A stretch of DNA of 64,000 bases. Source: Hansschlegelia beijingensis (GTDB lineage Bacteria > Pseudomonadota > Alphaproteobacteria > Rhizobiales > Methylopilaceae). The notes beneath the pieces were generated by a model. The model did no database searches. It was not told where the DNA came from and saw only the letters and a list, made by a program, of their open reading frames with translations. The stretch lies in NCBI RefSeq assembly GCF_014196425.1, contig NZ_JACIDR010000003.1, positions 310,001 to 374,000 of the forward strand, read 5' to 3'. This document shows, in pieces, positions 1 through 64,000 of this stretch (the first letter of the stretch is position 1; every line of letters begins with the position of its first letter). The translations under genes and the position numbers were made by a program.

Positions 1-1
1 C

Positions 2-247
2 GAGATCGCCCAGGCGTTCCGCAATGTCGAGCGGACGCTCGCGACGGCGGGCGCGGATTGGCGGCACGTCGTCCACGTCAACTCCTACCATGTCGGCGGT
101 CTTCCGCCGGAGGTGAACGAGACGATGAGCAGGCTCTATCGGCGCTATATGCCCGACCACGCGCCGATCTGGACGCAGACGGGCGTCGAGGCGCTCGGAC
201 TGCCGACGATGCGGATCGAGATCCGCGTGACGGCTATTCTCAGCTGA
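2..247 (+). CDS. Rid-family (YjgF/YER057c/UK114) protein, 3' part
   Basis: Open from the window edge to TGA at 245-247, giving the last 81 residues of a Rid-family protein, so the 5' end is missing. Seen: a Rid-like C-terminal half with a TGV motif and the closing strand MRIEIRVTAI, including the conserved Glu. The position that carries the catalytic Arg in true RidA (Arg before SxVGV) appears to be Trp here (IWTQTGV). It therefore resembles the non-canonical Rid subfamilies rather than an enamine deaminase of the RidA type. The stop lies 52 bases before the flavin monooxygenase gene, so the two are probably co-transcribed, as RidA-like and luciferase-like genes are in rut-type clusters. Function on an imine or enamine intermediate is inferred. 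Confidence 0.8.
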   Translation, partial: EIAQAFRNVERTLATAGADWRHVVHVNSYHVGGLPPEVNETMSRLYRRYMPDHAPIWTQTGVEALGLPTMRIEIRVTAILS

Positions 248-299
248 CCGGCCCGAGGGCCGCCTTCGGCCCCCTGGACCGACGAAAGGGACGCAACGC

Positions 300-1316
300 A
301 TGAAGACGATCGGCTTCCTGTCCTTCGGCCACTGGTCGCCTTCCGCGCACTCGCAGACACGTTCGGCCGCCGACACGCTGCTTCAGTCGATTGACCTCGC
401 AGTCGCGGCGGAGGAGCTCGGCGCCGACGGCGCCTATTTCCGCGTCCATCACTTCGCCAGGCAGCTCGCCTCGCCGTTTCCGCTGCTCGCGGCGGTCGGC
501 GCCAGGACGAGCCGCATCGAGATCGGCACCGGCGTGATCGACATGCGCTACGAGAACCCGATGTACATGGCGGAGGATGCGGGCGCGGCGGACCTGATCG
601 CGGGCGGCCGGCTGCAGCTCGGCATCAGCCGTGGGTCGCCCGAGCAGGTGATCGAGGGCTGGCGGCACTTCGGCTTCGCGCCCGCCGAAGGCGAGAGCGA
701 CGCCGACATGGGCCGCCGTCACGCCGAAGTCTTCCTCGACCTGCTGAGGGGAGAGGGCTTCGCCGAGCCGAACCCGCGCCCGATGTTCCCGAACCCGCCC
801 GGATTGCTCCGCATCGAGCCGCATTCGCCCGGCCTTCGCGACCGCATCTGGTGGGGATCGGCCTCCAACGGCACCGCCGTCTGGGCCGCGAGGCAGGGCA
901 TGAATCTGCAGAGCTCCACCCTGAAGAAGGACGAGAGCGGCGAGCCGTTCCACGTGCAGCAGGCCAAGCAGATCCGGGCGTATCGCGACGCCTGGAAAGA
1001 GGCCGGCCATGCGCGCGCCCCGCGCGTCTCGGTCTCGCGCTCGATCTTCGCCCTCGTGGACGATCGCGACCGCGCCTATTTCGGCCGCGGCGACGGCGAC
1101 GACCAGATCGGCGTCATCGACGACATGCGCGCGATCTTCGGCCGGTCCTATGCGGCCGAGCCCGACCGGCTCGTCGAGCAGCTGAAGGCGGATGAGGCCA
1201 TCGCCGAGGCCGACACGCTGCTCCTGACGGTCCCGAACCAGCTGGGCGTCGCCTACAACGCCCATGTGATCGAGGCCATTCTGAAGCACGTGGCGCCGGC
1301 GCTCGGCTGGCGCTGA
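300..1316 (+). CDS. LLM class flavin-dependent oxidoreductase (bacterial luciferase-like)
   Basis: 338 residues, the usual length for the luciferase-like monooxygenase family (FMNH2-dependent TIM barrel). Seen: an N-terminal strand ending in FGHW, the motif EIGTGVIDMRYENPMYMAEDAG around residues 72-93, and GRLQLGISRGSPEQV near 100-115; these are hallmark LLM segments for FMN and substrate binding. Such enzymes need reduced flavin from a partner reductase, and a candidate sits at 14067-14579. The preceding Rid gene suggests that an oxidised nitrogen-containing product is handled next. ATG 300 follows a purine-rich stretch (gaaagggacgcaacgc). The exact substrate is unknown; alkane, sulfonate, pyrimidine and amine oxidation are all known in the family. 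Confidence 0.88.
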   Translation: MKTIGFLSFGHWSPSAHSQTRSAADTLLQSIDLAVAAEELGADGAYFRVHHFARQLASPFPLLAAVGARTSRIEIGTGVIDMRYENPMYMAEDAGAADLIAGGRLQLGISRGSPEQVIEGWRHFGFAPAEGESDADMGRRHAEVFLDLLRGEGFAEPNPRPMFPNPPGLLRIEPHSPGLRDRIWWGSASNGTAVWAARQGMNLQSSTLKKDESGEPFHVQQAKQIRAYRDAWKEAGHARAPRVSVSRSIFALVDDRDRAYFGRGDGDDQIGVIDDMRAIFGRSYAAEPDRLVEQLKADEAIAEADTLLLTVPNQLGVAYNAHVIEAILKHVAPALGWR

Positions 1317-1337
1317 CGTCTCCGTCGAGGCCGCGGC

Positions 1338-2321
1338 TCAGACGCCGTTGCGTTCGAGGAAGCTCCGCACCCTTCGGGCGATCTCCGCCGAATGCGTCTC
1401 GAGCGCGAAGTGGCCGGCGTCGATCAGGTGGATCTCGGCCTTCGGCAGGTCGCGCGCATAGGCCTTCGCCCCCGCGGGGATGAAGAACGCGTCGTTGCGG
1501 CCCCAGACCGCGAGCAGCGGCGGCTGATGCTTCCGGAAGTAAGCCTGGAAGTCCGGATAGAGCGCGACGTTGGTGCGATAGCTCAGGATCAGGTCGAGCT
1601 GGATCTCCTGCGCCTCGGGGCGGCGCATGTAATGCATGTCGAGCGTCATGCCGTCCGGCGAGACCCGGCCTTCGGGCGCGCCGTGCAGGTACTGGAAGCG
1701 GATCGCCTCGTCGGTCAGCGAGGCCCGGCAGGCTTCGCGGTTCTCAGGCGAAGGATCGCGCCAGTAGGCCTCCCAGGGTCCCCATTCGGCGCTGAAGCCT
1801 TCCGTATAGGCGTTGCCGTTCTGGCTGATGATCGCCGTGACGCGCTCGGGATGCGCCATGGCGAGGCGATACCCGGTCGGGGCGCCGTAATCGAACACGT
1901 AGAGGGCGTATCGGGTGAGCCCCATGGCCTCGACGAAGCCCTCGGTCACCTGCGCGAGAGCGTCGAAGCTGTAGTCGAACGAGGCCCTCGGCGGCGCGAC
2001 CGTATTGCCGAAGCCGGCGAGGTCAGGAGCGATCACGCGGTAGCGGTCGGCGAGCTTCGGGATGAGGTCGCGGAACATGTGGCCCGCGGTCGGAAATCCA
2101 TGCAGCAGCAGAAGCACGGGCGCGTCCGCGCGGCCGGCCTCGCGGTAGAACACCGTCACGTCGCCGACCTTGCGGGTCCCGAAGCGCAGCGCCGCTTCGT
2201 CCGTGGGTCCGGCGGGCGTCGGCGTCTTCTCGTCGGCCAGCGCCGCGGCGCCCGCAAGGCCGCCAAGGCCGATCCCGGCGATCACCGACCGCCGCTCAAT
2301 AGCTGTTCGCATCGTCGTCAT
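1338..2321 (-). CDS. Alpha/beta hydrolase (epoxide hydrolase/haloalkane dehalogenase-like), Tat-type leader
   Basis: 327 residues. A twin-arginine motif (ERRSVIAG, residues 9-16) followed by a small hydrophobic stretch suggests Tat export. The fold motifs are clear: oxyanion-hole HGFP (74-77), the nucleophile elbow VFDYGAPTG with Asp144, an acid near Asp277, and His304 in DAGHF. An Asp rather than a Ser nucleophile places it with epoxide hydrolases, haloalkane dehalogenases and fluoroacetate dehalogenases. It is divergent from the LysR gene at 2426, which is a typical arrangement of an enzyme and its regulator. Met4 is an alternative start. The substrate cannot be inferred. Confidence 0.85.
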   Translation of the reverse strand: MTTMRTAIERRSVIAGIGLGGLAGAAALADEKTPTPAGPTDEAALRFGTRKVGDVTVFYREAGRADAPVLLLLHGFPTAGHMFRDLIPKLADRYRVIAPDLAGFGNTVAPPRASFDYSFDALAQVTEGFVEAMGLTRYALYVFDYGAPTGYRLAMAHPERVTAIISQNGNAYTEGFSAEWGPWEAYWRDPSPENREACRASLTDEAIRFQYLHGAPEGRVSPDGMTLDMHYMRRPEAQEIQLDLILSYRTNVALYPDFQAYFRKHQPPLLAVWGRNDAFFIPAGAKAYARDLPKAEIHLIDAGHFALETHSAEIARRVRSFLERNGV

Positions 2322-2365
2322 GGCGTCTCCTCCGGGTCCATGTCTCTCGGAGCCGGAAGCTATGA

Positions 2366-2424
2366 GTTGCAGGATCGCGGGATAAGCCGTCCAATCAGCA
2401 GTCTCTCATTTCAGGATCTGCAAC
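2366..2424. promoter_or_regulatory. Inverted repeat between hydrolase and LysR genes (candidate operator)
   Basis: GTTGCAG at 2366-2372 and its complement CTGCAAC at 2418-2424 flank the 104-base divergent intergenic region; the right arm ends one base before the LysR ATG. CAGGATC also occurs twice (in 2370-2376 and 2412-2418). Operator function is inferred only from position; the arms are far apart for a simple LysR box. Confidence 0.3.
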
Positions 2425-2425
2425 G

Positions 2426-3343
2426 ATGGACCGGCTTGAGGCCATGGCGATGTTCGTCGCGACCGTCGATCAGGGATCGCTCGCGGCGGCCGCGCGGACG
2501 TTCGCCTGCTCGCCCGCCAAGGTGACGCGGGCGCTGCAGATGCTGGAGGATCGGACCGGCGAGCGGCTGATCCACCGCAACGCGCGGCGGCTGCGCCTGA
2601 CCGAGGCCGGCGAGCGGCGTCTGGCGGTCTACCGGACCGTGCTTGCGGAGCTCGAGGAGGTCGAAGGCGGGCGGTCAGGCGACCGGGTCGAGGGCGTGGT
2701 CGCCGTGACCGCGCCGGAGCTCTTCGGCCGGCTGCACGTCATGCCGGTCGTCGAGACCTTCCTGGCCAGACATCCGGCGGCGCGCGCCCGGGCGCTGCTG
2801 CTCAACCGGATGGTCGACCTGGTCGAGGAGGGCATGGACGTCGCGATCCGGCTCGCGCCGCTTCCGGATTCCGGGATCGTCGCCACGAAGCTCGGAGAGG
2901 TGCGGAAGCTTGTCTGCGCCGCGCCCGCCCACATCGCACAGGCAGGCGCGCCCGCGACGCCGGCCGAACTGCAGCGCCATGTCTGCATCGGCGAGGAAGA
3001 GGGCGACGCAGGGACGTTGTGGCGCTTCGCCGACCCCGGCGCGCGGCGCAGCGCGACGTTCTCGGTCAACATCCGGCCGCGCCTGGCGCTGAACTCGGCA
3101 GGCGCCTCGATCGACGCCGCGGTGCGCGGACACGGGATCTGCCGCGCGCTGTCCTATCAGGTCGCCGAGCATGTCTCTGCCGGCCGGCTTGTGACGCTGC
3201 TCGACGCGTTCGAGCCCGAGCCGCTGCCCGTCAGCCTCGTGTTCCACCCCGTGCCGCGGCGCAACGTGACGCTCCGCGCCTTCATCGACCACGCGGCGCC
3301 GCGCCTCCGGGAAGATCTCGCCGCCATCGCGCGTCGGATCTGA
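2426..3343 (+). CDS. LysR family transcriptional regulator
   Basis: 305 residues. The N-terminal 60 residues form the winged helix-turn-helix (MDRLEAMAMFVATVDQGSLAAAA ... RALQMLEDRTGERLIHRNARRLRLTEAG). The rest is the periplasmic-binding-protein-like effector domain, with the phrase SGIVATKLGE that is typical of the CrgA/DsdC-like subgroup acting on redox or aromatic genes. ATG 2426 gives the canonical MDRLEAM start. It is divergent from the Tat hydrolase gene, which is its most likely target; LysR proteins commonly control the adjacent divergent gene and themselves. The inducer is unknown. Confidence 0.93.
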   Translation: MDRLEAMAMFVATVDQGSLAAAARTFACSPAKVTRALQMLEDRTGERLIHRNARRLRLTEAGERRLAVYRTVLAELEEVEGGRSGDRVEGVVAVTAPELFGRLHVMPVVETFLARHPAARARALLLNRMVDLVEEGMDVAIRLAPLPDSGIVATKLGEVRKLVCAAPAHIAQAGAPATPAELQRHVCIGEEEGDAGTLWRFADPGARRSATFSVNIRPRLALNSAGASIDAAVRGHGICRALSYQVAEHVSAGRLVTLLDAFEPEPLPVSLVFHPVPRRNVTLRAFIDHAAPRLREDLAAIARRI

Positions 3344-3619
3344 CCGGCGCGACGGTCTGCTTGATCGGGGCGATTGGTTTGGCCCGTGCGGAGTCGTGAT
3401 AGAGGGGCGGGGCGCTCAGCAGCCTAGCGCTCGTGCAGAATGCTGCTGAAGCGGGCGCCTGCGGCGCAGGGGAGGACGGCAGCTCCGCAAAAACGAAGTC
3501 TAGTCAGGCGCTTATCGGGAGCTCGGAGGAAATTTAGCCTTTGGTCGATGCGTAATGTTTCGGCTTGGGCCTCCCACTCTCTGTCCGTAAGCTGCTCACC
3601 GTAATGTTGTGGGGACCTT

Positions 3620-4378
3620 ATGACACTGTTCAGGGCCAACGTCGGCTCCGACGCTTCGTCAGCGAAGATCGCGATGCACGAGACCACCTTACGCGGCAAC
3701 CATGCCTACGACCTTCTGCGTCGCGAGATCGTGTCGTGCCGCATCATGCCGGGCGCGCGCTTCACCGAGCACGAGATGATGGAGCGCCTGCAGGTCGGAA
3801 AGGCGAGCCTTCGGATCGCCCTTCAGCGGCTCACCGAGGGCGGACTGGTGACGTCGATGCCGCGCCACGGCTACCGGGTGGCGCAGGTCACCGTGAAGGA
3901 CGTGGACGAAGTGTTCGCGCTCCGCATGGTGCTGGAGCCGCTGGCGGCCCGGCTCGCCTCCGGACGGGTGAACCGAGCCCAGCTTGAGCGTCTGGAGAAT
4001 GCGTGCCGCGGCAAGCTTCCGGGCGACGTCGGCAACCAGATCGACTTCTTCCTCGAGGCCAACCGGTCCTTCCACATGGCGATCGCCATGTCGTCGGGCA
4101 ACGACCGCCTCTGCCGCGCGCTCTCCGGCCTGCTGGACGAGATGACCCGCCTCGTGGCCCTCGGCTTCGGCGTGCAGCGCGTACGGCCCAACATCGAGAA
4201 CGATCACACGCTGATGATCAGACATCTTGTGGCGGGAGACGCCGACGCGGCCGAGGAGGTCGCGCGGCGGCACGTCGAAACGTTCCGCGATATGGTCATG
4301 GAGAAGGTCGTCGCGAGCCTCAAGGAGGCCGCCGCGATCGTTCCGGTCGGCGCTCCCGCCGTTGGTTGGAAAGGCTGA
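3620..4378 (+). CDS. GntR family transcriptional regulator (FCD/FadR subfamily)
   Basis: 252 residues. Residues about 27-90 form a GntR winged helix (AYDLLRREIVSCRIMPGARFTEHEMMERLQVGKASLRIALQRLTEGGLV). The C-terminal half is an all-helical FCD domain (EVFALRMVLEPLAARLA ... NRSFHMAIAMSSGN ... HLVAGDADAA), where acidic metabolites usually bind with a metal. ATG 3620 follows ggggacctt; an in-frame ATG at 3674 is an alternative and would remove 18 poorly conserved residues. The stop is 5 bases before the ABC ATPase, so the regulator probably heads and controls the importer/catabolic operon. The ligand is not predictable. Confidence 0.92.
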   Translation: MTLFRANVGSDASSAKIAMHETTLRGNHAYDLLRREIVSCRIMPGARFTEHEMMERLQVGKASLRIALQRLTEGGLVTSMPRHGYRVAQVTVKDVDEVFALRMVLEPLAARLASGRVNRAQLERLENACRGKLPGDVGNQIDFFLEANRSFHMAIAMSSGNDRLCRALSGLLDEMTRLVALGFGVQRVRPNIENDHTLMIRHLVAGDADAAEEVARRHVETFRDMVMEKVVASLKEAAAIVPVGAPAVGWKG

Positions 4379-4383
4379 TCCGG

Positions 4384-5130
4384 ATGGCCTCCGTCAAGGT
4401 TCAGTGCGTCAGCAAGTGGTTCGAGCGCAGGGACGGCGAGAGCCTTCACGTCCTGCAGAACATCGATCTTGAGGCCCCCGAAAAGACGATCACGGCGATC
4501 GTGGGCGCTTCGGGCTGCGGCAAGTCCACGCTTCTCAACATCGTGGCGGGCCTCATCGAGCCCGATCGCGGCTGCCTGTTCCTGAACGGGGTCAAGGCGA
4601 GCGAGTTCAAGGACTGGCGCTCGATGACCTACATGTTCCAGGAGGATCGCCTGCTCCCCTGGCGCACCGCCGCCCAGAACGTCGCCTTCGGTCTCGAGGC
4701 CGCCGGCGTCGGACGGGCCGAGCGGAAGGAGCGCGTCGCCGAGACGCTCGAGCTCGTGGGGCTCTCGCAGTTCGCCGACGTTTTCCCGCACGAGCTTTCG
4801 GGCGGCATGCGCAGCCGCGTGGCGCTCGCCCGCAGCCTGGTGACCCGTCCCACTCTTCTGCTGATGGACGAGCCGTTCTCGAAGCTCGATCCCACCATCC
4901 GCGAACAGATGCACGCCGAGGTGCTGCGGATCGCCGAGCTGATGTCGATGACGATCCTGTTCGTCACCCACGACGTCGAGGAGGCTGTCGTGCTCGCGAG
5001 CAGGGTGGTGGTGCTGAACCCGCGTCCGGGCCGCGTCCGCGAGACCCGCACGATCGATCTTCCTTATCCCCGCGACCGCACCTCCGCGGAGGTCCAACAG
5101 GAGGCGCGCTCCCTGCGCGAGAGCCTTTGA
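4384..5130 (+). CDS. ABC transporter ATP-binding protein, SsuB/TauB type
   Basis: 248 residues. Walker A GASGCGKST (41-49), Q-loop FQEDRLLPW (85-93), signature LSGGM (138-142), Walker B LLLMDEP (158-164) and the switch-His segment FVTHDVEEA are all present. The pattern matches ATPases of nitrate/sulfonate/taurine (SsuB, TauB) importers. The ATG at 4384 is chosen because it starts a family-like N-terminus just after the GntR stop; the frame is open much further upstream, but that part overlaps the GntR gene and is not family-like. It partners the next two genes as a complete importer. The substrate is unknown; it could be a sulfonate, amidine or small heterocycle. Confidence 0.93.
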   Translation: MASVKVQCVSKWFERRDGESLHVLQNIDLEAPEKTITAIVGASGCGKSTLLNIVAGLIEPDRGCLFLNGVKASEFKDWRSMTYMFQEDRLLPWRTAAQNVAFGLEAAGVGRAERKERVAETLELVGLSQFADVFPHELSGGMRSRVALARSLVTRPTLLLMDEPFSKLDPTIREQMHAEVLRIAELMSMTILFVTHDVEEAVVLASRVVVLNPRPGRVRETRTIDLPYPRDRTSAEVQQEARSLRESL

Positions 5131-5132
5131 GC

Positions 5133-5978
5133 ATGCCGGTGCCCGCCGCGACGCCCCTTGTTGAAAAACGGCCGACTGACGGCCCCAAGACCAGCCACAC
5201 CCAGGGCTCGCGTGAGAAGCGGCTCCGCCTCCTCTCCATGCGCGTCCTCCTGCTCCTGCTGCTGCTGGTCATCTGGCAGGTCGCCTCGCTCGGGACGGCG
5301 CCGTTCGTGCTGCCGAGCCCCGGGCGGGTGTTCGACGCCTGGTGGAGCCTCGTGGTCACCGCCGGTTTCTGGCGGGACTTCGGCATCACGTTCTGGCGCG
5401 TGCTGATGGGCTTCGCGCTCGCCGCCGCGATCGGCGTTCCGCTGGGCGTCCTGCTCGGCGCGAACGAGAAGCTCGGCGAGTTCTTCGACCCTGTGCTCAC
5501 CGTCGTGAACACCGTGTCGTCGAGCATCTGGGCGATCTTCGCGCTGATCTGGTTCGGGCTGTCCGACTGGACCACGATCTTCGTGGTCTTCATGACGGCG
5601 ATGCCGCTGATCCTGACCAATGTCTGGCAGGGCACCCGCACCGTGAACGCCGACTTCGTCGAACTGGCGCAGACCTTCCGCATGTCGCGCCTGCAGGTGA
5701 TGCTCAAGATCTACCTGCCGACGATCCTGCCGCCGTTCTTCGCGGGCGCGCGTCTCGCGTTCGGGTTCGGCGCTCGCGTCAGCCTGGTGGCGGAGACCCT
5801 CGGCGCCTCGAGCGGCATCGGCTATCGGCTGCGCCAGGCGGCCGACCTCGTCCAGACCGATCAGGTGTTCGCATGGACCCTGACGCTGGTCGCGCTGATG
5901 ATCGCGATCGAGTCCCTCGTCCTCAAGCCGCTCGAAAGCCGCCTCTTCGCCTGGAAGAAGAAGGCTGGCGGCCAGTGA
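5133..5978 (+). CDS. ABC transporter permease, SsuC/TauC type
   Basis: 281 residues from ATG 5133 (a TTG at 5127 overlapping the previous stop would add two). An inner-membrane protein with about six hydrophobic segments. It carries the binding-protein-dependent transport signature, with the EAA-loop equivalent FVELAQTFRMSRLQVMLKIY followed by LPTILPPFFAGARLAFG and the typical WRVLMGFALAAAIGVPLGVLLG near residues 90-110. These features are shared with SsuC and TauC. It follows the ATPase by 2 bases and precedes the solute-binding protein, completing an importer under the GntR gene. Confidence 0.93.
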   Translation: MPVPAATPLVEKRPTDGPKTSHTQGSREKRLRLLSMRVLLLLLLLVIWQVASLGTAPFVLPSPGRVFDAWWSLVVTAGFWRDFGITFWRVLMGFALAAAIGVPLGVLLGANEKLGEFFDPVLTVVNTVSSSIWAIFALIWFGLSDWTTIFVVFMTAMPLILTNVWQGTRTVNADFVELAQTFRMSRLQVMLKIYLPTILPPFFAGARLAFGFGARVSLVAETLGASSGIGYRLRQAADLVQTDQVFAWTLTLVALMIAIESLVLKPLESRLFAWKKKAGGQ

Positions 5979-6021
5979 ACTCCTCACCCGTGTTCGGCAA
6001 CGAAACTTTGGAGCAGCAGTC

Positions 6022-7002
6022 GTGAAGCGCATTGCAGTGTTCGCCGCCGCCTTCGCGGCCATTCTCGGGGCGGCCGCCCCGGCCCACGCCGAGAAAGTCC
6101 GCATCGGCTACTGGAGCTCGGGCGTCAGCCTCGGCTTCGGCGCGGTGCTCGAAAGCGGCAAGTTCATGGAGGCCGAGGGCCTCGAGGTCGAATACGTCAA
6201 GTTCCCGGACGTGAACGCGCCGACCAAGGCGATGGCGGCCGGCGCGATCGACTTCGCGATCGGCGCTCCGGCGGCGGCCTCCATGAGCGTGGCGGCCGAC
6301 GGCCTGCCGATGTCGATCATGCTGGCGACGCAGATCGCCGAGCTCGACTTCGTGGTGCCGGAGGACAGCCCCATCAAGACGATGGAGGACCTGAAGGGCA
6401 AGAAGATCGGCGGTTCGCCGGCCGGCAGCGCGACGGCCGCGATCATGTCCGCGATCCTCGAGAAGAACTATGGCTTCAAGCCGGGCGACTTCACGCAGGT
6501 GCCCGGCAACGACCCGCGCCTCGCGCAGTTCCTCGTCCAGAAGGACATCGACGCCGCCTCGCTGCGCTCGGTCACGATCGCGCTCATCAAGGACGTGAAG
6601 CTGCGGAAGATCGGCTCGTTCCGCGACGAGTGGAAGAAGCTCTCGAAGGCCGAAGCCGCGCCCGTGCTCGGCGTGGGCCTGGTGCGCAACGAGTGGCTGA
6701 AGGCCAATCCGGAGGCGGCCGCCAAGATCGTCGCCGGCATGCGCAAGGCCTACGAGTTCGGCAAGGCCGACAAGGCGGCCGTCGCCAAGGCGCTCGTCCA
6801 GGCCGCCAACATGAAGGAAGACGACGCCAAGGCCTACGCGGCCCTCTGGGACGGCATCTACTCCGTCTCGATGGAGCCCGCCGATCTGGCGTCTCTGAAA
6901 ACCGAGTTCGAGGTGTTCAAGTCCGTCGGCGCCGTGAAAGGCGAACTGCCGGACGCGGCCCTCGTGACTGCGCCCTACGAGGCGTCCAAGGCCATCAAGT
7001 GA
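6022..7002 (+). CDS. ABC transporter substrate-binding protein (SsuA/TauA/NMT1-like)
   Basis: 326 residues from GTG 6022, preceded by ttggagcagcag. A classic Sec signal peptide (MKRIAVFAAAFAAILGAAAPAHA, cleavage after AHA) directs it to the periplasm. The mature part reads as an NMT1/SsuA-like binding protein: RIGYWSSGVSLGFGAVLESG, the phrase AMAAGAIDFAIGAPAAA, then SPIKTMEDLKGKKIGGSPAGSATAA, which are the usual ligand-cleft landmarks. It is co-directional with, and 43 bases after, the permease. The ligand is unknown; proteins of this class bind sulfonates, taurine, nitrate or pyrimidine precursors. Confidence 0.9.
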   Translation: MKRIAVFAAAFAAILGAAAPAHAEKVRIGYWSSGVSLGFGAVLESGKFMEAEGLEVEYVKFPDVNAPTKAMAAGAIDFAIGAPAAASMSVAADGLPMSIMLATQIAELDFVVPEDSPIKTMEDLKGKKIGGSPAGSATAAIMSAILEKNYGFKPGDFTQVPGNDPRLAQFLVQKDIDAASLRSVTIALIKDVKLRKIGSFRDEWKKLSKAEAAPVLGVGLVRNEWLKANPEAAAKIVAGMRKAYEFGKADKAAVAKALVQAANMKEDDAKAYAALWDGIYSVSMEPADLASLKTEFEVFKSVGAVKGELPDAALVTAPYEASKAIK

Positions 7003-7064
7003 CGGCCGCCCGCACCTAGCCCCAACGACAAGCGCGCAAGCGCCGCAAAAGAGAAAGCATCGAA

Positions 7065-8081
7065 ATGACTGCGACCATGAAGGCTTTGCTGCTGAAGCAG
7101 CACGGCGACGTCACGGATTTGACCGTCGTGGACGACTATCCGGTCCCGACGGCGGACGCCGGCCATGTTGTGATCCGCGTCGGAGCCTCCTCGTTCAACT
7201 ATCACGACGTGTTCACCGTGAAGGGCATGCCGGGCATCAAGGTGCCGCTGCCGGTGATCATCGGCCTCGACATGGCCGGCGAGATCACCGAGCTCGGCGA
7301 GGGCGTCACGGGCTGGAAGGTCGGCGACCGCGTGCTCGTCAACCCGCTCTATCCCGGCAAGGGCCTGATGGGCGAAATGCTCGACGGCGGCATGGCGCAG
7401 TACTGCAAGGTCTCGGTCGGCCAGCTGATCCGCATGCCCGACAAGGTCAGCTTCGTGGACGCGGCCTCGCTCCCCGTCGCCTACGGCACCGCGCACCGCA
7501 TGCTGGTCACGCACAAGACGGTGAAGGCCGGCGACAAGGTGCTGATCCTCGGCGCCTCGGGCGGCGTCGGAACGGGCTGCGTGATGCTCGCCAAGCAGCT
7601 CGGCTGCGAGGTCATCGCCTGCGCCGGCAGCCAGGACAAGATGGACCGGCTGAAGGAACTCGGCGCCGATCACGTGGTGAACTACCGCGAGACCGACTTC
7701 TCCAAATGGGCGATCGAGAAGTACGGCAAGCCGCAGCGTCGCACTTATGAGGGCGGCGTCGACGTCGTCATCAACTTCACCGGCGGCGACACCTGGGCGC
7801 CCTCGCTGAAATGCGTGAAGCGCGGCGGCTCGATCCTGGTCTGCGGCGCCACCGCCGGCCACGATCCCAAGGAAGACCTGCGCTACATCTGGAGCTTCGA
7901 GCTCAAGGTCATCGGCTCCAACTCCTTCTACGATGACGACCTCGCCGCGCTCATGGACATGATCCAGGAGGGCACGCTGAAGCCGGTGGTCGACAAGGAG
8001 CTCAGCCTCGAAGAGGCGGCCGAAGGCCTCCGGATGATCCGTGACCGCGAGGTCATGGGCAAGATCGTGGTGACGCCGTGA
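7065..8081 (+). CDS. Quinone oxidoreductase-like dehydrogenase (MDR superfamily)
   Basis: 338 residues. A GroES-like N-terminal half (VIIGLDMAGEITELGEGVTGWKVGDRV) is followed by a Rossmann domain with the nucleotide-binding GASGGVG at 163-169. The four-cysteine structural zinc lobe of classical alcohol dehydrogenases is absent, so it resembles the NADPH-dependent quinone/enoyl reductase branch. The stop overlaps the GTG start of the thioesterase by 4 bases, so it is translationally coupled into the catabolic operon. It probably reduces or oxidises a carbonyl or conjugated intermediate; the substrate is unknown. Confidence 0.88.
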   Translation: MTATMKALLLKQHGDVTDLTVVDDYPVPTADAGHVVIRVGASSFNYHDVFTVKGMPGIKVPLPVIIGLDMAGEITELGEGVTGWKVGDRVLVNPLYPGKGLMGEMLDGGMAQYCKVSVGQLIRMPDKVSFVDAASLPVAYGTAHRMLVTHKTVKAGDKVLILGASGGVGTGCVMLAKQLGCEVIACAGSQDKMDRLKELGADHVVNYRETDFSKWAIEKYGKPQRRTYEGGVDVVINFTGGDTWAPSLKCVKRGGSILVCGATAGHDPKEDLRYIWSFELKVIGSNSFYDDDLAALMDMIQEGTLKPVVDKELSLEEAAEGLRMIRDREVMGKIVVTP

Positions 8082-8500
8082 GCGAGGCCCCCGTGCTGAC
8101 CGCCGCCGAGGTCGAGGAGAAGCTGCTGCGTGGGCCGTTCCACCAGTGGCTCGGGCTCAAGGTCGTCTCCGTCGGAGACGGCGAGATCGAGCTCAAGGCG
8201 ACGTGGCGGCCCGAATGGGTCGTCAACGCCGAGCGCGGCTACGTCCATGGCGGCATCCTGGCGACGCTCGTTGATCTGACCGCCGACTGGGCGCTCGTCT
8301 CGAAGACCGGCCGCGGCGTGCCTACGGTCGACCTGCGGGTCGATTATCATCGCGCCGCCATGCAGGGCGACCTGACGGCGAAGGGCAAGTTGGTGAAGTT
8401 CGGCGGCACGCTTTCCGTCGCCGAGGCACAGATCCTCGACCAGGACGGACGCCTGCTCGCCAGCGGTCGCGGCGTCTACATGACGGCGCCCGCCAAGTGA
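8078..8500 (+). CDS. PaaI family thioesterase (hotdog fold)
   Basis: 140 residues from GTG 8078, overlapping the previous stop (GTGA). Hotdog-fold landmarks: FHQWLGLKVVSVGDGEIELK, then NAERGYVHGGILATLVDLTADWA, where the HGG plus a downstream acidic residue form the PaaI-type active site, and TVDLRVDYHRAAMQGDLTAKG. Such enzymes hydrolyse aryl- or acyl-CoA thioesters. An acyl-CoA synthetase gene lies two genes downstream, so the pair may activate and release (or proof-read) the pathway's carboxylic acid. Confidence 0.9.
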   Translation: MSEAPVLTAAEVEEKLLRGPFHQWLGLKVVSVGDGEIELKATWRPEWVVNAERGYVHGGILATLVDLTADWALVSKTGRGVPTVDLRVDYHRAAMQGDLTAKGKLVKFGGTLSVAEAQILDQDGRLLASGRGVYMTAPAK

Positions 8501-9282
8501 CCACGACGCTCGATCATGTCGTGGTCAATGCGCTGCGCGGCATGGACGCGGCGGCAGAAACCTTCGCGGCGCTCGGCTTCACGCTGACGCCGCTCGGCCG
8601 CCACTCGCTTGGCTCCATCAATCACCTGATGATGGCGCCGGGCGACTATCTCGAGCTTGTCGCGGTGCCGGAGACCGGCAAGCAGCGCCAGGAGGTGCTG
8701 GACAGCCCGTTCGGGCTCAGCGGCCTCGTGTTCAAGACCGACGACGCCGACGCCGCCTACCAGCGGCTGTCGGCGGCGGGCTTGTCTCCGACGGAGCCGG
8801 TCGCGTTCTCGCGGCCGGTCGAAATCGACGGGGAGGCGCGCGACGCGCGCTTCCGCACCGTGCGGGTGGCGGCGGAGCTGTTCCCCGCCGGCCGCGTCTA
8901 TTTCTGCCAGCACCTCACGCCGGAGCTTGTCTGGCGTGAGGAGTGGCTCGAGCACCCCAACGGCTTCGCGGGCTTCGACCGCATCGAGGTCGCGTCGCCC
9001 GAGCCGGAGACCGCCGCCTCGCTCTACGCCGCGGCGGCCGACAGCGCGGTCGAGGCCGGGGATGGCCTCTGGCGCGTGTCGGTGGACGACTTCCACATCG
9101 ACGTCGTTTCCGCCGAACGACCCCGCTTCACGAAGCTCGGCCTGACGTTCCGAGGGCTCGGCCGCCTGGAGCAGGCCGCGACGGGGCTGACGGGGGTGAC
9201 ATGGCGACGGACCGCGGCGGACGCCGCGCGCCTCGACATCGCGTCGCTCGAGCTCAGCCTCGAATGCCGGAGCATCGCATGA
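8497..9282 (+). CDS. VOC family protein (glyoxalase-like domain)
   Basis: 261 residues from GTG 8497, again overlapping the upstream stop as GTGA. It begins LDHVVVNALRGMDAAAETFAALGFTLTPLGRH, the typical start of the glyoxalase-like (PF13468-type) VOC proteins, with His in the first strand as a potential metal ligand and PGDYLELVAV supplying the Glu. A second, weaker repeat spans about residues 150-255. VOC enzymes act as metal-dependent isomerases, lyases or dioxygenases, so it could be a catalytic step here. No more specific call is possible. Confidence 0.83.
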   Translation: MTTTLDHVVVNALRGMDAAAETFAALGFTLTPLGRHSLGSINHLMMAPGDYLELVAVPETGKQRQEVLDSPFGLSGLVFKTDDADAAYQRLSAAGLSPTEPVAFSRPVEIDGEARDARFRTVRVAAELFPAGRVYFCQHLTPELVWREEWLEHPNGFAGFDRIEVASPEPETAASLYAAAADSAVEAGDGLWRVSVDDFHIDVVSAERPRFTKLGLTFRGLGRLEQAATGLTGVTWRRTAADAARLDIASLELSLECRSIA

Positions 9283-10763
9283 TCACCGCTTCCAATCTCG
9301 GCGACATCCTCAGCCCGAGCGTCGATCCCGAGAAGATCGCGATCATCGGGGTCGACGCCGGGCAGTCCGAGACGATCCTGACCTATGGCGGGCTCGCGGC
9401 GCGCGCCCACGCCTTCGCGCGCGGCCTCGTCCGGCGCGGCCTGAAGCGCGGCGACCGGGTCGCGATCGTGGCGGCGAACCGGCCCGACTACATCGCTCTG
9501 ATGCTCGGCGCGATGCAGGCGGGGATCGTGCCGGCGCCGGTCAACTTCAAGTTCCCCAAGGCGACCATCGAGCATGTGATCTCCGACAGCGGCGCGCGCG
9601 CCGTGTTCTGCGACCCGGCGCGGCGCGACCAGGTCGCGGACGGGGTCGAGGCGATCGACTTCGACGGCCCTGGGATCGCCGAATGGCTGGACGCCGGGGC
9701 GTTCACGCCGGTGGTCCCGGAGGAGCGCGAGCCTGCGCTCACCCTCTACACCTCCGGCTCGACCGGCCGGCCCAAGGGCGTGCTGCTCAGCCACGCCGCG
9801 CATCTGTGGGTCGTCAGGACGCGCATGGCCGACAACGACCTGTCTGACGACCGGGTGCTGATCGCGGCGCCGCTCTACCACATGAACGCGCTCGCCAACG
9901 CGCTGCTGGCGCTTGCGAGCGGCGCCACGGTGGTGCTGCTGCCGCAGTTTCAGGCGCGCTCCTTCATCGGCGCGATCGCGCGCCACCGCTGCACCTGGGC
10001 GACCGCGGTGCCGCCGATGATCGCGATGATGCTGCGCGAGAAGGAGGCGCTGGCGGACGCCGACCTCTCCAGCGTCCGCGTCGTCCGGATGGGCTCCGCG
10101 CCGGTCAACGACACGCTGAGCGGCCAGATCCGCGAGCTGCTGCCGAACGCCCGCATCATCAACGCCTACGGCACCACGGAAGGCGGCCCGGTGGTGTTCT
10201 TCAGCACGGGCGACGAGCCGACCGGCTCGGTCGGCAAGCCTCATCCGGGCGTCGAGCTGCGGCTGGTCGGCGAGGAGGCGCCCGACAAGGGCGTGCTCCA
10301 GATGAAGAGCCCGGCCATCATGCTCGGCTATCACAACCGGCCGGACGTCCGTTCGCCGATCACCGACGACGGCTTCTACGACACCGGGGACGTGTTCCGC
10401 CGCGACGAGGACGGCTTCTACTACTTCGTCGGCCGCACAGACGACATGTTCGTCTCCGGCGGCGAGAACATCTTCCCCGGCGAGGTCGAGGCGGTGCTGG
10501 AGACGCACCCGGAGGTGCTGCAGGCGAGCGTCGTGCCGGTCGACGACGACATCAAGGGGCAGAAGCCGGTCGCCTTCATCGTCCGGAAGCCCGGATCGAC
10601 CGTCGACGAGCAGGCCATCAAGGCCTTCGCGCTCGAGAACGCTCCGGCGTACCAGCACCCGCGCCGGGTCTGGTTCCTGGACCAGATGCTGCTCGCCTCG
10701 ACCAACAAGATCGACCGGGCGGCGCTGCGGGCGCGCGCCGAGGCGGAACTGAAAGCTTCCTGA
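9279..10763 (+). CDS. AMP-forming acyl-CoA synthetase (AMP-binding enzyme)
   Basis: 494 residues from ATG 9279 (ATGA overlap with the VOC gene). The frame is open further upstream, but that sequence overlaps the VOC gene and is not family-like. The adenylation P-loop YTSGSTGRPKG is at residues 157-167; the later core motifs YGTTEGGP, YDTGD, GRTDDMFVSGGENIFPGEVE and the C-terminal catalytic Lys in STNKIDR are intact. It activates a carboxylate to its acyl-AMP and CoA thioester. Tight coupling with the thioesterase, dehydrogenase and PLP enzyme implies an acid intermediate in the same pathway. The acid's identity is unknown. Confidence 0.92.
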   Translation: MITASNLGDILSPSVDPEKIAIIGVDAGQSETILTYGGLAARAHAFARGLVRRGLKRGDRVAIVAANRPDYIALMLGAMQAGIVPAPVNFKFPKATIEHVISDSGARAVFCDPARRDQVADGVEAIDFDGPGIAEWLDAGAFTPVVPEEREPALTLYTSGSTGRPKGVLLSHAAHLWVVRTRMADNDLSDDRVLIAAPLYHMNALANALLALASGATVVLLPQFQARSFIGAIARHRCTWATAVPPMIAMMLREKEALADADLSSVRVVRMGSAPVNDTLSGQIRELLPNARIINAYGTTEGGPVVFFSTGDEPTGSVGKPHPGVELRLVGEEAPDKGVLQMKSPAIMLGYHNRPDVRSPITDDGFYDTGDVFRRDEDGFYYFVGRTDDMFVSGGENIFPGEVEAVLETHPEVLQASVVPVDDDIKGQKPVAFIVRKPGSTVDEQAIKAFALENAPAYQHPRRVWFLDQMLLASTNKIDRAALRARAEAELKAS

Positions 10764-11861
10764 ATGCTTGCGCTGAAAGAGAGAGAAGGACGGTCGGCGA
10801 CCGCCGATGCCGATCGGCGCGCCTGGGTGTCCCGGGCGATCTTCAAGATCGAGGCCGACGTCAACCGCTCGGCCGACACGCATCTCATCCGCGTCGAGCT
10901 CCCCCGCACGCCGGGCATCGCGCTCTACGTGAAGGACGAGTCGAGCCACCCGACCGGGAGCCTCAAGCACCGGCTCGCGCGCTCGCTGTTCCTCTACGCG
11001 CTGTGCAACGGCTGGATCGGGCCGGACACCACCATCGTGGAGTCCTCGAGCGGCTCCACCGCGATCTCCGAGGCCTATTTCGCGAAGCTGCTCGGGCTGC
11101 GGTTCATGGCCGTGATGCCGCGCCGGACGGCGCGCGAGAAGATCGCCGCGATCGAGTTCCACGGCGGTCAGGCGCATCTCGTCGACCATCCCGACGTCTC
11201 CGGCGAGGCCGAGCGGCTGGCCGCGGAGATCGGCGGCCACTTCATGGATCAGTTCACCTACGCCGAGCGGGCGACCGACTGGCGCGGCAACAACAACATC
11301 GCCGAGTCGATGTTCGCCCAGCTTGAGCTCGAAGCCCGCCCGACCCCGGACTGGGTGGTGTGCGGCGCGGGCACCGGCGGCACGTCGGCCACGATCGGCC
11401 GCTACATCCGCTACCGGAAGTTCGAAACCTCGCTGTGCGTCGCCGATCCGGAGTGTTCGGTGTTCCACCGGCACTACGCCGAGCGCTCGGTTCGCCGGGT
11501 GGACCGGTGCGAGAGCGTGATCGAGGGGATCGGCCGCGCCAGGGTCGAGCCGTCCTTCGTGCCCGAACTGGTCGACCGCATGATCGCCGTGCCGGACGCC
11601 GCCTCGATCGCCGCCGCGCGGGTGGCGAGCTCGCTGCTCGGGCGTTCCTGCGGCGGTTCGACCGGAACCAACATCTGGGCCTGCATGCAGCTCATCGAGG
11701 AGATGAAGGCGGCGGGCCGGGAGGGCGCGATCGTGACGCTGCTCTGTGACAGCGGCGAGCGCTACCGCTCGACGATTTTCAACGACGCCTGGCTTGTCGA
11801 GCGCGGGTTCGATCTGGCAGGTCCGCTGGCGCGGCTCGACGCCGTGTTCGGCGGGGCGTGA
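10764..11861 (+). CDS. PLP-dependent cysteine synthase-fold enzyme (fold type II), Cds1-like
   Basis: 365 residues, starting with the ATG directly after the synthetase stop. A type-II PLP enzyme: Lys68 in [10 protein letters not shown] is the Schiff-base Lys, [11 protein letters not shown] binds the substrate carboxylate, and [15 protein letters not shown] binds the PLP phosphate. Length and phrases fit the long PLP-dependent cysteine synthase family that includes the mycobacterial cysteine desulfhydrase Cds1, rather than CysK or CysM (about 310-325 residues). Beta-elimination from cysteine or a cysteine conjugate would yield aminoacrylate, which fits the RidA gene two genes downstream. Synthase activity is the alternative. 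Confidence 0.86.
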
Positions 11862-11872
11862 GGAGGGATTCG

Positions 11873-13498
11873 ATGACGCAGAGCTTCGACTGGACGGCCG
11901 GTTACCCCTCGCGCCGCATGCCCGTGTTCGGGCGCAACGTCGTCTCGACCTCGCACCCGCTGGGCGCGCAGGCGGGCCTGCAGACGATCTGGCGCGGCGG
12001 CAACGCGGTCGACGCGGCGATCGCCTCCGCCGCCGTCATGGCGCTGGTCGAGCCGTGCTCGAACGGCCTCGGCTCCGACGCCTATTGCATCCTGTGGGAC
12101 GGCGAGAAGCTGCACGGTCTCAACGGCTCGGGCGGCTCGCCCGCCACGTGGACGCCGGACTATTTCGCGCGCAAGTACGGCGAGGGCCAGGCGCGCCCGC
12201 CGATGCGCGGTTGGGACAGCGTGACGGTTCCGGGCGCGGTCGGCGCCTGGGTGGCGCTGCATGACCGCTTCGGCAAGCTGCCCTTCGCGGACGTGCTCGC
12301 GCCTGCGATCGAGCTCGCCGAGCGCGGCTATCTCTGCCCGACCGTCGTCCAGGGCAAATGGGCGGCGGCCGCCGCCGTGCCGGAGATCACCCGCCAGCCG
12401 GGCTTCGCCGAGATGTTCCTGCCGCGCGGCCGCGCGCCGGAGGTCGGCGAGCTGGTGACGCTGCCGGGCGCGGCCCGCATGCTGCGCGCCATCGCCGAGA
12501 CGAACGGCGCGGCGCTCTATGGCGGCGAGATCGCCGAGGCCATGGAGGCGCATTCCCGCGCCAATGGCGGCTCCATGACGGCGAAGGACCTCGCGGGCTT
12601 CAAGGCGCAGTGGGTCGAGCCGATCGAGAAGAACTACCGCGGCTACACGGTCCACGAGATCCCGCCGAACGGGCAGGGGATCGCGGCGCTGATCGCGCTC
12701 GGCATCCTCGAGAACTTCGACCTGAAGGGGCTGAGCGCCGACGGCGTCGACGCCACGCATCTCCAGATCGAGGCCATGAAGCTCGCCTTCGCCGACACCT
12801 ATGCGCATGTGGCGGATCTCGAGCATATGCGGGTGACGCCCGCCCAGTTGCTCGACGATTCCTACCTGGCCGAGGCCGCCAGGCTGATCGACCCGAGCCG
12901 CGCCCAGGCGTTCGCGGCGCGGAACCCGGTCCGGGGCGGCACCATCTATCTCACCGCCGCCGATGAGAACGGCATGATGGTGAGCTTCATCCAGTCGAAC
13001 TTCATGGGCTTCGGCTCGGGCGTCTGCCTGCCGGAATGGGGGCTCTCGCTGCAGAACCGCGGCCACGGCTTCCACCTCGACGCGGCGAGCCCGAACGTCG
13101 TCGCGCCCGGCAAACGGCCGTTCCAGACGATCATTCCGGGCTTCCTGACCAGGGATGGCCAGCCGGTGATGAGCTTCGGCGTCATGGGCGGCAACATGCA
13201 GCCGCAGGGTCACCTGCAGACGCTGGTGCGGATGATCGACTTCGACCAGAACCCGCAGGCGGCCTGCGACGCGCCGCGCTGGCGCTTCAACGCCGGCCTC
13301 GACATCAACGTCGAGGCGAACATGGCGGGCGAGACCGTCGACGGGCTGGTCGGCCGCGGCCACGAGATCAGCGTGATCAACGACAGCTACCAGGATTTCG
13401 GCGCCGGCCAGTTCATCTGGCGGATGGGCGATCCGTCGGTCGAGGGCTACGTCGCCGCGAGCGACCCGCGCCGCGACGGCTACGCGGCCGTCGGCTGA
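11873..13498 (+). CDS. Gamma-glutamyltransferase family protein, no signal peptide
   Basis: 541 residues from ATG 11873, preceded by gaggaggga; a GTG at 11858 overlaps the upstream stop. The Ntn-hydrolase GGT fold is clear: GGNAVDAAIASAAVMALVEP near the N-terminus, the PGAVGAWVALHDRFGKLP segment, and the autoprocessing site GGTIYLTAADENG, where Thr357 aligns with the catalytic Thr that starts the small subunit in E. coli GGT. No export signal is visible, so the enzyme should be cytoplasmic, unlike canonical periplasmic GGT. It may cleave a gamma-glutamyl or other amide bond in an imported compound. Confidence 0.88.
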   Translation: MTQSFDWTAGYPSRRMPVFGRNVVSTSHPLGAQAGLQTIWRGGNAVDAAIASAAVMALVEPCSNGLGSDAYCILWDGEKLHGLNGSGGSPATWTPDYFARKYGEGQARPPMRGWDSVTVPGAVGAWVALHDRFGKLPFADVLAPAIELAERGYLCPTVVQGKWAAAAAVPEITRQPGFAEMFLPRGRAPEVGELVTLPGAARMLRAIAETNGAALYGGEIAEAMEAHSRANGGSMTAKDLAGFKAQWVEPIEKNYRGYTVHEIPPNGQGIAALIALGILENFDLKGLSADGVDATHLQIEAMKLAFADTYAHVADLEHMRVTPAQLLDDSYLAEAARLIDPSRAQAFAARNPVRGGTIYLTAADENGMMVSFIQSNFMGFGSGVCLPEWGLSLQNRGHGFHLDAASPNVVAPGKRPFQTIIPGFLTRDGQPVMSFGVMGGNMQPQGHLQTLVRMIDFDQNPQAACDAPRWRFNAGLDINVEANMAGETVDGLVGRGHEISVINDSYQDFGAGQFIWRMGDPSVEGYVAASDPRRDGYAAVG

Positions 13499-13534
13499 AC
13501 CCTTTCACAAGCACAAACACGAGGAGAACGGCTG

Positions 13535-14002
13535 ATGGCCGGAGAAGTCGAAGCGCGGCTCAGCGAGCTTGGAATCACGCTGCCGGAGCCGGTCGCGGCG
13601 GCGGCGAACTACGTTCCGGCGGTCCGCTCCGGGAACATGCTCTATATCTCGGGCCAGCTCCCGATCGGCCCGGGCGGCGTCACGCTGACCGGCACGCTCG
13701 GCGCCGGCGTCTCGGTCGAGGACGCCCAGAAGGCGGCCCAGCTCTGCGCCATCAACGTGATGGCGCAGGCCCGCGCGGCGCTCGGCGACCTCGACAAGGT
13801 GGCGCGCGTCGTGAAGCTGGTCGGCTTCGTCGCCTCGACGCCCGATTTCGGCGACCAGCCGAAGGTCGTCAACGGCGCCTCGGACCTGATGGTCGCGGCG
13901 TTCGGCGAGAAGGGCCGCCACGCCCGTTCGGCGGTCGGCGTCGCGGCGCTGCCCTTCGGCGCGGCGGTCGAGGTCGAAGCGATCATCGAGATCGCGTCGT
14001 AA
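13535..14002 (+). CDS. RidA family protein (reactive enamine/imine deaminase)
   Basis: 155 residues, ATG 13535 after gaggagaacggctg. The longer RidA-like subgroup that starts VEARLSELGITLPEP, followed by AANYVPAVRSGNMLYISGQLP, VKLVGFVASTPDF and RHARSAVGVAALPFGAAVEVEAIIEI. The Arg before SAVGV and the Glu in VEVE correspond to the catalytic pair of RidA, unlike the partial Rid gene at the window start. RidA hydrolyses aminoacrylate-type enamines. As last gene of the operon behind a PLP enzyme, it plausibly clears such intermediates. Confidence 0.9.
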   Translation: MAGEVEARLSELGITLPEPVAAAANYVPAVRSGNMLYISGQLPIGPGGVTLTGTLGAGVSVEDAQKAAQLCAINVMAQARAALGDLDKVARVVKLVGFVASTPDFGDQPKVVNGASDLMVAAFGEKGRHARSAVGVAALPFGAAVEVEAIIEIAS

Positions 14003-14012
14003 CACGCAAGTT

Positions 14013-14047
14013 CCTCCCGCTGAGGCGGCGCGCGCCTCAGCGGGAGG
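14013..14047. terminator. 14-bp perfect hairpin between convergent operons
   Basis: A perfect 14-base stem (14013-14026 with 14034-14047) and a 7-base loop lie midway between the ends of ridA and the convergent flavin reductase gene. No T-run follows on either strand, so it may act as a bidirectional mRNA end-protecting hairpin or a weak terminator. Confidence 0.6.
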
Positions 14048-14066
14048 TCTCAGTGCGAGGCGCGCG

Positions 14067-14579
14067 CTAGAGCGCCTTCAGGCCGTGGAAGCCGGCTTCG
14101 AAATAGGCGAGCGGCGCTGCGTCGCCTGCGCTCGCGGCCACCACGCGGCCGATGAAGATCGCGTGGCTTCCCACTTCGTGTCGGTCCTCGACCAGACATT
14201 CGAGATGCGCCGCGCAGCCTTCCAGCAGCGGGCAGTCCCGCACGCCGGGCCGGTGCGGCGCGGCGTCGAAGCTTTTGGGCTCCGATCCGGCGAAATAGCT
14301 CGCGACCTCCTGCTGCGATTCCGAGAGGAAGTTGAGCGCGAAGGCGCCGCCGCGGCGGATCAGGCCATAGGACTGGCTGCTCCGGTTGACGACGATCAGC
14401 ACCGTCGGCGGATCGGCGGTGACGCTCGCGACCGCGGTCGCCGTCATGCCGTTCGCCACGCCCCCGCTGCTGCTGGTGACCACGACCACGCCGGCGGCGT
14501 GCCGGCGCATCGTGGCCCGGAACGCGGCGGCGGAGACGCCCGCGGGGGCGGCTCCGTTGAGCGCGGCGGCGCCGCTCAC
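14067..14579 (-). CDS. Flavin reductase-like protein (FMN-binding split barrel)
   Basis: 170 residues from GTG 14579, overlapping the monooxygenase stop (GTGA). Signature of the HpaC/NtaB-type flavin reductases: FRATMRRHAAGVVVVTSSSGGVANGMTATAVASVTADPPTVLIVVNRSSQSYGLI and later FALNFLSESQQEVASYFAG. It supplies FMNH2 for two-component flavin monooxygenases; translational coupling to the NtaA-type gene just upstream makes that its partner. It could also serve the luciferase-like enzyme at 300-1316. It is the last gene of the minus-strand operon. Confidence 0.9.
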   Translation of the reverse strand: MSGAAALNGAAPAGVSAAAFRATMRRHAAGVVVVTSSSGGVANGMTATAVASVTADPPTVLIVVNRSSQSYGLIRRGGAFALNFLSESQQEVASYFAGSEPKSFDAAPHRPGVRDCPLLEGCAAHLECLVEDRHEVGSHAIFIGRVVAASAGDAAPLAYFEAGFHGLKAL

Positions 14580-15904
14580 GGCCGCCCCGCGCCGTTCAGA
14601 CGGTCGCGCAGCGAGCCGGCGCCGTAGCTGCTCCTCAGCCGGCCGCGCTTCTGCAGGATCGGCGTGACCCTGTCGACGAAGTCGTCGAAGGTGTCGGGCA
14701 GGAAGGCCGGCGAGATCACAAAGCCGTCGGCCGCGCCGCTGTCGACGATCGAGATCAGCTCCTCGGCGACGTCCTCGGCCGTGCCGGTGACGCGCGGGCA
14801 CATCACGCCGCGGCCGTAGATGCGGCCCGCCTCCGCGATCGTGGTCGAGCCGTCGCCCGCGATGGAGCGCAGCGCCGCGAGGTTGCCCTGGCTGCCGGTG
14901 TCGGCGATCTCGTTGACGGTCGCCTCGAGCGGCAGCGACGAGAAGTCGGCGTTGGCGTGCGCGGCGAGCGTCGAGAGCCCGACGCGGGGATCAACAAGGC
15001 TGTCATGCAGGTCGCGCTTGTCCTCGGCCTCGGCGCGGCTGTCGCCAATGAACGGCATCACGGCCATCATCACCTTGGCGGCGTCCGGCGCGCGGCCTTC
15101 CTTCTCGAGCGCGGCCGCGACGTCGGCCTTGAAGACGCCCATCCGGGTGAGGTTCGGCTGCAGGGCGAAGATCACCTCCGACCAGCGCGCCGCGAAGGCC
15201 TTGCCGCGGCCCGAGGAGCCGGCCTGGATGATCAGCGGCCGCCCCTGCGGGCTGCGCGGGATGTTGAGCGGCCCGCGCGACTGGAACCAGCGGCCCTTGT
15301 GGTTGGCGTAACGCACCTTGGCGGGGTCGGCGTAGATCCCGGCGGCGCGGTCGAGCACCAGCGCGTCGGGCTCCCAGCTGTCCCAGAGCTTGAAGGCGAG
15401 CTCCATGAACTCGTCGGCCCGGTCGTAGCGCTCGTCATGGCTGAGGTGCTGCGCGACGCCGAAATTGAGCGCCTCGCCGTCGTTCATCGAGGTCACGACG
15501 TTCCAGGCCGCCCGGCCGCCCGAGATGTGGTCGAGCGTCGCGAACTCGCGAGCGAGATTGTAGGGCGCGTCATAGGTCGTGGACCGCGTCGCCCCGAGGC
15601 CGAGATGTGAGGTCACGGCCGCCATCGCGCCGAGGATCGGCACCGGGTCCATCCGGGTGGCGTCCTGGTCGCCATGGCGGATGCCGATCTCGTGGCTGTC
15701 GCCGTAGCGGTCCGCGATGGCGAGCCGGTCGGCGAAGAACACGAAGTCGAACATGCCGCGCTCGAGCGTCCGGGCGATGCCGGCATAGTGCCCGAGCGTC
15801 AGGAACGGCGTCTCATGCGCCGGGTTGCGCCAGATCGCGTGGCTGTGCACCACGGGACCGGCGACGAGGAAACCACACAGGTGGATCTGCTTGTCCTGGC
15901 TCAT
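14576..15904 (-). CDS. NtaA/SnaA/DszA-type FMN-dependent monooxygenase
   Basis: 442 residues. ATG 15904 is chosen because it is preceded by ggaggaaaag and starts the family-typical QIHLCGFLVAGPVVHSHAIWRNP; the frame is open further upstream, but that part is not family-like. Characteristic phrases: TLERGMFDFVFFADRLAI, DHISGGRAAWNVVTSMNDGEALNFG, RYDRADEFMELAFKLWDSWE and PLIIQAGSSGRGKAFAARWSEVIFA. Known members oxidise nitrilotriacetate, EDTA, pristinamycin, dibenzothiophene sulfone or riboflavin, using FMNH2. The reductase gene next to it completes a two-component system. The substrate is probably the ligand of the Liv-type importer. Confidence 0.92.
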   Translation of the reverse strand: MSQDKQIHLCGFLVAGPVVHSHAIWRNPAHETPFLTLGHYAGIARTLERGMFDFVFFADRLAIADRYGDSHEIGIRHGDQDATRMDPVPILGAMAAVTSHLGLGATRSTTYDAPYNLAREFATLDHISGGRAAWNVVTSMNDGEALNFGVAQHLSHDERYDRADEFMELAFKLWDSWEPDALVLDRAAGIYADPAKVRYANHKGRWFQSRGPLNIPRSPQGRPLIIQAGSSGRGKAFAARWSEVIFALQPNLTRMGVFKADVAAALEKEGRAPDAAKVMMAVMPFIGDSRAEAEDKRDLHDSLVDPRVGLSTLAAHANADFSSLPLEATVNEIADTGSQGNLAALRSIAGDGSTTIAEAGRIYGRGVMCPRVTGTAEDVAEELISIVDSGAADGFVISPAFLPDTFDDFVDRVTPILQKRGRLRSSYGAGSLRDRLNGAGRP

Positions 15905-16002
15905 CTTTTCCTCCGTGGCCGTCAGGCGCACGGCTCCCTTGCGCGCGGTCTCCACGGCCGCGCGTCGTTGTTGTTCGGCAGTTCTACTCGGACGCTGGTG
16001 CG

Positions 16003-17229
16003 TCAGCTCACCACGGCGAACGGGGTGTTCTTCCCGTCCTTGATGAGCTGGACGTAGAAGGACCTGTTCAGCGAGTCGCCCTTCTCGTCGAAGTCGCAGG
16101 TGCAGCCGGCGCCGTTGAAGTTGATCTTCTTTCCGTCGCGGATCATCTTCAGGGCTTCGACCACGTCGTCGACGAATTCTCCCGGAGGGTTGCAGACTTC
16201 GCGGACCGACTTGGTCCACACCGCCGCTTCCTGGGTCTTGGCGTGCTCCATCGCGAGCGCCGTGATGCAGATCTGGTCCCAGGCGTTGCCGGCGAACAGG
16301 AACACGGTGCCCTCGGGAGCGCCCATCTCCTTCACGAACCTGGCGTAGGAGGCGCTCTCGATCGGCGGGGCCGGCTGCAGGTGATAGATGCCCTCGGCGA
16401 CCTCCGGTCCGACCGCCTGAAGGAACTTGCCCTCGGCGTCCGCGCCGGTGCCGAGCGAGACCACCTTGGAGGTGAAGCCGCCGCGATAGATCTCCTTCGA
16501 GATCGAGACCATGTCGGTGAGCAGCGGCAGCACGAACACGGCGTCCGGCTCCGGCCCGAAGGCCTTCTCGACTTCGGCGCGGTAGGAGGCCTGGTCGGGG
16601 TTGTACATCACGACGTCGATCACCTCGCCGCCGATCCTGGCCATCTCGGCCTTGAACGGCTCCACCATGGCGACGATGAAGGGGTTCTGCTGCGCCAGCA
16701 CGGTGACCTTCCTGGCGCCGATCTTCTCCATCACCTTGGCGCCGGCCGGGCCCCACTGGCTGCTCTTGGCCTGCAGCCGGTAGATCAGCCCCTTGGTGTC
16801 GCCCTCCGTCACGGCGTTCGCCGCGCAGGACAGCATCTGCACCTTGTTGGCCGCGAGGATGATGGGCTTGGCGGCGAGCGCCTCGGGGCTGCCCCAGAAG
16901 CCGCCGACCAGCTCGACCTTGTTGACCTCGAGCAGCTTCTTGCTGGCGGTGACGCTGGTGGTCGCGCTGGTCTCGGAATCCTCGATGAACAGCTTGAGCT
17001 TGCGGCCGCCCAGGATGCCGCCGGAGTCGTTCACCTTGGAGACGACGAGGTCGGCCGCCTGCTTCATCGCCGGGCCATAGGCGCCGGTCGCGCCGGAGAA
17101 CGGCAGCACCATGCCGATCGGCACGTCGGCGGCCTGCGCGATGGCGGGCGTCCGCAGCGCCGCGGCGAGCGGCAGCGCGCCGAGGCCGGCGACGACGGAG
17201 CGGCGGGTCATGGACAGGGCGTCGGTCAT
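16003..17229 (-). CDS. Branched-chain amino-acid-type ABC transporter substrate-binding protein
   Basis: 408 residues. A Tat-like leader (MTRRSVVAGLGALPLAAAL ... AIAQA) precedes a type-I periplasmic binding protein: VPIGMVLPFSGATGAYGPAMKQAADL, NDSGGILGGRKLKLFIEDSETS, then the GFWGSPEALAAKPI switch. This is the Leu/Ile/Val or amide/urea binding-protein fold. It lies upstream of the monooxygenase and downstream of the CMD and Liv genes on the same strand, so it should feed LivHMGF. Given the company, the ligand is likelier to be an organic acid, amide or amine than leucine. Confidence 0.9.
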   Translation of the reverse strand: MTDALSMTRRSVVAGLGALPLAAALRTPAIAQAADVPIGMVLPFSGATGAYGPAMKQAADLVVSKVNDSGGILGGRKLKLFIEDSETSATTSVTASKKLLEVNKVELVGGFWGSPEALAAKPIILAANKVQMLSCAANAVTEGDTKGLIYRLQAKSSQWGPAGAKVMEKIGARKVTVLAQQNPFIVAMVEPFKAEMARIGGEVIDVVMYNPDQASYRAEVEKAFGPEPDAVFVLPLLTDMVSISKEIYRGGFTSKVVSLGTGADAEGKFLQAVGPEVAEGIYHLQPAPPIESASYARFVKEMGAPEGTVFLFAGNAWDQICITALAMEHAKTQEAAVWTKSVREVCNPPGEFVDDVVEALKMIRDGKKINFNGAGCTCDFDEKGDSLNRSFYVQLIKDGKNTPFAVVS

Positions 17230-17257
17230 GCTGGCGTCCTTCTCTGGGCTCGGGTGG

Positions 17258-17803
17258 TCACGTCTCGAGGAGCGGGGCCGAGCGCCCGTCGTCGATCTGC
17301 AGGGCGTCGTTGAAGCGGTTGAAGAAGCCCGCGAGCGCGATGCGCACCGTGAGCTCGACGATCTGGCGTTCGGAGAAGACCTCGCGCAGGCGCTCGAACA
17401 CGCCGTCGCGGATGCGGCCGGGGGTCTCGGTGACGAGGCGGGCGTATTCGACGACCAGCCGGTCGGTCGCGTCGAAGGCCGGATGGTCGAAATCCGGAAG
17501 CCCGGCGATCGCGTCCTCCGGCACGCCCTCGACGCCGAGCAGCGGCTGATGATGCGCGACGCAGTAGGCGCAGAGATTGATCTTCGAGACGGTGACGACC
17601 GCGAGCTCGATATAGCGAAGCGGAACCGCCGCCTCGGCCCTCAGCCGCAGCAGCATGCCGTAGAGCCCGTCGAGCGCCGCCGGGACGTGGGCGAGGGCCG
17701 CCGCCTGCTCGCGGAAGTCCGCATAGCCGCTCGCGAAGGTCTCGTAGAGCGCGGCCTGCTCGGGCGGCAGCGCGGAGGAGGGCAGGGGGGTGACGCGGGG
17801 CAT
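17258..17803 (-). CDS. Carboxymuconolactone decarboxylase/AhpD-like protein
   Basis: 181 residues. An AhpD-fold protein with the redox motif CAYCVAHH (CxxC plus His) around residues 108-115, typical of peroxidase-related CMD proteins. The start ATG overlaps the livM stop by one base (TGATG). Such proteins act as thiol-disulfide or alkylhydroperoxidase partners, often beside flavin monooxygenases that leak peroxide. That protective role is inferred here; a decarboxylase role would need different residues. Confidence 0.87.
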   Translation of the reverse strand: MPRVTPLPSSALPPEQAALYETFASGYADFREQAAALAHVPAALDGLYGMLLRLRAEAAVPLRYIELAVVTVSKINLCAYCVAHHQPLLGVEGVPEDAIAGLPDFDHPAFDATDRLVVEYARLVTETPGRIRDGVFERLREVFSERQIVELTVRIALAGFFNRFNDALQIDDGRSAPLLET

Positions 17804-18717
17804 CAGTCGCGGCCTCCGGGCAGCACGTCGGCGACCCGGCGCCGCGGCTCCGGCACGAGACCCTGCGGCCGCAGGATGAGCAGCAGCACGATGCCGACGC
17901 CGATCAGGCCGAGGCGCAGCGCCGAGAGCTGCACGCCGTCGATCGCCGAGATGAAGTCCTTGAGGAAGCGCGTGCCCTCAAGCAGCGCCATGATCGAGCC
18001 CGCGCCGAGCAGCAGGCCGACGTTGGAGCCGCGCCCGCCCGCGATCACCGCCATGAAGGCGTAGGCGGTGACGATGGGCGTGAACTGGCTCGGATCGATG
18101 TAGCGCAGGTAGAAGGCGTGCAGCGCGCCGGCGATCCCCATCACCGCGCCGCCGACCGCGAAGGCCCGCACCCTGAGGGCGAACACCGGCTTGCCGAGCG
18201 CGGCCGTCACGGTCGCGTCGTCGCGGATGGCGCGCAGCGCCCGGCCGAAGGGGGAGCGCGCCAGCCCCTCGAGCCCGAGGAACACGATCGCCAGAAGCGC
18301 GCCGGTGAAGGCGATGAAGACGAGGTCGCCGCCGAACGCCTCGCCCAGGGCCGCGAAAGGCCGCGGAATGTCCGCGATGCCGAGCGCGCCCTGCGTCAGC
18401 CACTCCTCATTGAGAATGACGAGCCGAACGATCTCGCCGAAGCCGATCGTCACGATGGCCAGGTAGTTCTCCTCGAGCCGGATCGACAGCAGCGCGAGCC
18501 CGGTGCTGAGCGCGGCCGAGATCGCGCCGGCCGCTGCCATGGCGGGCAGCCAGCCGAGCTCGGGCGCCAGCAGCGCGGTCACATAGGCCCCGATCGCCAC
18601 GAAGCCGACGACGCCGAAGTTCACCAGCCCGGCGAGGCCCCACTGGAAGTTCAGGGCGAGCCCGATCAGCGCGGCTTCGCAGACCAGGATGGCGACAGTG
18701 ACGAGATAAGCGGTCAT
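17803..18717 (-). CDS. livM: Branched-chain amino acid ABC transporter permease LivM
   Basis: 304 residues from ATG 18717, which overlaps the livH stop (ATGA). Multiple membrane segments with the LivM hallmarks NFQWGLAGLVNFGVVGFVAIGAYVTALL, LSIRLEENYLAIVTIGFGEIVRLV and the cytoplasmic ALRAIRDDATVTAALGKPVFALRVRAFAVGGAVMGIAGALHA, followed by FMAVIAGGRGSNVG. It ends RPQGLVPEP, a common LivM end. It forms the channel with LivH. The frame is open upstream, but that part overlaps livH and is not coding. Confidence 0.94.
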   Translation of the reverse strand: MTAYLVTVAILVCEAALIGLALNFQWGLAGLVNFGVVGFVAIGAYVTALLAPELGWLPAMAAAGAISAALSTGLALLSIRLEENYLAIVTIGFGEIVRLVILNEEWLTQGALGIADIPRPFAALGEAFGGDLVFIAFTGALLAIVFLGLEGLARSPFGRALRAIRDDATVTAALGKPVFALRVRAFAVGGAVMGIAGALHAFYLRYIDPSQFTPIVTAYAFMAVIAGGRGSNVGLLLGAGSIMALLEGTRFLKDFISAIDGVQLSALRLGLIGVGIVLLLILRPQGLVPEPRRRVADVLPGGRD

Positions 18718-19577
18718 TTGCGCGCAGCCTTTGCTCCGAACAGCCCATTCGCGCGGAACAGCAGCAGCGCGAGGATCACGGTGAAGCTCACGACCTGGCG
18801 GTAGTTGGTCGGGATCACGAGCGCCGACATCTCTTCCGCGACGCCGATCACGATGGCGCCGGCGACCGCGCCGAGCGGCGAGCCGAGGCCGCCCAGGATC
18901 GCGGCGGCGAAGATCGGGATCTGGTAGTTCCAGCCGATCAGCGGATCGATCGCGCGGTCGAGCCCGGCGAGGACGCCCGCGAGCCCGAGCAGCGCGCCGG
19001 ACAGGGCCCAGGTCAGCCGCGCGATCACCCGGCGGTCGACGCCGCGCACCGCGGCCAGCGAGGCGTTGTCGGCGACCGCCCGCATGGCGCGGCCGAGCGG
19101 CGAGAAGCGCAGCAGCAGGTCGACCGCGATCAGGCACAGGACCACCGTGACGGCGGTCGTGATCTGTTCGTGGTTGATGCGCAGCCCCTCCCAGCGGATC
19201 GGACGCGACGGCGGGATGTCGAAGCCGCGGCTGGCGTTGCCGAAGAAGAAGCGGCAGACGTTCTCGATCACCAGCGACACGCCCATCGAGGCGACCATCA
19301 GGGTGATGGAGCCGCGCTCGCGCAGGCGCTCGAAGGCGAAGTGGTCAGCCACGACCCCCGCGAGGGCGGTCGCCGCGGCCGCCACCAGCGCCGAGGCGAA
19401 CAGCGGAAGCCCGAGCTGGACGTTGGCGACCCAGGCCGCGTAGGCGCCGAAGGTCAGCATCGCGCCGACCGCGAAATTGGCGAACTTCAGCACGCCGAAG
19501 ATCAGCGTCAGGGCGAGCGCCGGCAGCGCGAGCAGGAGCCCGGTGACCAGGCCGTTGAGGAAAAGCTGGGCGGCCAT
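18714..19577 (-). CDS. livH: Branched-chain amino acid ABC transporter permease LivH
   Basis: 287 residues. Starts MAAQLFLNGLVTGLLLALPALALTLIFGVLKFANFAVGAMLTFGAY, the LivH opening, with later GRAMRAVADNASLAAVRGVDRRVIARLTWALSGALLGLAGVLAG and the permease loop AILGGLGSPLGAVAGAIVIGVAEEM. About eight membrane segments. Its ATG overlaps the livF stop by one base and its stop overlaps livM, so the operon is fully coupled. Confidence 0.94.
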   Translation of the reverse strand: MAAQLFLNGLVTGLLLALPALALTLIFGVLKFANFAVGAMLTFGAYAAWVANVQLGLPLFASALVAAAATALAGVVADHFAFERLRERGSITLMVASMGVSLVIENVCRFFFGNASRGFDIPPSRPIRWEGLRINHEQITTAVTVVLCLIAVDLLLRFSPLGRAMRAVADNASLAAVRGVDRRVIARLTWALSGALLGLAGVLAGLDRAIDPLIGWNYQIPIFAAAILGGLGSPLGAVAGAIVIGVAEEMSALVIPTNYRQVVSFTVILALLLFRANGLFGAKAARK

Positions 19578-20296
19578 CAGGCGACCTTTGCGAAGAACAG
19601 GTCGCCGAGATCGGCGGGGCTGACGTCCTTGGCCGGCGCGCGCAGGCTGACCTGGCCTGCGACCAGCACCACCGCCTCGTCGGCGATCCTGAGGGCGGCG
19701 GCGACGTTCTGCTCGACCAGCAGGACGGTCACGCCGGTCTGCCGGACGCGCACGATCGCCTCCATGGTCTCGCCCACGAATTTTGGCGAGAGCCCGGCGG
19801 ACGGCTCGTCGAGCAGCAGCACCTCCGGGGCGGCGAGCAGCGCGCTCGCGAAAGCCAGCATCTGCCGCTGGCCGCCCGACAGGTCGCCGGCGCGGGTTCT
19901 GAGCCGCGCGCCGAGCTCGGGGAAGAGCTCGAGAACGCGCGTGCGCTGCTCGGCCCCGACGCCCGCCCGGCCGCGCAGGAATTCGGTCGCGAGCTTGAGG
20001 TTCTCGCCGATGGTCAGGCTCGGGAAGACGTTGGCTTCCTGCGGCACATAGGCGAGGCCCGCGGCGACCCGCCGGGCCGGGGGCTCGGCGGTCACGTCCC
20101 GGCCGGTGACGCTGACGCTGCCGGCGCGCGCCGGGAGCAGCCCGGCCAGCGTCTTGACGAAGCTCGACTTGCCCGAGCCGTTCGGGCCGATCACCGTGAC
20201 GATGCTCTCCGGCGCCTGGTCGAGGTCGACGCCGCGCACGATGTCGGCGCCGCGGCCGTAGCCTGCGCGCAAGCCCCTGGCCGCGAGCGCCGGCAT
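19577..20296 (-). CDS. livF: Branched-chain amino acid ABC transporter ATP-binding protein LivF
   Basis: 239 residues from ATG 20296; a GTG at 20317 overlapping the livG stop (GTGA) would add 7 residues and may be used for coupling. Walker A GPNGSGKSS, signature LSGGQRQ, Walker B VLLLDEPSAGLSP and the LivF-typical VPQEANVFPSLTIGENL are present. With LivG it forms the ATPase pair of the importer. An open frame continues upstream in the livG region but is not LivF-like. Confidence 0.92.
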   Translation of the reverse strand: MPALAARGLRAGYGRGADIVRGVDLDQAPESIVTVIGPNGSGKSSFVKTLAGLLPARAGSVSVTGRDVTAEPPARRVAAGLAYVPQEANVFPSLTIGENLKLATEFLRGRAGVGAEQRTRVLELFPELGARLRTRAGDLSGGQRQMLAFASALLAAPEVLLLDEPSAGLSPKFVGETMEAIVRVRQTGVTVLLVEQNVAAALRIADEAVVLVAGQVSLRAPAKDVSPADLGDLFFAKVA

Positions 20297-20313
20297 GGAG
20301 GCTTCCGCCGGCC

Positions 20314-21081
20314 TCACGCCGCCACCCCCAGATAGGCTTCGACCACGCGCCGGTCCGCGATGACCTCCCGGAACGTTCCGGAGACCAGGTTGCGGCCCTC
20401 GGCCATGACGTGGACCTCGTCGCAGAGTTCGCCGATCAGATGCATGTCGTGCTCGATCAGCCCGAACGAGACGCCCTCCGCCTTCAGCTCGCGGATGAGG
20501 CGGATCAGCTCCTGCTTGACGGGCGGAGACACGCCGGCGCCGGGCTCGTCCAGCAGGATGAGCTTCGGTTCGAGCAGCAGCGCGCGGGCGAGATCGAGCA
20601 GCTTCTTCTGGCCGCCCGACAAGCCGGCGGAGGGCTGGTCGGCGAGCTTCCAGAGGCCGATCCGCTCCAGCAGCTCGCGCGCCTTCGCGGCGTTCGCGCG
20701 CTCCTCCCGCCACCATTTCGGGCGCGCGAACAGCCCCGTCGCGACGCCTTCGCCGCTTTGCCGGCGCGGCGCGAGCAGCAGGTTCTCCAGCACCGTGAGG
20801 CTGCCGAGCTCGCGCACGATCTGGAACGTGCGGGCGACGCCGAGCGCCGCGTAGCGGTGGGTGGCGAGGCCGGTGACGTCCTGCCCCGACAGCAGGACCT
20901 GGCCGGCGTCCGGCCGCACCAGGCCGGTCATGACGTTGAGCAGCGTCGTCTTGCCCGCGCCGTTCGGGCCGATCAGCCCGGTGACGCGTCCCGCCTGCAG
21001 CGCGAGGCTGGCGCCGTCGAGCGCCGCCAGCCCGCCAAAACGCTTGGCGATGTCGCGCACCTCGAGCACCGGCGCGCTCAC
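20314..21081 (-). CDS. livG: Branched-chain amino acid ABC transporter ATP-binding protein LivG
   Basis: 255 residues from GTG 21081 (VSAPVLEVRDIAKRFGGLAAL), the usual LivG length; an ATG at 21132 would add 17 unusual residues. Walker A GPNGAGKTT, signature LSGGQKK, Walker B LILLDEPGAGVSP and the LivG-specific VARTFQIVRELGSLTVLENLLLA are seen. It is the first gene of the minus-strand transport/oxidation operon, divergent from the LysR gene at 21275. Confidence 0.93.
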   Translation of the reverse strand: MSAPVLEVRDIAKRFGGLAALDGASLALQAGRVTGLIGPNGAGKTTLLNVMTGLVRPDAGQVLLSGQDVTGLATHRYAALGVARTFQIVRELGSLTVLENLLLAPRRQSGEGVATGLFARPKWWREERANAAKARELLERIGLWKLADQPSAGLSGGQKKLLDLARALLLEPKLILLDEPGAGVSPPVKQELIRLIRELKAEGVSFGLIEHDMHLIGELCDEVHVMAEGRNLVSGTFREVIADRRVVEAYLGVAA

Positions 21082-21243
21082 CCGACGAAATCCGCATTGC
21101 GGCGAGGCTGGCTCTTCGTGCACGATATGCACAAGAAGCGCGCAACATCAGCCTTATTGTTGATCATTAGCCTAGTTTCTCGCCAGTAACGCTGCATGAA
21201 AACAATGCTAAAAGCGCTGAATAGCCGAGGCAAATTTATATTG

Positions 21244-21260
21244 CTTTGCAAAAACCAAAG
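21244..21260. promoter_or_regulatory. Candidate LysR box (T-N11-A dyad)
   Basis: CTTTG at 21244-21248 and CAAAG at 21256-21260 form a dyad with 7 bases between. It contains the T-N11-A core (T21246, A21258) expected for LysR-type regulators. It lies 14 bases before the LysR ATG in an AT-rich divergent intergenic region (21133-21274), conspicuous in this GC-rich DNA. Binding is inferred. Confidence 0.55.
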
Positions 21261-21274
21261 AATAATTTAGCCAG

Positions 21275-22141
21275 ATGGCGCGCACGCTCGAGATCGTCCT
21301 GCTTCGCACTTTCGTGATGCTTGTCGAGGAGCGCAGCGTCACCCGCGTCGCGCGCAGGCTGCACCGGACGCAGCCTGCGGTGAGCCTGCAGCTGCGGCGT
21401 CTCGAGGAGGCCGCCGGGCAGCCGCTGTTCGAGGCCGATCTGCGCCGCCTGCGGCTGACCCCGCAGGGAGAGGCGTTGCTGCCCTATGCGCGCGCCCTGC
21501 TGCGGATGCACGACGAGGCGCGGCTGAAGCTGGCCTCCGACGAGATCGAGGGCCGCGTCACGCTCGGCTGCCCGGATCTCTACGCCGCCTTCCTGCTGCC
21601 GGAGACGCTGGCGAGCTTCCGCCGGGCCTATCCGCGCGTCGAGGTCAGCGTGCGTTGCGCGCTGTCGCGCCAGCTCGCCGCCGAGATGGACGAGGGCCTG
21701 CTCGACGTCGCGATCGCGACCAGAATGCCGGGCGTCGACCCGCGCATCGCCGAGACCACGCGCCTGCGCAGCGAGCCTCTGGTCTGGCTCGGCGCCGAGG
21801 GCGGCGGCGCCTACCGGCGCGACCCGATCCCGCTTGCGATGCTGCCCGAGGGCAATCTCTACCGCGACCTCGCGCTCGCGGCGCTCAACGAGCACAGCCT
21901 CCGATGGCGCGTCGCCTGCGTGTCGGAGAGCATCGCCGGCTTGCAGGCGATGGCGCTCGCGGACGCGGCGGTGATCGTGCTCGCAGCCTCCGTCAACGCG
22001 CGCGGCCTCGTCGGCCTGGAGCCCGATTCCGGCCTGCCGGCGCTGCCGACGGTCGATCTCATGCTCTGGCGCCGCCGCACGAGCAGTTCGGAGGCCGCCG
22101 AACACTTCGCCCGTCATATCGAGCGCCACGTCGGCAACTGA
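21275..22141 (+). CDS. LysR family transcriptional regulator
   Basis: 288 residues. Helix-turn-helix region ARTLEIVLLRTFVMLVEERSVTRVARRLHRTQPAVSLQLRRLEEAAGQPLFE, then the LysR substrate-binding domain (EGRVTLGCPDLYAAFLLPETLASFRRAYPRVEVSVRC). It is divergent from livG with a T-N11-A dyad between the two, so it is the likely activator of the Liv/monooxygenase operon. The co-inducer is probably the transported compound or a product. Confidence 0.93.
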   Translation: MARTLEIVLLRTFVMLVEERSVTRVARRLHRTQPAVSLQLRRLEEAAGQPLFEADLRRLRLTPQGEALLPYARALLRMHDEARLKLASDEIEGRVTLGCPDLYAAFLLPETLASFRRAYPRVEVSVRCALSRQLAAEMDEGLLDVAIATRMPGVDPRIAETTRLRSEPLVWLGAEGGGAYRRDPIPLAMLPEGNLYRDLALAALNEHSLRWRVACVSESIAGLQAMALADAAVIVLAASVNARGLVGLEPDSGLPALPTVDLMLWRRRTSSSEAAEHFARHIERHVGN

Positions 22142-22335
22142 GCCGGCGCCTCATGCCGCGGCCGGCGCCCAAATCCGCGGCGGGTCCAAGCGCTTATTTG
22201 AACTTGCTCCGGCGGGCGGGCCGCCCGCAAATCAGCCGGCTCGCTCGCCTGGCTGCCGGGCGCCACGCGGCGCAATGGCCAGCGTGAGCGCATTCACCCG
22301 CTGCGCCCTGGCGCCTTCATCTCACGGAGCCTCTC

Positions 22336-23097
22336 ATGGACCTGAAGCTCGACGGCCTGAACGCGCTGGTCACGGGCGGCACCAAGGGCATCGGCCGCGC
22401 CATAGCGGAGACGCTTGCGGCCGAAGGCGCCAATGTGGCGATCTGCGCCCGTAACGAGGCCGAGGTGGACGCGACCGCGGCCGCGCTTTCGGCCTCGGGC
22501 GTGAAGGCGATCGGGCGCGCGCTCGACGTGGCCGACGGTCCCGCGGTCGCGGCATGGGTCGAGGAGGCCGCGGCGTCCTTCGGCGGGCTCGACATCGTGG
22601 TGGCGAATGTCAGCGCGCTCGCGATCGCCGGCGACGAGGCGAGCTGGCAGGCCGGCTTCGCCGTGGACATGATGGGCACGGTGCGTCTGGTCGATGCGGC
22701 GCTGCCCTATCTCGAGCGCAGCCGGGCCGCGTCGATCGTCACCGTCTCAAGCGTATCGGGCCGGGAGATCGACTTCGCGGCCGGCCCTTACGGCGCCTTC
22801 AAGGCCGCGCTGATCCACTACACGCAGGGCCTGGCGTTCAACCTCGCGCCGAAGAACATCCGCGCGAATTCGGTCTCGCCCGGCAACATCTATTTCAAGG
22901 GCGGCGTCTGGGATCAGATCGAGACCGGAAATCCGGAGCTGTTCGCCAGGGCGCTCGCGCTCAATCCCACCGGTCGCCTGGGCACGCCGCAGGAAGTCGC
23001 GAACGCGACGGCGTTCATCGCCAGCCCGGCGGCGAGCTTCATCACCGGGAGCAACCTCGTGGTCGACGGCGCGCTGACCCGCGGGGTGCAGTTCTAG
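22336..23097 (+). CDS. SDR family oxidoreductase
   Basis: 253 residues, typical of classical short-chain dehydrogenases. Nucleotide motif TGGTKGIG near residues 14-21, the NVSA structural motif, the catalytic Ser in IVTVSSVSG and the active-site YGAFK (YxxxK). ITGSNLVVDGALTRGVQF closes the protein. It reads like 3-oxoacyl-reductase-type members with NAD(P)(H). The stop overlaps that of the convergent sigma-factor gene (shared CTAG). The substrate is unknown. Confidence 0.92.
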   Translation: MDLKLDGLNALVTGGTKGIGRAIAETLAAEGANVAICARNEAEVDATAAALSASGVKAIGRALDVADGPAVAAWVEEAAASFGGLDIVVANVSALAIAGDEASWQAGFAVDMMGTVRLVDAALPYLERSRAASIVTVSSVSGREIDFAAGPYGAFKAALIHYTQGLAFNLAPKNIRANSVSPGNIYFKGGVWDQIETGNPELFARALALNPTGRLGTPQEVANATAFIASPAASFITGSNLVVDGALTRGVQF

Positions 23098-24350
23098 GCG
23101 CGGCGTTCTTCGGCGCCCTGCAGACGGTCGAGGTGCGAACGGATGTGGGCGGCCTCGGCGGCGGTGCGGGCGAGCGCGATGGCGCGGCCGAAGGCCTCGC
23201 GGGCCGGGGCCTCCTCGCCAAGCTCCATGTGCAGCGCGCCCTTCACGCCGAAGAAGTAGAAATAGCCGGCGAGGCGCTCCTCGAGCGGCGCGATCATCTC
23301 GAGCGCCGCGCGCGGGCCCTTCAGCTTCGACACCGCCACCGCCCGGTTGAGCGTGACCACCGGCGAGGGCTGCAGCCGTTCGAGCAGCCCGTACAGCAGG
23401 TCGATCTCGGCCCAATCGGTGTCTTCCGCCCGAACCGCGCGGGCGTGCGTCGCGGCGATCGCGGCCTGCGCCTGGTAGGGGCCGGGCCGGCGGTGACGGA
23501 CGGCCTTGCCGATCAGGTTTATGCCCTCCGAGATCAGCGGGCCGTTCCAGCGCGTGCGGTCCTGTTGGTCGAGCAGGACGATCTCGCCCGCTTCGTCGAA
23601 GCGCGCCGCGGCGCGGGCGTGCTGCAGCAGCATGAGCGCGACCAGCCCCATCGCCTCGGGCTCAGCCGGAAACAGGCGCAGCAACAGCCGTCCGAGCCGG
23701 ATCGCCTCCTCGCAGAGGGGCGCGCGCAGCGGCGCCTCGCCTGAGCTCGCCGAATAGCCCTCGTTGAACAGCAGGTAGATCATCAGCAGCACCGCGCCGA
23801 GCCGCTCCGCGCGCTCGACCGGCCCGGGCGCCTCGAACGGCACGTCGGCCGCGGCGACCTTCGCCTTGGCCCGGGTGATCCGCTGCTCCATCGCGCTCTC
23901 GCCGACCAGGAAGGCGCGCGCGATCTCCGCGACCGTCAGTCCTGACACGATGCGCAGCGCGAGCGCGATCTGCTGCGGCGCCGGCAGGTCCGGATGGCAG
24001 CAGATGAACAGCAGCCGCAGCACGCCGTCGCGGTAATCGGCGTCGTCGAGCCGCTCGACCATCGCGGCCTCGGCGTCCTCGCGGTCGGAGATCAGCTCCT
24101 CGTCCGGCATCGGCGCCTGGCGGCTGACGCGGCGCCTGGCGTCGAAGGCGGCGTTGCGCCCGACGAAGATCAGCCAAGCGACGGGATCGCGCGGCGGACC
24201 GTTCTCGGGCCAGGTCCGCAGCGCGCGCAGGCAGGCGTCCTGAAACGCCTCCTCGGCCGCGTCGAGGTCGCGGAAATAGCGCAGCAGCGCGCTCACCGCC
24301 TGTGGCCTGGCGGCGGTCAGCGCCGCGTCGATCCAGGCCCGGTCGGTCAT
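23094..24350 (-). CDS. ECF RNA polymerase sigma factor, ECF42-like with C-terminal extension
   Basis: 418 residues, more than twice a minimal ECF sigma. Region 2 (LLRYFRDLDAAEEAFQDACLRALRTWPENG) and region 4 (LALRIVSGLTVAEIARAFLVGESAMEQRITRAKAKV) are followed by the long TPR-like extension typical of group ECF42, with its YLLFNEGYSASSG motif. No anti-sigma factor is adjacent. In ECF42 the extension is known to regulate activity and the partner genes encode DGPF proteins; one such gene overlaps its start (ATGA). The target regulon probably includes that gene. Confidence 0.92.
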   Translation of the reverse strand: MTDRAWIDAALTAARPQAVSALLRYFRDLDAAEEAFQDACLRALRTWPENGPPRDPVAWLIFVGRNAAFDARRRVSRQAPMPDEELISDREDAEAAMVERLDDADYRDGVLRLLFICCHPDLPAPQQIALALRIVSGLTVAEIARAFLVGESAMEQRITRAKAKVAAADVPFEAPGPVERAERLGAVLLMIYLLFNEGYSASSGEAPLRAPLCEEAIRLGRLLLRLFPAEPEAMGLVALMLLQHARAAARFDEAGEIVLLDQQDRTRWNGPLISEGINLIGKAVRHRRPGPYQAQAAIAATHARAVRAEDTDWAEIDLLYGLLERLQPSPVVTLNRAVAVSKLKGPRAALEMIAPLEERLAGYFYFFGVKGALHMELGEEAPAREAFGRAIALARTAAEAAHIRSHLDRLQGAEERRA

Positions 24351-24718
24351 AGGGTCGGCGCCACCGGGTTGAACAGCATCACCGGCCGCACCTCGAACGA
24401 CCCGCCGGAGCCGCAGGCGTCGCCGAGCTCCTTGGCGGTCTCGATGGCTTCGTCGAGCGAGGCGCAGTCGACGATGAAGAAGCCGAGCAGCTGCTCCTTG
24501 GTCTCCGCGAAGGGGCCGTCGATCACCATGGCTTCCCGGCCCTTGCGGATGGTCGTCGCCGCGGTCGTCGGCATCAGTCGCGCGACCGGGCCGAGCCGCC
24601 CCTGTGCGGCCAGCCTCTGCTGAACCGCGCCGAGATCAGCCATCACGGCGTCGTTCTTCTCCTGCGACCAGGCGCAGACCACGTCTTCTGAATCGTAGCA
24701 AAGCATCGCGTAAAGCAT
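24347..24718 (-). CDS. YciI/DGPF-domain protein
   Basis: 123 residues from ATG 24718 (MLYAMLCYDSEDVVCAWSQEK), with gaggagaacc upstream; an ATG 8 codons earlier is possible. The diagnostic DGPF motif occurs in MVIDGPFAETKEQLLGFFIVDC, preceded by TAATTIR. A ferredoxin-like dimeric fold is expected. Its stop overlaps the start of the ECF42 sigma gene, the arrangement used to define ECF42. Biochemical role unknown in the family. Confidence 0.9.
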   Translation of the reverse strand: MLYAMLCYDSEDVVCAWSQEKNDAVMADLGAVQQRLAAQGRLGPVARLMPTTAATTIRKGREAMVIDGPFAETKEQLLGFFIVDCASLDEAIETAKELGDACGSGGSFEVRPVMLFNPVAPTL

Positions 24719-24871
24719 CGCCGGCGGTTCTCCTCGTTCCAAGGACGCGCAAAACTACTCCGGCGCGACAGTCCGCGCGAAAAATCCGCGCGAGGATGTC
24801 GGCGGCCGCGCTGCCCGGTCGTCCTTGGCGCGGGGGCCCGGGGAAACGGGCGCCGGAGCAGGGAGAGACCG

Positions 24872-25303
24872 ATGCTTGTGCGACCCTATCTGTCGTTCGA
24901 AGGCCGCTGCGAGGAAGCGCTGGAGTTCTACAAGAGCGCTGTCGGCGCCGAGGTGATTGCGCTGCTGCGCTTCCGGGACGCGCCGGAGCCGCCGCCGCCC
25001 GGCATGGTTCCGCCGGGCTCCGAGGACAAGATCCTGCACTCCTGCTTCCGGATCGGCGCCACCGAGGTGATGGCGACCGACGGCGGCTGCGCGGGCGCGG
25101 CGACCTTCTCGGGCGTGAGCCTCGCGCTGTCGGCCCCGAGCGAAGCGGAGGCGAACCGGGTGTTCGCGGCGCTCGGCGAGGGCGGCGAGATCCGCATGCC
25201 GCTTGCGCCCACCTTCTTCTCGCCGGCCTTCGGCATGCTGGCGGACCGGTTCGGCGTCGCCTGGATGGTCGTCACCGAGCCCGAGCCGCAGGCCGGCGCA
25301 TAA
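24872..25303 (+). CDS. VOC family protein (PhnB-like)
   Basis: 143 residues. PhnB/glyoxalase-like: MLVRPYLSFEGRCEEALEFYKSAVGAEV, HSCFRIGATEVMATDG and the ending FGMLADRFGVAWMVV. PhnB-type proteins frequently accompany DGPF proteins and ECF sigma factors, and this gene is divergent from that pair, so it may be part of the same regulon. It has no proven enzyme function in the family; metal ligands are only partly conserved. Confidence 0.88.
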   Translation: MLVRPYLSFEGRCEEALEFYKSAVGAEVIALLRFRDAPEPPPPGMVPPGSEDKILHSCFRIGATEVMATDGGCAGAATFSGVSLALSAPSEAEANRVFAALGEGGEIRMPLAPTFFSPAFGMLADRFGVAWMVVTEPEPQAGA

Positions 25304-25338
25304 GAACAAGGCGGAGCATAAGACCGAAGGGGGAAGGC

Positions 25339-26421
25339 ATGTCGAAGAAGGTGATGGTGCTGCTCGGCACCAAGAAGGGCGCGTTCATCCTGGAGAGCGA
25401 CGCAGCGCGCGCGGACTGGCGACTGCGCGGGCCTTACTGCGAGACCTGGCCGATGAACCATGTGGCGGCCGATCCGGCCACCGGGGCGATCTATGGCGCG
25501 GGCGGCAATGAGTGGTTCGGGCCGGCGGTGTGGAAATCGACCGACCATGGCGAGAGCTGGAGCCATTCGAGCCAGGGGCTCGCCTATGAGCCGGGGCAGG
25601 AGCCGATCTCCACGGTGTGGAGCCTTGCGGCCGCGCATGGCCGGCTCTATGCGGGGGTGCAGCCGGCGGGCCTGTTCGTCAGCGACGACGGCGGCGAAAG
25701 CTGGAGCCATATCGACGGGCTGCAGAAGCATCCGAGCCGTCCCGAATGGAACCCGGGCGGCGCCGGGCTGATCCTCCATTCTCTCGTGGTCGATCCCCAG
25801 GACGCGAAACGCATCTGGGTCGGCATCTCGTCGGCCGGCGTTTTTCACACCCAGGACGGCGGCGAGACCTGGGAGCCGCGCAACACCGGCGTCCGCTGCG
25901 ACTACTTCCCCGAGGACCAGCGCTATCCCGAGTTCGGCCAGTGCGTGCATTGCCTGGTCATGGCCCCGGGCGGTTCGGGCCGGCTCTACCAGCAGAACCA
26001 TTGCGGCATGTATCGCAGCGACGACGGCGGGCGGAGCTGGGACAGCATCGAGGCCGGCCTGCCGTCGAGCTTCGGCTTTCCGGCCGCGACCCACCCGCGC
26101 GACCCCGAGACGCTGTTCCTCGTCCCGCTCAACGGCGACATCGCCGGCCGCTACATGCCGGACGCCAAGGCGGCGGTCTGGCGCACGCGCGACGGCGGCG
26201 CGAGCTGGAGCGACCAGCGGCAGGGCCTGCCGCAGCAAAACGCCTTCTTCAACGTGCTGCGCCAGGCGATGGCGGTCGACGCGCTCGAGCCGGCCGGCGT
26301 CTATTTCGGCACCGGCTCCGGAGAGGTCTACGCCAGCGCCGACGAGGGCGGCAGCTTCACCCGCATCGCCGAGCACCTGCCGACGATCTCGTCGGTCGAG
26401 ACGCTCGTCGTGGATGCCTGA
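25339..26421 (+). CDS. Sialidase-like beta-propeller protein with Asp-box repeats
   Basis: 360 residues from ATG 25339 (gggggaaggc upstream); the frame is open further back but overlaps unrelated genes. At least six Asp-box-like repeats are visible: STDHGESW, SDDGGESW, TQDGGETW, SDDGGRSW, TRDGGASW and SADEGGSF. They imply a multi-bladed BNR/sialidase-type propeller. There is no signal peptide, so it should be cytoplasmic and is unlikely to be a true sialidase. Its end overlaps the MoaD-like gene by 8 bases; the pair probably works together, function unknown. Confidence 0.88.
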   Translation: MSKKVMVLLGTKKGAFILESDAARADWRLRGPYCETWPMNHVAADPATGAIYGAGGNEWFGPAVWKSTDHGESWSHSSQGLAYEPGQEPISTVWSLAAAHGRLYAGVQPAGLFVSDDGGESWSHIDGLQKHPSRPEWNPGGAGLILHSLVVDPQDAKRIWVGISSAGVFHTQDGGETWEPRNTGVRCDYFPEDQRYPEFGQCVHCLVMAPGGSGRLYQQNHCGMYRSDDGGRSWDSIEAGLPSSFGFPAATHPRDPETLFLVPLNGDIAGRYMPDAKAAVWRTRDGGASWSDQRQGLPQQNAFFNVLRQAMAVDALEPAGVYFGTGSGEVYASADEGGSFTRIAEHLPTISSVETLVVDA

Positions 26422-26722
26422 CGTGAGGACCGAGGCGCAGACGAGCGGCGGCCGCAGCCCGGCCGTGGTGCGGCTGACGCCGCTGCTCGTGGCGCTGTTT
26501 CCAAGCGCCGAGCGGCGGCTCGAGGTGGAGGCGGGCAGCGTCGCCGAGCTGGTCGACGCGCTCGACGCCCGCTGGCCGGGCATGCGCGACCGGATCTGCG
26601 ATTCCTCGCCGGCCATCCGCCGGCACATGAACGTGTTCGTCGACGGCAGGCGCGCCAGCCTCGCCACGCCGCTGCGTCCGGGCGCGGACGTCTTCATCCT
26701 GACGGCGATCAGCGGAGGGTGA
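26414..26722 (+). CDS. MoaD/ThiS family ubiquitin-like protein
   Basis: 102 residues. Beta-grasp sulfur-carrier fold: VRLTPLLVALFPSAERRLEVEAGSVAELVDALDARWPGM, NVFVDGRRASLATPLRPGADVFILTAISGG. It ends in the diglycine needed for adenylation and thiocarboxylation. The N-terminal extension of about 18 residues is unusual. It is not linked to moaE or moeB here but overlaps the beta-propeller gene, so it is likely a dedicated sulfur carrier or conjugation partner rather than the housekeeping MoaD or ThiS (thiS is at 29752). Confidence 0.88.
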   Translation: MPDVRTEAQTSGGRSPAVVRLTPLLVALFPSAERRLEVEAGSVAELVDALDARWPGMRDRICDSSPAIRRHMNVFVDGRRASLATPLRPGADVFILTAISGG

Positions 26723-26942
26723 CCGGTCTTCAGGATGCGAACGCCTGCTTATGAAGTTCTTATACTTGCTTCTTCAGGAAGCCGCGGCAGTCCCGGCGGG
26801 CCGAAACCCTGACGACCGCCAAACATGACAAGAAATTAACTGGCGGCCGGCGGCGCGGATCCCTATCTTGTCCGTTACAGGACGCAGACGGCGATCCGAC
26901 GCCCCGCGGGGCGAACCAACCGCGAGATTGATGGAGGATCAA

Positions 26943-27023
26943 ATGGCTCTGTGGACCGCTCCCATCGTCGAAGAGACCCCGGTCGGCCTCGAGGTCACCT
27001 CGTACAGCCCGGCTGAGCTCTGA
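26943..27023 (+). CDS. pqqA: PQQ precursor peptide PqqA
   Basis: A 26-codon gene with a strong ribosome-binding site (ggaggatca before ATG). The peptide contains PVGLEVTSYSPAEL: Glu17 and Tyr21 in the ExxxY spacing are the residues PqqE cross-links to build pyrroloquinoline quinone. Length and the VGxEVTxY core match known PqqA peptides. No pqqBCDE genes follow; the gene is a lone transcription unit ending in its own terminator at 27058-27090, so it is an orphan or extra pqqA copy. It supplies the backbone of the PQQ cofactor for periplasmic dehydrogenases. Confidence 0.93.
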   Translation: MALWTAPIVEETPVGLEVTSYSPAEL

Positions 27024-27057
27024 GCGCCTAGGCTCACTCTCTTCTAGCAGTTCGAAG

Positions 27058-27090
27058 GCCCCGCCAGCGCTTGCTGAGCGGGGCTTTTCT
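27058..27090 (+). terminator. Rho-independent terminator of pqqA
   Basis: GCCCCGC (27058-27064) pairs with GCGGGGC (27078-27084), extended by CAGC/GCTG inside with one bulged A, followed by TTTTCTTT. It lies 35 bases after the pqqA stop and before the convergent metC end. Confidence 0.9.
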
Positions 27091-27100
27091 TTGCCTCGGC

Positions 27101-28279
27101 TCAGCCGACCGCGCCGTAGCGGGCCAGCCCGGCGTCGAGATCGGCGACCAGGTCCTCGACGTCCTCGAGGCCGATGTGGAGCCGGACCGTCGGACCCTGC
27201 GGCGCCCATTTGCTGGCCGTGCGCATCGGGCGCGCGTCGAACGGGATGGCGAGGCTCTCGAAGCCGCCCCACGAATAGCCGAGCCCGAACAGCTCGAGCT
27301 CGTCCAGGAAGGCCGCCAGCGCGGCCTCCGAACCGGGCTCGAGCTCGATCGCGAACAGGCCCGAGGCGCCGGTGAAGTCGCGCTTCCACAGCGCGTGGCC
27401 CGGATCGCTCTCCAGCCCCGGGTGCATGACCCGCGCCACCTCCGGCCGCGACTGCAGCCAGCGCGCGACGCGCAAGCCCGCCGCCTGGTGGTGCGCCAGC
27501 CGCACGCCGAGCGTCCTCAGGCCGCGCAAGGCCAGGAACATGTCGTCGGGGCCGCAGCACAGGCCGAGCGCGCCATGCGTGGTGCGAAGCGCCGCGGCGT
27601 GGGCGGCGTTGGCCGAAACCCAGCCCATCATCAGGTCGGCGTGGCCGCCGAGATATTTGGTGCCGGCCGAGACCGCGAGATCGACGCCGTGATCGTGCGC
27701 CTTGAAGAACAGCGGCGTCGCCCAGGTGTTGTCCATGATCACCGCCGCGCCGCGCGCGTGCGCCGCGCCGGCGATCGCCGGAACGTCCTGCACCTCGAAG
27801 GTCAGCGAGCCGGGGCTCTCGACGAACACCGCCTTGGTGTTGGGGCGCATCAGGTCCGAGACGTGAGCCCCGACCGAGGCGTCGTAATAGCTGGTCTCGA
27901 CGCCCATGCGGCGCAGCATGCCGTCGCAGAACCGGCGGGTCGGCTCGTACACGGTGTCGACCATCAGCAGATGGTCGCCGCTCTTCAGCGCCGTCATCAG
28001 CGCGAGCGACACGGCGCTGACGCCGGACGGCGCGAGCGCGACGTGCTGGCCGCCCTCGAGCTGCTTGAGCGCGTCGCTCAGCGCCTCCGAGGTCGGCGTG
28101 CCGCGCCGGCCGTAGGTGTAGCGGCCGCGCGCAGCCTTGAAGTCCGCGACCGTGGACCAGAGCACCGTGGAGCCGTGCACCACCGGCGGGTTCACGAAGC
28201 CGAACTGCTCGTCGGAGCTTCGGCCGCCGAGCACCAGCTCGGTCATGGGCCCGTACCTGCGATCACCGAAACGGGCCAT
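27101..28279 (-). CDS. metC: Cystathionine beta-lyase
   Basis: 392 residues from ATG 28279 (ggaaag upstream); an inner ATG at 28246 is the alternative. Cys/Met-metabolism PLP enzyme of fold type I: YGRRGTPTSEALSDALKQLEGG binds cofactor from the neighbouring subunit, VFVESPGSLTFEVQDV and DNTWATPLFFKAHDHGVDLAVSAGTKYLGGHAD include the PLP Lys in SAGTKYLGGH. SWGGFESL near the C-terminus is the typical beta-lyase substrate motif. It converts cystathionine to homocysteine. It lies downstream of the thi operon but separate from it (83-base gap). Confidence 0.92.
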   Translation of the reverse strand: MARFGDRRYGPMTELVLGGRSSDEQFGFVNPPVVHGSTVLWSTVADFKAARGRYTYGRRGTPTSEALSDALKQLEGGQHVALAPSGVSAVSLALMTALKSGDHLLMVDTVYEPTRRFCDGMLRRMGVETSYYDASVGAHVSDLMRPNTKAVFVESPGSLTFEVQDVPAIAGAAHARGAAVIMDNTWATPLFFKAHDHGVDLAVSAGTKYLGGHADLMMGWVSANAAHAAALRTTHGALGLCCGPDDMFLALRGLRTLGVRLAHHQAAGLRVARWLQSRPEVARVMHPGLESDPGHALWKRDFTGASGLFAIELEPGSEAALAAFLDELELFGLGYSWGGFESLAIPFDARPMRTASKWAPQGPTVRLHIGLEDVEDLVADLDAGLARYGAVG

Positions 28280-28362
28280 GCGTGAACTTTCCAGGTGCTG
28301 CCGATGATGCGGCGCCGCGAAGCTCCTCCATTTGCGATCACGCGCGAGAAACTGCAAGCCGG

Positions 28363-28983
28363 TCAGACGGCCGCGACGGGGCTCCGGGTGGCGGCGATCC
28401 ATTCCCGCGCGCGTTCCTCGGGATCCGGGGCCCCGAGCACGTCGTTGACGACCGCCGTGACGTCGGCGCCTGCCTGAAGGCAGAGGCGCGCGCGCTCGGG
28501 GGTCAGTCCGCCGATCGCGACCAGCGGCCGATCTCCGATCAGCCGCTTCCACTCGCCGATCCGATCGAGCCCCTGCGGCGCGAACGGCATCTGCTTGAGG
28601 ATGGTCGGCCAGATCGGGCCGAGCGCCACATGATGAGGGTCGAGCGACAAGGCGCGGTCAAGCTCCGCGCGGTCGTGGGTCGAGACGCCGAGCCTGATTT
28701 CAGCCGCCCGGATCGCCTTGAGGTCAGCGCCGTCGAGATCCTCCTGGCCCAGGTGCAGAAACTCCGCGCCCTCGTCGATGGCGATCTCCCAGTAGTCGTT
28801 GACCACGAGCGTCGCGCCGGCGGCGCGGCACAGGGCGAGCGCCTCGCGGATCTCCGCGCGCAGGGCCTCCTGGGGCTTCTGCTTGATGCGGAGCTGGATC
28901 AGCCGCGCGCCGGCGCCGACCAGCCGGCGCACCCAGGCGGCGCTGTCGACGACCGGGTAGAACGGATCGAGACGCGCGCTCAT
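28363..28983 (-). CDS. thiE: Thiamine phosphate synthase
   Basis: 206 residues. TIM-barrel Thi[66 protein letters not shown] and ALGPIWPT, then PLVAIGGLT. It joins the thiazole and pyrimidine phosphates to thiamine phosphate. LRIKQK and GQEDL correspond to the pyrophosphate and pyrimidine binding segments. The start overlaps the thiG stop (ATGA). Last gene of thiOSGE under the TPP riboswitch. The GPIWPT form is typical of alphaproteobacterial ThiE. Confidence 0.95.
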
Positions 28984-29750
28984 GCGAGGCTCGCGCGGCC
29001 GAGCACCGGCGTCGAGGGCGCGGCCATGTCGCGCGGCTCGATCGGGCCGGCGAGGTAGCCGGCGCGGCCGGCCTCGATGGCCCGCGCGAAGGCGCCCGCC
29101 ATCGCGACCGGATCGCCGGCCTTGGCGACGGCGGTGTTGAGCAGCACGGCGTCATAGCCGAGCTCCATGGCGGCCGCGGCGTGCGAGGGCTTGCCGATGC
29201 CGGCGTCGACCACCAGCGGCACGTCGGGGAAGCGCGCGCGCAACGAGCGCAGCGCATAGACGTCGTTGAGCCCGAGCCCGGTGCCGATCGGCGCGCCCCA
29301 CGGCATCAGCACGCGGCAGCCCGCCTCCAGCAGGCGGTCGGCCACGCCGAGATCGGCGGTCGTGTACGGAAACACCTCGAATCCTTCCGCCGAGAGGATC
29401 TTCGCCGCCTCCACAAGGCCGAAGACGTCGGGCTGCAGCGTGTCGGCGTCGCCGATCACCTCGAGCTTGATCCAGGGCGTGCCGAACACCTCGCGCGCCA
29501 TCTGCGCGGTGGTGACGGCCTCCTTCACCGAGTGGCAGCCGGCGGTGTTGGGCAGCACCCGCACGCCGAGGTCGCGGATCAGCCCCCAGAAATCCTGTCC
29601 CTCGCGCAGCCGGCCGGACTCGCGGCGCAGCGAGACGGTGACGATGTCGCAATCCGCCGCCCGCACCGCGTCGGCGAGGATCGCCGGGGAGGGGTAGAGC
29701 GCGGTGCCGAGCAGCAGCCGCGAGCGCAGCGCAACGCCATAGAAATCCAT
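28980..29750 (-). CDS. thiG: Thiazole synthase
   Basis: 256 residues. Thi[58 protein letters not shown], then WIKLEVIGD with the catalytic Lys, and [14 protein letters not shown], which binds the phosphate. It condenses the ThiS-thiocarboxylate, dehydroglycine (from ThiO) and deoxyxylulose phosphate into the thiazole. It starts 1 base after the thiS stop. Confidence 0.96.
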
Positions 29751-29751
29751 G

Positions 29752-29949
29752 TCAGCCTCCTTGCCGCGGCGCGACGATCTCGATGCGGTCGCCTTCGGAC
29801 AGCGACCGGGCGGCCCGGCTCGCCGCAGGCACGAAGGCGCCGTTCACGGCCGTCGCCACGACGGCGTCGCCGTAGTCGAGCGCGGCGAGCGCGCCCGCAA
29901 GGGTCTCGGCCTCCACCTCAAGCGGTGAGCCGTTCACGATCAGCTTCAT
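29752..29949 (-). CDS. thiS: Sulfur carrier protein ThiS
   Basis: 65 residues: [24 protein letters not shown] and a C-terminus EIVAPRQGG with the diglycine that carries the thiocarboxylate. Its first 32 bases lie inside the 3' end of thiO in another frame, so translation is probably coupled. It feeds sulfur to ThiG; the adenylating ThiF is not in this window. Confidence 0.95.
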
Positions 29950-30919
29950 CGTGGGTCTCCGATTGCGTCATCACGGCCTCGGCGGCCTGCCGGGCCATCG
30001 CGGGCGACAGCAGGAAGCCGTGGCGGTAGAGGCCGTTGATGGAGAATACGCGGCCTCGCCGCGTGACGCGGGGCAGATTGTCCGGGAAGGCGGGGCGCAC
30101 GTCGGCGCGGGCCTCGACGATCTCGGCCTCGCCGAACGCCGGATGCAGCGCATAGGCGCCGTTGATCAGCTCGACCGCCGAGCGCGCCGTGACGCGGCCG
30201 CGCGCGGCGCTCTCGATCATCGTCGCGCCCACCATGAACAGCCCGTCGGCGCGCGGCACGATATAAAGCGGGATGCGGGGGTGCAGCAGCCGCACCGGGC
30301 GGCTGAGCGTGATCTCCTGGGTGCGCAACAGCAGCATCTCGCCGCGCACGCCGCGCAGGTCCGGGGTCTCGCCGCGGGCCGCGAAGCCCCGGCAGTCGAG
30401 CACCGCGTCGCCGGGCGCGGCTTCCGGATCGGCCTCGACCCCGAAGCGGATCGTCACGCCGACCTCCATCGCGCGGGCTGCGAGCGCCGCGAGCGCACGC
30501 CGCGGATCGAGATGCGCCTCCTCGCGGAAGAACAGCCCGCGGTCGAACCGGCCGGCGAGGTCGGGCTCCAGCCCGGCCATCGCGTCGCCGTCGATCCAGT
30601 CGAAGCGCTCGGTGCGCGCGGCGAAGCGGGTGAGCTCGGCGGCGTCGCGCCGCGGCGCGACCACCAGCGTGCCGTTGGGCGTCACGCCGTCTATATGGCG
30701 CGGCCACCAGTCGAGGGCCTGCTGCCCGAGTTCGGCCACGACCGGCTCGGCGCTTTCGCGCTCGCACCACGGCGCCAGCATGCCGCCGGCGGCCCAGGAG
30801 CAGGCGCGCTCGCCGATCTCCGCGCCGCGCTCCAGGATCTCGACCTTCGCGCCGCGCCCGGCGAGCTCGATCGCGGCCGTGAGGCCGGCGACACCGGCGC
30901 CGATGATGGTGACGCGCAT
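29918..30919 (-). CDS. thiO: Glycine oxidase ThiO
   Basis: 333 residues. An FAD-dependent oxidoreductase of the DAO family: dinucleotide-binding VTIIGAGVAGLTAAIELAGRGAKVEILER at the N-terminus, ERACSWAAGGMLAPWCE, DCRGFAARGETPDLRGVRGEMLLL and the C-terminal RHGFLLSPAMARQAAEAVM. It oxidises glycine to iminoacetic acid for thiazole synthesis under aerobic conditions. It is the first gene after the TPP riboswitch and overlaps thiS. Confidence 0.95.
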   Translation of the reverse strand: MRVTIIGAGVAGLTAAIELAGRGAKVEILERGAEIGERACSWAAGGMLAPWCERESAEPVVAELGQQALDWWPRHIDGVTPNGTLVVAPRRDAAELTRFAARTERFDWIDGDAMAGLEPDLAGRFDRGLFFREEAHLDPRRALAALAARAMEVGVTIRFGVEADPEAAPGDAVLDCRGFAARGETPDLRGVRGEMLLLRTQEITLSRPVRLLHPRIPLYIVPRADGLFMVGATMIESAARGRVTARSAVELINGAYALHPAFGEAEIVEARADVRPAFPDNLPRVTRRGRVFSINGLYRHGFLLSPAMARQAAEAVMTQSETHDEADRERLTA

Positions 30920-30995
30920 GACAACACTCTCCCTCGGCTCGAGCCTCGGACGCGGGGCAGGATGGCGAAGGGAAGCGGCGGCGCGGACGCCGTTA

Positions 30996-31087
30996 CGAGC
31001 CCCGTTCCTTCGCCGGCATGACCCGGATCAGGTTCAAAGGGTTCGGCTCGCGCCGTCTCAGCCCGTTGCCGGGCGCCCCTCGGACTG
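30996..31087 (-). promoter_or_regulatory. TPP riboswitch (THI element)
   Basis: Read on the minus strand, the conserved core is unmistakable: AGGGGCGCCCGGCAACGGGC, GCTGAGA, then ACCCTTTGAACCTGATCCGG and GTCATGCCGGCGAAGGAA. These are the pyrimidine-sensor (CTGAGA) and pyrophosphate-sensor arms of the thi-box. It ends about 76 bases before the thiO ATG and should shut off thiOSGE when thiamine pyrophosphate is high, probably by translational or Rho-type control, since no T-run terminator follows. Confidence 0.96.
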
Positions 31088-31092
31088 ACGGG

Positions 31093-31121
31093 ACAGTGGG
31101 GAGCGCGCCCGCGCGTGTCAA
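31093..31121 (-). promoter_or_regulatory. Candidate promoter of the thi operon
   Basis: On the minus strand TTGACA (31121-31116) is a perfect -35; 17 bases later CACTGT (31098-31093) is a weak -10. The predicted start near 31086 coincides with the 5' edge of the TPP riboswitch, which supports it. Confidence 0.5.
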
Positions 31122-31134
31122 CCGAAGCGGGCGT

Positions 31135-31635
31135 TCAGGGCGCCCAGCGGCAGGCCTCGGCGATCCTTCGGCGGATCTCGGCGAAGCCGGTCATGTCGAA
31201 GACCGTCTCGTGGCTCTCGCCCCTGCCGTCCCGCACCGCGAAGCGGAGCCTGCCCGGATCGGGCAGCGAGCGGAGCAGGGCGTCGGCGGGCTCGGGCGCG
31301 AACACCGCCTTGCCGTTGGAGGAGACGTCCCAGCGCATGGGGGTCTGGGCTCCCGGCGCGCCTTCGACCCGCGCGAGGACCTCGAGCGTTCGGCCGGACA
31401 GGCCCCAGCCGCCGGACGTGCCGACGAAGAACTCCGTGCGTCCGCCGAGGCAGCGGGCGACCGCATAGGACGGGTCGTTGAAAGAGGCGCCGGGCGCGGA
31501 GGCGAGCGCCGTGACCATCCCGCCGCCATTGCTGTCGGGCTCCGAATTGTAGGTCCAGGCGCCGGAGCGACCGCTCTCCGCCTGCGCGGCGGCGGAGGCA
31601 AGCGCAATTGAGAAGGCGGTTGCGAGCATCCTCAT
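31135..31635 (-). CDS. Secreted protein resembling type VI secretion-associated VasI/TagO
   Basis: 166 residues with a Sec signal peptide (MRMLATAFSIALASAAAQA, cut after AQA). The mature part follows the VasI/TagO-like pattern: WTYNSEPDS, an ARCLGGRTEFFVGTSGGWGL segment, RWDVSSNGKAVFA, and the end ETVFDMTGFAEIRRRIAEACRW with a C-terminal Cys-x-Trp that can pair with the earlier Cys. No type VI genes are near, so a stand-alone periplasmic protein with this fold is more likely than a T6SS part. Divergent from the ilvB leader. Confidence 0.72.
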   Translation of the reverse strand: MRMLATAFSIALASAAAQAESGRSGAWTYNSEPDSNGGGMVTALASAPGASFNDPSYAVARCLGGRTEFFVGTSGGWGLSGRTLEVLARVEGAPGAQTPMRWDVSSNGKAVFAPEPADALLRSLPDPGRLRFAVRDGRGESHETVFDMTGFAEIRRRIAEACRWAP

Positions 31636-31726
31636 CGTCGACCCTCCCGGACGATCCCGATGCTAAACGCTGGCGAGGCCGATCGGAGGCCTCGTCCGCG
31701 CCCGAATTTCTTCTGCCGGTCGCGCC

Positions 31727-31755
31727 TTGACTGGCGGGAGCCTCGCGCGTAGGTT
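31727..31755 (+). promoter_or_regulatory. Promoter of the ilvB leader transcript
   Basis: TTGACT at 31727-31732, a 17-base spacer and TAGGTT at 31750-31755: a good sigma-70 promoter. Start expected near 31762, 27 bases before the leader peptide GTG. A second T-rich option was not seen. Confidence 0.7.
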
Positions 31756-31788
31756 CCGCGCGCAATTCAAGCCAGAGGAAGCGACGGC

Positions 31789-31845
31789 GTGCCGCGCAAG
31801 CTCATTCTCGTAAGACAGGCGTCATCGACGGTGCGGGCCGCATAA
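31789..31845 (+). CDS. ilvB leader peptide (branched-chain amino acid attenuator)
   Basis: An 18-codon reading frame, GTG start after agaggaagcgacgg, encoding MPRKLILVRQASSTVRAA. Four consecutive branched-chain codons (Leu-Ile-Leu-Val, 31801-31812) and a further Val are the expected sensor for charged Leu/Ile/Val tRNAs. It sits between a strong promoter and a T-rich terminator hairpin upstream of ilvB. Leader-peptide attenuation of ilvIH-type operons is established for alphaproteobacteria; the specific peptide is read here. Confidence 0.88.
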   Translation: MPRKLILVRQASSTVRAA

Positions 31846-31902
31846 GGTTCGCGCTCAACGTCCGATGACGCCAAGCAAGGGCTCCCCAGCGGGCCCTTTT
31901 TT
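31818..31902 (+). terminator. ilvB transcription attenuator
   Basis: A perfect 10-base inverted repeat (GGCGTCATCG 31818-31827, CGATGACGCC 31863-31872) has its left arm in the leader codons just after the Leu-Ile-Leu-Val run. A terminator stem follows (31877-31884 with 31891-31898, one G-U pair) ending in TTTTTT (31897-31902). Stalling at the sensor codons would block the left arm. TGACGCC (31866-31872) could then pair with GGCGTCA (31910-31916); which structure is the antiterminator is not settled by eye. Confidence 0.85.
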
Positions 31903-31966
31903 GTTGCCCGGCGTCACGTCGCGTCGGGTCGGAGCAGGGTCTGACAAGGCGAAAGGAACCGCCACA

Positions 31967-33730
31967 ATGACCGAGACGATGACCGGCGCGGAAATGGTGG
32001 TCCGCGCGCTCGCCGATCAGGGCGTCCAGCACATCTTCGGCTATCCGGGCGGGGCGGTGCTTCCGATCTATGACGCCCTGTTCCAGCAGAACTCGATCGA
32101 GCACGTCCTGGTCCGCCATGAGCAGGGCGCGACCCACATGGCCGAGGGCTACGCCCGCTCGACCGGCAAATGCGGCGTGGTGCTGGTCACCTCGGGCCCC
32201 GGCGCGACCAACGCGGTCACCGGCCTCACCGACGCGCTGATGGACTCCATCCCGATGGTCTGCATCACCGGCCAGGTGCCGACGCATCTGATCGGCTCGG
32301 ACGCGTTCCAGGAATGCGACACGGTCGGCATCACGCGGCCCTGCACCAAGCACAACTACCTGGTGAAGGACGTCAACGAGCTCGCCCAGGTCCTGCACGA
32401 GGCGTTCTACGTCGCGACCAGCGGGCGTCCCGGGCCGGTCGTGGTCGACATCCCGAAGGACATCCAGTTCGCGAGCGGAACCTATGTGGGCCGCGAGAAC
32501 GTCTCCCACAAAACCTACCATCCCAAGGTCAAGGGCGACGCCGACCGGATCCGCGCGGCGGTCGAACTGCTGGCGACGGCGAAGAAGCCGATCTTCTACA
32601 CCGGCGGCGGCGTCATCAACTCCGGCCCCGAGGCGACGCGCCTGCTGCGCGAGTTCGCGCGGCTGACGGGCGCGCCCGTGACCTCGACCCTGATGGGCCT
32701 CGGCGCCTTCCCGGCGTCCGACAAGCAGTGGCTCGGCATGCTCGGCATGCACGGCACCTACGAGGCCAACCACGCGATGCATGACTGCGACGTCATGCTG
32801 TGCGTCGGCGCGCGCTTCGACGACCGCATCACCGGCCGGCTCGACGCCTTCTCGCCGAACTCGAAGAAGATCCACATCGACATCGACCCGGCGCAGATCA
32901 ACAAGAACGTCAAGGTGCAGGTCGGGATCGTCGGCGACGTCGCCCATGTGCTCGACGACATGCTGCGCGTGTGGAAGGCCTCGAAGGTCCAGATCGACCC
33001 CGAGGGGCTGCAGTCGTGGTGGGCCGAGATCGACCGCTGGCGGGCGAAGAACTGCCTCGCCTACCGGCCGTCGCCCGACACCATCAAGCCGCAGCAGGCG
33101 GTCGAGCGTCTCTATGAGCTGACCAAGGGCCCCGACACCTACATCACGACCGAAGTCGGCCAGCACCAGATGTGGGCGGCCCAGTACTACAAGTTCGAGG
33201 AGCCGAACCGCTGGATGACCTCCGGCGGCCTCGGAACCATGGGCTACGGCATGCCGGCCGCGGTCGGCGTGCAGATCGCCCATCCGGAGGCGCTCGTCAT
33301 CGACATCGCGGGCGAAGCCTCGATCCAGATGTGCATCCAGGAGCTCTCGACGGCGATCCAGTACAAGCTGCCGATCAAGATCTTCATCCTGAACAACGAA
33401 TACATGGGGATGGTGCGGCAGTGGCAGCAGCTGCTGCACGGCAGCCGCTACTCGAACTCCTACTCGGAGGCGCTGCCGGACTTCGTGAAGCTCGCCGAGG
33501 CCTATGGGGCGACCGGCCTGCGTTGCGAGAGGCCGGACGACCTCGACGCCACCATCCGGGCGATGGTGGAGACGCCGGGACCCGTCGTGGTCGACTGCGT
33601 CGTCGACAAGATGGAGAACGTCACGCCGATGATCCCGTCGGGCCGCGCGCATAACGACATGCTGCTCGGCGACGCCAGCGAAGACCGGATCGAGAACGCG
33701 ATCTCCGACGAAGGCAAGATGCTGGTCTAG
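31967..33730 (+). CDS. ilvB: Acetolactate synthase large subunit
   Basis: 587 residues from ATG 31967 (gaaaggaacc upstream). The frame is open from 31865, but that part is the attenuator. ThDP enzyme: FGYPGGAVLPIYDAL, VRHEQGATHMAEGYARSTGKCGVVLVTSGPGATN with the catalytic Glu, FAD-binding middle domain and the ThDP motif beginning around IDIAGEASIQMCIQELSTA, later NNEYMGMVRQWQ. In that motif the usual GD is GE (IAGEAS), seen in rhizobial homologues. First committed step of Val/Leu/Ile synthesis; partner is ilvN. Confidence 0.97.
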   Translation: MTETMTGAEMVVRALADQGVQHIFGYPGGAVLPIYDALFQQNSIEHVLVRHEQGATHMAEGYARSTGKCGVVLVTSGPGATNAVTGLTDALMDSIPMVCITGQVPTHLIGSDAFQECDTVGITRPCTKHNYLVKDVNELAQVLHEAFYVATSGRPGPVVVDIPKDIQFASGTYVGRENVSHKTYHPKVKGDADRIRAAVELLATAKKPIFYTGGGVINSGPEATRLLREFARLTGAPVTSTLMGLGAFPASDKQWLGMLGMHGTYEANHAMHDCDVMLCVGARFDDRITGRLDAFSPNSKKIHIDIDPAQINKNVKVQVGIVGDVAHVLDDMLRVWKASKVQIDPEGLQSWWAEIDRWRAKNCLAYRPSPDTIKPQQAVERLYELTKGPDTYITTEVGQHQMWAAQYYKFEEPNRWMTSGGLGTMGYGMPAAVGVQIAHPEALVIDIAGEASIQMCIQELSTAIQYKLPIKIFILNNEYMGMVRQWQQLLHGSRYSNSYSEALPDFVKLAEAYGATGLRCERPDDLDATIRAMVETPGPVVVDCVVDKMENVTPMIPSGRAHNDMLLGDASEDRIENAISDEGKMLV

Positions 33731-33735
33731 GAGAC

Positions 33736-33841
33736 GTCATCCCGGCCGAAGCGCGAGCGGAGCGCCGGGATCGTACTCCGATAGAGCGCCTCTTTACTGC
33801 ACGCGATCCCGGCTCGGCGGCTCGCCGCCGTCCGGGATGAC
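33736..33841. repeat. Palindromic intergenic repeat (GTCATCCCGG...CCGGGATGAC)
   Basis: The 106-base ilvB-ilvN gap is almost filled by a mosaic palindrome: it starts GTCATCCCGG, ends with the exact complement CCGGGATGAC, and has internal CCGGGATCG and CGATCCCGG arms. This form is widespread between genes of Rhizobiales. It may fold in the ilvBN mRNA and tune the ratio of the subunits. Confidence 0.8.
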
Positions 33842-33870
33842 GCCCCACACCCGTTCCGGAACCCTTCACC

Positions 33871-34422
33871 ATGCGTCAGCCGACCGGCTCAGCCTATTTC
33901 ATGGACGACCCGCACAAGCAGATCGCGCGGCATACGCTGGCGATCCTGGTCGACAACGAGCCGGGCGTGCTGGCGCGCGTCATCGGGCTGTTCTCGGGGC
34001 GCGGCTACAACATCGACAGCCTGACCGTCTCCGAGGTCAGCCATGAGAGCCACCTGTCGCGCATCACGGTGGTGACCACCGGTCCCGCCGACGTGGTGGA
34101 GCAGATCAAGTCGCAGCTCGACCGGCTGGTGCCGGTGCATTCGGTGGTGGACCTCACGCTCACCGGCAAGGCGCTGGAGCGCGAGCTCATGCTGATCAAG
34201 GTGCGCGGCAAGGGCGACCAGCGCGCCGAGGCGCTGCGGCTCGCCGAAGCCTTCCGGGCGCGGGTGATCGACGCCACCACCGAGAGCTTCATCTTCGAGA
34301 TCACCGGCAAGCCGGACAAGCTCGACCAGTTCATCGTGCTGATGACGCCGCTCGGCCTCGTCGAGGTCTCCCGCACCGGCGTCGCCGCGATCGCCCGCGG
34401 CCCCGAGGGGATGGTCGGCTGA
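33871..34422 (+). CDS. ilvN: Acetolactate synthase small subunit
   Basis: 183 residues. ACT domain RHTLAILVDNEPGVLARVIGLFSGRGYNIDSLTVSEVSHESHLSRITVVTTG, then the C-terminal domain ELMLIKVRGKGDQRAEALRLAEAFRARVIDATTESFIFEITGKPDKLDQFI. It is the valine-sensing regulatory subunit of IlvB. The first 16 residues before the ACT domain are variable; an inner ATG at 33901 is another possible start. Downstream of the palindromic repeat, still in the ilvB operon. Confidence 0.96.
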   Translation: MRQPTGSAYFMDDPHKQIARHTLAILVDNEPGVLARVIGLFSGRGYNIDSLTVSEVSHESHLSRITVVTTGPADVVEQIKSQLDRLVPVHSVVDLTLTGKALERELMLIKVRGKGDQRAEALRLAEAFRARVIDATTESFIFEITGKPDKLDQFIVLMTPLGLVEVSRTGVAAIARGPEGMVG

Positions 34423-34462
34423 GGGCGGCCGCCGGAGCGGGCCGCCCGCCGCGGGCGCGGCC

Positions 34463-35945
34463 CTAAAGCGTCGTCAGGAAGCTTTTCGACGGCGCGAAGA
34501 AGTACTCGCCGCCCTTGAGATGAACACAGAGCGCGAAATCCATCTGGCCGGCGTTCGGCGCGCCATAGCCGTCGGGCCAGTCCGTCTGGCCCGGCCCGTT
34601 GACGCCCTGGCCGATGACCGGATCGAGCCCCGCGCTGGGGTCGACGAAGCCGCCATTGTTCACCCAGGCCGCCTGCGTGAACTCGAACTGGCTCGCGATG
34701 TCCGCCATGTGGGCCATGAACAGCAGGCCGACGCCGCCCGACGGACGGTCCCGGAACGCCTTGGTCGCCGGGTCCTGGTCGCGCAGCCCGTAGGTGATGC
34801 CGCGCCGCGCCATGATGTGCGAGCGCTCCTCGTCGAGCGTCGCGCCGAGCCGGAGGCTGTCGCCGCGCGGGTTGCTTTTCCGGATGTGCGCGCGGAACGG
34901 GCAGAGAGCGCCCTGGGGGTCGCCGCTGAAGTCGAAATTGTTGATCGCCTTGGCGGCGGGCGGGCTGCCCTTGGCGGGCACGTGAGGCGCCGCGAACGGC
35001 GTGCCGTCCTCATAGCGGCCGACCACCATCGCCCCGGCGCGCTCGCGCTCGTCCTCCAGCGGATCGCCCGGGACGGGCAATCCGAGCACGTCCGCGAGGC
35101 TGCCGGGGCTCGTCTCGGATTCCTGGTCCTTGAAGCGCCTGACGTCCTGCTCGAGCTTCCGAAAGACGAAATAGCTGCCGCAGCTCACTCCCTCATGGGC
35201 GCCGCCGGGGTCGGGCGTCAGCGCCTGGTCGAGCTTGAACTGCGGGTCCCAGATCCAGTCGAAACCGCCGCCCGGCTTCGGCGGGACGCCGTCCTTGTGC
35301 GCGTCGGCGACGACGTCCTGGGTCAGCATCAGCGGCTGGCTGCGCCCGTCCATGTAGCCGAAATGTTCGATGCCCTCTCCGTCGGCGTTGAGATAGGCGA
35401 AGCCGATCTCGCGTCCGACGACCTTGATGCCGCCGAAGGACAGCAGGGTCTCCCAGCGCTCGGCCTCCTCCTTGACCACATCGTCGTCGTCGGCCGCGAT
35501 CAGCAGCATGCCGTGGATCCGGCTCGGCTCCTGGAAGCAGTCGTCGAAGGTCGCCGGGTCGGGGTCGTCCAGCCGCGCGCGCCGGGCGGTCATGCCGGCG
35601 AGGAACGCCGCGTCGTCCGGCTTCTTGGCCGCGGCCGCGGGGCCGAGCGCGTCGTATCCGGCGGCGGTCAGGTAGAAGGACAGGAAGCGCCCGCCGGAGC
35701 GGCGGGACTTGGAGAAGGCCTTGGCGTCGCGGAGCTGGTCGAGCGCCGACTGGGCCTGGCGTCCGATGCTGCGCAGGATCGGCCGGACCTCGGCGTCGCC
35801 CTTGCTTCCGAAGTTCAGGAACAGATGCGCCGTGTGGTGGCGGCCGTGCCCCTTGAGGATGTTGCCCTGGGAGGTCCTCCAGCATGGCGCGGTCGTCGCC
35901 CCGCGCCTGCTCCCAGTCCAGCGTCTTTCCCAGATTCACCGCCAT
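34463..35945 (-). pseudogene. Dyp-type peroxidase, split by a one-base frameshift
   Basis: The N-terminus (MAVNLGKTLDWEQARGD ... MLEDL) starts at ATG 35945. It then shifts by one base near 35869-35871 (an extra C in CTCCCAG) to the frame QGNILKGHGRHHTAHLF, which continues uninterrupted to the end at 34463. The total, 1483 bases, is 494 codons plus one base. The rest is a complete Dyp peroxidase: EEAERWETLLSFGG, the signature FGYMDGRSQP (GxxDG distal Asp), and heme-side RGITYGLRDQ. It is either a recent null mutation or a sequencing error in a C run. It sits between ilvN and ilvC on the opposite strand; no encapsulin gene is near. Confidence 0.85.
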
Positions 35946-36135
35946 CCGTCGCCCCTGTTGCTGGACGCCTCTCCGCGACGACCCTACGGCCCGCCGCCGC
36001 GGCGTGAACGACAGGCTCCGGCACAATCAGAGGTTGGTCAAGATAAGCAGAACAACCTATGCGGCGTGTCCCGGCGGCGCGTCGCAGATCCCTTCCGCGA
36101 AGGCCGCGCTTCATTTCGCGCGTCCGGTGCGCTAG

Positions 36136-37206
<1,071 letters not shown>

Positions 37207-37242
37207 GCTGATCTGTCGAGGCTGAGCCTCGTCTGACCGCCC

Positions 37243-37279
37243 CGGCCGGCCTTCATCCGAAGGCCGGCCGTTTTATTTT
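37243..37279 (+). terminator. Rho-independent terminator of ilvC
   Basis: A perfect 12-base stem (37243-37254 with 37259-37270), ATCC loop, then TTTTATTTT. It lies 37 bases after the ilvC stop. Confidence 0.95.
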
Positions 37280-37363
37280 GCGGGCCGGGCGTCAGTCGGC
37301 AAAACGTTCTTTTAAGGCGCGCGTGTTCAGCTTCGCGCCCTCAAGCGCCCCCGGAACGTCCCA

Positions 37364-39307
37364 ATGCCTGCGCGCGGAACAGTCCCTGATAAGCGGGTCA
37401 GCAGCCCGGCGCTGCTGCGGGCGCAGGTCGCCGCCTTCTCGAAGCAGGTTCCGGTTCTCTACCTGCTGCTCAGCGTCAACGCGCTCGCGCTCGCCTACAC
37501 GTTCTGGGACGCCGCGCCTCTGTGGCTCGTCGCGGCGCCGTCGCCGCTGCTCGCGCTGAGCGCGGCCCGGATCGTCGTATGGGTCAGGCGCCGCAACGCC
37601 GCGCCCGGCTCCGCCGAGGCGGAGCGGCTGCTGCGGACGACCGTGCTGCTCGGCCCGGCGATCGGGATGGCCATGCTGGTGTGGGCGCTCGAGCTGCACC
37701 AGTACGGCTCCACCGCCCAGCAGACCCATGTGACGGTGTTCGTCGGGCTCACCGTGGTGAGCTGCATCTTCTGCCTGATGCATGTGCGGACCGCCGCGCT
37801 CGGGATCACGAGCTCGGTCGCGATCCCCTACAGCGTGACGCTGATCTTCTCCCGGGACCCGGTCCTGATGGCGATCGGCGCCAACATGGCGTTGGTCTCG
37901 CTGGTGATGATCTACATCCTGTTCGTCTACTCGAGCGAATTCGAGCAGATGATCCAGGCCCAGGCCGAGACCCAGCGCCTGAGCGACGACAATCACAGGC
38001 TGGCGAATATTGACGGCCTCACCGGGCTGCCGAACCGCCGGCAGTTCTTCACGCGGCTGTCCGAGCTGCTTTCGTCCGCCGAAGGCGAGCAGCGGCGTTT
38101 CTGGGTCGGCCTGCTCGACCTCGACGGCTTCAAGCCGGTCAACGATCTCTACGGCCATCTGGTGGGCGACCAGGTCCTGGTCGAGACCGGCGCGCGGCTG
38201 CAGGAGATCGCCCAGCACGGCGCCTTCATCTGCCGGCTGGGCGGCGACGAGTTCGGCGTGATCCTCGACGGCGGCCACAGCCATGAGGAGGTCGAGCGGT
38301 TCGGACAGCGCGTCTGCGAGGCGCTGCTGGCGCCGTTCTCGACGCTCGACGTGCTGGCCAAGATCTCCGGCACGATCGGCTTCGCGGCGAGCGACCAGGG
38401 GGAAGGCCAGGCCAAGCTGCTCTATGAACGCGCCGACTACGCGCTGTACCACGCCAAGCAGAACGAGCGCGGCCGCGCGATCATGTTCTCGCGGGAGCAC
38501 GAAACCGCGATCCGCCGTCTGAGCGTCCTCGAGCAAAGCCTGCGCAACGCCGACATCGAGACCGAGATGTCGCTCGTGTTCCAGCCGATGGTCGACGTCG
38601 CCACCGGTCGGATCACGACCTTCGAGGCGCTTGCCCGCTGGGACTCGCCGGAGCTCGGGCCCGTCTCGCCGGCCGATTTCGTGCCGATCGCCGAGCGCAC
38701 CGACCTGATCACGCGGCTGACCCAGACCCTCCTGCAGAAGGCGCTCGCGGAAGCGCGGCGCTGGCCGGCGGACATCCGCATCTCCTTCAACCTCTCGGCG
38801 CGCGACCTGTCGCCCGAGGCGATCCTGAAGACCATCGAGAAGGTCCGCGCGAGCGGGCTCGACGCCAGCCGCATCGTGTTCGAGATCACCGAGACGGCCG
38901 CGATGCGGGACATCGCGCTCGCAGAGATCTCGCTGGGCGCGCTTCGCGCGCTCGGGGCCCGGGTGGCGCTCGACGATTTCGGCGCCGGCTATTCGAGTCT
39001 GAGCTATGTCCGCCGCCTGCCGCTGGACAGGATCAAGGTCGACCGCGGTTTCATCGTCGACATCGAGCACGACGGCGTGGCGCGCGACATCCTCAAGACG
39101 ATCATCGACCTGTCGCGCAACCTCAAGATCGACTGCGTCGTCGAAGGCGTCGAGACGGAGGCGCAGAAGCGCACCATCGGGCTGCTCGGCTGCACCACGA
39201 TGCAGGGCTATCTGTTCAGCAAGCCGATGACGGCGGGCGAGATCCCGGACTTCCTCGCCGGCGTCGAGGCGGACAGGCGGACGAGGCTCACGGTCGCCCT
39301 GGCGTGA
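37364..39307 (+). CDS. Membrane GGDEF-EAL protein (c-di-GMP turnover)
   Basis: 647 residues. Five to six membrane segments span residues about 25-195. A diguanylate cyclase domain follows with an intact GGDEF at 293-297, and no RxxD inhibitory site before it. The phosphodiesterase domain has EAL at 421-423 and the downstream motifs FNLSARDLS, EITETAAM, DDFGAGYSS, KVDRGFI and EGVETEAQ. Both active sites look intact, so it may make and break c-di-GMP; the N-terminal region presumably senses a membrane signal. Monocistronic between ilvC and pdxY. Confidence 0.94.
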   Translation: MPARGTVPDKRVSSPALLRAQVAAFSKQVPVLYLLLSVNALALAYTFWDAAPLWLVAAPSPLLALSAARIVVWVRRRNAAPGSAEAERLLRTTVLLGPAIGMAMLVWALELHQYGSTAQQTHVTVFVGLTVVSCIFCLMHVRTAALGITSSVAIPYSVTLIFSRDPVLMAIGANMALVSLVMIYILFVYSSEFEQMIQAQAETQRLSDDNHRLANIDGLTGLPNRRQFFTRLSELLSSAEGEQRRFWVGLLDLDGFKPVNDLYGHLVGDQVLVETGARLQEIAQHGAFICRLGGDEFGVILDGGHSHEEVERFGQRVCEALLAPFSTLDVLAKISGTIGFAASDQGEGQAKLLYERADYALYHAKQNERGRAIMFSREHETAIRRLSVLEQSLRNADIETEMSLVFQPMVDVATGRITTFEALARWDSPELGPVSPADFVPIAERTDLITRLTQTLLQKALAEARRWPADIRISFNLSARDLSPEAILKTIEKVRASGLDASRIVFEITETAAMRDIALAEISLGALRALGARVALDDFGAGYSSLSYVRRLPLDRIKVDRGFIVDIEHDGVARDILKTIIDLSRNLKIDCVVEGVETEAQKRTIGLLGCTTMQGYLFSKPMTAGEIPDFLAGVEADRRTRLTVALA

Positions 39308-39378
39308 CGCTGGGTCCGTCTCGACGGGACGCCGGGCCGGATCGTACAAGGGCGCCGATCCGCGTTTGAGGGGCGGCG

Positions 39379-40227
39379 ATGAACATCCTGTCGATCCAGA
39401 GCCATGTCGCCTACGGCCATGTCGGCAACGCCTCCGCGGTGTTCCCGATGCAGCGGCTCGGGCACGAGGTCTGGCCGATCAACACGGTGCAGTTCTCCAA
39501 CCACACCGGCTATGGGGCGTGGCGCGGGCCGGTGTTTCCGGCGGATGCGATCCGCGACGTGCTGACCGGGGTCGAGGAGCGGGGCGTGCTGCCGGGCTGC
39601 GACGGCGCGCTCTCCGGCTATATGGGCGACGCCGCCATCGGCGACGCGATCCTCGATGCGGTCGCGCGGGTCAAGGCGGCCAACGCGCGGGCGCTTTATT
39701 GCTGCGATCCGGTGATCGGCGACGTCGGCCGCGGCGTGTTCGTGCGGCCCGGCATCCCGGAGTTCATGCGCGACCGCGCCATCCCGGCGGCGGACGTCGC
39801 GACGCCGAACCAGTTCGAGCTCGAGTTCCTCACCGGCCGGACGATCCGCGACCTCGAAGGCGCCAAGGCGGCGGCGCAGGCGCTGCGCAGCGCCGGACCC
39901 GCCGCCGTCCTGGTCACGAGCCTTCAGACGTCCGAGACCCCAGAGGGCGCGATCGAGCTGCTGGCGGTGGACGGGGAGGGCGCCTTCCGCCTGCGGACGC
40001 CGCTGCTGCCGATCTCGGTCAACGGCGCAGGGGACGCGATCGCGGCCCTGTTCTTCGTCCATCTGCTCACGACCCGCTCGGCCGCCGAGGCGCTCGCGCG
40101 AGCGGGCTCCTCGATCTACGGCGTGCTCAAGGCGACCGCCGACGCCGGGTCGCGCGAATTGCTGACGGTGGCGGCGCAGGAGGAGTTCGTGCGCCCGAGC
40201 ACGATGTTCGCCCCCGTGGCGGTCTGA
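39379..40227 (+). CDS. pdxY: Pyridoxal kinase
   Basis: 282 residues. Ribokinase-fold Pdx[47 protein letters not shown] with pyridoxal contacts, [22 protein letters not shown] and the catalytic-Asp anion-hole motif [15 protein letters not shown], where GAGD is slightly shifted from the usual GTGD. Salvages pyridoxal to PLP. Separate from its neighbours; no clear operon partner, though several PLP enzymes are encoded in this window. Confidence 0.93.
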
Positions 40228-40299
40228 GGGCCGCGCGAAGCCGAAGCTTAACGATGCCGGGTCCAGCATAGGGCCGAGCTCCCGCCTTCGGATCCCGCC

Positions 40300-41511
40300 A
40301 TGTCGACCGACAGTCCTGCGCCGGCGCAGTTTTGGCGGCGGCCCATCTTCCGGGCCCTGGCGCTCAGCGCCGTGATCTGCGCCGTAGGCTTCCTGCTGAT
40401 GGGGCGCGGGTCGCTCGCGCCGGAGAGCCTTCCGCTCGACGCCGCCGGCTATGCTGTCGGGCGGGACTTCGTGAACGTCTGGAACGGCGCGCGCCTTGCG
40501 CTCGCGGGCGAAGCCGCGATCCTGTTCGATCGCGACGCCTATCAGGCGAGCCTCGCCGCAGCCTTCGGGCCCAGCTTCCCGGATCACAACTGGTCCTATC
40601 CGCCGCACGCGCTGCTGCTGTTCGCGGCGTTCGGCGCGCTGCCTTACCTCGCCGCTCTGGCGCTCTGGCTCGTCCTGACCGGAGCGGCGTTCCTGGCGGC
40701 GGTCGCGGCGCTGGCGCCCTCCGGACGCCGCCGGCTGTGCTGCCTGCTCGCCGCGATCTCGCCCGCCAGCGTCGTGGACGTCGCCTTCGGGCAGAACGGG
40801 CATCTGACCGGCGCGCTCACGCTGGGCGCGCTGGCGGCGCTGGAACGTCGGCCATGGCTCGCAGGCGTGCTGATCGGGCTGCTGACGATCAAGCCGCATC
40901 TGGGACTTCTGCTGCCCTTCGCGCTTGTGGCGATCGGGGCCTGGCGGACGATCCTCTGGGCGGCCGGAACCACGGTCGCTCTGGTCGGGCTCAGCGTCGC
41001 CGCGTTCGGGCTCGAGCCCTGGCGGCTCTATCTCGGCGTCACCACCGGCGTGCAGGGCGAGATCCTCACGCAGGGCGTCGGCGGCTTCGTGACCATGATG
41101 CCGACCGTGTACCAGGCCGCCAAGGCGCTCGTGGGCCCCGCGGCCGCCTGGCCGCTGCAGGCGGCCGCGACGATCGTGGCGGCCCCGCTCACGGTCCTGG
41201 CGTTCCGGCGCACGAGCGATCCCGTCGCCCGCGCGCTGTTGCTGACCTCCGGGACGCTGCTCGCGCTGCCATATGCGTTCAACTACGACATGACGGCGCT
41301 CGCGGGCGCGATCGTCGTGTGGGCGGCGACGCGGGCGCCGGCTTCCGGCTGGCTGCTGCTTGCGTGGATCGCGCCGATCGTGATCATGCCGCTCGCGCTG
41401 GCCGGCGCGCCGCTCGGGCCTGGGGCGCTCGTCGCGGCGCTTGTCGTGGCGGCGCGGGGGGCGGTCCGCGACCCCGCCGGACGACCAGCCGGGGAGGCGT
41501 CCTTCGCATGA
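40300..41511 (+). CDS. GT87/DUF2029-like polytopic membrane protein
   Basis: 403 residues, about ten membrane segments. The periplasmic loop with DFVNVWNGARLALAGEAAILFDRDAY, then HNWSYPPHALLLFAAFGALPY, GQNGHLTGALTLGALAALERRPWLAGVLIGLLTIKPHLGLLLPFAL are the landmarks of the DUF2029/glycosyltransferase 87 family (polyprenyl-phosphate sugar dependent). The Asp in the DF motif is the probable catalytic base. The acceptor, a cell-envelope glycan or lipid, is unknown. It overlaps the Nudix gene by 4 bases. Confidence 0.85.
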   Translation: MSTDSPAPAQFWRRPIFRALALSAVICAVGFLLMGRGSLAPESLPLDAAGYAVGRDFVNVWNGARLALAGEAAILFDRDAYQASLAAAFGPSFPDHNWSYPPHALLLFAAFGALPYLAALALWLVLTGAAFLAAVAALAPSGRRRLCCLLAAISPASVVDVAFGQNGHLTGALTLGALAALERRPWLAGVLIGLLTIKPHLGLLLPFALVAIGAWRTILWAAGTTVALVGLSVAAFGLEPWRLYLGVTTGVQGEILTQGVGGFVTMMPTVYQAAKALVGPAAAWPLQAAATIVAAPLTVLAFRRTSDPVARALLLTSGTLLALPYAFNYDMTALAGAIVVWAATRAPASGWLLLAWIAPIVIMPLALAGAPLGPGALVAALVVAARGAVRDPAGRPAGEASFA

Positions 41512-42212
41512 GCGTTGAAGTCGTCGACGTAGCCGCCTTCGACGGAAGGGTTCTTCCGGGCGAGCTCGCCATCGGGGAGGGCGAGCGCGCCGAGGCGCAG
41601 CGCTACTGGGCGGCGCGCGTCGCCGAGAACCCGCGGCTGTTCGACGGGCGCGTGCTGCTCGCCGAGTCCGTCGACCTTTCCTCAGGCCGGCTCGAAGCCC
41701 GCTTCCGCGAGGCGCCGTACTCCACCTTCCTGTGGCTGCGCGCGGGCGGCGCGCCCGGCCGTCAACTCGGCAACGTGTTCTCCGCTGCGGCGGTCGTGAC
41801 CTCGGACGGCGCGGTGCTGCTCGGCCGCATGGCGCCGCACACCGCGACCGCCGGCCAGATGTACTTTCCGGCCGGCACGCCCGACCTCGAGGACATCGCG
41901 GGCGACGTGGTCGACCTCGAAGGTTCGCTTGCGCGGGAGCTCATGGAGGAGACGGGCCTCGGGGCGCCGCTGGTGCGGCCGACCGACGAGCGCTTCGTCG
42001 TGGTCGACGGCTTCCTCTACGCCTGCATCCGCCGCTTCGACACGGATCTCGACGCGGCGGCGCTCGCGCGGGTGGTCGAGCGGAACCTCGCCGCCGAGGA
42101 GGAGCCGGAGCTCGATCGGGCGGTCCTGGTCCGCTCGGCGCAAGACCTCACCGCCATGTCGCCGGTCTATGTCCACGCCGCCATCGCGCATCTGCTGAAG
42201 GACGCGCGCTAA
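41508..42212 (+). CDS. Nudix hydrolase
   Basis: 234 residues from ATG 41508 (ATGA overlap with the membrane protein gene). The Nudix box is recognisable in GSLARELMEETGL (REL-MEETG), although the upstream G-x5-E half is degenerate. GNVFSAAAVVTSDGAVLLGRMAPHTATAGQMYFPAGTPD forms the start of the fold. The first 80 residues are an extra domain seen in long Nudix proteins. Likely hydrolyses a nucleoside-diphosphate derivative, possibly a nucleotide sugar given its neighbour; the substrate is unproven. Confidence 0.87.
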   Translation: MSVEVVDVAAFDGRVLPGELAIGEGERAEAQRYWAARVAENPRLFDGRVLLAESVDLSSGRLEARFREAPYSTFLWLRAGGAPGRQLGNVFSAAAVVTSDGAVLLGRMAPHTATAGQMYFPAGTPDLEDIAGDVVDLEGSLARELMEETGLGAPLVRPTDERFVVVDGFLYACIRRFDTDLDAAALARVVERNLAAEEEPELDRAVLVRSAQDLTAMSPVYVHAAIAHLLKDAR

Positions 42213-42218
42213 AGCGCG

Positions 42219-42247
42219 TTGATCGCGGGGCTCCGGAGGCGTAGATG
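42219..42247 (+). promoter_or_regulatory. Candidate promoter of the leuA leader transcript
   Basis: TTGATC (42219-42224), 17-base spacer, TAGATG (42242-42247). A predicted start near 42254 is about 40 bases before the leader ATG. Confidence 0.5.
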
Positions 42248-42292
42248 TGGGCGCGCGCCGCATTCTTCGGCGCGCTTTCTTGCGGGACCTTC

Positions 42293-42397
42293 ATGCGCGC
42301 GAGCGGCGACGTCTTCGCGGACCGGACGGCGGCCTTCAGGGCCGGCGCGGGCGCGCGCGCGCGTGGTCTTCGTCTCCTCCTGCTTAGCCGCCCCTGA
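42293..42397 (+). CDS. leuA leader peptide (leucine attenuator)
   Basis: A 34-codon frame from ATG 42293 whose end reads RGLRLLLLSRP before TGA 42395-42397. Five Leu codons, four of them consecutive (CTC CTC CTG CTT, 42374-42385), are the expected leucine sensor. The stop codon lies in the left arm of the hairpin at 42391-42431, as in classical attenuators. Position 110 bases before leuA and analogy with rhizobial leuA leaders support the call. The ribosome-binding site (gggacc) is weak, and an internal start is possible. Confidence 0.78.
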   Translation: MRASGDVFADRTAAFRAGAGARARGLRLLLLSRP

Positions 42398-42431
42398 GGG
42401 CCGGCCGGGCTTTCGCCTGGGCGCTCAGGGG
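42391..42431 (+). promoter_or_regulatory. leuA leader hairpin
   Basis: CCCCTGAG (42391-42398) is perfectly complementary to CTCAGGGG (42424-42431); the loop is itself GC-rich. The left arm includes the leader stop codon. There is no T-run before leuA, so control may be by a Rho-dependent or translational route rather than a simple terminator. Confidence 0.6.
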
Positions 42432-42506
42432 ACGGGACGCCACGCAGAGACGAGACCGCACGCCCCGCACGCGATGCCGGGGCTGTCCGACGGAAGGACT
42501 TACGAC

Positions 42507-44057
42507 ATGACCGCTTCCACCGACCGCGTCGTGATTTTCGACACGACGCTGCGTGACGGCGAGCAATGCCCCGGCGCGACCATGACCTTCGAGGAGAAGC
42601 TCCAGGTCGCGAGCCTGCTCGACAAGATGGGCGTCGACGTCATCGAAGCCGGCTTCCCGATCGCCTCCAACGGCGACTTCGAGGCCGTCTCCGAGATCGC
42701 CCGCCGCGCCGACAACGCCATCATCGCCGGCCTCGCCCGCGCGATCCCGGGCGACATCGCCCGCTGCGGCGAGGCGGTGCGCCACGCCCGGCGGCCGCGC
42801 ATCCACACCTTCGTATCGACCTCGCCGATCCACCTCGCGCACCAGATGCGCAAGACGGAGGAGCAGGTGCTGGAGATCATCGCCGCCACCGTCGCGCAGG
42901 CGCGCAATCTGGTCGACGACGTGGAGTGGTCGGCCATGGACGCCACCCGCACCAGCCATGAGTATCTGGCGCGGGCGGTCGAGGCGGCGATCAAGGCGGG
43001 CGCCACCACCATCAACCTGCCGGACACGGTGGGCTACGCCACGCCGGACGAGTACCGCGCCATGTTCGTCGCCATGCGCGAGCGCGTGCCGGGCGCGGAC
43101 AAGGTGACGTTCTCCACGCACTGCCATGACGACCTCGGGCTGGCGGTTGCGAACTCGCTGGCCGGCCTCGCCGGCGGCGCGCGCCAGATCGAGTGCACCA
43201 TCAACGGCATCGGCGAACGCGCCGGCAACGCCGCGCTCGAGGAGATCGTGATGGCGATCCGGACGCGCGGCGACGTGCTGCCCTACGAGACCGGCGTCGA
43301 GTCCACGATGCTGACCCGGATCTCGCGTCTGGTGTCGGCCGCGACCTCGTTCCCGGTGCAGTACAACAAGGCGATCATCGGCAAGAACGCCTTCGCGCAT
43401 GAGAGCGGCATCCACCAGGACGGGATGCTGAAGCACAACGAGACCTACGAGATCATGACGCCGGCCTCGGTCGGCGTGACCAAGACCTCGCTGGTGATGG
43501 GCAAGCATTCCGGCCGGGCGGCCTTCAAGGACAAGCTGAAGGCGCTGGGCTACGAGCTCGGCGACAACCAGCTGCAGGACGCGTTCACGCGCTTCAAGGA
43601 GCTCGCCGACCGCAAGAAGCATGTCTACGACGAGGACATCGAGGCGCTGGTCGACAACCAGATCGCCTCGAGCCACGACCGCATCAAGGTGCTGTCGCTG
43701 ACCGTGATCGCCGGCACGATGGGGCCGCAGTCCGCCACGCTGACGCTCGACATCGACGGCGTGCACACCACCGTGCAGGCGGTCGGCAACGGCCCGGTCG
43801 ACGCGATCTTCAACGCGATCCGCCGCGTCGTGCCGCACGAGGCCACCCTGTCGCTCTACCAGGTGCACGCGGTGACCGAGGGCACCGACGCGCAGGCGGA
43901 GGTGTCGGTGCGGCTGGAGGAAGGCGACAAGTCGGTGACGGCGCGCGGCGCCGACCCGGACACGCTGGTGGCCTCCGCGCGCGCCTATGTGGCGGCGCTC
44001 AACAAACTCTCGGTGAAGCGCGGCCAGATCAACGCGCAGGCCGCGATCAGCGCCTGA
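42507..44057 (+). CDS. leuA: 2-isopropylmalate synthase
   Basis: 516 residues from ATG 42507 (ggaaggactt upstream); the frame is open from 42219, but that part is leader. VVIFDTTLRDGEQCPGATM, FVSTSPIHLAHQM, FSTHCHDDLGLAVANSLAGLAGGARQIECTINGIGERAGNAALEEIVMA (metal His and substrate sites) and the C-terminal leucine-sensing LeuA dimer domain (VLSLTVIAGTMGPQSATLTLDIDGV) are complete. First step of leucine synthesis, type I LeuA rather than citramalate synthase. Controlled by leader attenuation and feedback. Confidence 0.96.
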   Translation: MTASTDRVVIFDTTLRDGEQCPGATMTFEEKLQVASLLDKMGVDVIEAGFPIASNGDFEAVSEIARRADNAIIAGLARAIPGDIARCGEAVRHARRPRIHTFVSTSPIHLAHQMRKTEEQVLEIIAATVAQARNLVDDVEWSAMDATRTSHEYLARAVEAAIKAGATTINLPDTVGYATPDEYRAMFVAMRERVPGADKVTFSTHCHDDLGLAVANSLAGLAGGARQIECTINGIGERAGNAALEEIVMAIRTRGDVLPYETGVESTMLTRISRLVSAATSFPVQYNKAIIGKNAFAHESGIHQDGMLKHNETYEIMTPASVGVTKTSLVMGKHSGRAAFKDKLKALGYELGDNQLQDAFTRFKELADRKKHVYDEDIEALVDNQIASSHDRIKVLSLTVIAGTMGPQSATLTLDIDGVHTTVQAVGNGPVDAIFNAIRRVVPHEATLSLYQVHAVTEGTDAQAEVSVRLEEGDKSVTARGADPDTLVASARAYVAALNKLSVKRGQINAQAAISA

Positions 44058-44063
44058 GACCGG

Positions 44064-44084
44064 CGGCCGGCCTCGCGCCGGCCG
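44064..44084 (+). terminator. GC hairpin after leuA
   Basis: CGGCCGGC and GCCGGCCG (44064-44071, 44077-44084) form an 8-base stem 7 bases after the leuA stop. No T-run follows, so terminator function is uncertain. Confidence 0.35.
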
Positions 44085-44165
44085 TCCGCCCTTGCGGAAC
44101 CGCCGGGCGGGCTTGCGCCGGCGGCGCTGGTCAGCGCTCGGCCGATCCGTCATCAAACCTGCGTT

Positions 44166-45440
44166 ATGTCGAGATCAGCCGCGCCCGAGTCGCCGTCCCC
44201 GGAATCCGCCCTGCGCGGACCGCTGCTCGCCGTCCTGGCGATCGCCATGGCCCCCGCGGTGGGGCTCGGCATAGCGCGCTTCGCCTATGCGCTCGTGCTC
44301 CCCGACATGCAGGCCGACTTCGGCTGGAGTTACGCCGAAGCCGGCCTTCCTAACGGACTGAACGCGTTCGGCTATTTCGTCGGAGCGGCGGCGGCTGGCT
44401 GGGCCGCGGGCCGGATCGGCAGCTTTCGGCTGGTCGTGCTCGGCGCCGTCGTGGCGGCCCTGACCACGGCGCTCAGCGCCGCGGTCGGGGGCAGCGTTTC
44501 GCTGTCCGTCCTGCGCTTCGTGGCGGGCCTCGCCGGCGCCTTCGCGCTGGTCGGCGGCGGGACGGTCGCGATCGCGATCTCCGAACGCGCCGGCGCGCGC
44601 GCCTCGCTCGTGGTCTCGCTGCTCTACGCGGGGCCGCCGGTCGGCATCATCGTGTCCTCCGCGGTCGCGCCGCTCGCGCTCGCGGGCGGCGAGCCATGGT
44701 CCTGGCGGGTGGCGTGGCTGGCGCTCGGGCTCGCCTCGGCGCTGCTGCTGATCCCGCTCGCGGCGCCTTCGGTGCGCAGGGCCGAGGGCGACGATTCCCG
44801 CGCCGCCGGCCGGCCGGCGCCGCTGCGGCCGATGGCTTGGATCCTCGCCGCCTACGGCGTCTTCGGGGCGGGCTACATCACCTACATGACCTTCATGATC
44901 GCCTTCCTGCGCGAAGGCGGCGCGGCCACCGTCGAGGAGGCGGAGTTCTGGTGCGTGGTCGGCCTTGCGGGGCTGGCGTCGCCCTGGCTCTGGGCGCGGC
45001 CGTTCGCGCGCCTGAAGGGCGGCTGGGGCATGGGCCTCGCCACGGTGGTGACGGGGCTCGGGGCAGTCGCGCCGCTGTTCCTGGAGGGCTTCGCGGCCGA
45101 CCTCCTGTCAGGCGTGATCTTCGGCCTCGGCATGTTCGCCGTCACGGCCGCCACCACGATGTTCGTCAGACGCAATCTGCCTCAGGCGACCTGGGCCTCG
45201 GGCGTCGCCGCCATGACGGTCTCGTTCAGCCTTGGCCAGACGGTCGGGCCGATCGTCACCGGCCTGTTCACGGACTGGTTCGGCGGCCTGACCGGCGGGC
45301 TCGGTTTCGGCGCCGGACTGCTCGCGCTGGCGGCGGCGTTGGCCTTCACGCAGCGCGAACTCTCCGTGATCGAGGTTGCGCCGGAGCCGTCATTGGCTAA
45401 TGATCCCGCCGCGGGACGGAGGTTTGGCCGGTCCGCGTAA
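44166..45440 (+). CDS. MFS transporter, YbfB/YjiJ family
   Basis: 424 residues with twelve hydrophobic segments. The opening MAPAVGLGIARFAYALVLPDMQADFGWSYAEAGLPNGLNAFGYFVGAA is diagnostic of the YbfB/YjiJ family of major facilitators. The second half begins LRPMAWILAAYGVFGAGYITYMTFMIAFL. The substrate is unknown in the family. Alone after leuA; the following tct operon has its own start 85 bases downstream. Confidence 0.9.
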   Translation: MSRSAAPESPSPESALRGPLLAVLAIAMAPAVGLGIARFAYALVLPDMQADFGWSYAEAGLPNGLNAFGYFVGAAAAGWAAGRIGSFRLVVLGAVVAALTTALSAAVGGSVSLSVLRFVAGLAGAFALVGGGTVAIAISERAGARASLVVSLLYAGPPVGIIVSSAVAPLALAGGEPWSWRVAWLALGLASALLLIPLAAPSVRRAEGDDSRAAGRPAPLRPMAWILAAYGVFGAGYITYMTFMIAFLREGGAATVEEAEFWCVVGLAGLASPWLWARPFARLKGGWGMGLATVVTGLGAVAPLFLEGFAADLLSGVIFGLGMFAVTAATTMFVRRNLPQATWASGVAAMTVSFSLGQTVGPIVTGLFTDWFGGLTGGLGFGAGLLALAAALAFTQRELSVIEVAPEPSLANDPAAGRRFGRSA

Positions 45441-45525
45441 CGGGTTGGGCGCCCCCAAGAAGCGTCGCCCGCGAAGAGGCGACGGGGAAAGCTCCGCCGC
45501 CCCAATTGGCATTGGGGAGCTTCAC

Positions 45526-46509
45526 GTGAAGAACGCGCGTATCGTTGCGGTGGTCGCCGCGCTCATGGCCGCGGCCGGTTTTTCCGGCGGCGCCGCGGCG
45601 GAGGATTACCCGACCCGCCCGATCAGCATGGTCGTCCCGTTCGCGGCCGGCGGCCCGACCGACACCGTCGCCCGCTTGGTCGCCGAGTCGATGAGCCGGG
45701 ACCTCGGCCAGCAGATCCTGGTCGAGAACGTCGGCGGCGCCGGCGGCACGCTCGGCGCGTCCCGCGTGGCGAAGTCCGATCCCGACGGCTACACCCTGCT
45801 GCTGCACCACATCGGCATGGCGACCAGCGCCGTGCTCTACCGCAAGCTTCCTTACGACACCCTTAACGCCTTCGAATATGTCGGCCTCGTCACCGAGGTG
45901 CCGATGACCATCGTCGCGCGCTCCGACTTCGAGCCGGCCGACCTCAAGGGCCTGATCGACTACGTCAAGACGAACAAGGACAAGGTCACGCTGGCCAACG
46001 CCGGCGTCGGCGCGGCCTCGCATCTCTGCGGCATGCTGTTCATGAGCAAGATCGGCGAGCAGTTGACGACCGTTCCCTACAAGGGAACCGGCCCGGCGAT
46101 GACCGATCTCGTGGGCAAGCAGGTCGACTTCATGTGCGACCAGACCACCAACACCACGAACCAGATCAAGGGCGGCAAGATCAAGGTCTACGCCACCACG
46201 ACCAAGGACCGCGTCGCCTCGCTGCCGGACGTGCCCACCGCCGCGGAGGCGGGGCTGCAGGACTTCGAAGTCGGCATCTGGCACGGCGTCTACGCCCCGA
46301 AGGGCACCCCGCCGGAGATCACCGCCAAGCTCTCGGCCGCGCTGCAGAAGGCGCTGAAGGACCCGCTCGTCGTCAAGCGCTTCGCCGATCTCGGCACCGC
46401 TCCGTCGACCGAGGCCGAAGCGACCCCGGAGGGCCTCAAGACCAAGCTGACCTCCGAGATCGAGCGTTGGCGTCCGGTGATCACCGCGGCGGGCGTTTAC
46501 GCCGACTGA
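45526..46509 (+). CDS. tctC: Tripartite tricarboxylate transporter substrate-binding protein (Bug family)
   Basis: 327 residues from GTG 45526, with attggggagc upstream; the frame is open earlier, but only this start gives a signal peptide (VKNARIVAVVAALMAAAGFSGGAAA). Bug/TctC landmarks: YPTRPISMVVPFAAGGPTDTVARLVAESM, ENVGGAGGTLGASRVAKSDPDGYTLL, VPYKGTGPAMTDLVGKQVDFMCDQ and SLPDVPTAAEAGL. Periplasmic receptor for a carboxylate; first gene of tctCBA. Confidence 0.94.
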   Translation: MKNARIVAVVAALMAAAGFSGGAAAEDYPTRPISMVVPFAAGGPTDTVARLVAESMSRDLGQQILVENVGGAGGTLGASRVAKSDPDGYTLLLHHIGMATSAVLYRKLPYDTLNAFEYVGLVTEVPMTIVARSDFEPADLKGLIDYVKTNKDKVTLANAGVGAASHLCGMLFMSKIGEQLTTVPYKGTGPAMTDLVGKQVDFMCDQTTNTTNQIKGGKIKVYATTTKDRVASLPDVPTAAEAGLQDFEVGIWHGVYAPKGTPPEITAKLSAALQKALKDPLVVKRFADLGTAPSTEAEATPEGLKTKLTSEIERWRPVITAAGVYAD

Positions 46510-46541
46510 CCCCGGCCTAGAACTCGAGCTGGCGAGGGGCC

Positions 46542-47009
46542 ATGCAAATCGACACCCGCGAGCTCGCCTGCGGGGGGCTGTTCGTCGCCTTCGCGGCGGC
46601 TTTCGCCTACGGAACCGTCGACCTGCCCCTCGGCAGCGCGCTGCGGATGGGTCCGGGCTATTTCCCGCTGATGTTGGCGATCATCCTGGGCGTGCTCGGG
46701 CTGGTCATCATCTTCAAGGGACTCGGCCGGGCGCCGTCGCCGATCGGCGGCGTGCCGTGGCGCGGCCTGCTGTTCATCCTGGCGGGGCCGATCGTTTTCG
46801 GCCTGACGGTGCGCGGGCTCGGCCTCGCGGCCGCCATCGCCCTGGTGGCGGCGATCGCGACGCTCGCGAGCGCCCGCGCCGGCATCCGGCTGATGCTGCT
46901 GCTGACGCTGAGCCTGACCGTCTTCTGCGTCATCGTGTTCAGCTACGGGCTCGGTCTTCCTTATGCGCTGGTCGGTCCGTGGCTCGCGCCCTTCCTTCCC
47001 GGCCGGTGA
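46542..47009 (+). CDS. tctB: Tripartite tricarboxylate transporter TctB family protein
   Basis: 155 residues, four membrane segments. RMGPGYFPLMLAIILGVLGLVII is the TctB signature region, and VFSYGLGLPYALVGPWL the usual end. Small membrane subunit between TctC and TctA, 32 and 12 bases from its neighbours. Confidence 0.92.
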   Translation: MQIDTRELACGGLFVAFAAAFAYGTVDLPLGSALRMGPGYFPLMLAIILGVLGLVIIFKGLGRAPSPIGGVPWRGLLFILAGPIVFGLTVRGLGLAAAIALVAAIATLASARAGIRLMLLLTLSLTVFCVIVFSYGLGLPYALVGPWLAPFLPGR

Positions 47010-47021
47010 GCGAGAGCGCGG

Positions 47022-48527
47022 ATGGACCTCCTTCAGAATCTCGCCATCGGCTTCAGCGCCTCGCTCGATCCGGTCAACCTGCTCTACTGCTTCCTCGGCG
47101 TGCTGCTCGGCACGCTGATCGGCGTGCTGCCCGGCATCGGTCCGACCGCGACCATCGCGATGCTGCTGCCGATCACCTTCGGCCTGAAGCCGGAAACCTC
47201 GCTGATCATGCTCGCCGGCATCTATTACGGCGCGCAGTATGGCGGCTCCACGACGGCGATCCTGATCAACCTGCCAGGCGAAAGCTCCTCGGCGGTCACG
47301 GCGATCGACGGTTACCAGATGGCGCGGCAGGGCCGGGCGGGACCCGCGCTCGCCATCGCCGCGCTCGGCTCGTTCTTCGCCGGCACGGTCGCGACCATGC
47401 TGGTGGCGGTGTTCGCGCTGCCGCTGACGGAGATGGCGCTTCAGTTCGGACCGGCCGAGTATTTCTCGCTCATCTTCCTCGGCCTGATCGCCTCGGTCGC
47501 GCTCGCGCACGGCTCGGTGCTCAAGGCGCTCGCGATGATCACGCTCGGCCTGCTGTTCGGTCTGGTCGGCACTGACGTCACGTCGGGCGCGCAGCGTTTC
47601 ACGCTCGGCATCCCGGACATCTCCGACAAGCTCGAATTCGTCTCGGTCGCGATCGGCGTGTTCGGCCTCGCCGAGATTCTCAGGAACCTCGAGAACGAGA
47701 GCGATCGGCAGGTGGCGATCAAGAAGATCACCCATGTCTGGCCGACGCGCGACGACTTCCGGCAGATGGTCGGCCCCGTGCTGCGCGGCACCGGCCTCGG
47801 CTCCGCGCTCGGCATCCTGCCGGGCGGCGGCGCGATCCTGTCGTCCTTCGCGGCCTACACGGTCGAGAAGCGGATCTCGAAGACGCCGGAGGCCTTCGGC
47901 AAGGGCGCGATCGCAGGCGTCGCCGCGCCCGAAGCGGCCAACAACGCCGGCGCGCAGACCTCCTTCATCCCGATGCTGACGCTCGGCATCCCGGCCAACG
48001 CCGTGATGGCGCTGATGGTCGGCGCCATGATCATCCAGGGCATCCAGCCGGGGCCGAATGTCGCGATCGAGCAGCCGCAGCTGTTCTGGGGCGTCATCAC
48101 CTCGATGTGGATCGGCAATCTGATGCTGGTGATGCTCAACCTGCCGCTCGTCGGGCTGTGGGTGCGGCTGCTGACGATTCCCTACACGGTCCTGTTCCCG
48201 GCGATTCTGGTGTTCTGCTCGATCGGCGTGTTCAGCGTGAACTCCAACGTGTTCGACCTCTACACGGTCGCCTTCTTCGGGCTCGTCGGCTACGTGCTGA
48301 TCAAGCTCGGCTGCGAGCCGGCGCCGCTTCTGCTCGGCTTCGTGCTGGGGCCGATGCTGGAGGAGAATCTCCGCCGGGCGATGACGATCTCGCGAGGCGA
48401 CTGGACGGTGTTCTTCACCCGGCCGCTCAGCGCGACCCTGCTGGTCATCGCTCTCCTGGTGCTGGTTCTGGTGTTCCTGCCCTCGATCCGGGCCAAACGC
48501 GAAGAGGTTTTCCAGGAAGAGGGCTGA
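47022..48527 (+). CDS. tctA: Tripartite tricarboxylate transporter permease TctA
   Basis: 501 residues, about eleven membrane segments. TctA signatures GTLIGVLPGIGPTATIAMLLPITFGL, MLAGIYYGAQYGGSTTAILINLPGESSS and GVAAPEAANNAGAQTSFIPMLTLGIPANAVMALMVGAM are all intact. It forms the large channel subunit of a secondary, ion-driven carboxylate importer with TctB and TctC. Confidence 0.96.
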   Translation: MDLLQNLAIGFSASLDPVNLLYCFLGVLLGTLIGVLPGIGPTATIAMLLPITFGLKPETSLIMLAGIYYGAQYGGSTTAILINLPGESSSAVTAIDGYQMARQGRAGPALAIAALGSFFAGTVATMLVAVFALPLTEMALQFGPAEYFSLIFLGLIASVALAHGSVLKALAMITLGLLFGLVGTDVTSGAQRFTLGIPDISDKLEFVSVAIGVFGLAEILRNLENESDRQVAIKKITHVWPTRDDFRQMVGPVLRGTGLGSALGILPGGGAILSSFAAYTVEKRISKTPEAFGKGAIAGVAAPEAANNAGAQTSFIPMLTLGIPANAVMALMVGAMIIQGIQPGPNVAIEQPQLFWGVITSMWIGNLMLVMLNLPLVGLWVRLLTIPYTVLFPAILVFCSIGVFSVNSNVFDLYTVAFFGLVGYVLIKLGCEPAPLLLGFVLGPMLEENLRRAMTISRGDWTVFFTRPLSATLLVIALLVLVLVFLPSIRAKREEVFQEEG

Positions 48528-48597
48528 TCGCCCTAGACAGCCGGGGCGGCCTTTGTTACATCCCCGGCCGCGGCGCAACCGCAGGCCTTCGGGTCTC

Positions 48598-48673
<76 letters not shown>

Positions 48674-48715
48674 CCTCCTTCTCTTGAGGTGGACCAGCGC
48701 CGCGTAACGGAACGT

Positions 48716-48739
48716 AGAAGCAGTTTCTAGACTGCTTTT
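48716..48739 (+). terminator. Terminator-like hairpin after tRNA-Lys
   Basis: AGAAGCAGT (48716-48724), loop TTCTAG and ACTGCTTTT (48731-48739) form a 9-base stem (one G-T pair) with the T-run inside its 3' arm, 43 bases after the tRNA. Another stem (CCACCTC/GAGGTGG, 48671-48692) overlaps the CCA end. Confidence 0.5.
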
Positions 48740-48796
48740 ACAGTTCCGGTTCTCTCTTCCCTCGCCGCCAGCTTCCGAATCGTACTCTCCGCGAGC

Positions 48797-48814
48797 CGGA
48801 CGCTGCAGCGTCCG
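48797..48814. repeat. 18-bp perfect palindrome
   Basis: CGGACGCTGCAGCGTCCG is a perfect palindrome in the 281-base gap between tRNA-Lys and the GNAT gene. It could be an operator or a simple hairpin. The rest of the gap (48674-48954) shows no gene. Confidence 0.5.
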
Positions 48815-48954
48815 CTTCCGGACGACGCGTTCACCGCCGGAGAGCGGCAGGACGGCTTGCAGGCTCAAGCTCCCGACCGAGATTGGCGGCTGTGGCGGCG
48901 TCCGGCCGTGAGGCAAGGCTGCGCCGCGCTCCCGGATCAGAGGCTCACATCGGC

Positions 48955-49488
48955 ATGACAGGCGAAACCGTGACCCTCGCGGAGGCTCATCCGGACGACA
49001 TCCCGGCCTTCAAGAAGGAACTGCAGGACGCCTTTGCGCAGGCCGTGATCGACGAGTTCGGTTCTCTGCCGGACGGACCGATCCCCTCCGACCAGGTCCT
49101 CGACGCGGCGATCGCCGCGCCCGGCGCGGTGGTTCTGCGAATCCTGTCCGGCGGCCGCAAGGTCGGCGGCGCCGTGGTGACCCTCGACCGGGACACGAAT
49201 CACAACGCGCTCGATCTGTTCTTCATCCGGACCGGAGAGCACAGCCGCGGCCTGGGCCTGAAAGCCTGGCTGGCGATCGAGCGCCGCTATCCGGAGACGG
49301 CCGTGTGGCGGACGCTCACGCCGTATTTCGAGAAGCGGAACATCCACTTCTACGTGAACAAGTGCGGGTTCAAGATCGTGGAGTTCTTCAACCCGCGCCA
49401 TCGCGACCCGCACCAGCCGGAAGGCCCGGACGACCTGCCGGGAGACGGGGAAGCCTTCCAGTTCGAGAAGATCATGAGGCCGGCCTGA
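48955..49488 (+). CDS. GNAT family N-acetyltransferase
   Basis: 177 residues from ATG 48955; the frame is open from 48883 with unconvincing sequence. The GNAT core is seen in VVLRILSGGRKVGGAVVTLDRDTNHNALDLFFIRTGEHSRGLGLKAWLAIERRYPE (beta4, acetyl-CoA loop with RGLGLKAW) and FEKRNIHFYVNKCGFKIVEFF (beta6-beta7, NKCGF). The acceptor substrate is unknown. Monocistronic. Confidence 0.85.
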   Translation: MTGETVTLAEAHPDDIPAFKKELQDAFAQAVIDEFGSLPDGPIPSDQVLDAAIAAPGAVVLRILSGGRKVGGAVVTLDRDTNHNALDLFFIRTGEHSRGLGLKAWLAIERRYPETAVWRTLTPYFEKRNIHFYVNKCGFKIVEFFNPRHRDPHQPEGPDDLPGDGEAFQFEKIMRPA

Positions 49489-49671
49489 CGCTGGGCCGTC
49501 CGCAGGTCAGGTCCGCCCGTCCGCTTCTCCTTTCCCGCCCGGGCCGCGACCTCGCGTTCGAGGGCGTCGGCTTCGGCCGACAACGGGCGGCCTCCCGCTT
49601 GAGAAGCCAGTCGATCGCGCTCTCGGAGCTCAAGCCGCCCCGGCCGGGGTGCGGCGAATCGGCCGGCTCGG

Positions 49672-49696
49672 GGAACAGGGCGGGAGGCGGGTTGTT
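49672..49696 (+). promoter_or_regulatory. EcfG-like stress promoter (GGAAC-N16-TGTT)
   Basis: GGAAC at 49672-49676 and TGTT at 49693-49696 with 16 bases between, 32 bases before the ATG of the small secreted protein gene. Consensus for EcfG is GGAAC-N16/17-CGTT; one mismatch in the -10. Confidence 0.6.
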
Positions 49697-49727
49697 TACG
49701 CGCCAACCCCCAAACGAGGAGCACGAC

Positions 49728-50066
49728 ATGAGAAAACTGATGATGGCGTCCGCCGCCGCGATTCTGCTGGCCGGACCGGCGCTCGCGCAATCCAGCGACA
49801 CGAAGCGGCCCGAAGCGCCGTCAACCGTCGACAGCGGCTCCGCCGCGCCCAGCCAGAAGGACGGCAAGCGCACGCCGCCCAAGACCACCGGAGCGATGAA
49901 CAAGACGGTCGGCGGGGTGGCCACGAGCCCGCAGGACGTCGCGGCTCAGCAGCAGGGCAAGAAGACCGCCGCGGAGGGCGGCGGCGACGTCCCGGGCGCC
50001 CAGCACCCGGACCGGAACCGCGGCCCCAAGACGACCGGCGCGGCGCCGGGCGCAGACTTCCGATGA
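49728..50066 (+). CDS. Small secreted hydrophilic protein
   Basis: 112 residues from ATG 49728 (gaggagcacgac upstream). The signal peptide MRKLMMASAAAILLAGPALA is followed by a Lys/Gly/Pro/Thr-rich disordered mature part with two similar segments (KRTPPKTTGAMNKTVGG, RNRGPKTTGAAPG). No domain recognised. An EcfG-like promoter upstream suggests induction in general stress. Confidence 0.82.
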   Translation: MRKLMMASAAAILLAGPALAQSSDTKRPEAPSTVDSGSAAPSQKDGKRTPPKTTGAMNKTVGGVATSPQDVAAQQQGKKTAAEGGGDVPGAQHPDRNRGPKTTGAAPGADFR

Positions 50067-50164
50067 CGTCATGAAAGCGCTTGGCGCCGCCCGTTTCTCG
50101 CGGCGGCGCGGCGTTGACGCCGCGAACCGCCCAGGCGGCCTGGCCGCGCGGGCGGCCCCGGCCG

Positions 50165-50311
50165 TTAAAGAAGGCGCGTGGCGGCCAGCAGCAGGAGAAC
50201 GGCGGCTCCGCCCGCGAACAGCAGGGTGACCGCCGTGTGGAAGCTGGCGTTCAGGGCGTCGCGCGCGTCGTTCGCGATTGCTTGGGCGCCCAGCTCCGTC
50301 AGCTTGTCCAT
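50165..50311 (-). CDS. Small single-pass membrane protein
   Basis: 48 residues from ATG 50311, preceded by ggaggacgtc, a near-perfect ribosome-binding site; an upstream in-frame ATG at 50365 lacks one. The N-terminal amphipathic stretch MDKLTELGAQAIANDARDAL is followed by one membrane helix FHTAVTLLFAGGAAVLLLLAA. Unknown function; its upstream region to 50478 has no stress promoter that I can see. Confidence 0.7.
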   Translation of the reverse strand: MDKLTELGAQAIANDARDALNASFHTAVTLLFAGGAAVLLLLAATRLL

Positions 50312-50478
50312 GACGTCCTCCGTCCCGGAATGGCGCAGCATGAGGCGACCCTGTTCTGGCCGCAATAAGTGAAATCCCGGATGCGGCCACGGCCTGGCGG
50401 TAAGCTTATTCGAAGAGATCTTGCGCGCTGCGGTGCATAGCGGGCTAAGCTCAGCCGGTTGAGCCCGCAGGTGACCTG

Positions 50479-53400
50479 ATGCCGCCGCGCCCGATCTCGC
50501 AGTCCCGCTACGCCTTCGGCGTCTGCGCAGTGGTGTCGGCGATCTGCGTGGTCGGCCTCAGCATGCTGGGGATCGTGCCGGACGCCCCTCCGGCGGCGCA
50601 GGGCGTCGACGCCCGCGAGCCTCTCGGGCTCGGCATGGGCGTCGCGGTCCTCGGCGCCGGGTGGAGCTGGCTGCTGATCCACGCGCGGGATCGCCGCCTG
50701 CGGATGGCCGGATACGCGCTGCTCGCGCTCATCGCGGCGTTCGCGGTCGCGGCGCTCGTGGCGCGCGGCCTGATGCAGGCGGACAAGTCGCCGACCGCTT
50801 CGCCGGGCGGGCTTGGCGCCGTGGAGGCGGCGCTGCGGGCCGCGAGCCCCGCCAGCTGCGTCACGCTTCTGTTCGCGGCGCTCGCGGTCGCGCTCACGCA
50901 TGTCCGATCGACGCGCGCCCAGGAGCTGCGGCAGCTCGTCCGGCTGCTCGGCGTTTCGCTGCCGCTCTTCACGCTCGCGCTGTTCGTCTACGACCCCGCG
51001 GCCGTGGCGGCGATCCGCGGCTTCGGCGATGTTTCGCTCACGGAGACGATGGCGCTCGTCCTCCTGATGCTGGCCATCGCGTTCGACGGCCCGGCCTCGA
51101 GCCTGCGCTGGCAGATCGCCTATATCGGCGTCGTCGTGGTGGCCCCGCTGGCGGCCCTCACGGTGCATTTCGCGAGCGCGGAGCGGGAGCTCGCCCTGGC
51201 GCACGCCGCAAGCCGCTTGAGGGCCGCTGCGACCCTGGTCGGGGAGCGCCAGGACGCGGTGGTCGCCCAGACGCAGCAGCTGCTGGCCGTTCTCGGCCGC
51301 TCGGAGGCGGTCCGGACCAGCGCGCCATCCTGCGCGAGCCAGCTCGCCGAACATCTTCCGCTCAATCCCTGGGTGCGCGGACTCTTCACGGTGGATCGCG
51401 ACGGCGCGATCACCTGCGGCAACCGGCCGGGGATCACCTCCGTGAGCCTCGCCGACCGGGACTATGTGCGCGCCGCCTTCGCGGACAAGCGGCTGACCGT
51501 GAGCGGGGTGTTCATCTCGCGCGGCGACGGCGAGCCCCGCATCGCGGTGGTCCTGCCGCTGGAGAGCGGGGGGCGGTTCGACCGGATTCTCGCCGCGACC
51601 GTCGATCTCGCGGCGATGAACGACACAGTCGAGAGGCCCGTCATGGAAGGCGCGAGCGGCGGCCGCCTGACCCTCGTCGACAGCCAGGGGGTGCTGATCG
51701 CCCGGTCCGGCGCGGCCGCGCGCGTCGCCGAACCCCTGGTCCAGGCGCCTTTCGTGCAGCGGGCGCTCGCCGGAGAGCGCGGACCGTTCGAGGCCGAGGA
51801 TCTCGACGGCGAACGCTCGATGTTCGTCTCGCAGCCGACGCTCGCGGGGCAGGGGACGCTGATCGCCGCTATGCCGCGCGCAGAAGTCGTCGGACCCGTC
51901 GACCAGCGGCTGAACCGGAGGCTGCTGCTGATCGCGGTGATCCTCGCCGCGTCGCTCGCGCTCGGCGTCGCGGGCAGCGAGGCGCTCGTGCTGCGGCCGC
52001 TCAGGCGCCTGATCGCCTATGCGGGCCGGCTGGAGGCGGGCGACCTCGCGGCGCGGCCCGACACCGGCGCGCGCGGTGAGGTCGGCGCCCTTGGACGCGC
52101 GCTCGCGGTCTCCGCCGCCGCGATCCAGGATCGCGAGCGCCGGCTCGCCGCGACCGAGGCGCTGTTCCGGGGCTTCTTCGACCACTCTCCCGACGCGCAG
52201 GCCGTCGTGGCCGTCGAACCGGACGGCGCGTTCCGGATCGAGACCTGGAACGCCGCCGCCGCCGACCTGTCCGGAATTCCGGCGAGCCACGCCGTCGGCC
52301 GTTCTCCCCGGGAGACCTTCGGGGAGGCGCGCGGGGAGGCGATCGAGCGCGACCTTCGCCGCGCCATCGCGCTCGGCCGGGTCTCGATCGTGGAGCGCGA
52401 GGTCACCTCCTCGGGCGCGCCGGGCGTGTTCGAGATGGTGCAGGCCCCGCAGTTCGCGGCTGACGGGACCGTGCAGCGGATTTTCGTCAGCGCCCGCGAC
52501 ATCAGCGAGCGCAAGCGCGTGGAGCGGCTCAAGAACGAGTTCGTCTCGACCGTCAGCCATGAGCTTCGCACGCCGCTGACCTCGATCGCCGGCTCGCTCG
52601 GCCTGCTGGCGGGCGGCGCCGCCGGGACGCTCGGAGACAAGGCGCGACATCTGGTGGCGATCGCGCACTCCAACAGCCTCCGGCTGGTGCGGCTCATCAA
52701 CGACATTCTCGACATCGAGAAGATCGAGGCCGGCCGCATGACCTTCGAGGTCCGCACGGTGCTCGTGCGCGAACTGATCGAGCAGGCCGTGGGGGGACTG
52801 AGCGGCTATGCGGAGGACCTCGGCGTGCGGGTCGAGGTGGCCGAGGGCGCCCGGGGCCTGATGGTGCGCGGCGACCCGGATCGGCTCACCCAGGTCGTCA
52901 CGAACCTCGTCGGCAATGCGATCAAGTTCTCGCCGCGCGGGGAGACCGTGACGGTCGCTTCGGCGGCCGAGGGCGACATCGTGATGATCGCGGTGCGCGA
53001 CCGGGGGCCCGGCATCCCGGAGTCGTTCCAGCCCCGCCTGTTCAGCAAGTTCGCCCAGGCGGACGGCTCGGACACCCGTCGGCTCGGCGGCACCGGCCTC
53101 GGTCTCGCGATCGCGCGCGAGATCGTCGAGCGGCATGCGGGGGCGATCTCGTTCCGGAGCACGCCCGGCGAAGGCTCAGAATTCGAGGTGCGGCTTCCGC
53201 GGCACGCCGAGCCGGAGACCTCCGTGGGCGGCAGGCCGGCGGAAAGCTTTCTCCGGCCGACGGTGCTGGTCTGCGAGGATGACCCGCTGGTCGCCACAAT
53301 CCTGGTCGAGCAGATGCGCGACGCCGGCTTCGACGGCCTGGCGGTCGGGACCGTCCGCGCGGCGCTGGAGACGGTGAAAACCCAGAAGGTCGACGCGGCG

Positions 53401-54027
53401 CTGGTGGACCTCTGTCTGCCGGACGGGGACGGTCTGGGGCTGATCCAGGAGCTGCGCGCGACGCCCGCCGGGGCCCGCATCCCGGTCGTCGTCGTGTCCG
53501 CCGACGTGTCCTTCGGTCAGCGCGACATGCGGGCGGTCGGGCTCGACATCGCCGCATGGCTCCAGAAGCCGATCGACATGCGCCGGCTTTCAGGCCTGCT
53601 CCGTCGCCGTCTGAGGCCCTATGGGCTGCGGCCGCGCATTCTGCACGTGGAGGACGACGGCGATCTGGCGAAGGTCGTGTCGGCCGCCCTGAGCTCGCTG
53701 GCGGACGTAATCTCCGTCGCCGGGCTATCGGACGCGCGCCGAGAACTTGCGGGCGGACGATTCGATCTCGTGATCCTCGACGTCGCGCTCGAAGACGGCT
53801 CCGGCCTCGACCTGCTGCCCGAGCTTTCCGCCGCGCATCCGCACCGCATCCCGGCGCTGGTGTTCTCGGCGCAGGACATCGAGCCGGCTTCCGCGGTCGA
53901 CGCCGAGGTCGCGATCACCAAGTCCCGGAGCTCGCTGCTGGCGCTGGTCGAGGAGGTGCGTCGGCTGACGGGTCCGCCCGGCAGCGACGCCGCTCCGCCC
54001 CGCGTCAGGATGGGGGCGGAGCCCTGA
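50479..54027 (+). CDS. Hybrid sensor histidine kinase with two receiver domains
   Basis: 1182 residues. Membrane N-terminus with about six helices to residue 230; an extracytoplasmic Cache-like sensor (about 240-470); a further helix and HAMP (LVLRPLRRLIAYAGRLEAGDLAARPD); a PAS domain; HisKA with His694 in SHELRTP; HATPase (NAIKFSPRGE, DRGPGIP, GTGLGLAIAREI). Two receiver domains follow, with phospho-acceptors Asp977 (LVDLCLPD) and Asp1101 (LDVALEDG). Both have the acidic pair and a later Lys. The stimulus is unknown; the output partner is not adjacent. Preceded by aggtgacctg. Confidence 0.93.
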   Translation: MPPRPISQSRYAFGVCAVVSAICVVGLSMLGIVPDAPPAAQGVDAREPLGLGMGVAVLGAGWSWLLIHARDRRLRMAGYALLALIAAFAVAALVARGLMQADKSPTASPGGLGAVEAALRAASPASCVTLLFAALAVALTHVRSTRAQELRQLVRLLGVSLPLFTLALFVYDPAAVAAIRGFGDVSLTETMALVLLMLAIAFDGPASSLRWQIAYIGVVVVAPLAALTVHFASAERELALAHAASRLRAAATLVGERQDAVVAQTQQLLAVLGRSEAVRTSAPSCASQLAEHLPLNPWVRGLFTVDRDGAITCGNRPGITSVSLADRDYVRAAFADKRLTVSGVFISRGDGEPRIAVVLPLESGGRFDRILAATVDLAAMNDTVERPVMEGASGGRLTLVDSQGVLIARSGAAARVAEPLVQAPFVQRALAGERGPFEAEDLDGERSMFVSQPTLAGQGTLIAAMPRAEVVGPVDQRLNRRLLLIAVILAASLALGVAGSEALVLRPLRRLIAYAGRLEAGDLAARPDTGARGEVGALGRALAVSAAAIQDRERRLAATEALFRGFFDHSPDAQAVVAVEPDGAFRIETWNAAAADLSGIPASHAVGRSPRETFGEARGEAIERDLRRAIALGRVSIVEREVTSSGAPGVFEMVQAPQFAADGTVQRIFVSARDISERKRVERLKNEFVSTVSHELRTPLTSIAGSLGLLAGGAAGTLGDKARHLVAIAHSNSLRLVRLINDILDIEKIEAGRMTFEVRTVLVRELIEQAVGGLSGYAEDLGVRVEVAEGARGLMVRGDPDRLTQVVTNLVGNAIKFSPRGETVTVASAAEGDIVMIAVRDRGPGIPESFQPRLFSKFAQADGSDTRRLGGTGLGLAIAREIVERHAGAISFRSTPGEGSEFEVRLPRHAEPETSVGGRPAESFLRPTVLVCEDDPLVATILVEQMRDAGFDGLAVGTVRAALETVKTQKVDAALVDLCLPDGDGLGLIQELRATPAGARIPVVVVSADVSFGQRDMRAVGLDIAAWLQKPIDMRRLSGLLRRRLRPYGLRPRILHVEDDGDLAKVVSAALSSLADVISVAGLSDARRELAGGRFDLVILDVALEDGSGLDLLPELSAAHPHRIPALVFSAQDIEPASAVDAEVAITKSRSSLLALVEEVRRLTGPPGSDAAPPRVRMGAEP

Positions 54028-54047
54028 GAACGGTGTGAGGCGCGGCG

Positions 54048-54230
54048 TTACTTGACCGCGGATTTCACCGCAGTGGTCGCCTTGCCGACCGCCTTCTGAA
54101 CCTTGCCGGCGGCCGCCTCACCCTTGCCTTTGGCCTCGAGCTCGCGGTCGCCCGTGGCTTTGCCGGCGGCTTCCTTGGTCTTGCCGACCGCTTCCTTGGC
54201 CGTGCCCTTAACGGTGTTCTTGTTCACCAT
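54048..54230 (-). CDS. CsbD family stress protein
   Basis: 60 residues from ATG 54230, with aggag 8 bases before; a GTG nine bases upstream is too close to that site. [48 protein letters not shown] is the repetitive CsbD pattern. Abundant hydrophilic protein of general stress regulons. It lies 63 bases after the DUF883 gene and probably shares its EcfG promoter. Confidence 0.92.
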
Positions 54231-54293
54231 CGTCGTCACTCCTGCGGGGCGCCCGGCGCCCCTCTAAGCGAGCTTGACCGGCTCGCGGGCGGT

Positions 54294-54602
54294 TCAGAGC
54301 ACGAAGCGTCCGAGAACGAAGCCCACCAGCAGCGCGCCAGCGGCGGCTCCGAGCGGGTTCTGCCGGATCGTCTCCTCAAGCGAGGCCCTGCGCGCGCTGA
54401 GATCATCCATCGCCTCGTCATAGGCGTGGCCCCCGCGGCGGGCGGCGTCCTTCAGGCGACGCGCGCCCTCGTCCGCGGCGCTGGAGACCGAATCACCGGC
54501 CTGCGCGCCGGCGCTGCGAGTCTTCGCGCCGGCCTCGTGACCCTTCTGGGAAATGTTGTCGGCCAGCTCGTCGGCCTTCTCGGGAAAATTGGAGTTCGCC
54601 AT
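54294..54602 (-). CDS. DUF883/ElaB-like membrane-anchored protein
   Basis: 102 residues. An amphipathic helical N-terminal part (EKADELADNISQKGHEAGAKTRSA) and a C-terminal glycine-rich helix ETIRQNPLGAAAGALLVGFVLGRFVL, the hallmark of ElaB/YqjD-type proteins that tether ribosomes to the inner membrane in E. coli. A perfect EcfG promoter stands 47 bases upstream, indicating general-stress induction. Confidence 0.85.
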   Translation of the reverse strand: MANSNFPEKADELADNISQKGHEAGAKTRSAGAQAGDSVSSAADEGARRLKDAARRGGHAYDEAMDDLSARRASLEETIRQNPLGAAAGALLVGFVLGRFVL

Positions 54603-54648
54603 CTTGCAAAGCCCTTCGCTGGTCGCCGGAGGCGGCGTTCCTGCAACA

Positions 54649-54673
54649 AACGCCGTGGATTAACGCCGGTTCC
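54649..54673 (-). promoter_or_regulatory. EcfG promoter (GGAAC-N16-CGTT)
   Basis: On the minus strand GGAAC (54673-54669), 16 bases, CGTT (54652-54649): an exact match to the EcfG general-stress consensus. It reads into the DUF883 and CsbD genes. Confidence 0.82.
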
Positions 54674-54761
54674 AGCATGTTTCGGCGCCGCTGCGACGGT
54701 CGCGCCGCGGCGGCCGCTTGCGGAGCGCCGCGCCGCCCCCTATAAGGCCGCCGTCGGTCGG

Positions 54762-54838
54762 CGGAGTGTGGCGCAGCCTGGTAGCGCACCTCGTTCGGGA
54801 CGAGGGGGTCGCAGGTTCGAATCCTGCCACTCCGACCA
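54762..54838 (+). tRNA. tRNA-Pro (anticodon CGG)
   Basis: 77 bases. Acceptor CGGAGTG/CACTCCG, D-arm GCGCAGCCTGGTAGCGC, anticodon stem CCTCG/CGAGG with loop TTCGGGA (CGG), T-arm GCAGGTTCGAATCCTGC, encoded CCA. Confidence 0.97.
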
Positions 54839-54874
54839 CCGACTTAAGCCCTGTGTTCAGGGCGAGCGCGTCGA

Positions 54875-54925
54875 GAGGCCACGTCCTCCCTCCGCCTCGC
54901 GGAGTTCAGGTCCGGGACGGCCCGG
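54875..54925 (+). promoter_or_regulatory. Candidate guanidine-II (mini-ykkC) riboswitch
   Basis: Upstream of sugE, CCGGG-ACGG-CCCGG (54912-54925) is a perfect 5-base hairpin with the ACGR tetraloop and flanking GG/CC that define mini-ykkC hairpins. A first hairpin, GAGG-CCACGT-CCTC (54875-54888), contains ACG but has a six-base loop, so it is imperfect. The second hairpin ends 6 bases before the ggaaaggggg ribosome-binding site, as expected for translational control. Confidence 0.55.
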
Positions 54926-54944
54926 CTCCCGGAAAGGGGGCGAA

Positions 54945-55265
54945 ATGGCCTGGATCTATCTTCTGGCGGCGGGTCTTCTGGAAATCGTCTGGGCCTACGC
55001 GATGAAGCAGTCGGACGGCTTCACGCGCGTGACGCCGACGATCGTCACCTTCGCGGCCCTGTTCGGCAGCCTTGGGCTGCTCGCGCTCGCCATGCGGTCG
55101 CTGCCGCTCGGCGTCGCCTACATGCTCTGGACGGGAATCGGCGCCATCGGCGCGTTCGCGGTCGGCGTGATCGTGCTGGGGGAAAGCGCCAGCGCGGGTC
55201 GACTCGTCGCCGCGGCGCTGATCGCCGGCGGACTGATCATGATGAAGATGACGAGCCCGACCTGA
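54945..55265 (+). CDS. sugE: SMR family guanidinium exporter
   Basis: 106 residues from ATG 54945, after ggaaaggggg. Four membrane helices; MAWIYLLAAGLLEIVWAYAMKQSDGFTR contains the essential Glu14 (Gln/Trp context of the SugE/Gdx branch), and LPLGVAYMLWTGIGAIGAFAVGV and LGESAS are family signatures. SugE/Gdx proteins export guanidinium in exchange for protons, which fits the riboswitch candidate upstream. The frame is open far upstream but runs through tRNA-Pro. Confidence 0.93.
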   Translation: MAWIYLLAAGLLEIVWAYAMKQSDGFTRVTPTIVTFAALFGSLGLLALAMRSLPLGVAYMLWTGIGAIGAFAVGVIVLGESASAGRLVAAALIAGGLIMMKMTSPT

Positions 55266-55291
55266 GGCGCCCGTCTCTCTCGCGGGAGGGC

Positions 55292-55314
55292 GGGGTGGAG
55301 CGGGGCTCCACCCC
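55292..55314. terminator. Hairpin between convergent sugE and secreted protein gene
   Basis: GGGGTGGAGC (55292-55301) and GCTCCACCCC (55305-55314) form a perfect 10-base stem with a GGG loop, 26 bases after sugE. Only TT follows, so it is a weak bidirectional terminator. Confidence 0.6.
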
Positions 55315-55322
55315 TTGATCGT

Positions 55323-55652
55323 TCAGCGGCAGACCTCGATGCGCCGCACGCGGGTGTAGCCGCGCGAATCGACGTAGCGCTGGTTGGTCAGGTAGCAGTC
55401 ATCGTCGCCGCCGCGGCGCGAGCCGGCGATCGCTGCGCCGGCGATCAGGCCGAGCGCGCCCGCGCCGACGATCGCGGCGGTGCGGCCGCCATGGTTGTGG
55501 TGGCGATGACCGCGATAATAGCCGTGGTGATGGTGGCCGCCGTGGCGGCCCCAATGGCGCGAGTCCGCCGAAGCGACGGTCGGAACCGCGAACGCGCCCA
55601 GGAGCGCCGCCGAGACGGCGACCGCGATCGTCTTCTTAGTATTGCCGAACAT
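55323..55652 (-). CDS. Secreted His-rich glycine-zipper protein
   Basis: 109 residues. Signal peptide KKTIAVAVSAALLGAFAVPTVASA, then a His/Gly/Arg cluster (HWGRHGGHHHHGYYRGHRHHNH), a glycine-zipper helix TAAIVGAGALGLIAGAAIAGS and a C-terminal CYLTNQRYVDSRGYTRVRRIEVC with two Cys. Such architecture is common in rhizobial envelope proteins of unknown role; the histidines could bind metal ions. Confidence 0.82.
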   Translation of the reverse strand: MFGNTKKTIAVAVSAALLGAFAVPTVASADSRHWGRHGGHHHHGYYRGHRHHNHGGRTAAIVGAGALGLIAGAAIAGSRRGGDDDCYLTNQRYVDSRGYTRVRRIEVCR

Positions 55653-55865
55653 GGACAGTGTCTCCTTTGATGCTTGAAGGATGAGCGGGCCTAGCTGAAC
55701 CTTGGATTAACGGAATTCTCCGTCTCAGCTCTTCCTCGCGTCTCGCTTAATATTTCGTCTGTTGCAGAGAACACGGACGGCGCGCCGGGACTGCCCGCTG
55801 CCGCTTATCGATCGATCAGCCGGCCGGGGGCTACGGGCCGCGCCGGTCCGCGCCTGGCGTCAGGG

Positions 55866-55891
55866 GGAACAGACGGGGAGGGCGCAGAGTT
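55866..55891 (+). promoter_or_regulatory. EcfG-like stress promoter (GGAAC-N17-AGTT)
   Basis: GGAAC at 55866-55870 and AGTT at 55888-55891, spacing 17, 33 bases before the DUF892 ATG. One mismatch to CGTT. Confidence 0.5.
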
Positions 55892-55923
55892 TCCGGGCTC
55901 CAGGAAGAATCGGAGACGCAAAG

Positions 55924-56424
55924 ATGGCGAAGAAGATGCAGGACCTGCTGATCGAAGAACTCAGCGACGTGTACAGCGCCGAACGGCAGATCACGCAGGC
56001 GCTGCCGAAGCTCGCCAGAGCCGCCGCGTCGGCCGATCTGAGGACCGCCTTTGAAAGCCATCTGGAAGAGACCAAGGGGCAGATCGCGCGGCTCGACCGG
56101 ATCTTCTCGCTGCTCAAGCAGCAGCCGGAGGAGAAGGAGTGCAAGGCCATGAAGGGCCTTGCGGAGGAGGCCGACGAGTTGCTGAAGGAGGATCTCGCTC
56201 CCGAGGTGCTCGACGCCGCGCTGATCGCGGCGGCGCAGAAGGTCGAGCACTACGAGATCGCGAGTTATGGCTCGCTGCGCGCCTATGCGGACGCCTGCGG
56301 CCTCGACGAGGTGGCGGATCTGCTCGGCCAGACGCTCGCCGAGGAGAAGGCGACGGACGAGAAGCTGAACGGTCTCGCGGTCGCGGAGATCAACCCGCGC
56401 GCCGTGGAGAGATCGGCGGCCTGA
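55924..56424 (+). CDS. DUF892 ferritin-like protein (YciF family), copy 1
   Basis: 166 residues from ATG 55924. KKMQDLLIEELSDVYSAERQITQALPKLARAA, LRTAFESHLEETKGQIARLDRIF, KVEHYEIASYGSLRAYADACG and LAEEKATDEKLNGLA place it in DUF892. The family has a ferritin-like four-helix bundle with Glu/His metal ligands (LEET, EHYE, EEKATDEKL). It is a stress-induced protein of unclear enzyme role; a second copy is at 58847. Preceded by an EcfG-like promoter. Confidence 0.92.
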   Translation: MAKKMQDLLIEELSDVYSAERQITQALPKLARAAASADLRTAFESHLEETKGQIARLDRIFSLLKQQPEEKECKAMKGLAEEADELLKEDLAPEVLDAALIAAAQKVEHYEIASYGSLRAYADACGLDEVADLLGQTLAEEKATDEKLNGLAVAEINPRAVERSAA

Positions 56425-56470
56425 GGGCGCGGAAGGCGGAGGAAGCCGCGATCCGCGCCCGGGCGTGGTC

Positions 56471-57814
56471 TCAGATGCGCGCGGCTTCCTGCACGGCGGC
56501 CTTTTCGAGCGCCGCCAGCGCGGCCTCGGCCCGCTGGAAGGCCTCGGAGGCCGTCGCCCAGTCCTGCGCCTTGGCGGTCGCCATCATGCGGGCGGCTTCC
56601 TGCCGGACCGCGTCCCGGCGCTGGATCAGCTCCGGCCAACGGTCGCCGGAGCGGTCGAGGCGGGCGGCGAACTCTTCCGCCACGAAGGTGGGCGGCGTCA
56701 GCCCGACCAGGATCGACCCGAGCCGGCGATGCGCGATCGCGCTGTCGGCCGCAAGCCGCGCCAGTTCGTAATTCTTGATGTTCTTGCCGGCCGCGGCGTC
56801 GACGCCCGCGACGGCCGCGCTTTCGGCGGCGACCAGCTTGGCCAGCGCCTCGTCGATCTCGCCGCGCGTCTTGCTGGCGGTCTCAGCGATGCGCGAGACG
56901 TTCTCGGAGATCTCGTTGGTGGCCGCGCGCTGCTGGCTGAGCACCTCGGCCAGCGCATGCATCTGCGTCGTGATCACCGAGACATGCTGCCCGACCGCCT
57001 CGACCTTGCCGCCGGTGGCGCGGATCGTGGCCTCGCCCTCCGCGACCGCGTCCGCGCTCTCGGCGGTGGCGCGCTTGATAGCGTCGGTCTCTTCCATCAG
57101 CGTCGCGATGCGGGCGCGGATCTGCTCGGTCGCCTTCGCGGTCTGGCCGGAGAGCGACTTCACCTCGTTGGCCACCACGGCGAAGCCGCGGCCGGCGTCG
57201 CCGGCGCGCGCCGCCTCGATCGTGGCGTTCAGCGCGAGCAGGTTGGTCTGGCTGGAGATCGCCTCGATGGTGCCGGCCATGTCGGCGATCTGGCGCACCG
57301 CGTCCTCGAGCACGGAGATGCGGTTCGCGATGCCGGTGACGCGATCGCGGATCGCGTCCATCGAGCCCGCCGCCTGGCGCATCTCGGCGACGCAGGCGGT
57401 GGTCTCGTTGCGGGCGGCCACGGCGTCGTCCGCGCCGGCGCGTCCCATCGAGGACATCTCGGAGATCGAGTTCGCGAGCTCCTCGACGGCGCCCGCGATG
57501 GTGGAGGTGCTTTCGGCGACCTGGCGCACGTCATGCGTGACCCAGCCGACGCTGAGACCGGTGGCGGCGGCCTGCGCCGCGAAGCCCACGATGGTCTCGA
57601 GATCCTGCCGGCCGCGCCGGTCGAGCTCAGCCGCGAAGGCCTTGAGGGCCTCTCCGGCGTCGCCTTCCGGCCATTGGGAAATCGCTGCGCCACGCTTGAG
57701 CGCGTCGAGCGCCGCCACCAGCGTGGCGTGATCCAGAACCTGAGCGGCGTCCTGCCGCGGCGCAGCCTGGACAGGCTGCGATTGCGCCGTCTGGCGCCCA
57801 AATCCGAATGTCAT
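56471..57814 (-). CDS. Soluble methyl-accepting chemotaxis protein
   Basis: 447 residues, no membrane segment, so cytoplasmic. The conserved hairpin tip [38 protein letters not shown] (about 225-260) binds CheA and CheW. The C-terminal 100 residues are helical, with [25 protein letters not shown], resembling the CZB zinc domain but without its Cys. A PAS or globin sensor was not found at the N-terminus. No che genes are adjacent. Signal unknown. Confidence 0.91.
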
Positions 57815-57903
57815 GGTCCCCCAACCACCGTTCCGGAAGCCGCTTCATGCGGTTCTCGCGGCGGAGCATGACGCGGCGGCGTTAACGGCGGGTGACCGGG
57901 CGG

Positions 57904-58635
57904 TCACCTCTGCTCATTGGGCGAAAGCGCCCAGCGCGCGTTCACCCGAACCCGAAGCTCCTGCTCGCCGCGCGCGATCGGCGTCGCCTGGGCGGCGGCG
58001 TCCATCGTCTTGCGCGCCGCGAAGACGCGGATCTGCTCGGGCTCGCCCACCTCCTGCTCGGACACCGCGAGCGGCGCGCCGAGACTGGCGCCGACGCCGG
58101 CGGCGTAGATCTCGGCCTTGCGGCGCGCGTCCGCCATCGCCTCGCGGCGCGCGCCGTCGAGCTTCTCGCTGCGGTCCGAGACCTCGAAGGAGAGGTTCTC
58201 GATCTGATTGGAGCCCGCCGTCACCAGGCTGTCGATCAGCTCGCCGATCTCGTCGAGCGCGCGCGAACGCACCGTGACGACGTTGCGGACCTCGTAGCCC
58301 ACCAGCTTCGGCGTGCGCGGCCCCGAGCCGGAGCCGTCGCCATAGTCATATTGCGGCTGCACCGAGAGCCCCGAGGTCGCGATGTCGCGATCCTCGACGC
58401 CCGCGTCCTTGAGCGCCGCCATCACCTTCGTCATCGCCGCCGCGTTCGCCTTGAGCGCCGCCGCCGCCGTCGGGGCGCGCGACACGACCCCGCTCGTCAC
58501 CATCGCGAGGTCGGGAGCCGCCGAGACGGAGCCTTCGCCGACGACCGAGACGGACGGCTCGCGCCGCTCGCTCTCGGCATGGGCCGCGAGCGGAAGGGCT
58601 GCGAGGGCGATCGCGAGGGCGAGGGCGCGGCGCAT
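57904..58635 (-). CDS. SIMPL (DUF541) domain periplasmic protein
   Basis: 243 residues from ATG 58635 (aggagacgcc upstream), chosen because it begins a signal peptide MRRALALAIALAALPLAAHA. SIMPL landmarks follow: SVVGEGSVSAAPDLAMVTSGVVSRAPTAAAALKANAAAMTKVMAALK, GVEDRDIATSGLSVQPQYDY and ARREAMADARRKAEIYAAGVGASLG. Related proteins (BP26/OMP28 of Brucella, YggE) form ring oligomers linked to oxidative stress. Divergent from the second DUF892 gene. Confidence 0.92.
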   Translation of the reverse strand: MRRALALAIALAALPLAAHAESERREPSVSVVGEGSVSAAPDLAMVTSGVVSRAPTAAAALKANAAAMTKVMAALKDAGVEDRDIATSGLSVQPQYDYGDGSGSGPRTPKLVGYEVRNVVTVRSRALDEIGELIDSLVTAGSNQIENLSFEVSDRSEKLDGARREAMADARRKAEIYAAGVGASLGAPLAVSEQEVGEPEQIRVFAARKTMDAAAQATPIARGEQELRVRVNARWALSPNEQR

Positions 58636-58750
58636 CGGCGTCTCCTGGGGCTGCCCACGGGGGTCCGTGGCGGAATGAACGACAAGCCATCGCGCGGGAT
58701 TGCGACCGCGGTTGGGCGGCGAGCGCGGCGGTCGCGTCTCCCGGAAATCC

Positions 58751-58775
58751 GGAACGATCCGGCGCGCCATGTGTT
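58751..58775 (+). promoter_or_regulatory. EcfG-like stress promoter (GGAAC-N16-TGTT)
   Basis: GGAAC at 58751-58755 and TGTT at 58772-58775, spacing 16, 72 bases before the second DUF892 gene. One mismatch to CGTT; same variant as at 49672. Confidence 0.6.
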
Positions 58776-58846
58776 GAATCGACAATGCGCGCGACACGCG
58801 ACAGTCGCGCGCGTCTTTACAACAGAGACCTCAAAGGAGGCCGATC

Positions 58847-59350
58847 ATGGGTCTGTTTTCCAAGGACATCAAAACGCTCGACGATCTCTTCGTGCATCAG
58901 CTGCAGGACGTATACTACGCCGAGAAGCAGATCCTCTCGGCTCTGCCGAAGATGATCGAGAAGGCGACCTCGCCGCAGCTGAAGCAGGGGCTGCAGAGCC
59001 ACTATGGCGAGACCGAGGAGCATGTCCGGCGCCTCGAGCAGGTCTTCCAGATGCACGGCGCCGAGATCAAGGCCGTCAAATGCCCGGCGATCAACGGCAT
59101 CATCGAGGAAGCCAATGACGTCGCTGGCGACGTGGACGACAAGAAGGTGCTGGACGCCGCCATCATCGCTTCGGCGCAGGCCGTCGAGCACTACGAGATG
59201 ACCCGCTACGGCACGCTGGTGGCCTGGGCGCGGCAGCTCGGCCGCAACGACTGCGCCACGGTTCTCGAGAAGACCCTGGCGGAAGAGAAGGCGGCCGACC
59301 GCAAGCTGAACACGCTCGCCGAAGGCGGCGTGAACCAGCAGGCCGCCTGA
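58847..59350 (+). CDS. DUF892 ferritin-like protein (YciF family), copy 2
   Basis: 167 residues, ATG 58847 after the excellent site aaaggaggccgatc. IKTLDDLFVHQLQDVYYAEKQILSALPKMIEKA, LQSHYGETEEHVRRLEQVFQMHG, KAVKCPAINGIIEEAND and VEHYEMTRYGTLVAWA closely follow YciF, closer to the family norm than copy 1. A four-helix metal-binding bundle is expected. Ends in a strong bidirectional terminator. Confidence 0.95.
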   Translation: MGLFSKDIKTLDDLFVHQLQDVYYAEKQILSALPKMIEKATSPQLKQGLQSHYGETEEHVRRLEQVFQMHGAEIKAVKCPAINGIIEEANDVAGDVDDKKVLDAAIIASAQAVEHYEMTRYGTLVAWARQLGRNDCATVLEKTLAEEKAADRKLNTLAEGGVNQQAA

Positions 59351-59373
59351 CGCCGCGGCCGCACGGCCCAAAC

Positions 59374-59402
59374 AAAAAGCCCCGCGAAAGCGGGGCTTTT
59401 TT
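59374..59402. terminator. Bidirectional rho-independent terminator
   Basis: AAAAAGCCCCGC, GAAA loop, GCGGGGCTTTTTT (59374-59402): stem 59379-59385 with 59390-59396 flanked by A and T runs. It serves the DUF892 gene and the convergent coiled-coil gene. Confidence 0.95.
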
Positions 59403-59422
59403 CATGCGCTGAAATCCGGAGA

Positions 59423-59782
59423 TCAGGCGCTCTTGCGGCGCATCGAGGCGGTGTCGGCCACAAAGCGCGCGGCGAGCGCGTAGGCGGCGGCGTTGATCGC
59501 CTTCGGACGGGCTGCGAGCTTGGCGGCCTCGGCGGCGGCGCGCTCGGCTTCCTTCTCGGCGGCGATGCGCGCCTCTTCGGCGGCCTTCTCAGCCGCACGG
59601 CGGCGCTCTTCCTCGGCCTTGGCGCGCATGCGCGCCTCGCGCGCTTCTACGATCTTCGCGCGCTCAGCCTTGCGACGCTCGGCTTCAGGATCCGCCGCGG
59701 CGACCTTGAAACGCTGGAGAAGCTTCTGCTTGGCTTCGAGAGCCGCATCGCGGCGCGACTGGAAGGTGTCTTCCTTCATCAT
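59423..59782 (-). CDS. DUF6481-like coiled-coil protein
   Basis: 119 residues from ATG 59782 (the next codon is also ATG). Highly charged: EDTFQSRRDAALEAKQKLLQRFK then a long Glu/Ala/Arg coiled coil (KAEEERRRAAEKAAEEARIAAEKEAERAA). The start resembles the alphaproteobacterial DUF6481 family; the C-terminal 30 residues (INAAAYALAARFVADTASMRRKSA) are not coiled coil. Function unknown. Confidence 0.75.
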   Translation of the reverse strand: MMKEDTFQSRRDAALEAKQKLLQRFKVAAADPEAERRKAERAKIVEAREARMRAKAEEERRRAAEKAAEEARIAAEKEAERAAAEAAKLAARPKAINAAAYALAARFVADTASMRRKSA

Positions 59783-59928
59783 AGACAGAGATAGGCCTCG
59801 GAATTGTTGTTGGTGAGGACGCCGACATAAGCGCCGGAGCCTGAAATAGCAATGGTTTGCCCGCGATATTGTGACATTTGGCGCGGCTTGTGATCGAGGC
59901 GCCGCAGCCTTTGCGGGCGACTCGCCGG

Positions 59929-60348
59929 CTAGTCTCCGGAAACCGGCCGACGCATCGACTTCACGGCCCCGCGGTGGGACTTCGCCTCGCGCCGCCGCGC
60001 CTCCGACGCGCGCGTCGGACGGGTGGCGAGCCGGCGTTTCGGGCGCTCGGCCGCCTCCGCCACGAGCGCGACGAGCCGCGCCAGCGCCTCGGCCCGGTTG
60101 TCGGCCTGGCTTCTGCGCGACTGCGCGGTCAGCACCAGCACGCCCTCCTTTGTCAGGCGGGAGCCCGCGAGCCGCATCAGACGGATCGCGACGTCGTTCG
60201 GCAGCGACGGCGAACGGCGCACGTCGAACCGCAGCTGCACCGCGCTCGAGACCTTGTTGACGTTCTGGCCGCCCGGTCCCGAGGCGCGCACGAAGCTCTC
60301 CTCGATTTCGCTGTCGTCGATGGAGATCTGGGGCGTCACGCGGATCAT
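59929..60348 (-). CDS. arfB: Alternative ribosome-rescue factor ArfB
   Basis: 139 residues. The release-factor catalytic motif GPGGQNVNKVSSAVQLRFDV (GGQ at about residues 26-28) and a basic C-terminal tail (RREAKSHRGAVKSMRRP) that probes the empty mRNA channel, with no codon-recognition domain. It hydrolyses peptidyl-tRNA on stalled ribosomes. Length is typical of ArfB/YaeJ. Monocistronic. Confidence 0.95.
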   Translation of the reverse strand: MIRVTPQISIDDSEIEESFVRASGPGGQNVNKVSSAVQLRFDVRRSPSLPNDVAIRLMRLAGSRLTKEGVLVLTAQSRRSQADNRAEALARLVALVAEAAERPKRRLATRPTRASEARRREAKSHRGAVKSMRRPVSGD

Positions 60349-60539
60349 GAGGCAGGGGCGAACCGGATGCTCGGGCCTCCGTCATGCCCCAGCTTTCCGC
60401 GGCGATCCACGGCTTTCGCGGCGCCGGTCGCAAACGCGGCCGCAACGCATGTCGGCGAGGACGCAGGGCCGTCGCCGGAGACGAGGGGCCGGTCCGCGGG
60501 GGCGGCGGAGCGAGGCCGCTCCGCCGCGAAGGTCGTGGA

Positions 60540-60998
60540 CTACTTCGGCGGAAGCGTCTCCTTCACCTTCTCCACGATCGCCATGCAGCCGGCCTCGTCG
60601 CCCTTCGCCTGCTTGGCGCGCGCGTCCGCGAGCAGCATGCCGGCGTCGGCGGGGCCGGCGTCGCCCATCACGACGCCGGGGCCGGTCGTGACGCCCGTCT
60701 GGCTTTCTTCGGCGCCGCCCGAGGCTGAGGCGCGGGGATCAGCCCCGCTCTTGCCCGAGGCCGCGCCCTGATCCTGGTTGCCGCGGGCCTTCTCGGCGGT
60801 GTCGCCCTTGGCGTGCGCCGGAGGTTCGGGATCGTTCGCGGTGCGGGTCGCGGGCGGTCCCTTCGGCGGCGTCTGATGGCTCTGCACCTGCGCGGAGAGC
60901 TTCTCGACCTCGTCGAGACAGGCGGCCGAGGCGCCGGTGGCGAGCGCGAGCGGCGCGACGCAGCAGGCGGGGATCAGGATCTGGCGGTAGAGGCGCAC
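60540..60998 (-). CDS. Small secreted protein of unknown function
   Basis: 152 residues from GTG 60998 (aaaggagcaatcc upstream). Signal peptide RLYRQILIPACCVAPLALATGASA, a short helix ACLDEVEKLSAQVQSHQ, a disordered Pro/Gly/Lys-rich middle and a C-terminal helical piece (ADAGMLLADARAKQAKGDEAGCMAIVEKVKETLPPK). The two mature Cys may pair. Upstream GGAAC-N16-AGTT suggests stress control. No family recognised. Confidence 0.8.
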   Translation of the reverse strand: MRLYRQILIPACCVAPLALATGASAACLDEVEKLSAQVQSHQTPPKGPPATRTANDPEPPAHAKGDTAEKARGNQDQGAASGKSGADPRASASGGAEESQTGVTTGPGVVMGDAGPADAGMLLADARAKQAKGDEAGCMAIVEKVKETLPPK

Positions 60999-61030
60999 GG
61001 ATTGCTCCTTTGTTGCGTGTCTCCAGAGCA

Positions 61031-61055
61031 AACTCGGCCACACCGCGCTCGTTCC
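61031..61055 (-). promoter_or_regulatory. EcfG-like stress promoter (GGAAC-N16-AGTT)
   Basis: On the minus strand GGAAC (61055-61051), 16 bases, AGTT (61034-61031), 33 bases before the GTG of the small secreted protein. One mismatch to CGTT. Confidence 0.5.
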
Positions 61056-61310
61056 GCCTGAAATGGCAGCAGAAGTGGAGTAACGGGCCGGGCAGATTTG
61101 GCATGGCTTCGCCGCCGTCTGGTATCTCAAACAAGAATTCCAGACGATGAGGCAGTATCGAGGCTGCGGACGCTTGCTGTTCCGTTCGCCTTATTATGAT
61201 TTTCTGTGAAGAGCGTCGCCGTCGGGCGCCGAAGGCGTGAATCTTCCGGGAGGCGACCCGCAAGAAAGAGTGACCTCCGCCGCAGGCGCATCGGCCCGCG
61301 GCGGACGCGC
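61056..61310. other. Intergenic stretch without a recognised gene
   Basis: Between the EcfG-like site and the end of uvrB. The stretch 61131-61210 is less GC-rich than its surroundings (cttattatgattttctgtg). No tRNA, strong hairpin or ribosome-binding site with a credible reading frame was found. Confidence 0.5.

Positions 61311-64000
<2,690 letters not shown>

Follow-up and report, generated by a model that had tools for sequence, protein, structure and literature searches.

The 64,000-nucleotide stretch of Hansschlegelia beijingensis DNA analysed here (the window) carries on its forward strand an operon of eleven co-directional genes, from position 3620 to 14002, that overlap or almost touch, the successive gaps from the GntR to the RidA gene being 5, -4, 43, 62, -4, -4, -4, 0, -4 and 36 bases. 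A GntR/FCD-family regulator (3620-4378; PF07729 and PF00392 above cut-off), whose position is constant in the ten genomes of the genus that bear this block, is followed by the ATPase (4384-5130) and permease (5127-5978; PF00528; a 4-base overlap with the ATPase gene) of an ABC importer and by its NMT1/SsuA-like binding protein (6022-7002; PF09084). The remaining genes encode an MDR-family reductase (7065-8081; PF00107/PF08240), a PaaI-type hotdog thioesterase (8078-8500; PF03061), a two-module VOC protein (8497-9282; PF13468), an AMP-forming acyl-CoA ligase (9279-10763; PF00501/PF13193), a putative Cds1-like L-cysteine desulfhydrase of PLP fold type II (10764-11861), a GGT-fold Ntn amidase homologue (11858-13498; PF01019, 475 bits) and a Rid-family protein (13535-14002; PF14588/PF01042). 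Matches above the Pfam cut-off across the operon comprise FCD/GntR, ABC_tran, BPD_transp_1, NMT1, ADH_zinc_N, 4HBT, Glyoxalase_3, AMP-binding, PALP, G_glu_transpept, YjgF_endoribonc and Ribonuc_L-PSP.

The first-pass annotation had described positions 6022-14002 as a compact catabolic operon. Every gene that it named is present, and 7065-14002 is a single tight unit (gaps of -4 to 36 bases) with the GntR and importer genes 5' of it on the same strand and at small gaps; the unit starts, however, at the GntR gene (3620), and a start at 6022 cuts the importer, because the ATPase and permease also belong to it. The title of that annotation also omitted the MDR reductase, the PaaI thioesterase and the VOC protein, although these lie in the most widely conserved part. 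The gene order is not due to chance, since the block from GntR to GGT recurs in other genomes. Directly after the RidA gene, between it and a convergent flavin reductase gene, two perfect 15-bp inverted arms stand 5 bases apart (14013-14047) and probably mark the end of the operon; terminator-like sites as a class show no excess (five against a shuffle mean of 4.5), and a promoter search found no sigma-70-type promoter.

Families of the encoded proteins

The importer resembles SsuABC/TauABC-type systems in its ATPase, permease and NMT1/SsuA-like binding protein but falls under every curated cut-off among the models listed: the SsuA family (TIGR01728) scores 96.6 bits against 163.5, SsuC 113.4 against 347 and the sulfonate ATPase 174.5 against 395, no taurine, sulfonate or nitrate transporter cut-off was reached among the NCBIfam models listed, and the ATPase reached none among the 25 listed of 187 models. 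The binding protein has weak PDB matches only, and its structure model was poor (mean pLDDT 50) and was left unused. The MDR reductase stays under the cut-off of TIGR02824 (quinone_pig3; 196 bits against 296.8), its best PDB sequence matches being 2eih (alcohol dehydrogenase), 5k1s and 4a0s (octenoyl-CoA reductase/carboxylase), while the PaaI protein passes TIGR00369 (92 bits against 36.6) and fails the phenylacetate equivalog PaaD (32.8 against 118.9). For the VOC protein a profile search of the PDB gave no matches; its AlphaFold2 model (pLDDT 94.8) is predicted to be nearest in fold to 3p8a and then to HPPDs, among the 50 matches listed, a result that suggests a general two-module VOC fold only. 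The PDB sequences nearest to the ligase are 8weu and 8wev, named as fatty-acyl-CoA synthase and feruloyl-CoA synthetase, and 4-coumarate-CoA ligase structures are also near.

The PLP enzyme scores 550 bits against NF052478 (Cds1), under the curated cut-off of 600, the next best model giving 164. When eight operon copies were compared with 25 other Cds1 homologues, a single group difference was found, a conservative one: at position 101 Val is near-invariant in the others, whereas the operon copies have Ile and never Val. Cds1 of M. tuberculosis is reported to convert cysteine into sulfide and pyruvate (PMC8389258), and Rid genes are described as clustering with PLP enzymes that produce 2-aminoacrylate, a catalytic Arg and Glu being the criterion given there for the RidA/Rid1-3 imine deaminases (PMC4433059). 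The Rid protein of the operon exceeds E. coli RidA in length, matches PF14588 and stays under the TIGR00004 cut-off (53.9 against 106.25), but alignment with E. coli RidA, RutC and YjgH indicates that it retains the imine-deaminase Arg and Glu of RidA; like Rid1-Rid3 proteins in these residues, it is partnered with a Cds1-like PLP enzyme in one unit. The earlier view of the Cys-synthase-fold enzyme as a beta-eliminating partner of RidA thus agrees with what we find: it is probably a type II beta-eliminating enzyme, and a Rid protein is encoded in the same unit. The PLP enzyme shares sequence family and conserved positions with Rv3684-type desulfhydrases but lies within a CoA-ligase operon, whereas Cds1 otherwise stands alone, in places beside Lrp-like regulators as read by eye; in two of the 25 fetched Cds1 loci that lack the block, a RidA homologue (34-35%) lies immediately 5' of Cds1.

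By alignment, the GGT homologue retains the catalytic Thr (T391) and the oxyanion Gly-Gly (G483 and G484) of GGTs. It stays under the curated GGT equivalog (TIGR00066; 311.8 bits against 357.85), and among its PDB matches 2nlz (E = 7e-150) is far closer than 5hft (7e-34), a chain that is presumably HpxW. With the 2nlz-type homologues, cytoplasmic Ntn amidases that may resemble B. subtilis YwrD, it has in common the catalytic Thr, the Gly-Gly and a Ser at the R114 position, as also found in extremophile GGTs, but its operon context is unlike theirs; GGT relatives elsewhere accompany Tct or Dpp transporters.

Distribution of the core block and its attachments

The order of a core consisting of the GntR regulator, importer, MDR reductase, PaaI thioesterase, VOC protein and AMP ligase is kept in 10 of 13 genomes of the genus, and the core is also found in a metagenome-assembled genome (L041), on plasmids of Methylobacterium radiotolerans and Caballeronia, and in one genome of another class; its MDR-ligase-PaaI-VOC part occurs among Alpha-, Beta- and Gammaproteobacteria as well as in one Paenibacillus. 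These neighbourhoods were read from home-made gene calls on the fetched loci, except that in several high-GC loci, where self-trained calls gave antisense frames, gene content was taken from tblastn and HMM matches. The composition that emerges is layered, with no single fixed gene set. By sequence, the attachments to the core are, in falling constancy, the GGT homologue, which lies 3' of the ligase in all ten block-bearing genus genomes, the Cds1-like gene (7/10) and RidA (two of the nine in which its presence could be seen). That all these genes make up one system, as the first-pass annotation proposed, is supported in part only; that annotation would have counted it refuted if the genes seldom occurred together. 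Within the genus the association holds for GGT and mostly for Cds1, but RidA is absent from seven of nine genomes; across bacteria GGT and Cds1 genes do mostly occur elsewhere, the core being present at only 2 of the loci of the 80 best GGT relatives and the block at 5 of 30 Cds1 loci examined.

Thiol dioxygenase and amide hydrolase neighbours

A paralogous module elsewhere in the same genome (L163) carries a CDO_I gene and an aminotransferase. CDO_I also lies directly 5' of the MDR-ligase pair in three genomes of a distant family (f155), and the order CDO-MDR-ligase is found at L167, L168 and L171. An MDR match was obtained in 40 genomes. In 27 of these (31 MDR loci, 131.6 Mb; a ligase beside the MDR gene was seen in part of them, not all), four of ten CDO_I genes are no more than 2 kb away from an MDR gene, where chance would place 0.05 within 10 kb (P ~2e-7; 0.001 if the genes are counted as two lineages), an association tested only after it had first been noticed. 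That count omits four genomes of family f131, whose MDR locus was seen without a ligase, and nine more of the genus; with all 40 the figure is 4 of 11, the 13 added genomes having given one CDO_I gene, a distant one. The match lists for CDO_I and DUF2817 are complete, and the CDO_I family takes in enzymes for thiols besides cysteine. Within the genus, the paralogous CDO-bearing module is confined to the window genome: the other 12 genomes have no second MDR match, and the ten of them searched for CDO_I have no such gene. A search of the window genome gave a single CDO_I gene, on contig C5 and thus away from the operon analysed here. From its CDO-family neighbours, then, a sulfur link of the module gains support.

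The idea that an amide hydrolase (GGT, M20 or DUF2817) always accompanies the module had first been suggested by the plasmid loci, with M20 genes at L181, L183, L184 and L185, by L203, and by an early scan in which the queries were drawn from the same loci and the control regions were just 17 loci of Cds1 and 10 of GGT. Counts over whole genomes, in the same 27 as above, lend it no support for M20 (at least one seen near MDR loci against 1.4 expected; no enrichment) and weak support for GGT (at least three, the window's own included, against 0.9; P 0.065; no clear enrichment), both seen-counts coming from fetched loci only, without G473, G644 and one G568 locus. For DUF2817 the enrichment is modest (three in two lineages where 0.26 would be expected; P 0.0024, and 0.028 if counted by lineage).

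What the operon may degrade

That this is a catabolic unit behind an importer, as the first-pass annotation had it, is supported, and so is its organosulfur theme, by the Cds1 gene in the operon and by the CDO-family genes beside the paralogous module and several homologous ones. Our tentative reading is that a cysteine-linked or thiol-bearing acid, possibly as an amide, is the substrate that the operon serves to take up and dismantle. The NMT1/SsuA-type system would take up the compound and the cytoplasmic GGT-fold amidase would cut an amide bond, probably not a gamma-glutamyl one; the ligase would activate the freed carboxylic acid with CoA, the MDR reductase might reduce a double bond on the CoA thioester, the VOC protein might isomerise or oxidise that thioester, and the PaaI thioesterase would release the modified acid from CoA. 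The Cds1-like enzyme would convert the cysteine half into sulfide, pyruvate and ammonia via 2-aminoacrylate, which the Rid protein would clear. Cysteine cleavage would not be obligatory, because three of the ten block-bearing genus genomes lack Cds1. It is tempting to speculate, more tentatively still, that MDR-PaaI-VOC-ligase is an interchangeable CoA-thioester block for such acids on which the sulfur-removing heads vary: Cds1 with Rid, yielding sulfide, in the window operon; a CDO-family enzyme with an aminotransferase, yielding sulfinate, in the paralogous cluster; and a CDO-family enzyme in the distant family.

Just as likely as a cysteine-linked or thiol-bearing acid, in our estimation, is an aromatic or unsaturated carboxylic acid that contains no sulfur, for which the core would be the catabolic block, with GGT, Cds1 and RidA as passengers that serve general nitrogen or cysteine metabolism and have joined the transcription unit. 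Genome G880 and the plasmids of M. radiotolerans and Caballeronia carry the core but none of these three genes. Neighbours of the module in other lineages include UbiD decarboxylases (L178 and L213, in two families) and, as read by eye, gentisate/homogentisate-type genes; within the genus, G677 has a UbiD-like gene (33%) close to the block (L201). Such genes point to aromatic acids without sulfur. The closeness of the ligase to feruloyl-CoA synthetase and 4-coumarate-CoA ligase structures, HPPD as the nearest VOC fold among the named enzymes in the matches listed, and octenoyl-CoA reductase among the PDB matches of the MDR protein, although ranked after alcohol dehydrogenase, are in keeping with such a substrate, whereas the constancy of GGT 3' of the ligase in the genus and the CDO_I genes that adjoin the module argue against it.

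An unlikely variant is a thiol acid oxidised and activated with CoA as in 3-mercaptopropionate breakdown, so that sulfite or sulfide leaves the CoA ester and the MDR protein reduces the enoyl-CoA. Cysteine and 3-mercaptopropionate dioxygenases are described as one thiol dioxygenase class (PMC8050391), the CDO-MDR-ligase order noted above would fit this variant, and Advenella mimigardefordensis is reported to make the CoA ester of 3-sulfinopropionate before desulfination, using SucCD and an acyl-CoA dehydrogenase-family desulfinase (PMC5373536), where the operon has an AMP ligase, an MDR protein and a VOC protein. The likeness to 3-mercaptopropionate/DTDP catabolism, in thiol chemistry and CoA activation, belongs to the CDO-bearing relatives of the module; neither hallmark of that cluster, the thiol dioxygenase or the acyl-CoA dehydrogenase-type desulfinase, is among the eleven operon genes, and the sole CDO_I gene found in the genome lies on contig C5, not near the operon.

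Less likely again as a substrate is a gamma-glutamyl compound or a cysteine S-conjugate, which the first-pass annotation had suggested from GGT-family membership together with the PLP enzyme and Rid. The gamma-glutamate contacts R114, N411, Q430, D433, S462 and S463 of E. coli GGT align with S, F, R, G, Q and T here (at S462 the aligned Variovorax and Paraburkholderia relatives have His), and a gamma-glutamyl substrate is made less likely because Arg114 and other contacts are lost. Singly, some such changes are reported not to stop hydrolysis: D433N E. coli GGT keeps 82% of it, S460A/S461A raises the activity of the B. licheniformis enzyme, and extremophile GGTs with R-to-S (the residue also found in the operon protein) and SS-to-HT changes are treated as catalytically different, not inactive; R114L E. 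coli GGT, however, is reported to have no detectable activity (PMC8062742). Here five contact positions are altered together, and elsewhere in this genome a gene (G000:C2:446835-448439) that retains R114, D433, S462 and S463 is by alignment the better GGT candidate. Least likely is a mainly nitrogen-scavenging unit around a small-amide amidohydrolase like HpxW, which is reported to free oxalate and ammonium from oxamate (PMC5270733): the 5hft match and a signal segment not seen by eye at the N-terminus would fit it, but 2nlz is much closer and no purine or oxalurate genes are among the eleven.

Each enzyme of the operon is of a known family, and the host is a methylotroph-type soil bacterium; literature searches on the combination and its parts found no described pathway that uses the core block or this set of genes. 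If the sulfur link of our preferred reading, a cysteine-linked or thiol-bearing acid, is true, the operon would offer soil bacteria a route to both the carbon and the sulfur of cysteine-linked acids, and two natural versions of it, one releasing sulfide and the other sulfinate, could be compared directly within one genome.

Operon layout in the window

On the + strand, an 11-gene unit extends from a GntR/FCD regulator starting at 3620 to a Rid-family gene (RidA) ending at 14002, with successive intergenic gaps of 5, -4, 43, 62, -4, -4, -4, 0, -4 and 36 bases. Its core, here called the block, comprises the regulator, an ABC importer (ATPase, permease and binding protein), an MDR-family reductase (MDR), a hotdog thioesterase (PaaI), a two-module VOC protein and an AMP-forming acyl-CoA ligase; attached to it are a Cds1-like L-cysteine desulfhydrase gene (Cds1), a GGT-fold amidase gene (GGT) and RidA. 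The first-pass annotation described the operon correctly, except that its start at 6022 omits the regulator and two importer genes (those for the ATPase and permease), and its title lacks the reductase, thioesterase and VOC protein. The operon probably ends at 14013-14047, where a perfect 15 bp inverted repeat (spacer of 5 bases) lies between RidA and a convergent flavin reductase gene. A pattern scan found no promoter for the operon, and the terminators it returned were no more numerous than in shuffles.

The host genome measures 3.66 Mb. Convergent to the operon, at 14067-17229 on the - strand, are the flavin reductase gene, a gene that by eye encodes a luciferase-type monooxygenase, and one for a binding protein of the branched-chain type; a second luciferase-like gene occupies 300-1316, and ORFs at 27101-30919 (- strand) resemble, by eye, cystathionine beta-lyase and thiamine-synthesis proteins.

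Distribution of the block and its attachments

Thirteen genomes of the genus were examined, and ten have the block in this gene order (the window genome, G111, G235, G142, G170, G034, G076, G677, G193 and G678); G252 has a more distant version, with the VOC gene on the opposite strand and neither GGT nor Cds1, and no MDR match was found in G679 and G215. All ten have GGT downstream of the ligase, and seven have Cds1 between the two; it is absent from G034, G076 and G193. Only the window and G678 have RidA after GGT (the two copies are 77% identical); it is missing from 7 of 9 testable genomes, G076 being excluded because its contig stops ~200 bases beyond GGT. The G678 locus (L205, 5788-16429), the sole other block copy seen with RidA, has its MDR, ATPase and GGT matches in pieces, as if frameshifted, in a genome of 88% stated completeness. 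At three genus loci (L115, L116 and L117) MDR and PaaI are 93-96% identical to those of the window (7065-8500) and VOC of the same operon just 66-68%; judged by these identities, constraint within the operon is very uneven.

Among the best 80 GGT relatives in genome contigs, several of them short, the block was present at two only, L035 and L041, the latter a metagenome-assembled Rhizobiales genome with Cds1 and GGT and without RidA. Five GGT neighbourhoods outside the block were read: three contain tripartite tricarboxylate transport genes (L072 and L044, by eye; a Comamonas plasmid) and two dipeptide ABC importers (L037, by eye; a Paraburkholderia plasmid). Cds1 homologues (E 1e-60 or better) occur in 31 of 297 genomes of the order, giving 32 matches, of which 30 were retrieved as loci. 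Five of the 30 lie inside the block; the other 25 have no ligase or GGT of the operon kind within 1.5 kb, and the block is absent from all 17 that were read with wider flanks. At some non-block loci an Lrp-like regulator adjoins Cds1 (by eye), and at 2 of the 25 (L024, identical to L131, and L034) a RidA homologue (34-35%) is immediately upstream.

The full block order without GGT or Cds1 is found on M. radiotolerans and Caballeronia plasmids and in G880, while G871 has the MDR-PaaI-VOC-ligase part at a contig start. MDR matches were obtained in 24 of 385 class genomes (threshold 1e-105) and 8 of 398 phylum genomes (threshold 1e-100). Other Alphaproteobacteria, and Sodalis, Tistrella and Paenibacillus plasmids, carry all or some of MDR, ligase, PaaI and VOC, in varied orders and with varied transporters. 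In M. radiotolerans (L181, 7418-9581) and G193 (L202, 15383-17538) the block has as neighbours two genes, for a deacetylase-type amidohydrolase and an alpha/beta hydrolase, that are 82% and 57% identical between the loci; at L181 a xanthine-dehydrogenase-family gene is annotated beside this pair.

A paralogous module and cysteine-dioxygenase-family genes

A second, paralogous module lies on contig C5 of the window genome (L163, 8127-14366), with MDR, PaaI and ligase 77%, 67% and 58% identical to those of the operon. It is followed by an aminotransferase and has a divergent GntR gene (38%) and a cysteine-dioxygenase-family (CDO_I) gene (40.1 bits, cut-off 23); a sodium:solute symporter gene adjoins the latter. 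This CDO_I-bearing module was found in none of the other genus genomes searched. Clustering of called neighbours placed CDO_I next to MDR-ligase in three genomes from family f155 as well.

Searched for the CDO_I family, 27 MDR-bearing genomes yielded 10 genes, four of them within 2 kb of MDR; the number expected within 10 kb is 0.05 (P 2e-7; P 0.001 if counted as two lineages). The test was made after the association was first sighted and is thus supportive rather than independent. Thirteen MDR-bearing genomes first left out (nine of the genus, four of family f131) added one CDO_I gene, its MDR on a different contig, bringing the count to 4 of 11 in all 40. CDO_I-class thiol dioxygenases also use 3-mercaptopropionate, and the thiol could therefore be one other than cysteine. 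In G390, GGT-family and CDO_I-family genes lie ~2.3 kb apart (C9, 45611-49902), with MDR on a different contig.

Enzymes and candidate substrates

The window Cds1 protein scores 550 bits with the Cds1 model and 164 with the next best, and the M. tuberculosis enzyme converts cysteine to sulfide and pyruvate (PMC8389258). Eight operon copies differ consistently from 25 others at a single nearly invariant position, Ile for Val. The Rid protein retains the Arg and Glu that PMC4433059 ties to imine hydrolysis. The VOC protein has a confident predicted structure, with S. aureus protein 3p8a and HPPDs as nearest folds.

The window GGT, whose closest solved chain is 2nlz, retains the catalytic Thr and Gly-Gly of E. 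coli GGT, yet R114, N411, Q430, D433, S462 and S463 are replaced by S, F, R, G, Q and T; a separate gene of the same genome (C2, 446835-448439) keeps R114, D433, S462 and S463. According to PMC8062742, R114L of the E. coli enzyme has no detectable activity, whereas D433N retains 82% of hydrolysis, serine changes raise the activity of B. licheniformis GGT, and the R-to-S change occurs in GGTs of extremophiles. Of the substrates first suggested, a gamma-glutamyl compound is therefore less likely, though still tenable.

Literature searches on the full gene combination and on its components, with most subscription journals outside their coverage, turned up no published pathway that matches this gene set. 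The operon might serve an aromatic or unsaturated acid free of sulfur, with GGT, Cds1 and RidA as passengers; this possibility, itself doubtful, we consider as likely as a sulfur-linked one. It draws on UbiD decarboxylases that adjoin the MDR-ligase module in two families (L178, 5474-6868; L213, 5942-7534) and on a UbiD-like match (33%) near the block in G677, beyond the GntR gene (L201, near 15327). The sulfur-linked reading, which we tentatively put first, is that the operon may break down an acid amide that is linked to cysteine or bears a thiol: the GGT-fold enzyme would cut the amide bond, the acid would be processed as its CoA ester, and Cds1 would cleave the cysteine part under the protection of Rid.
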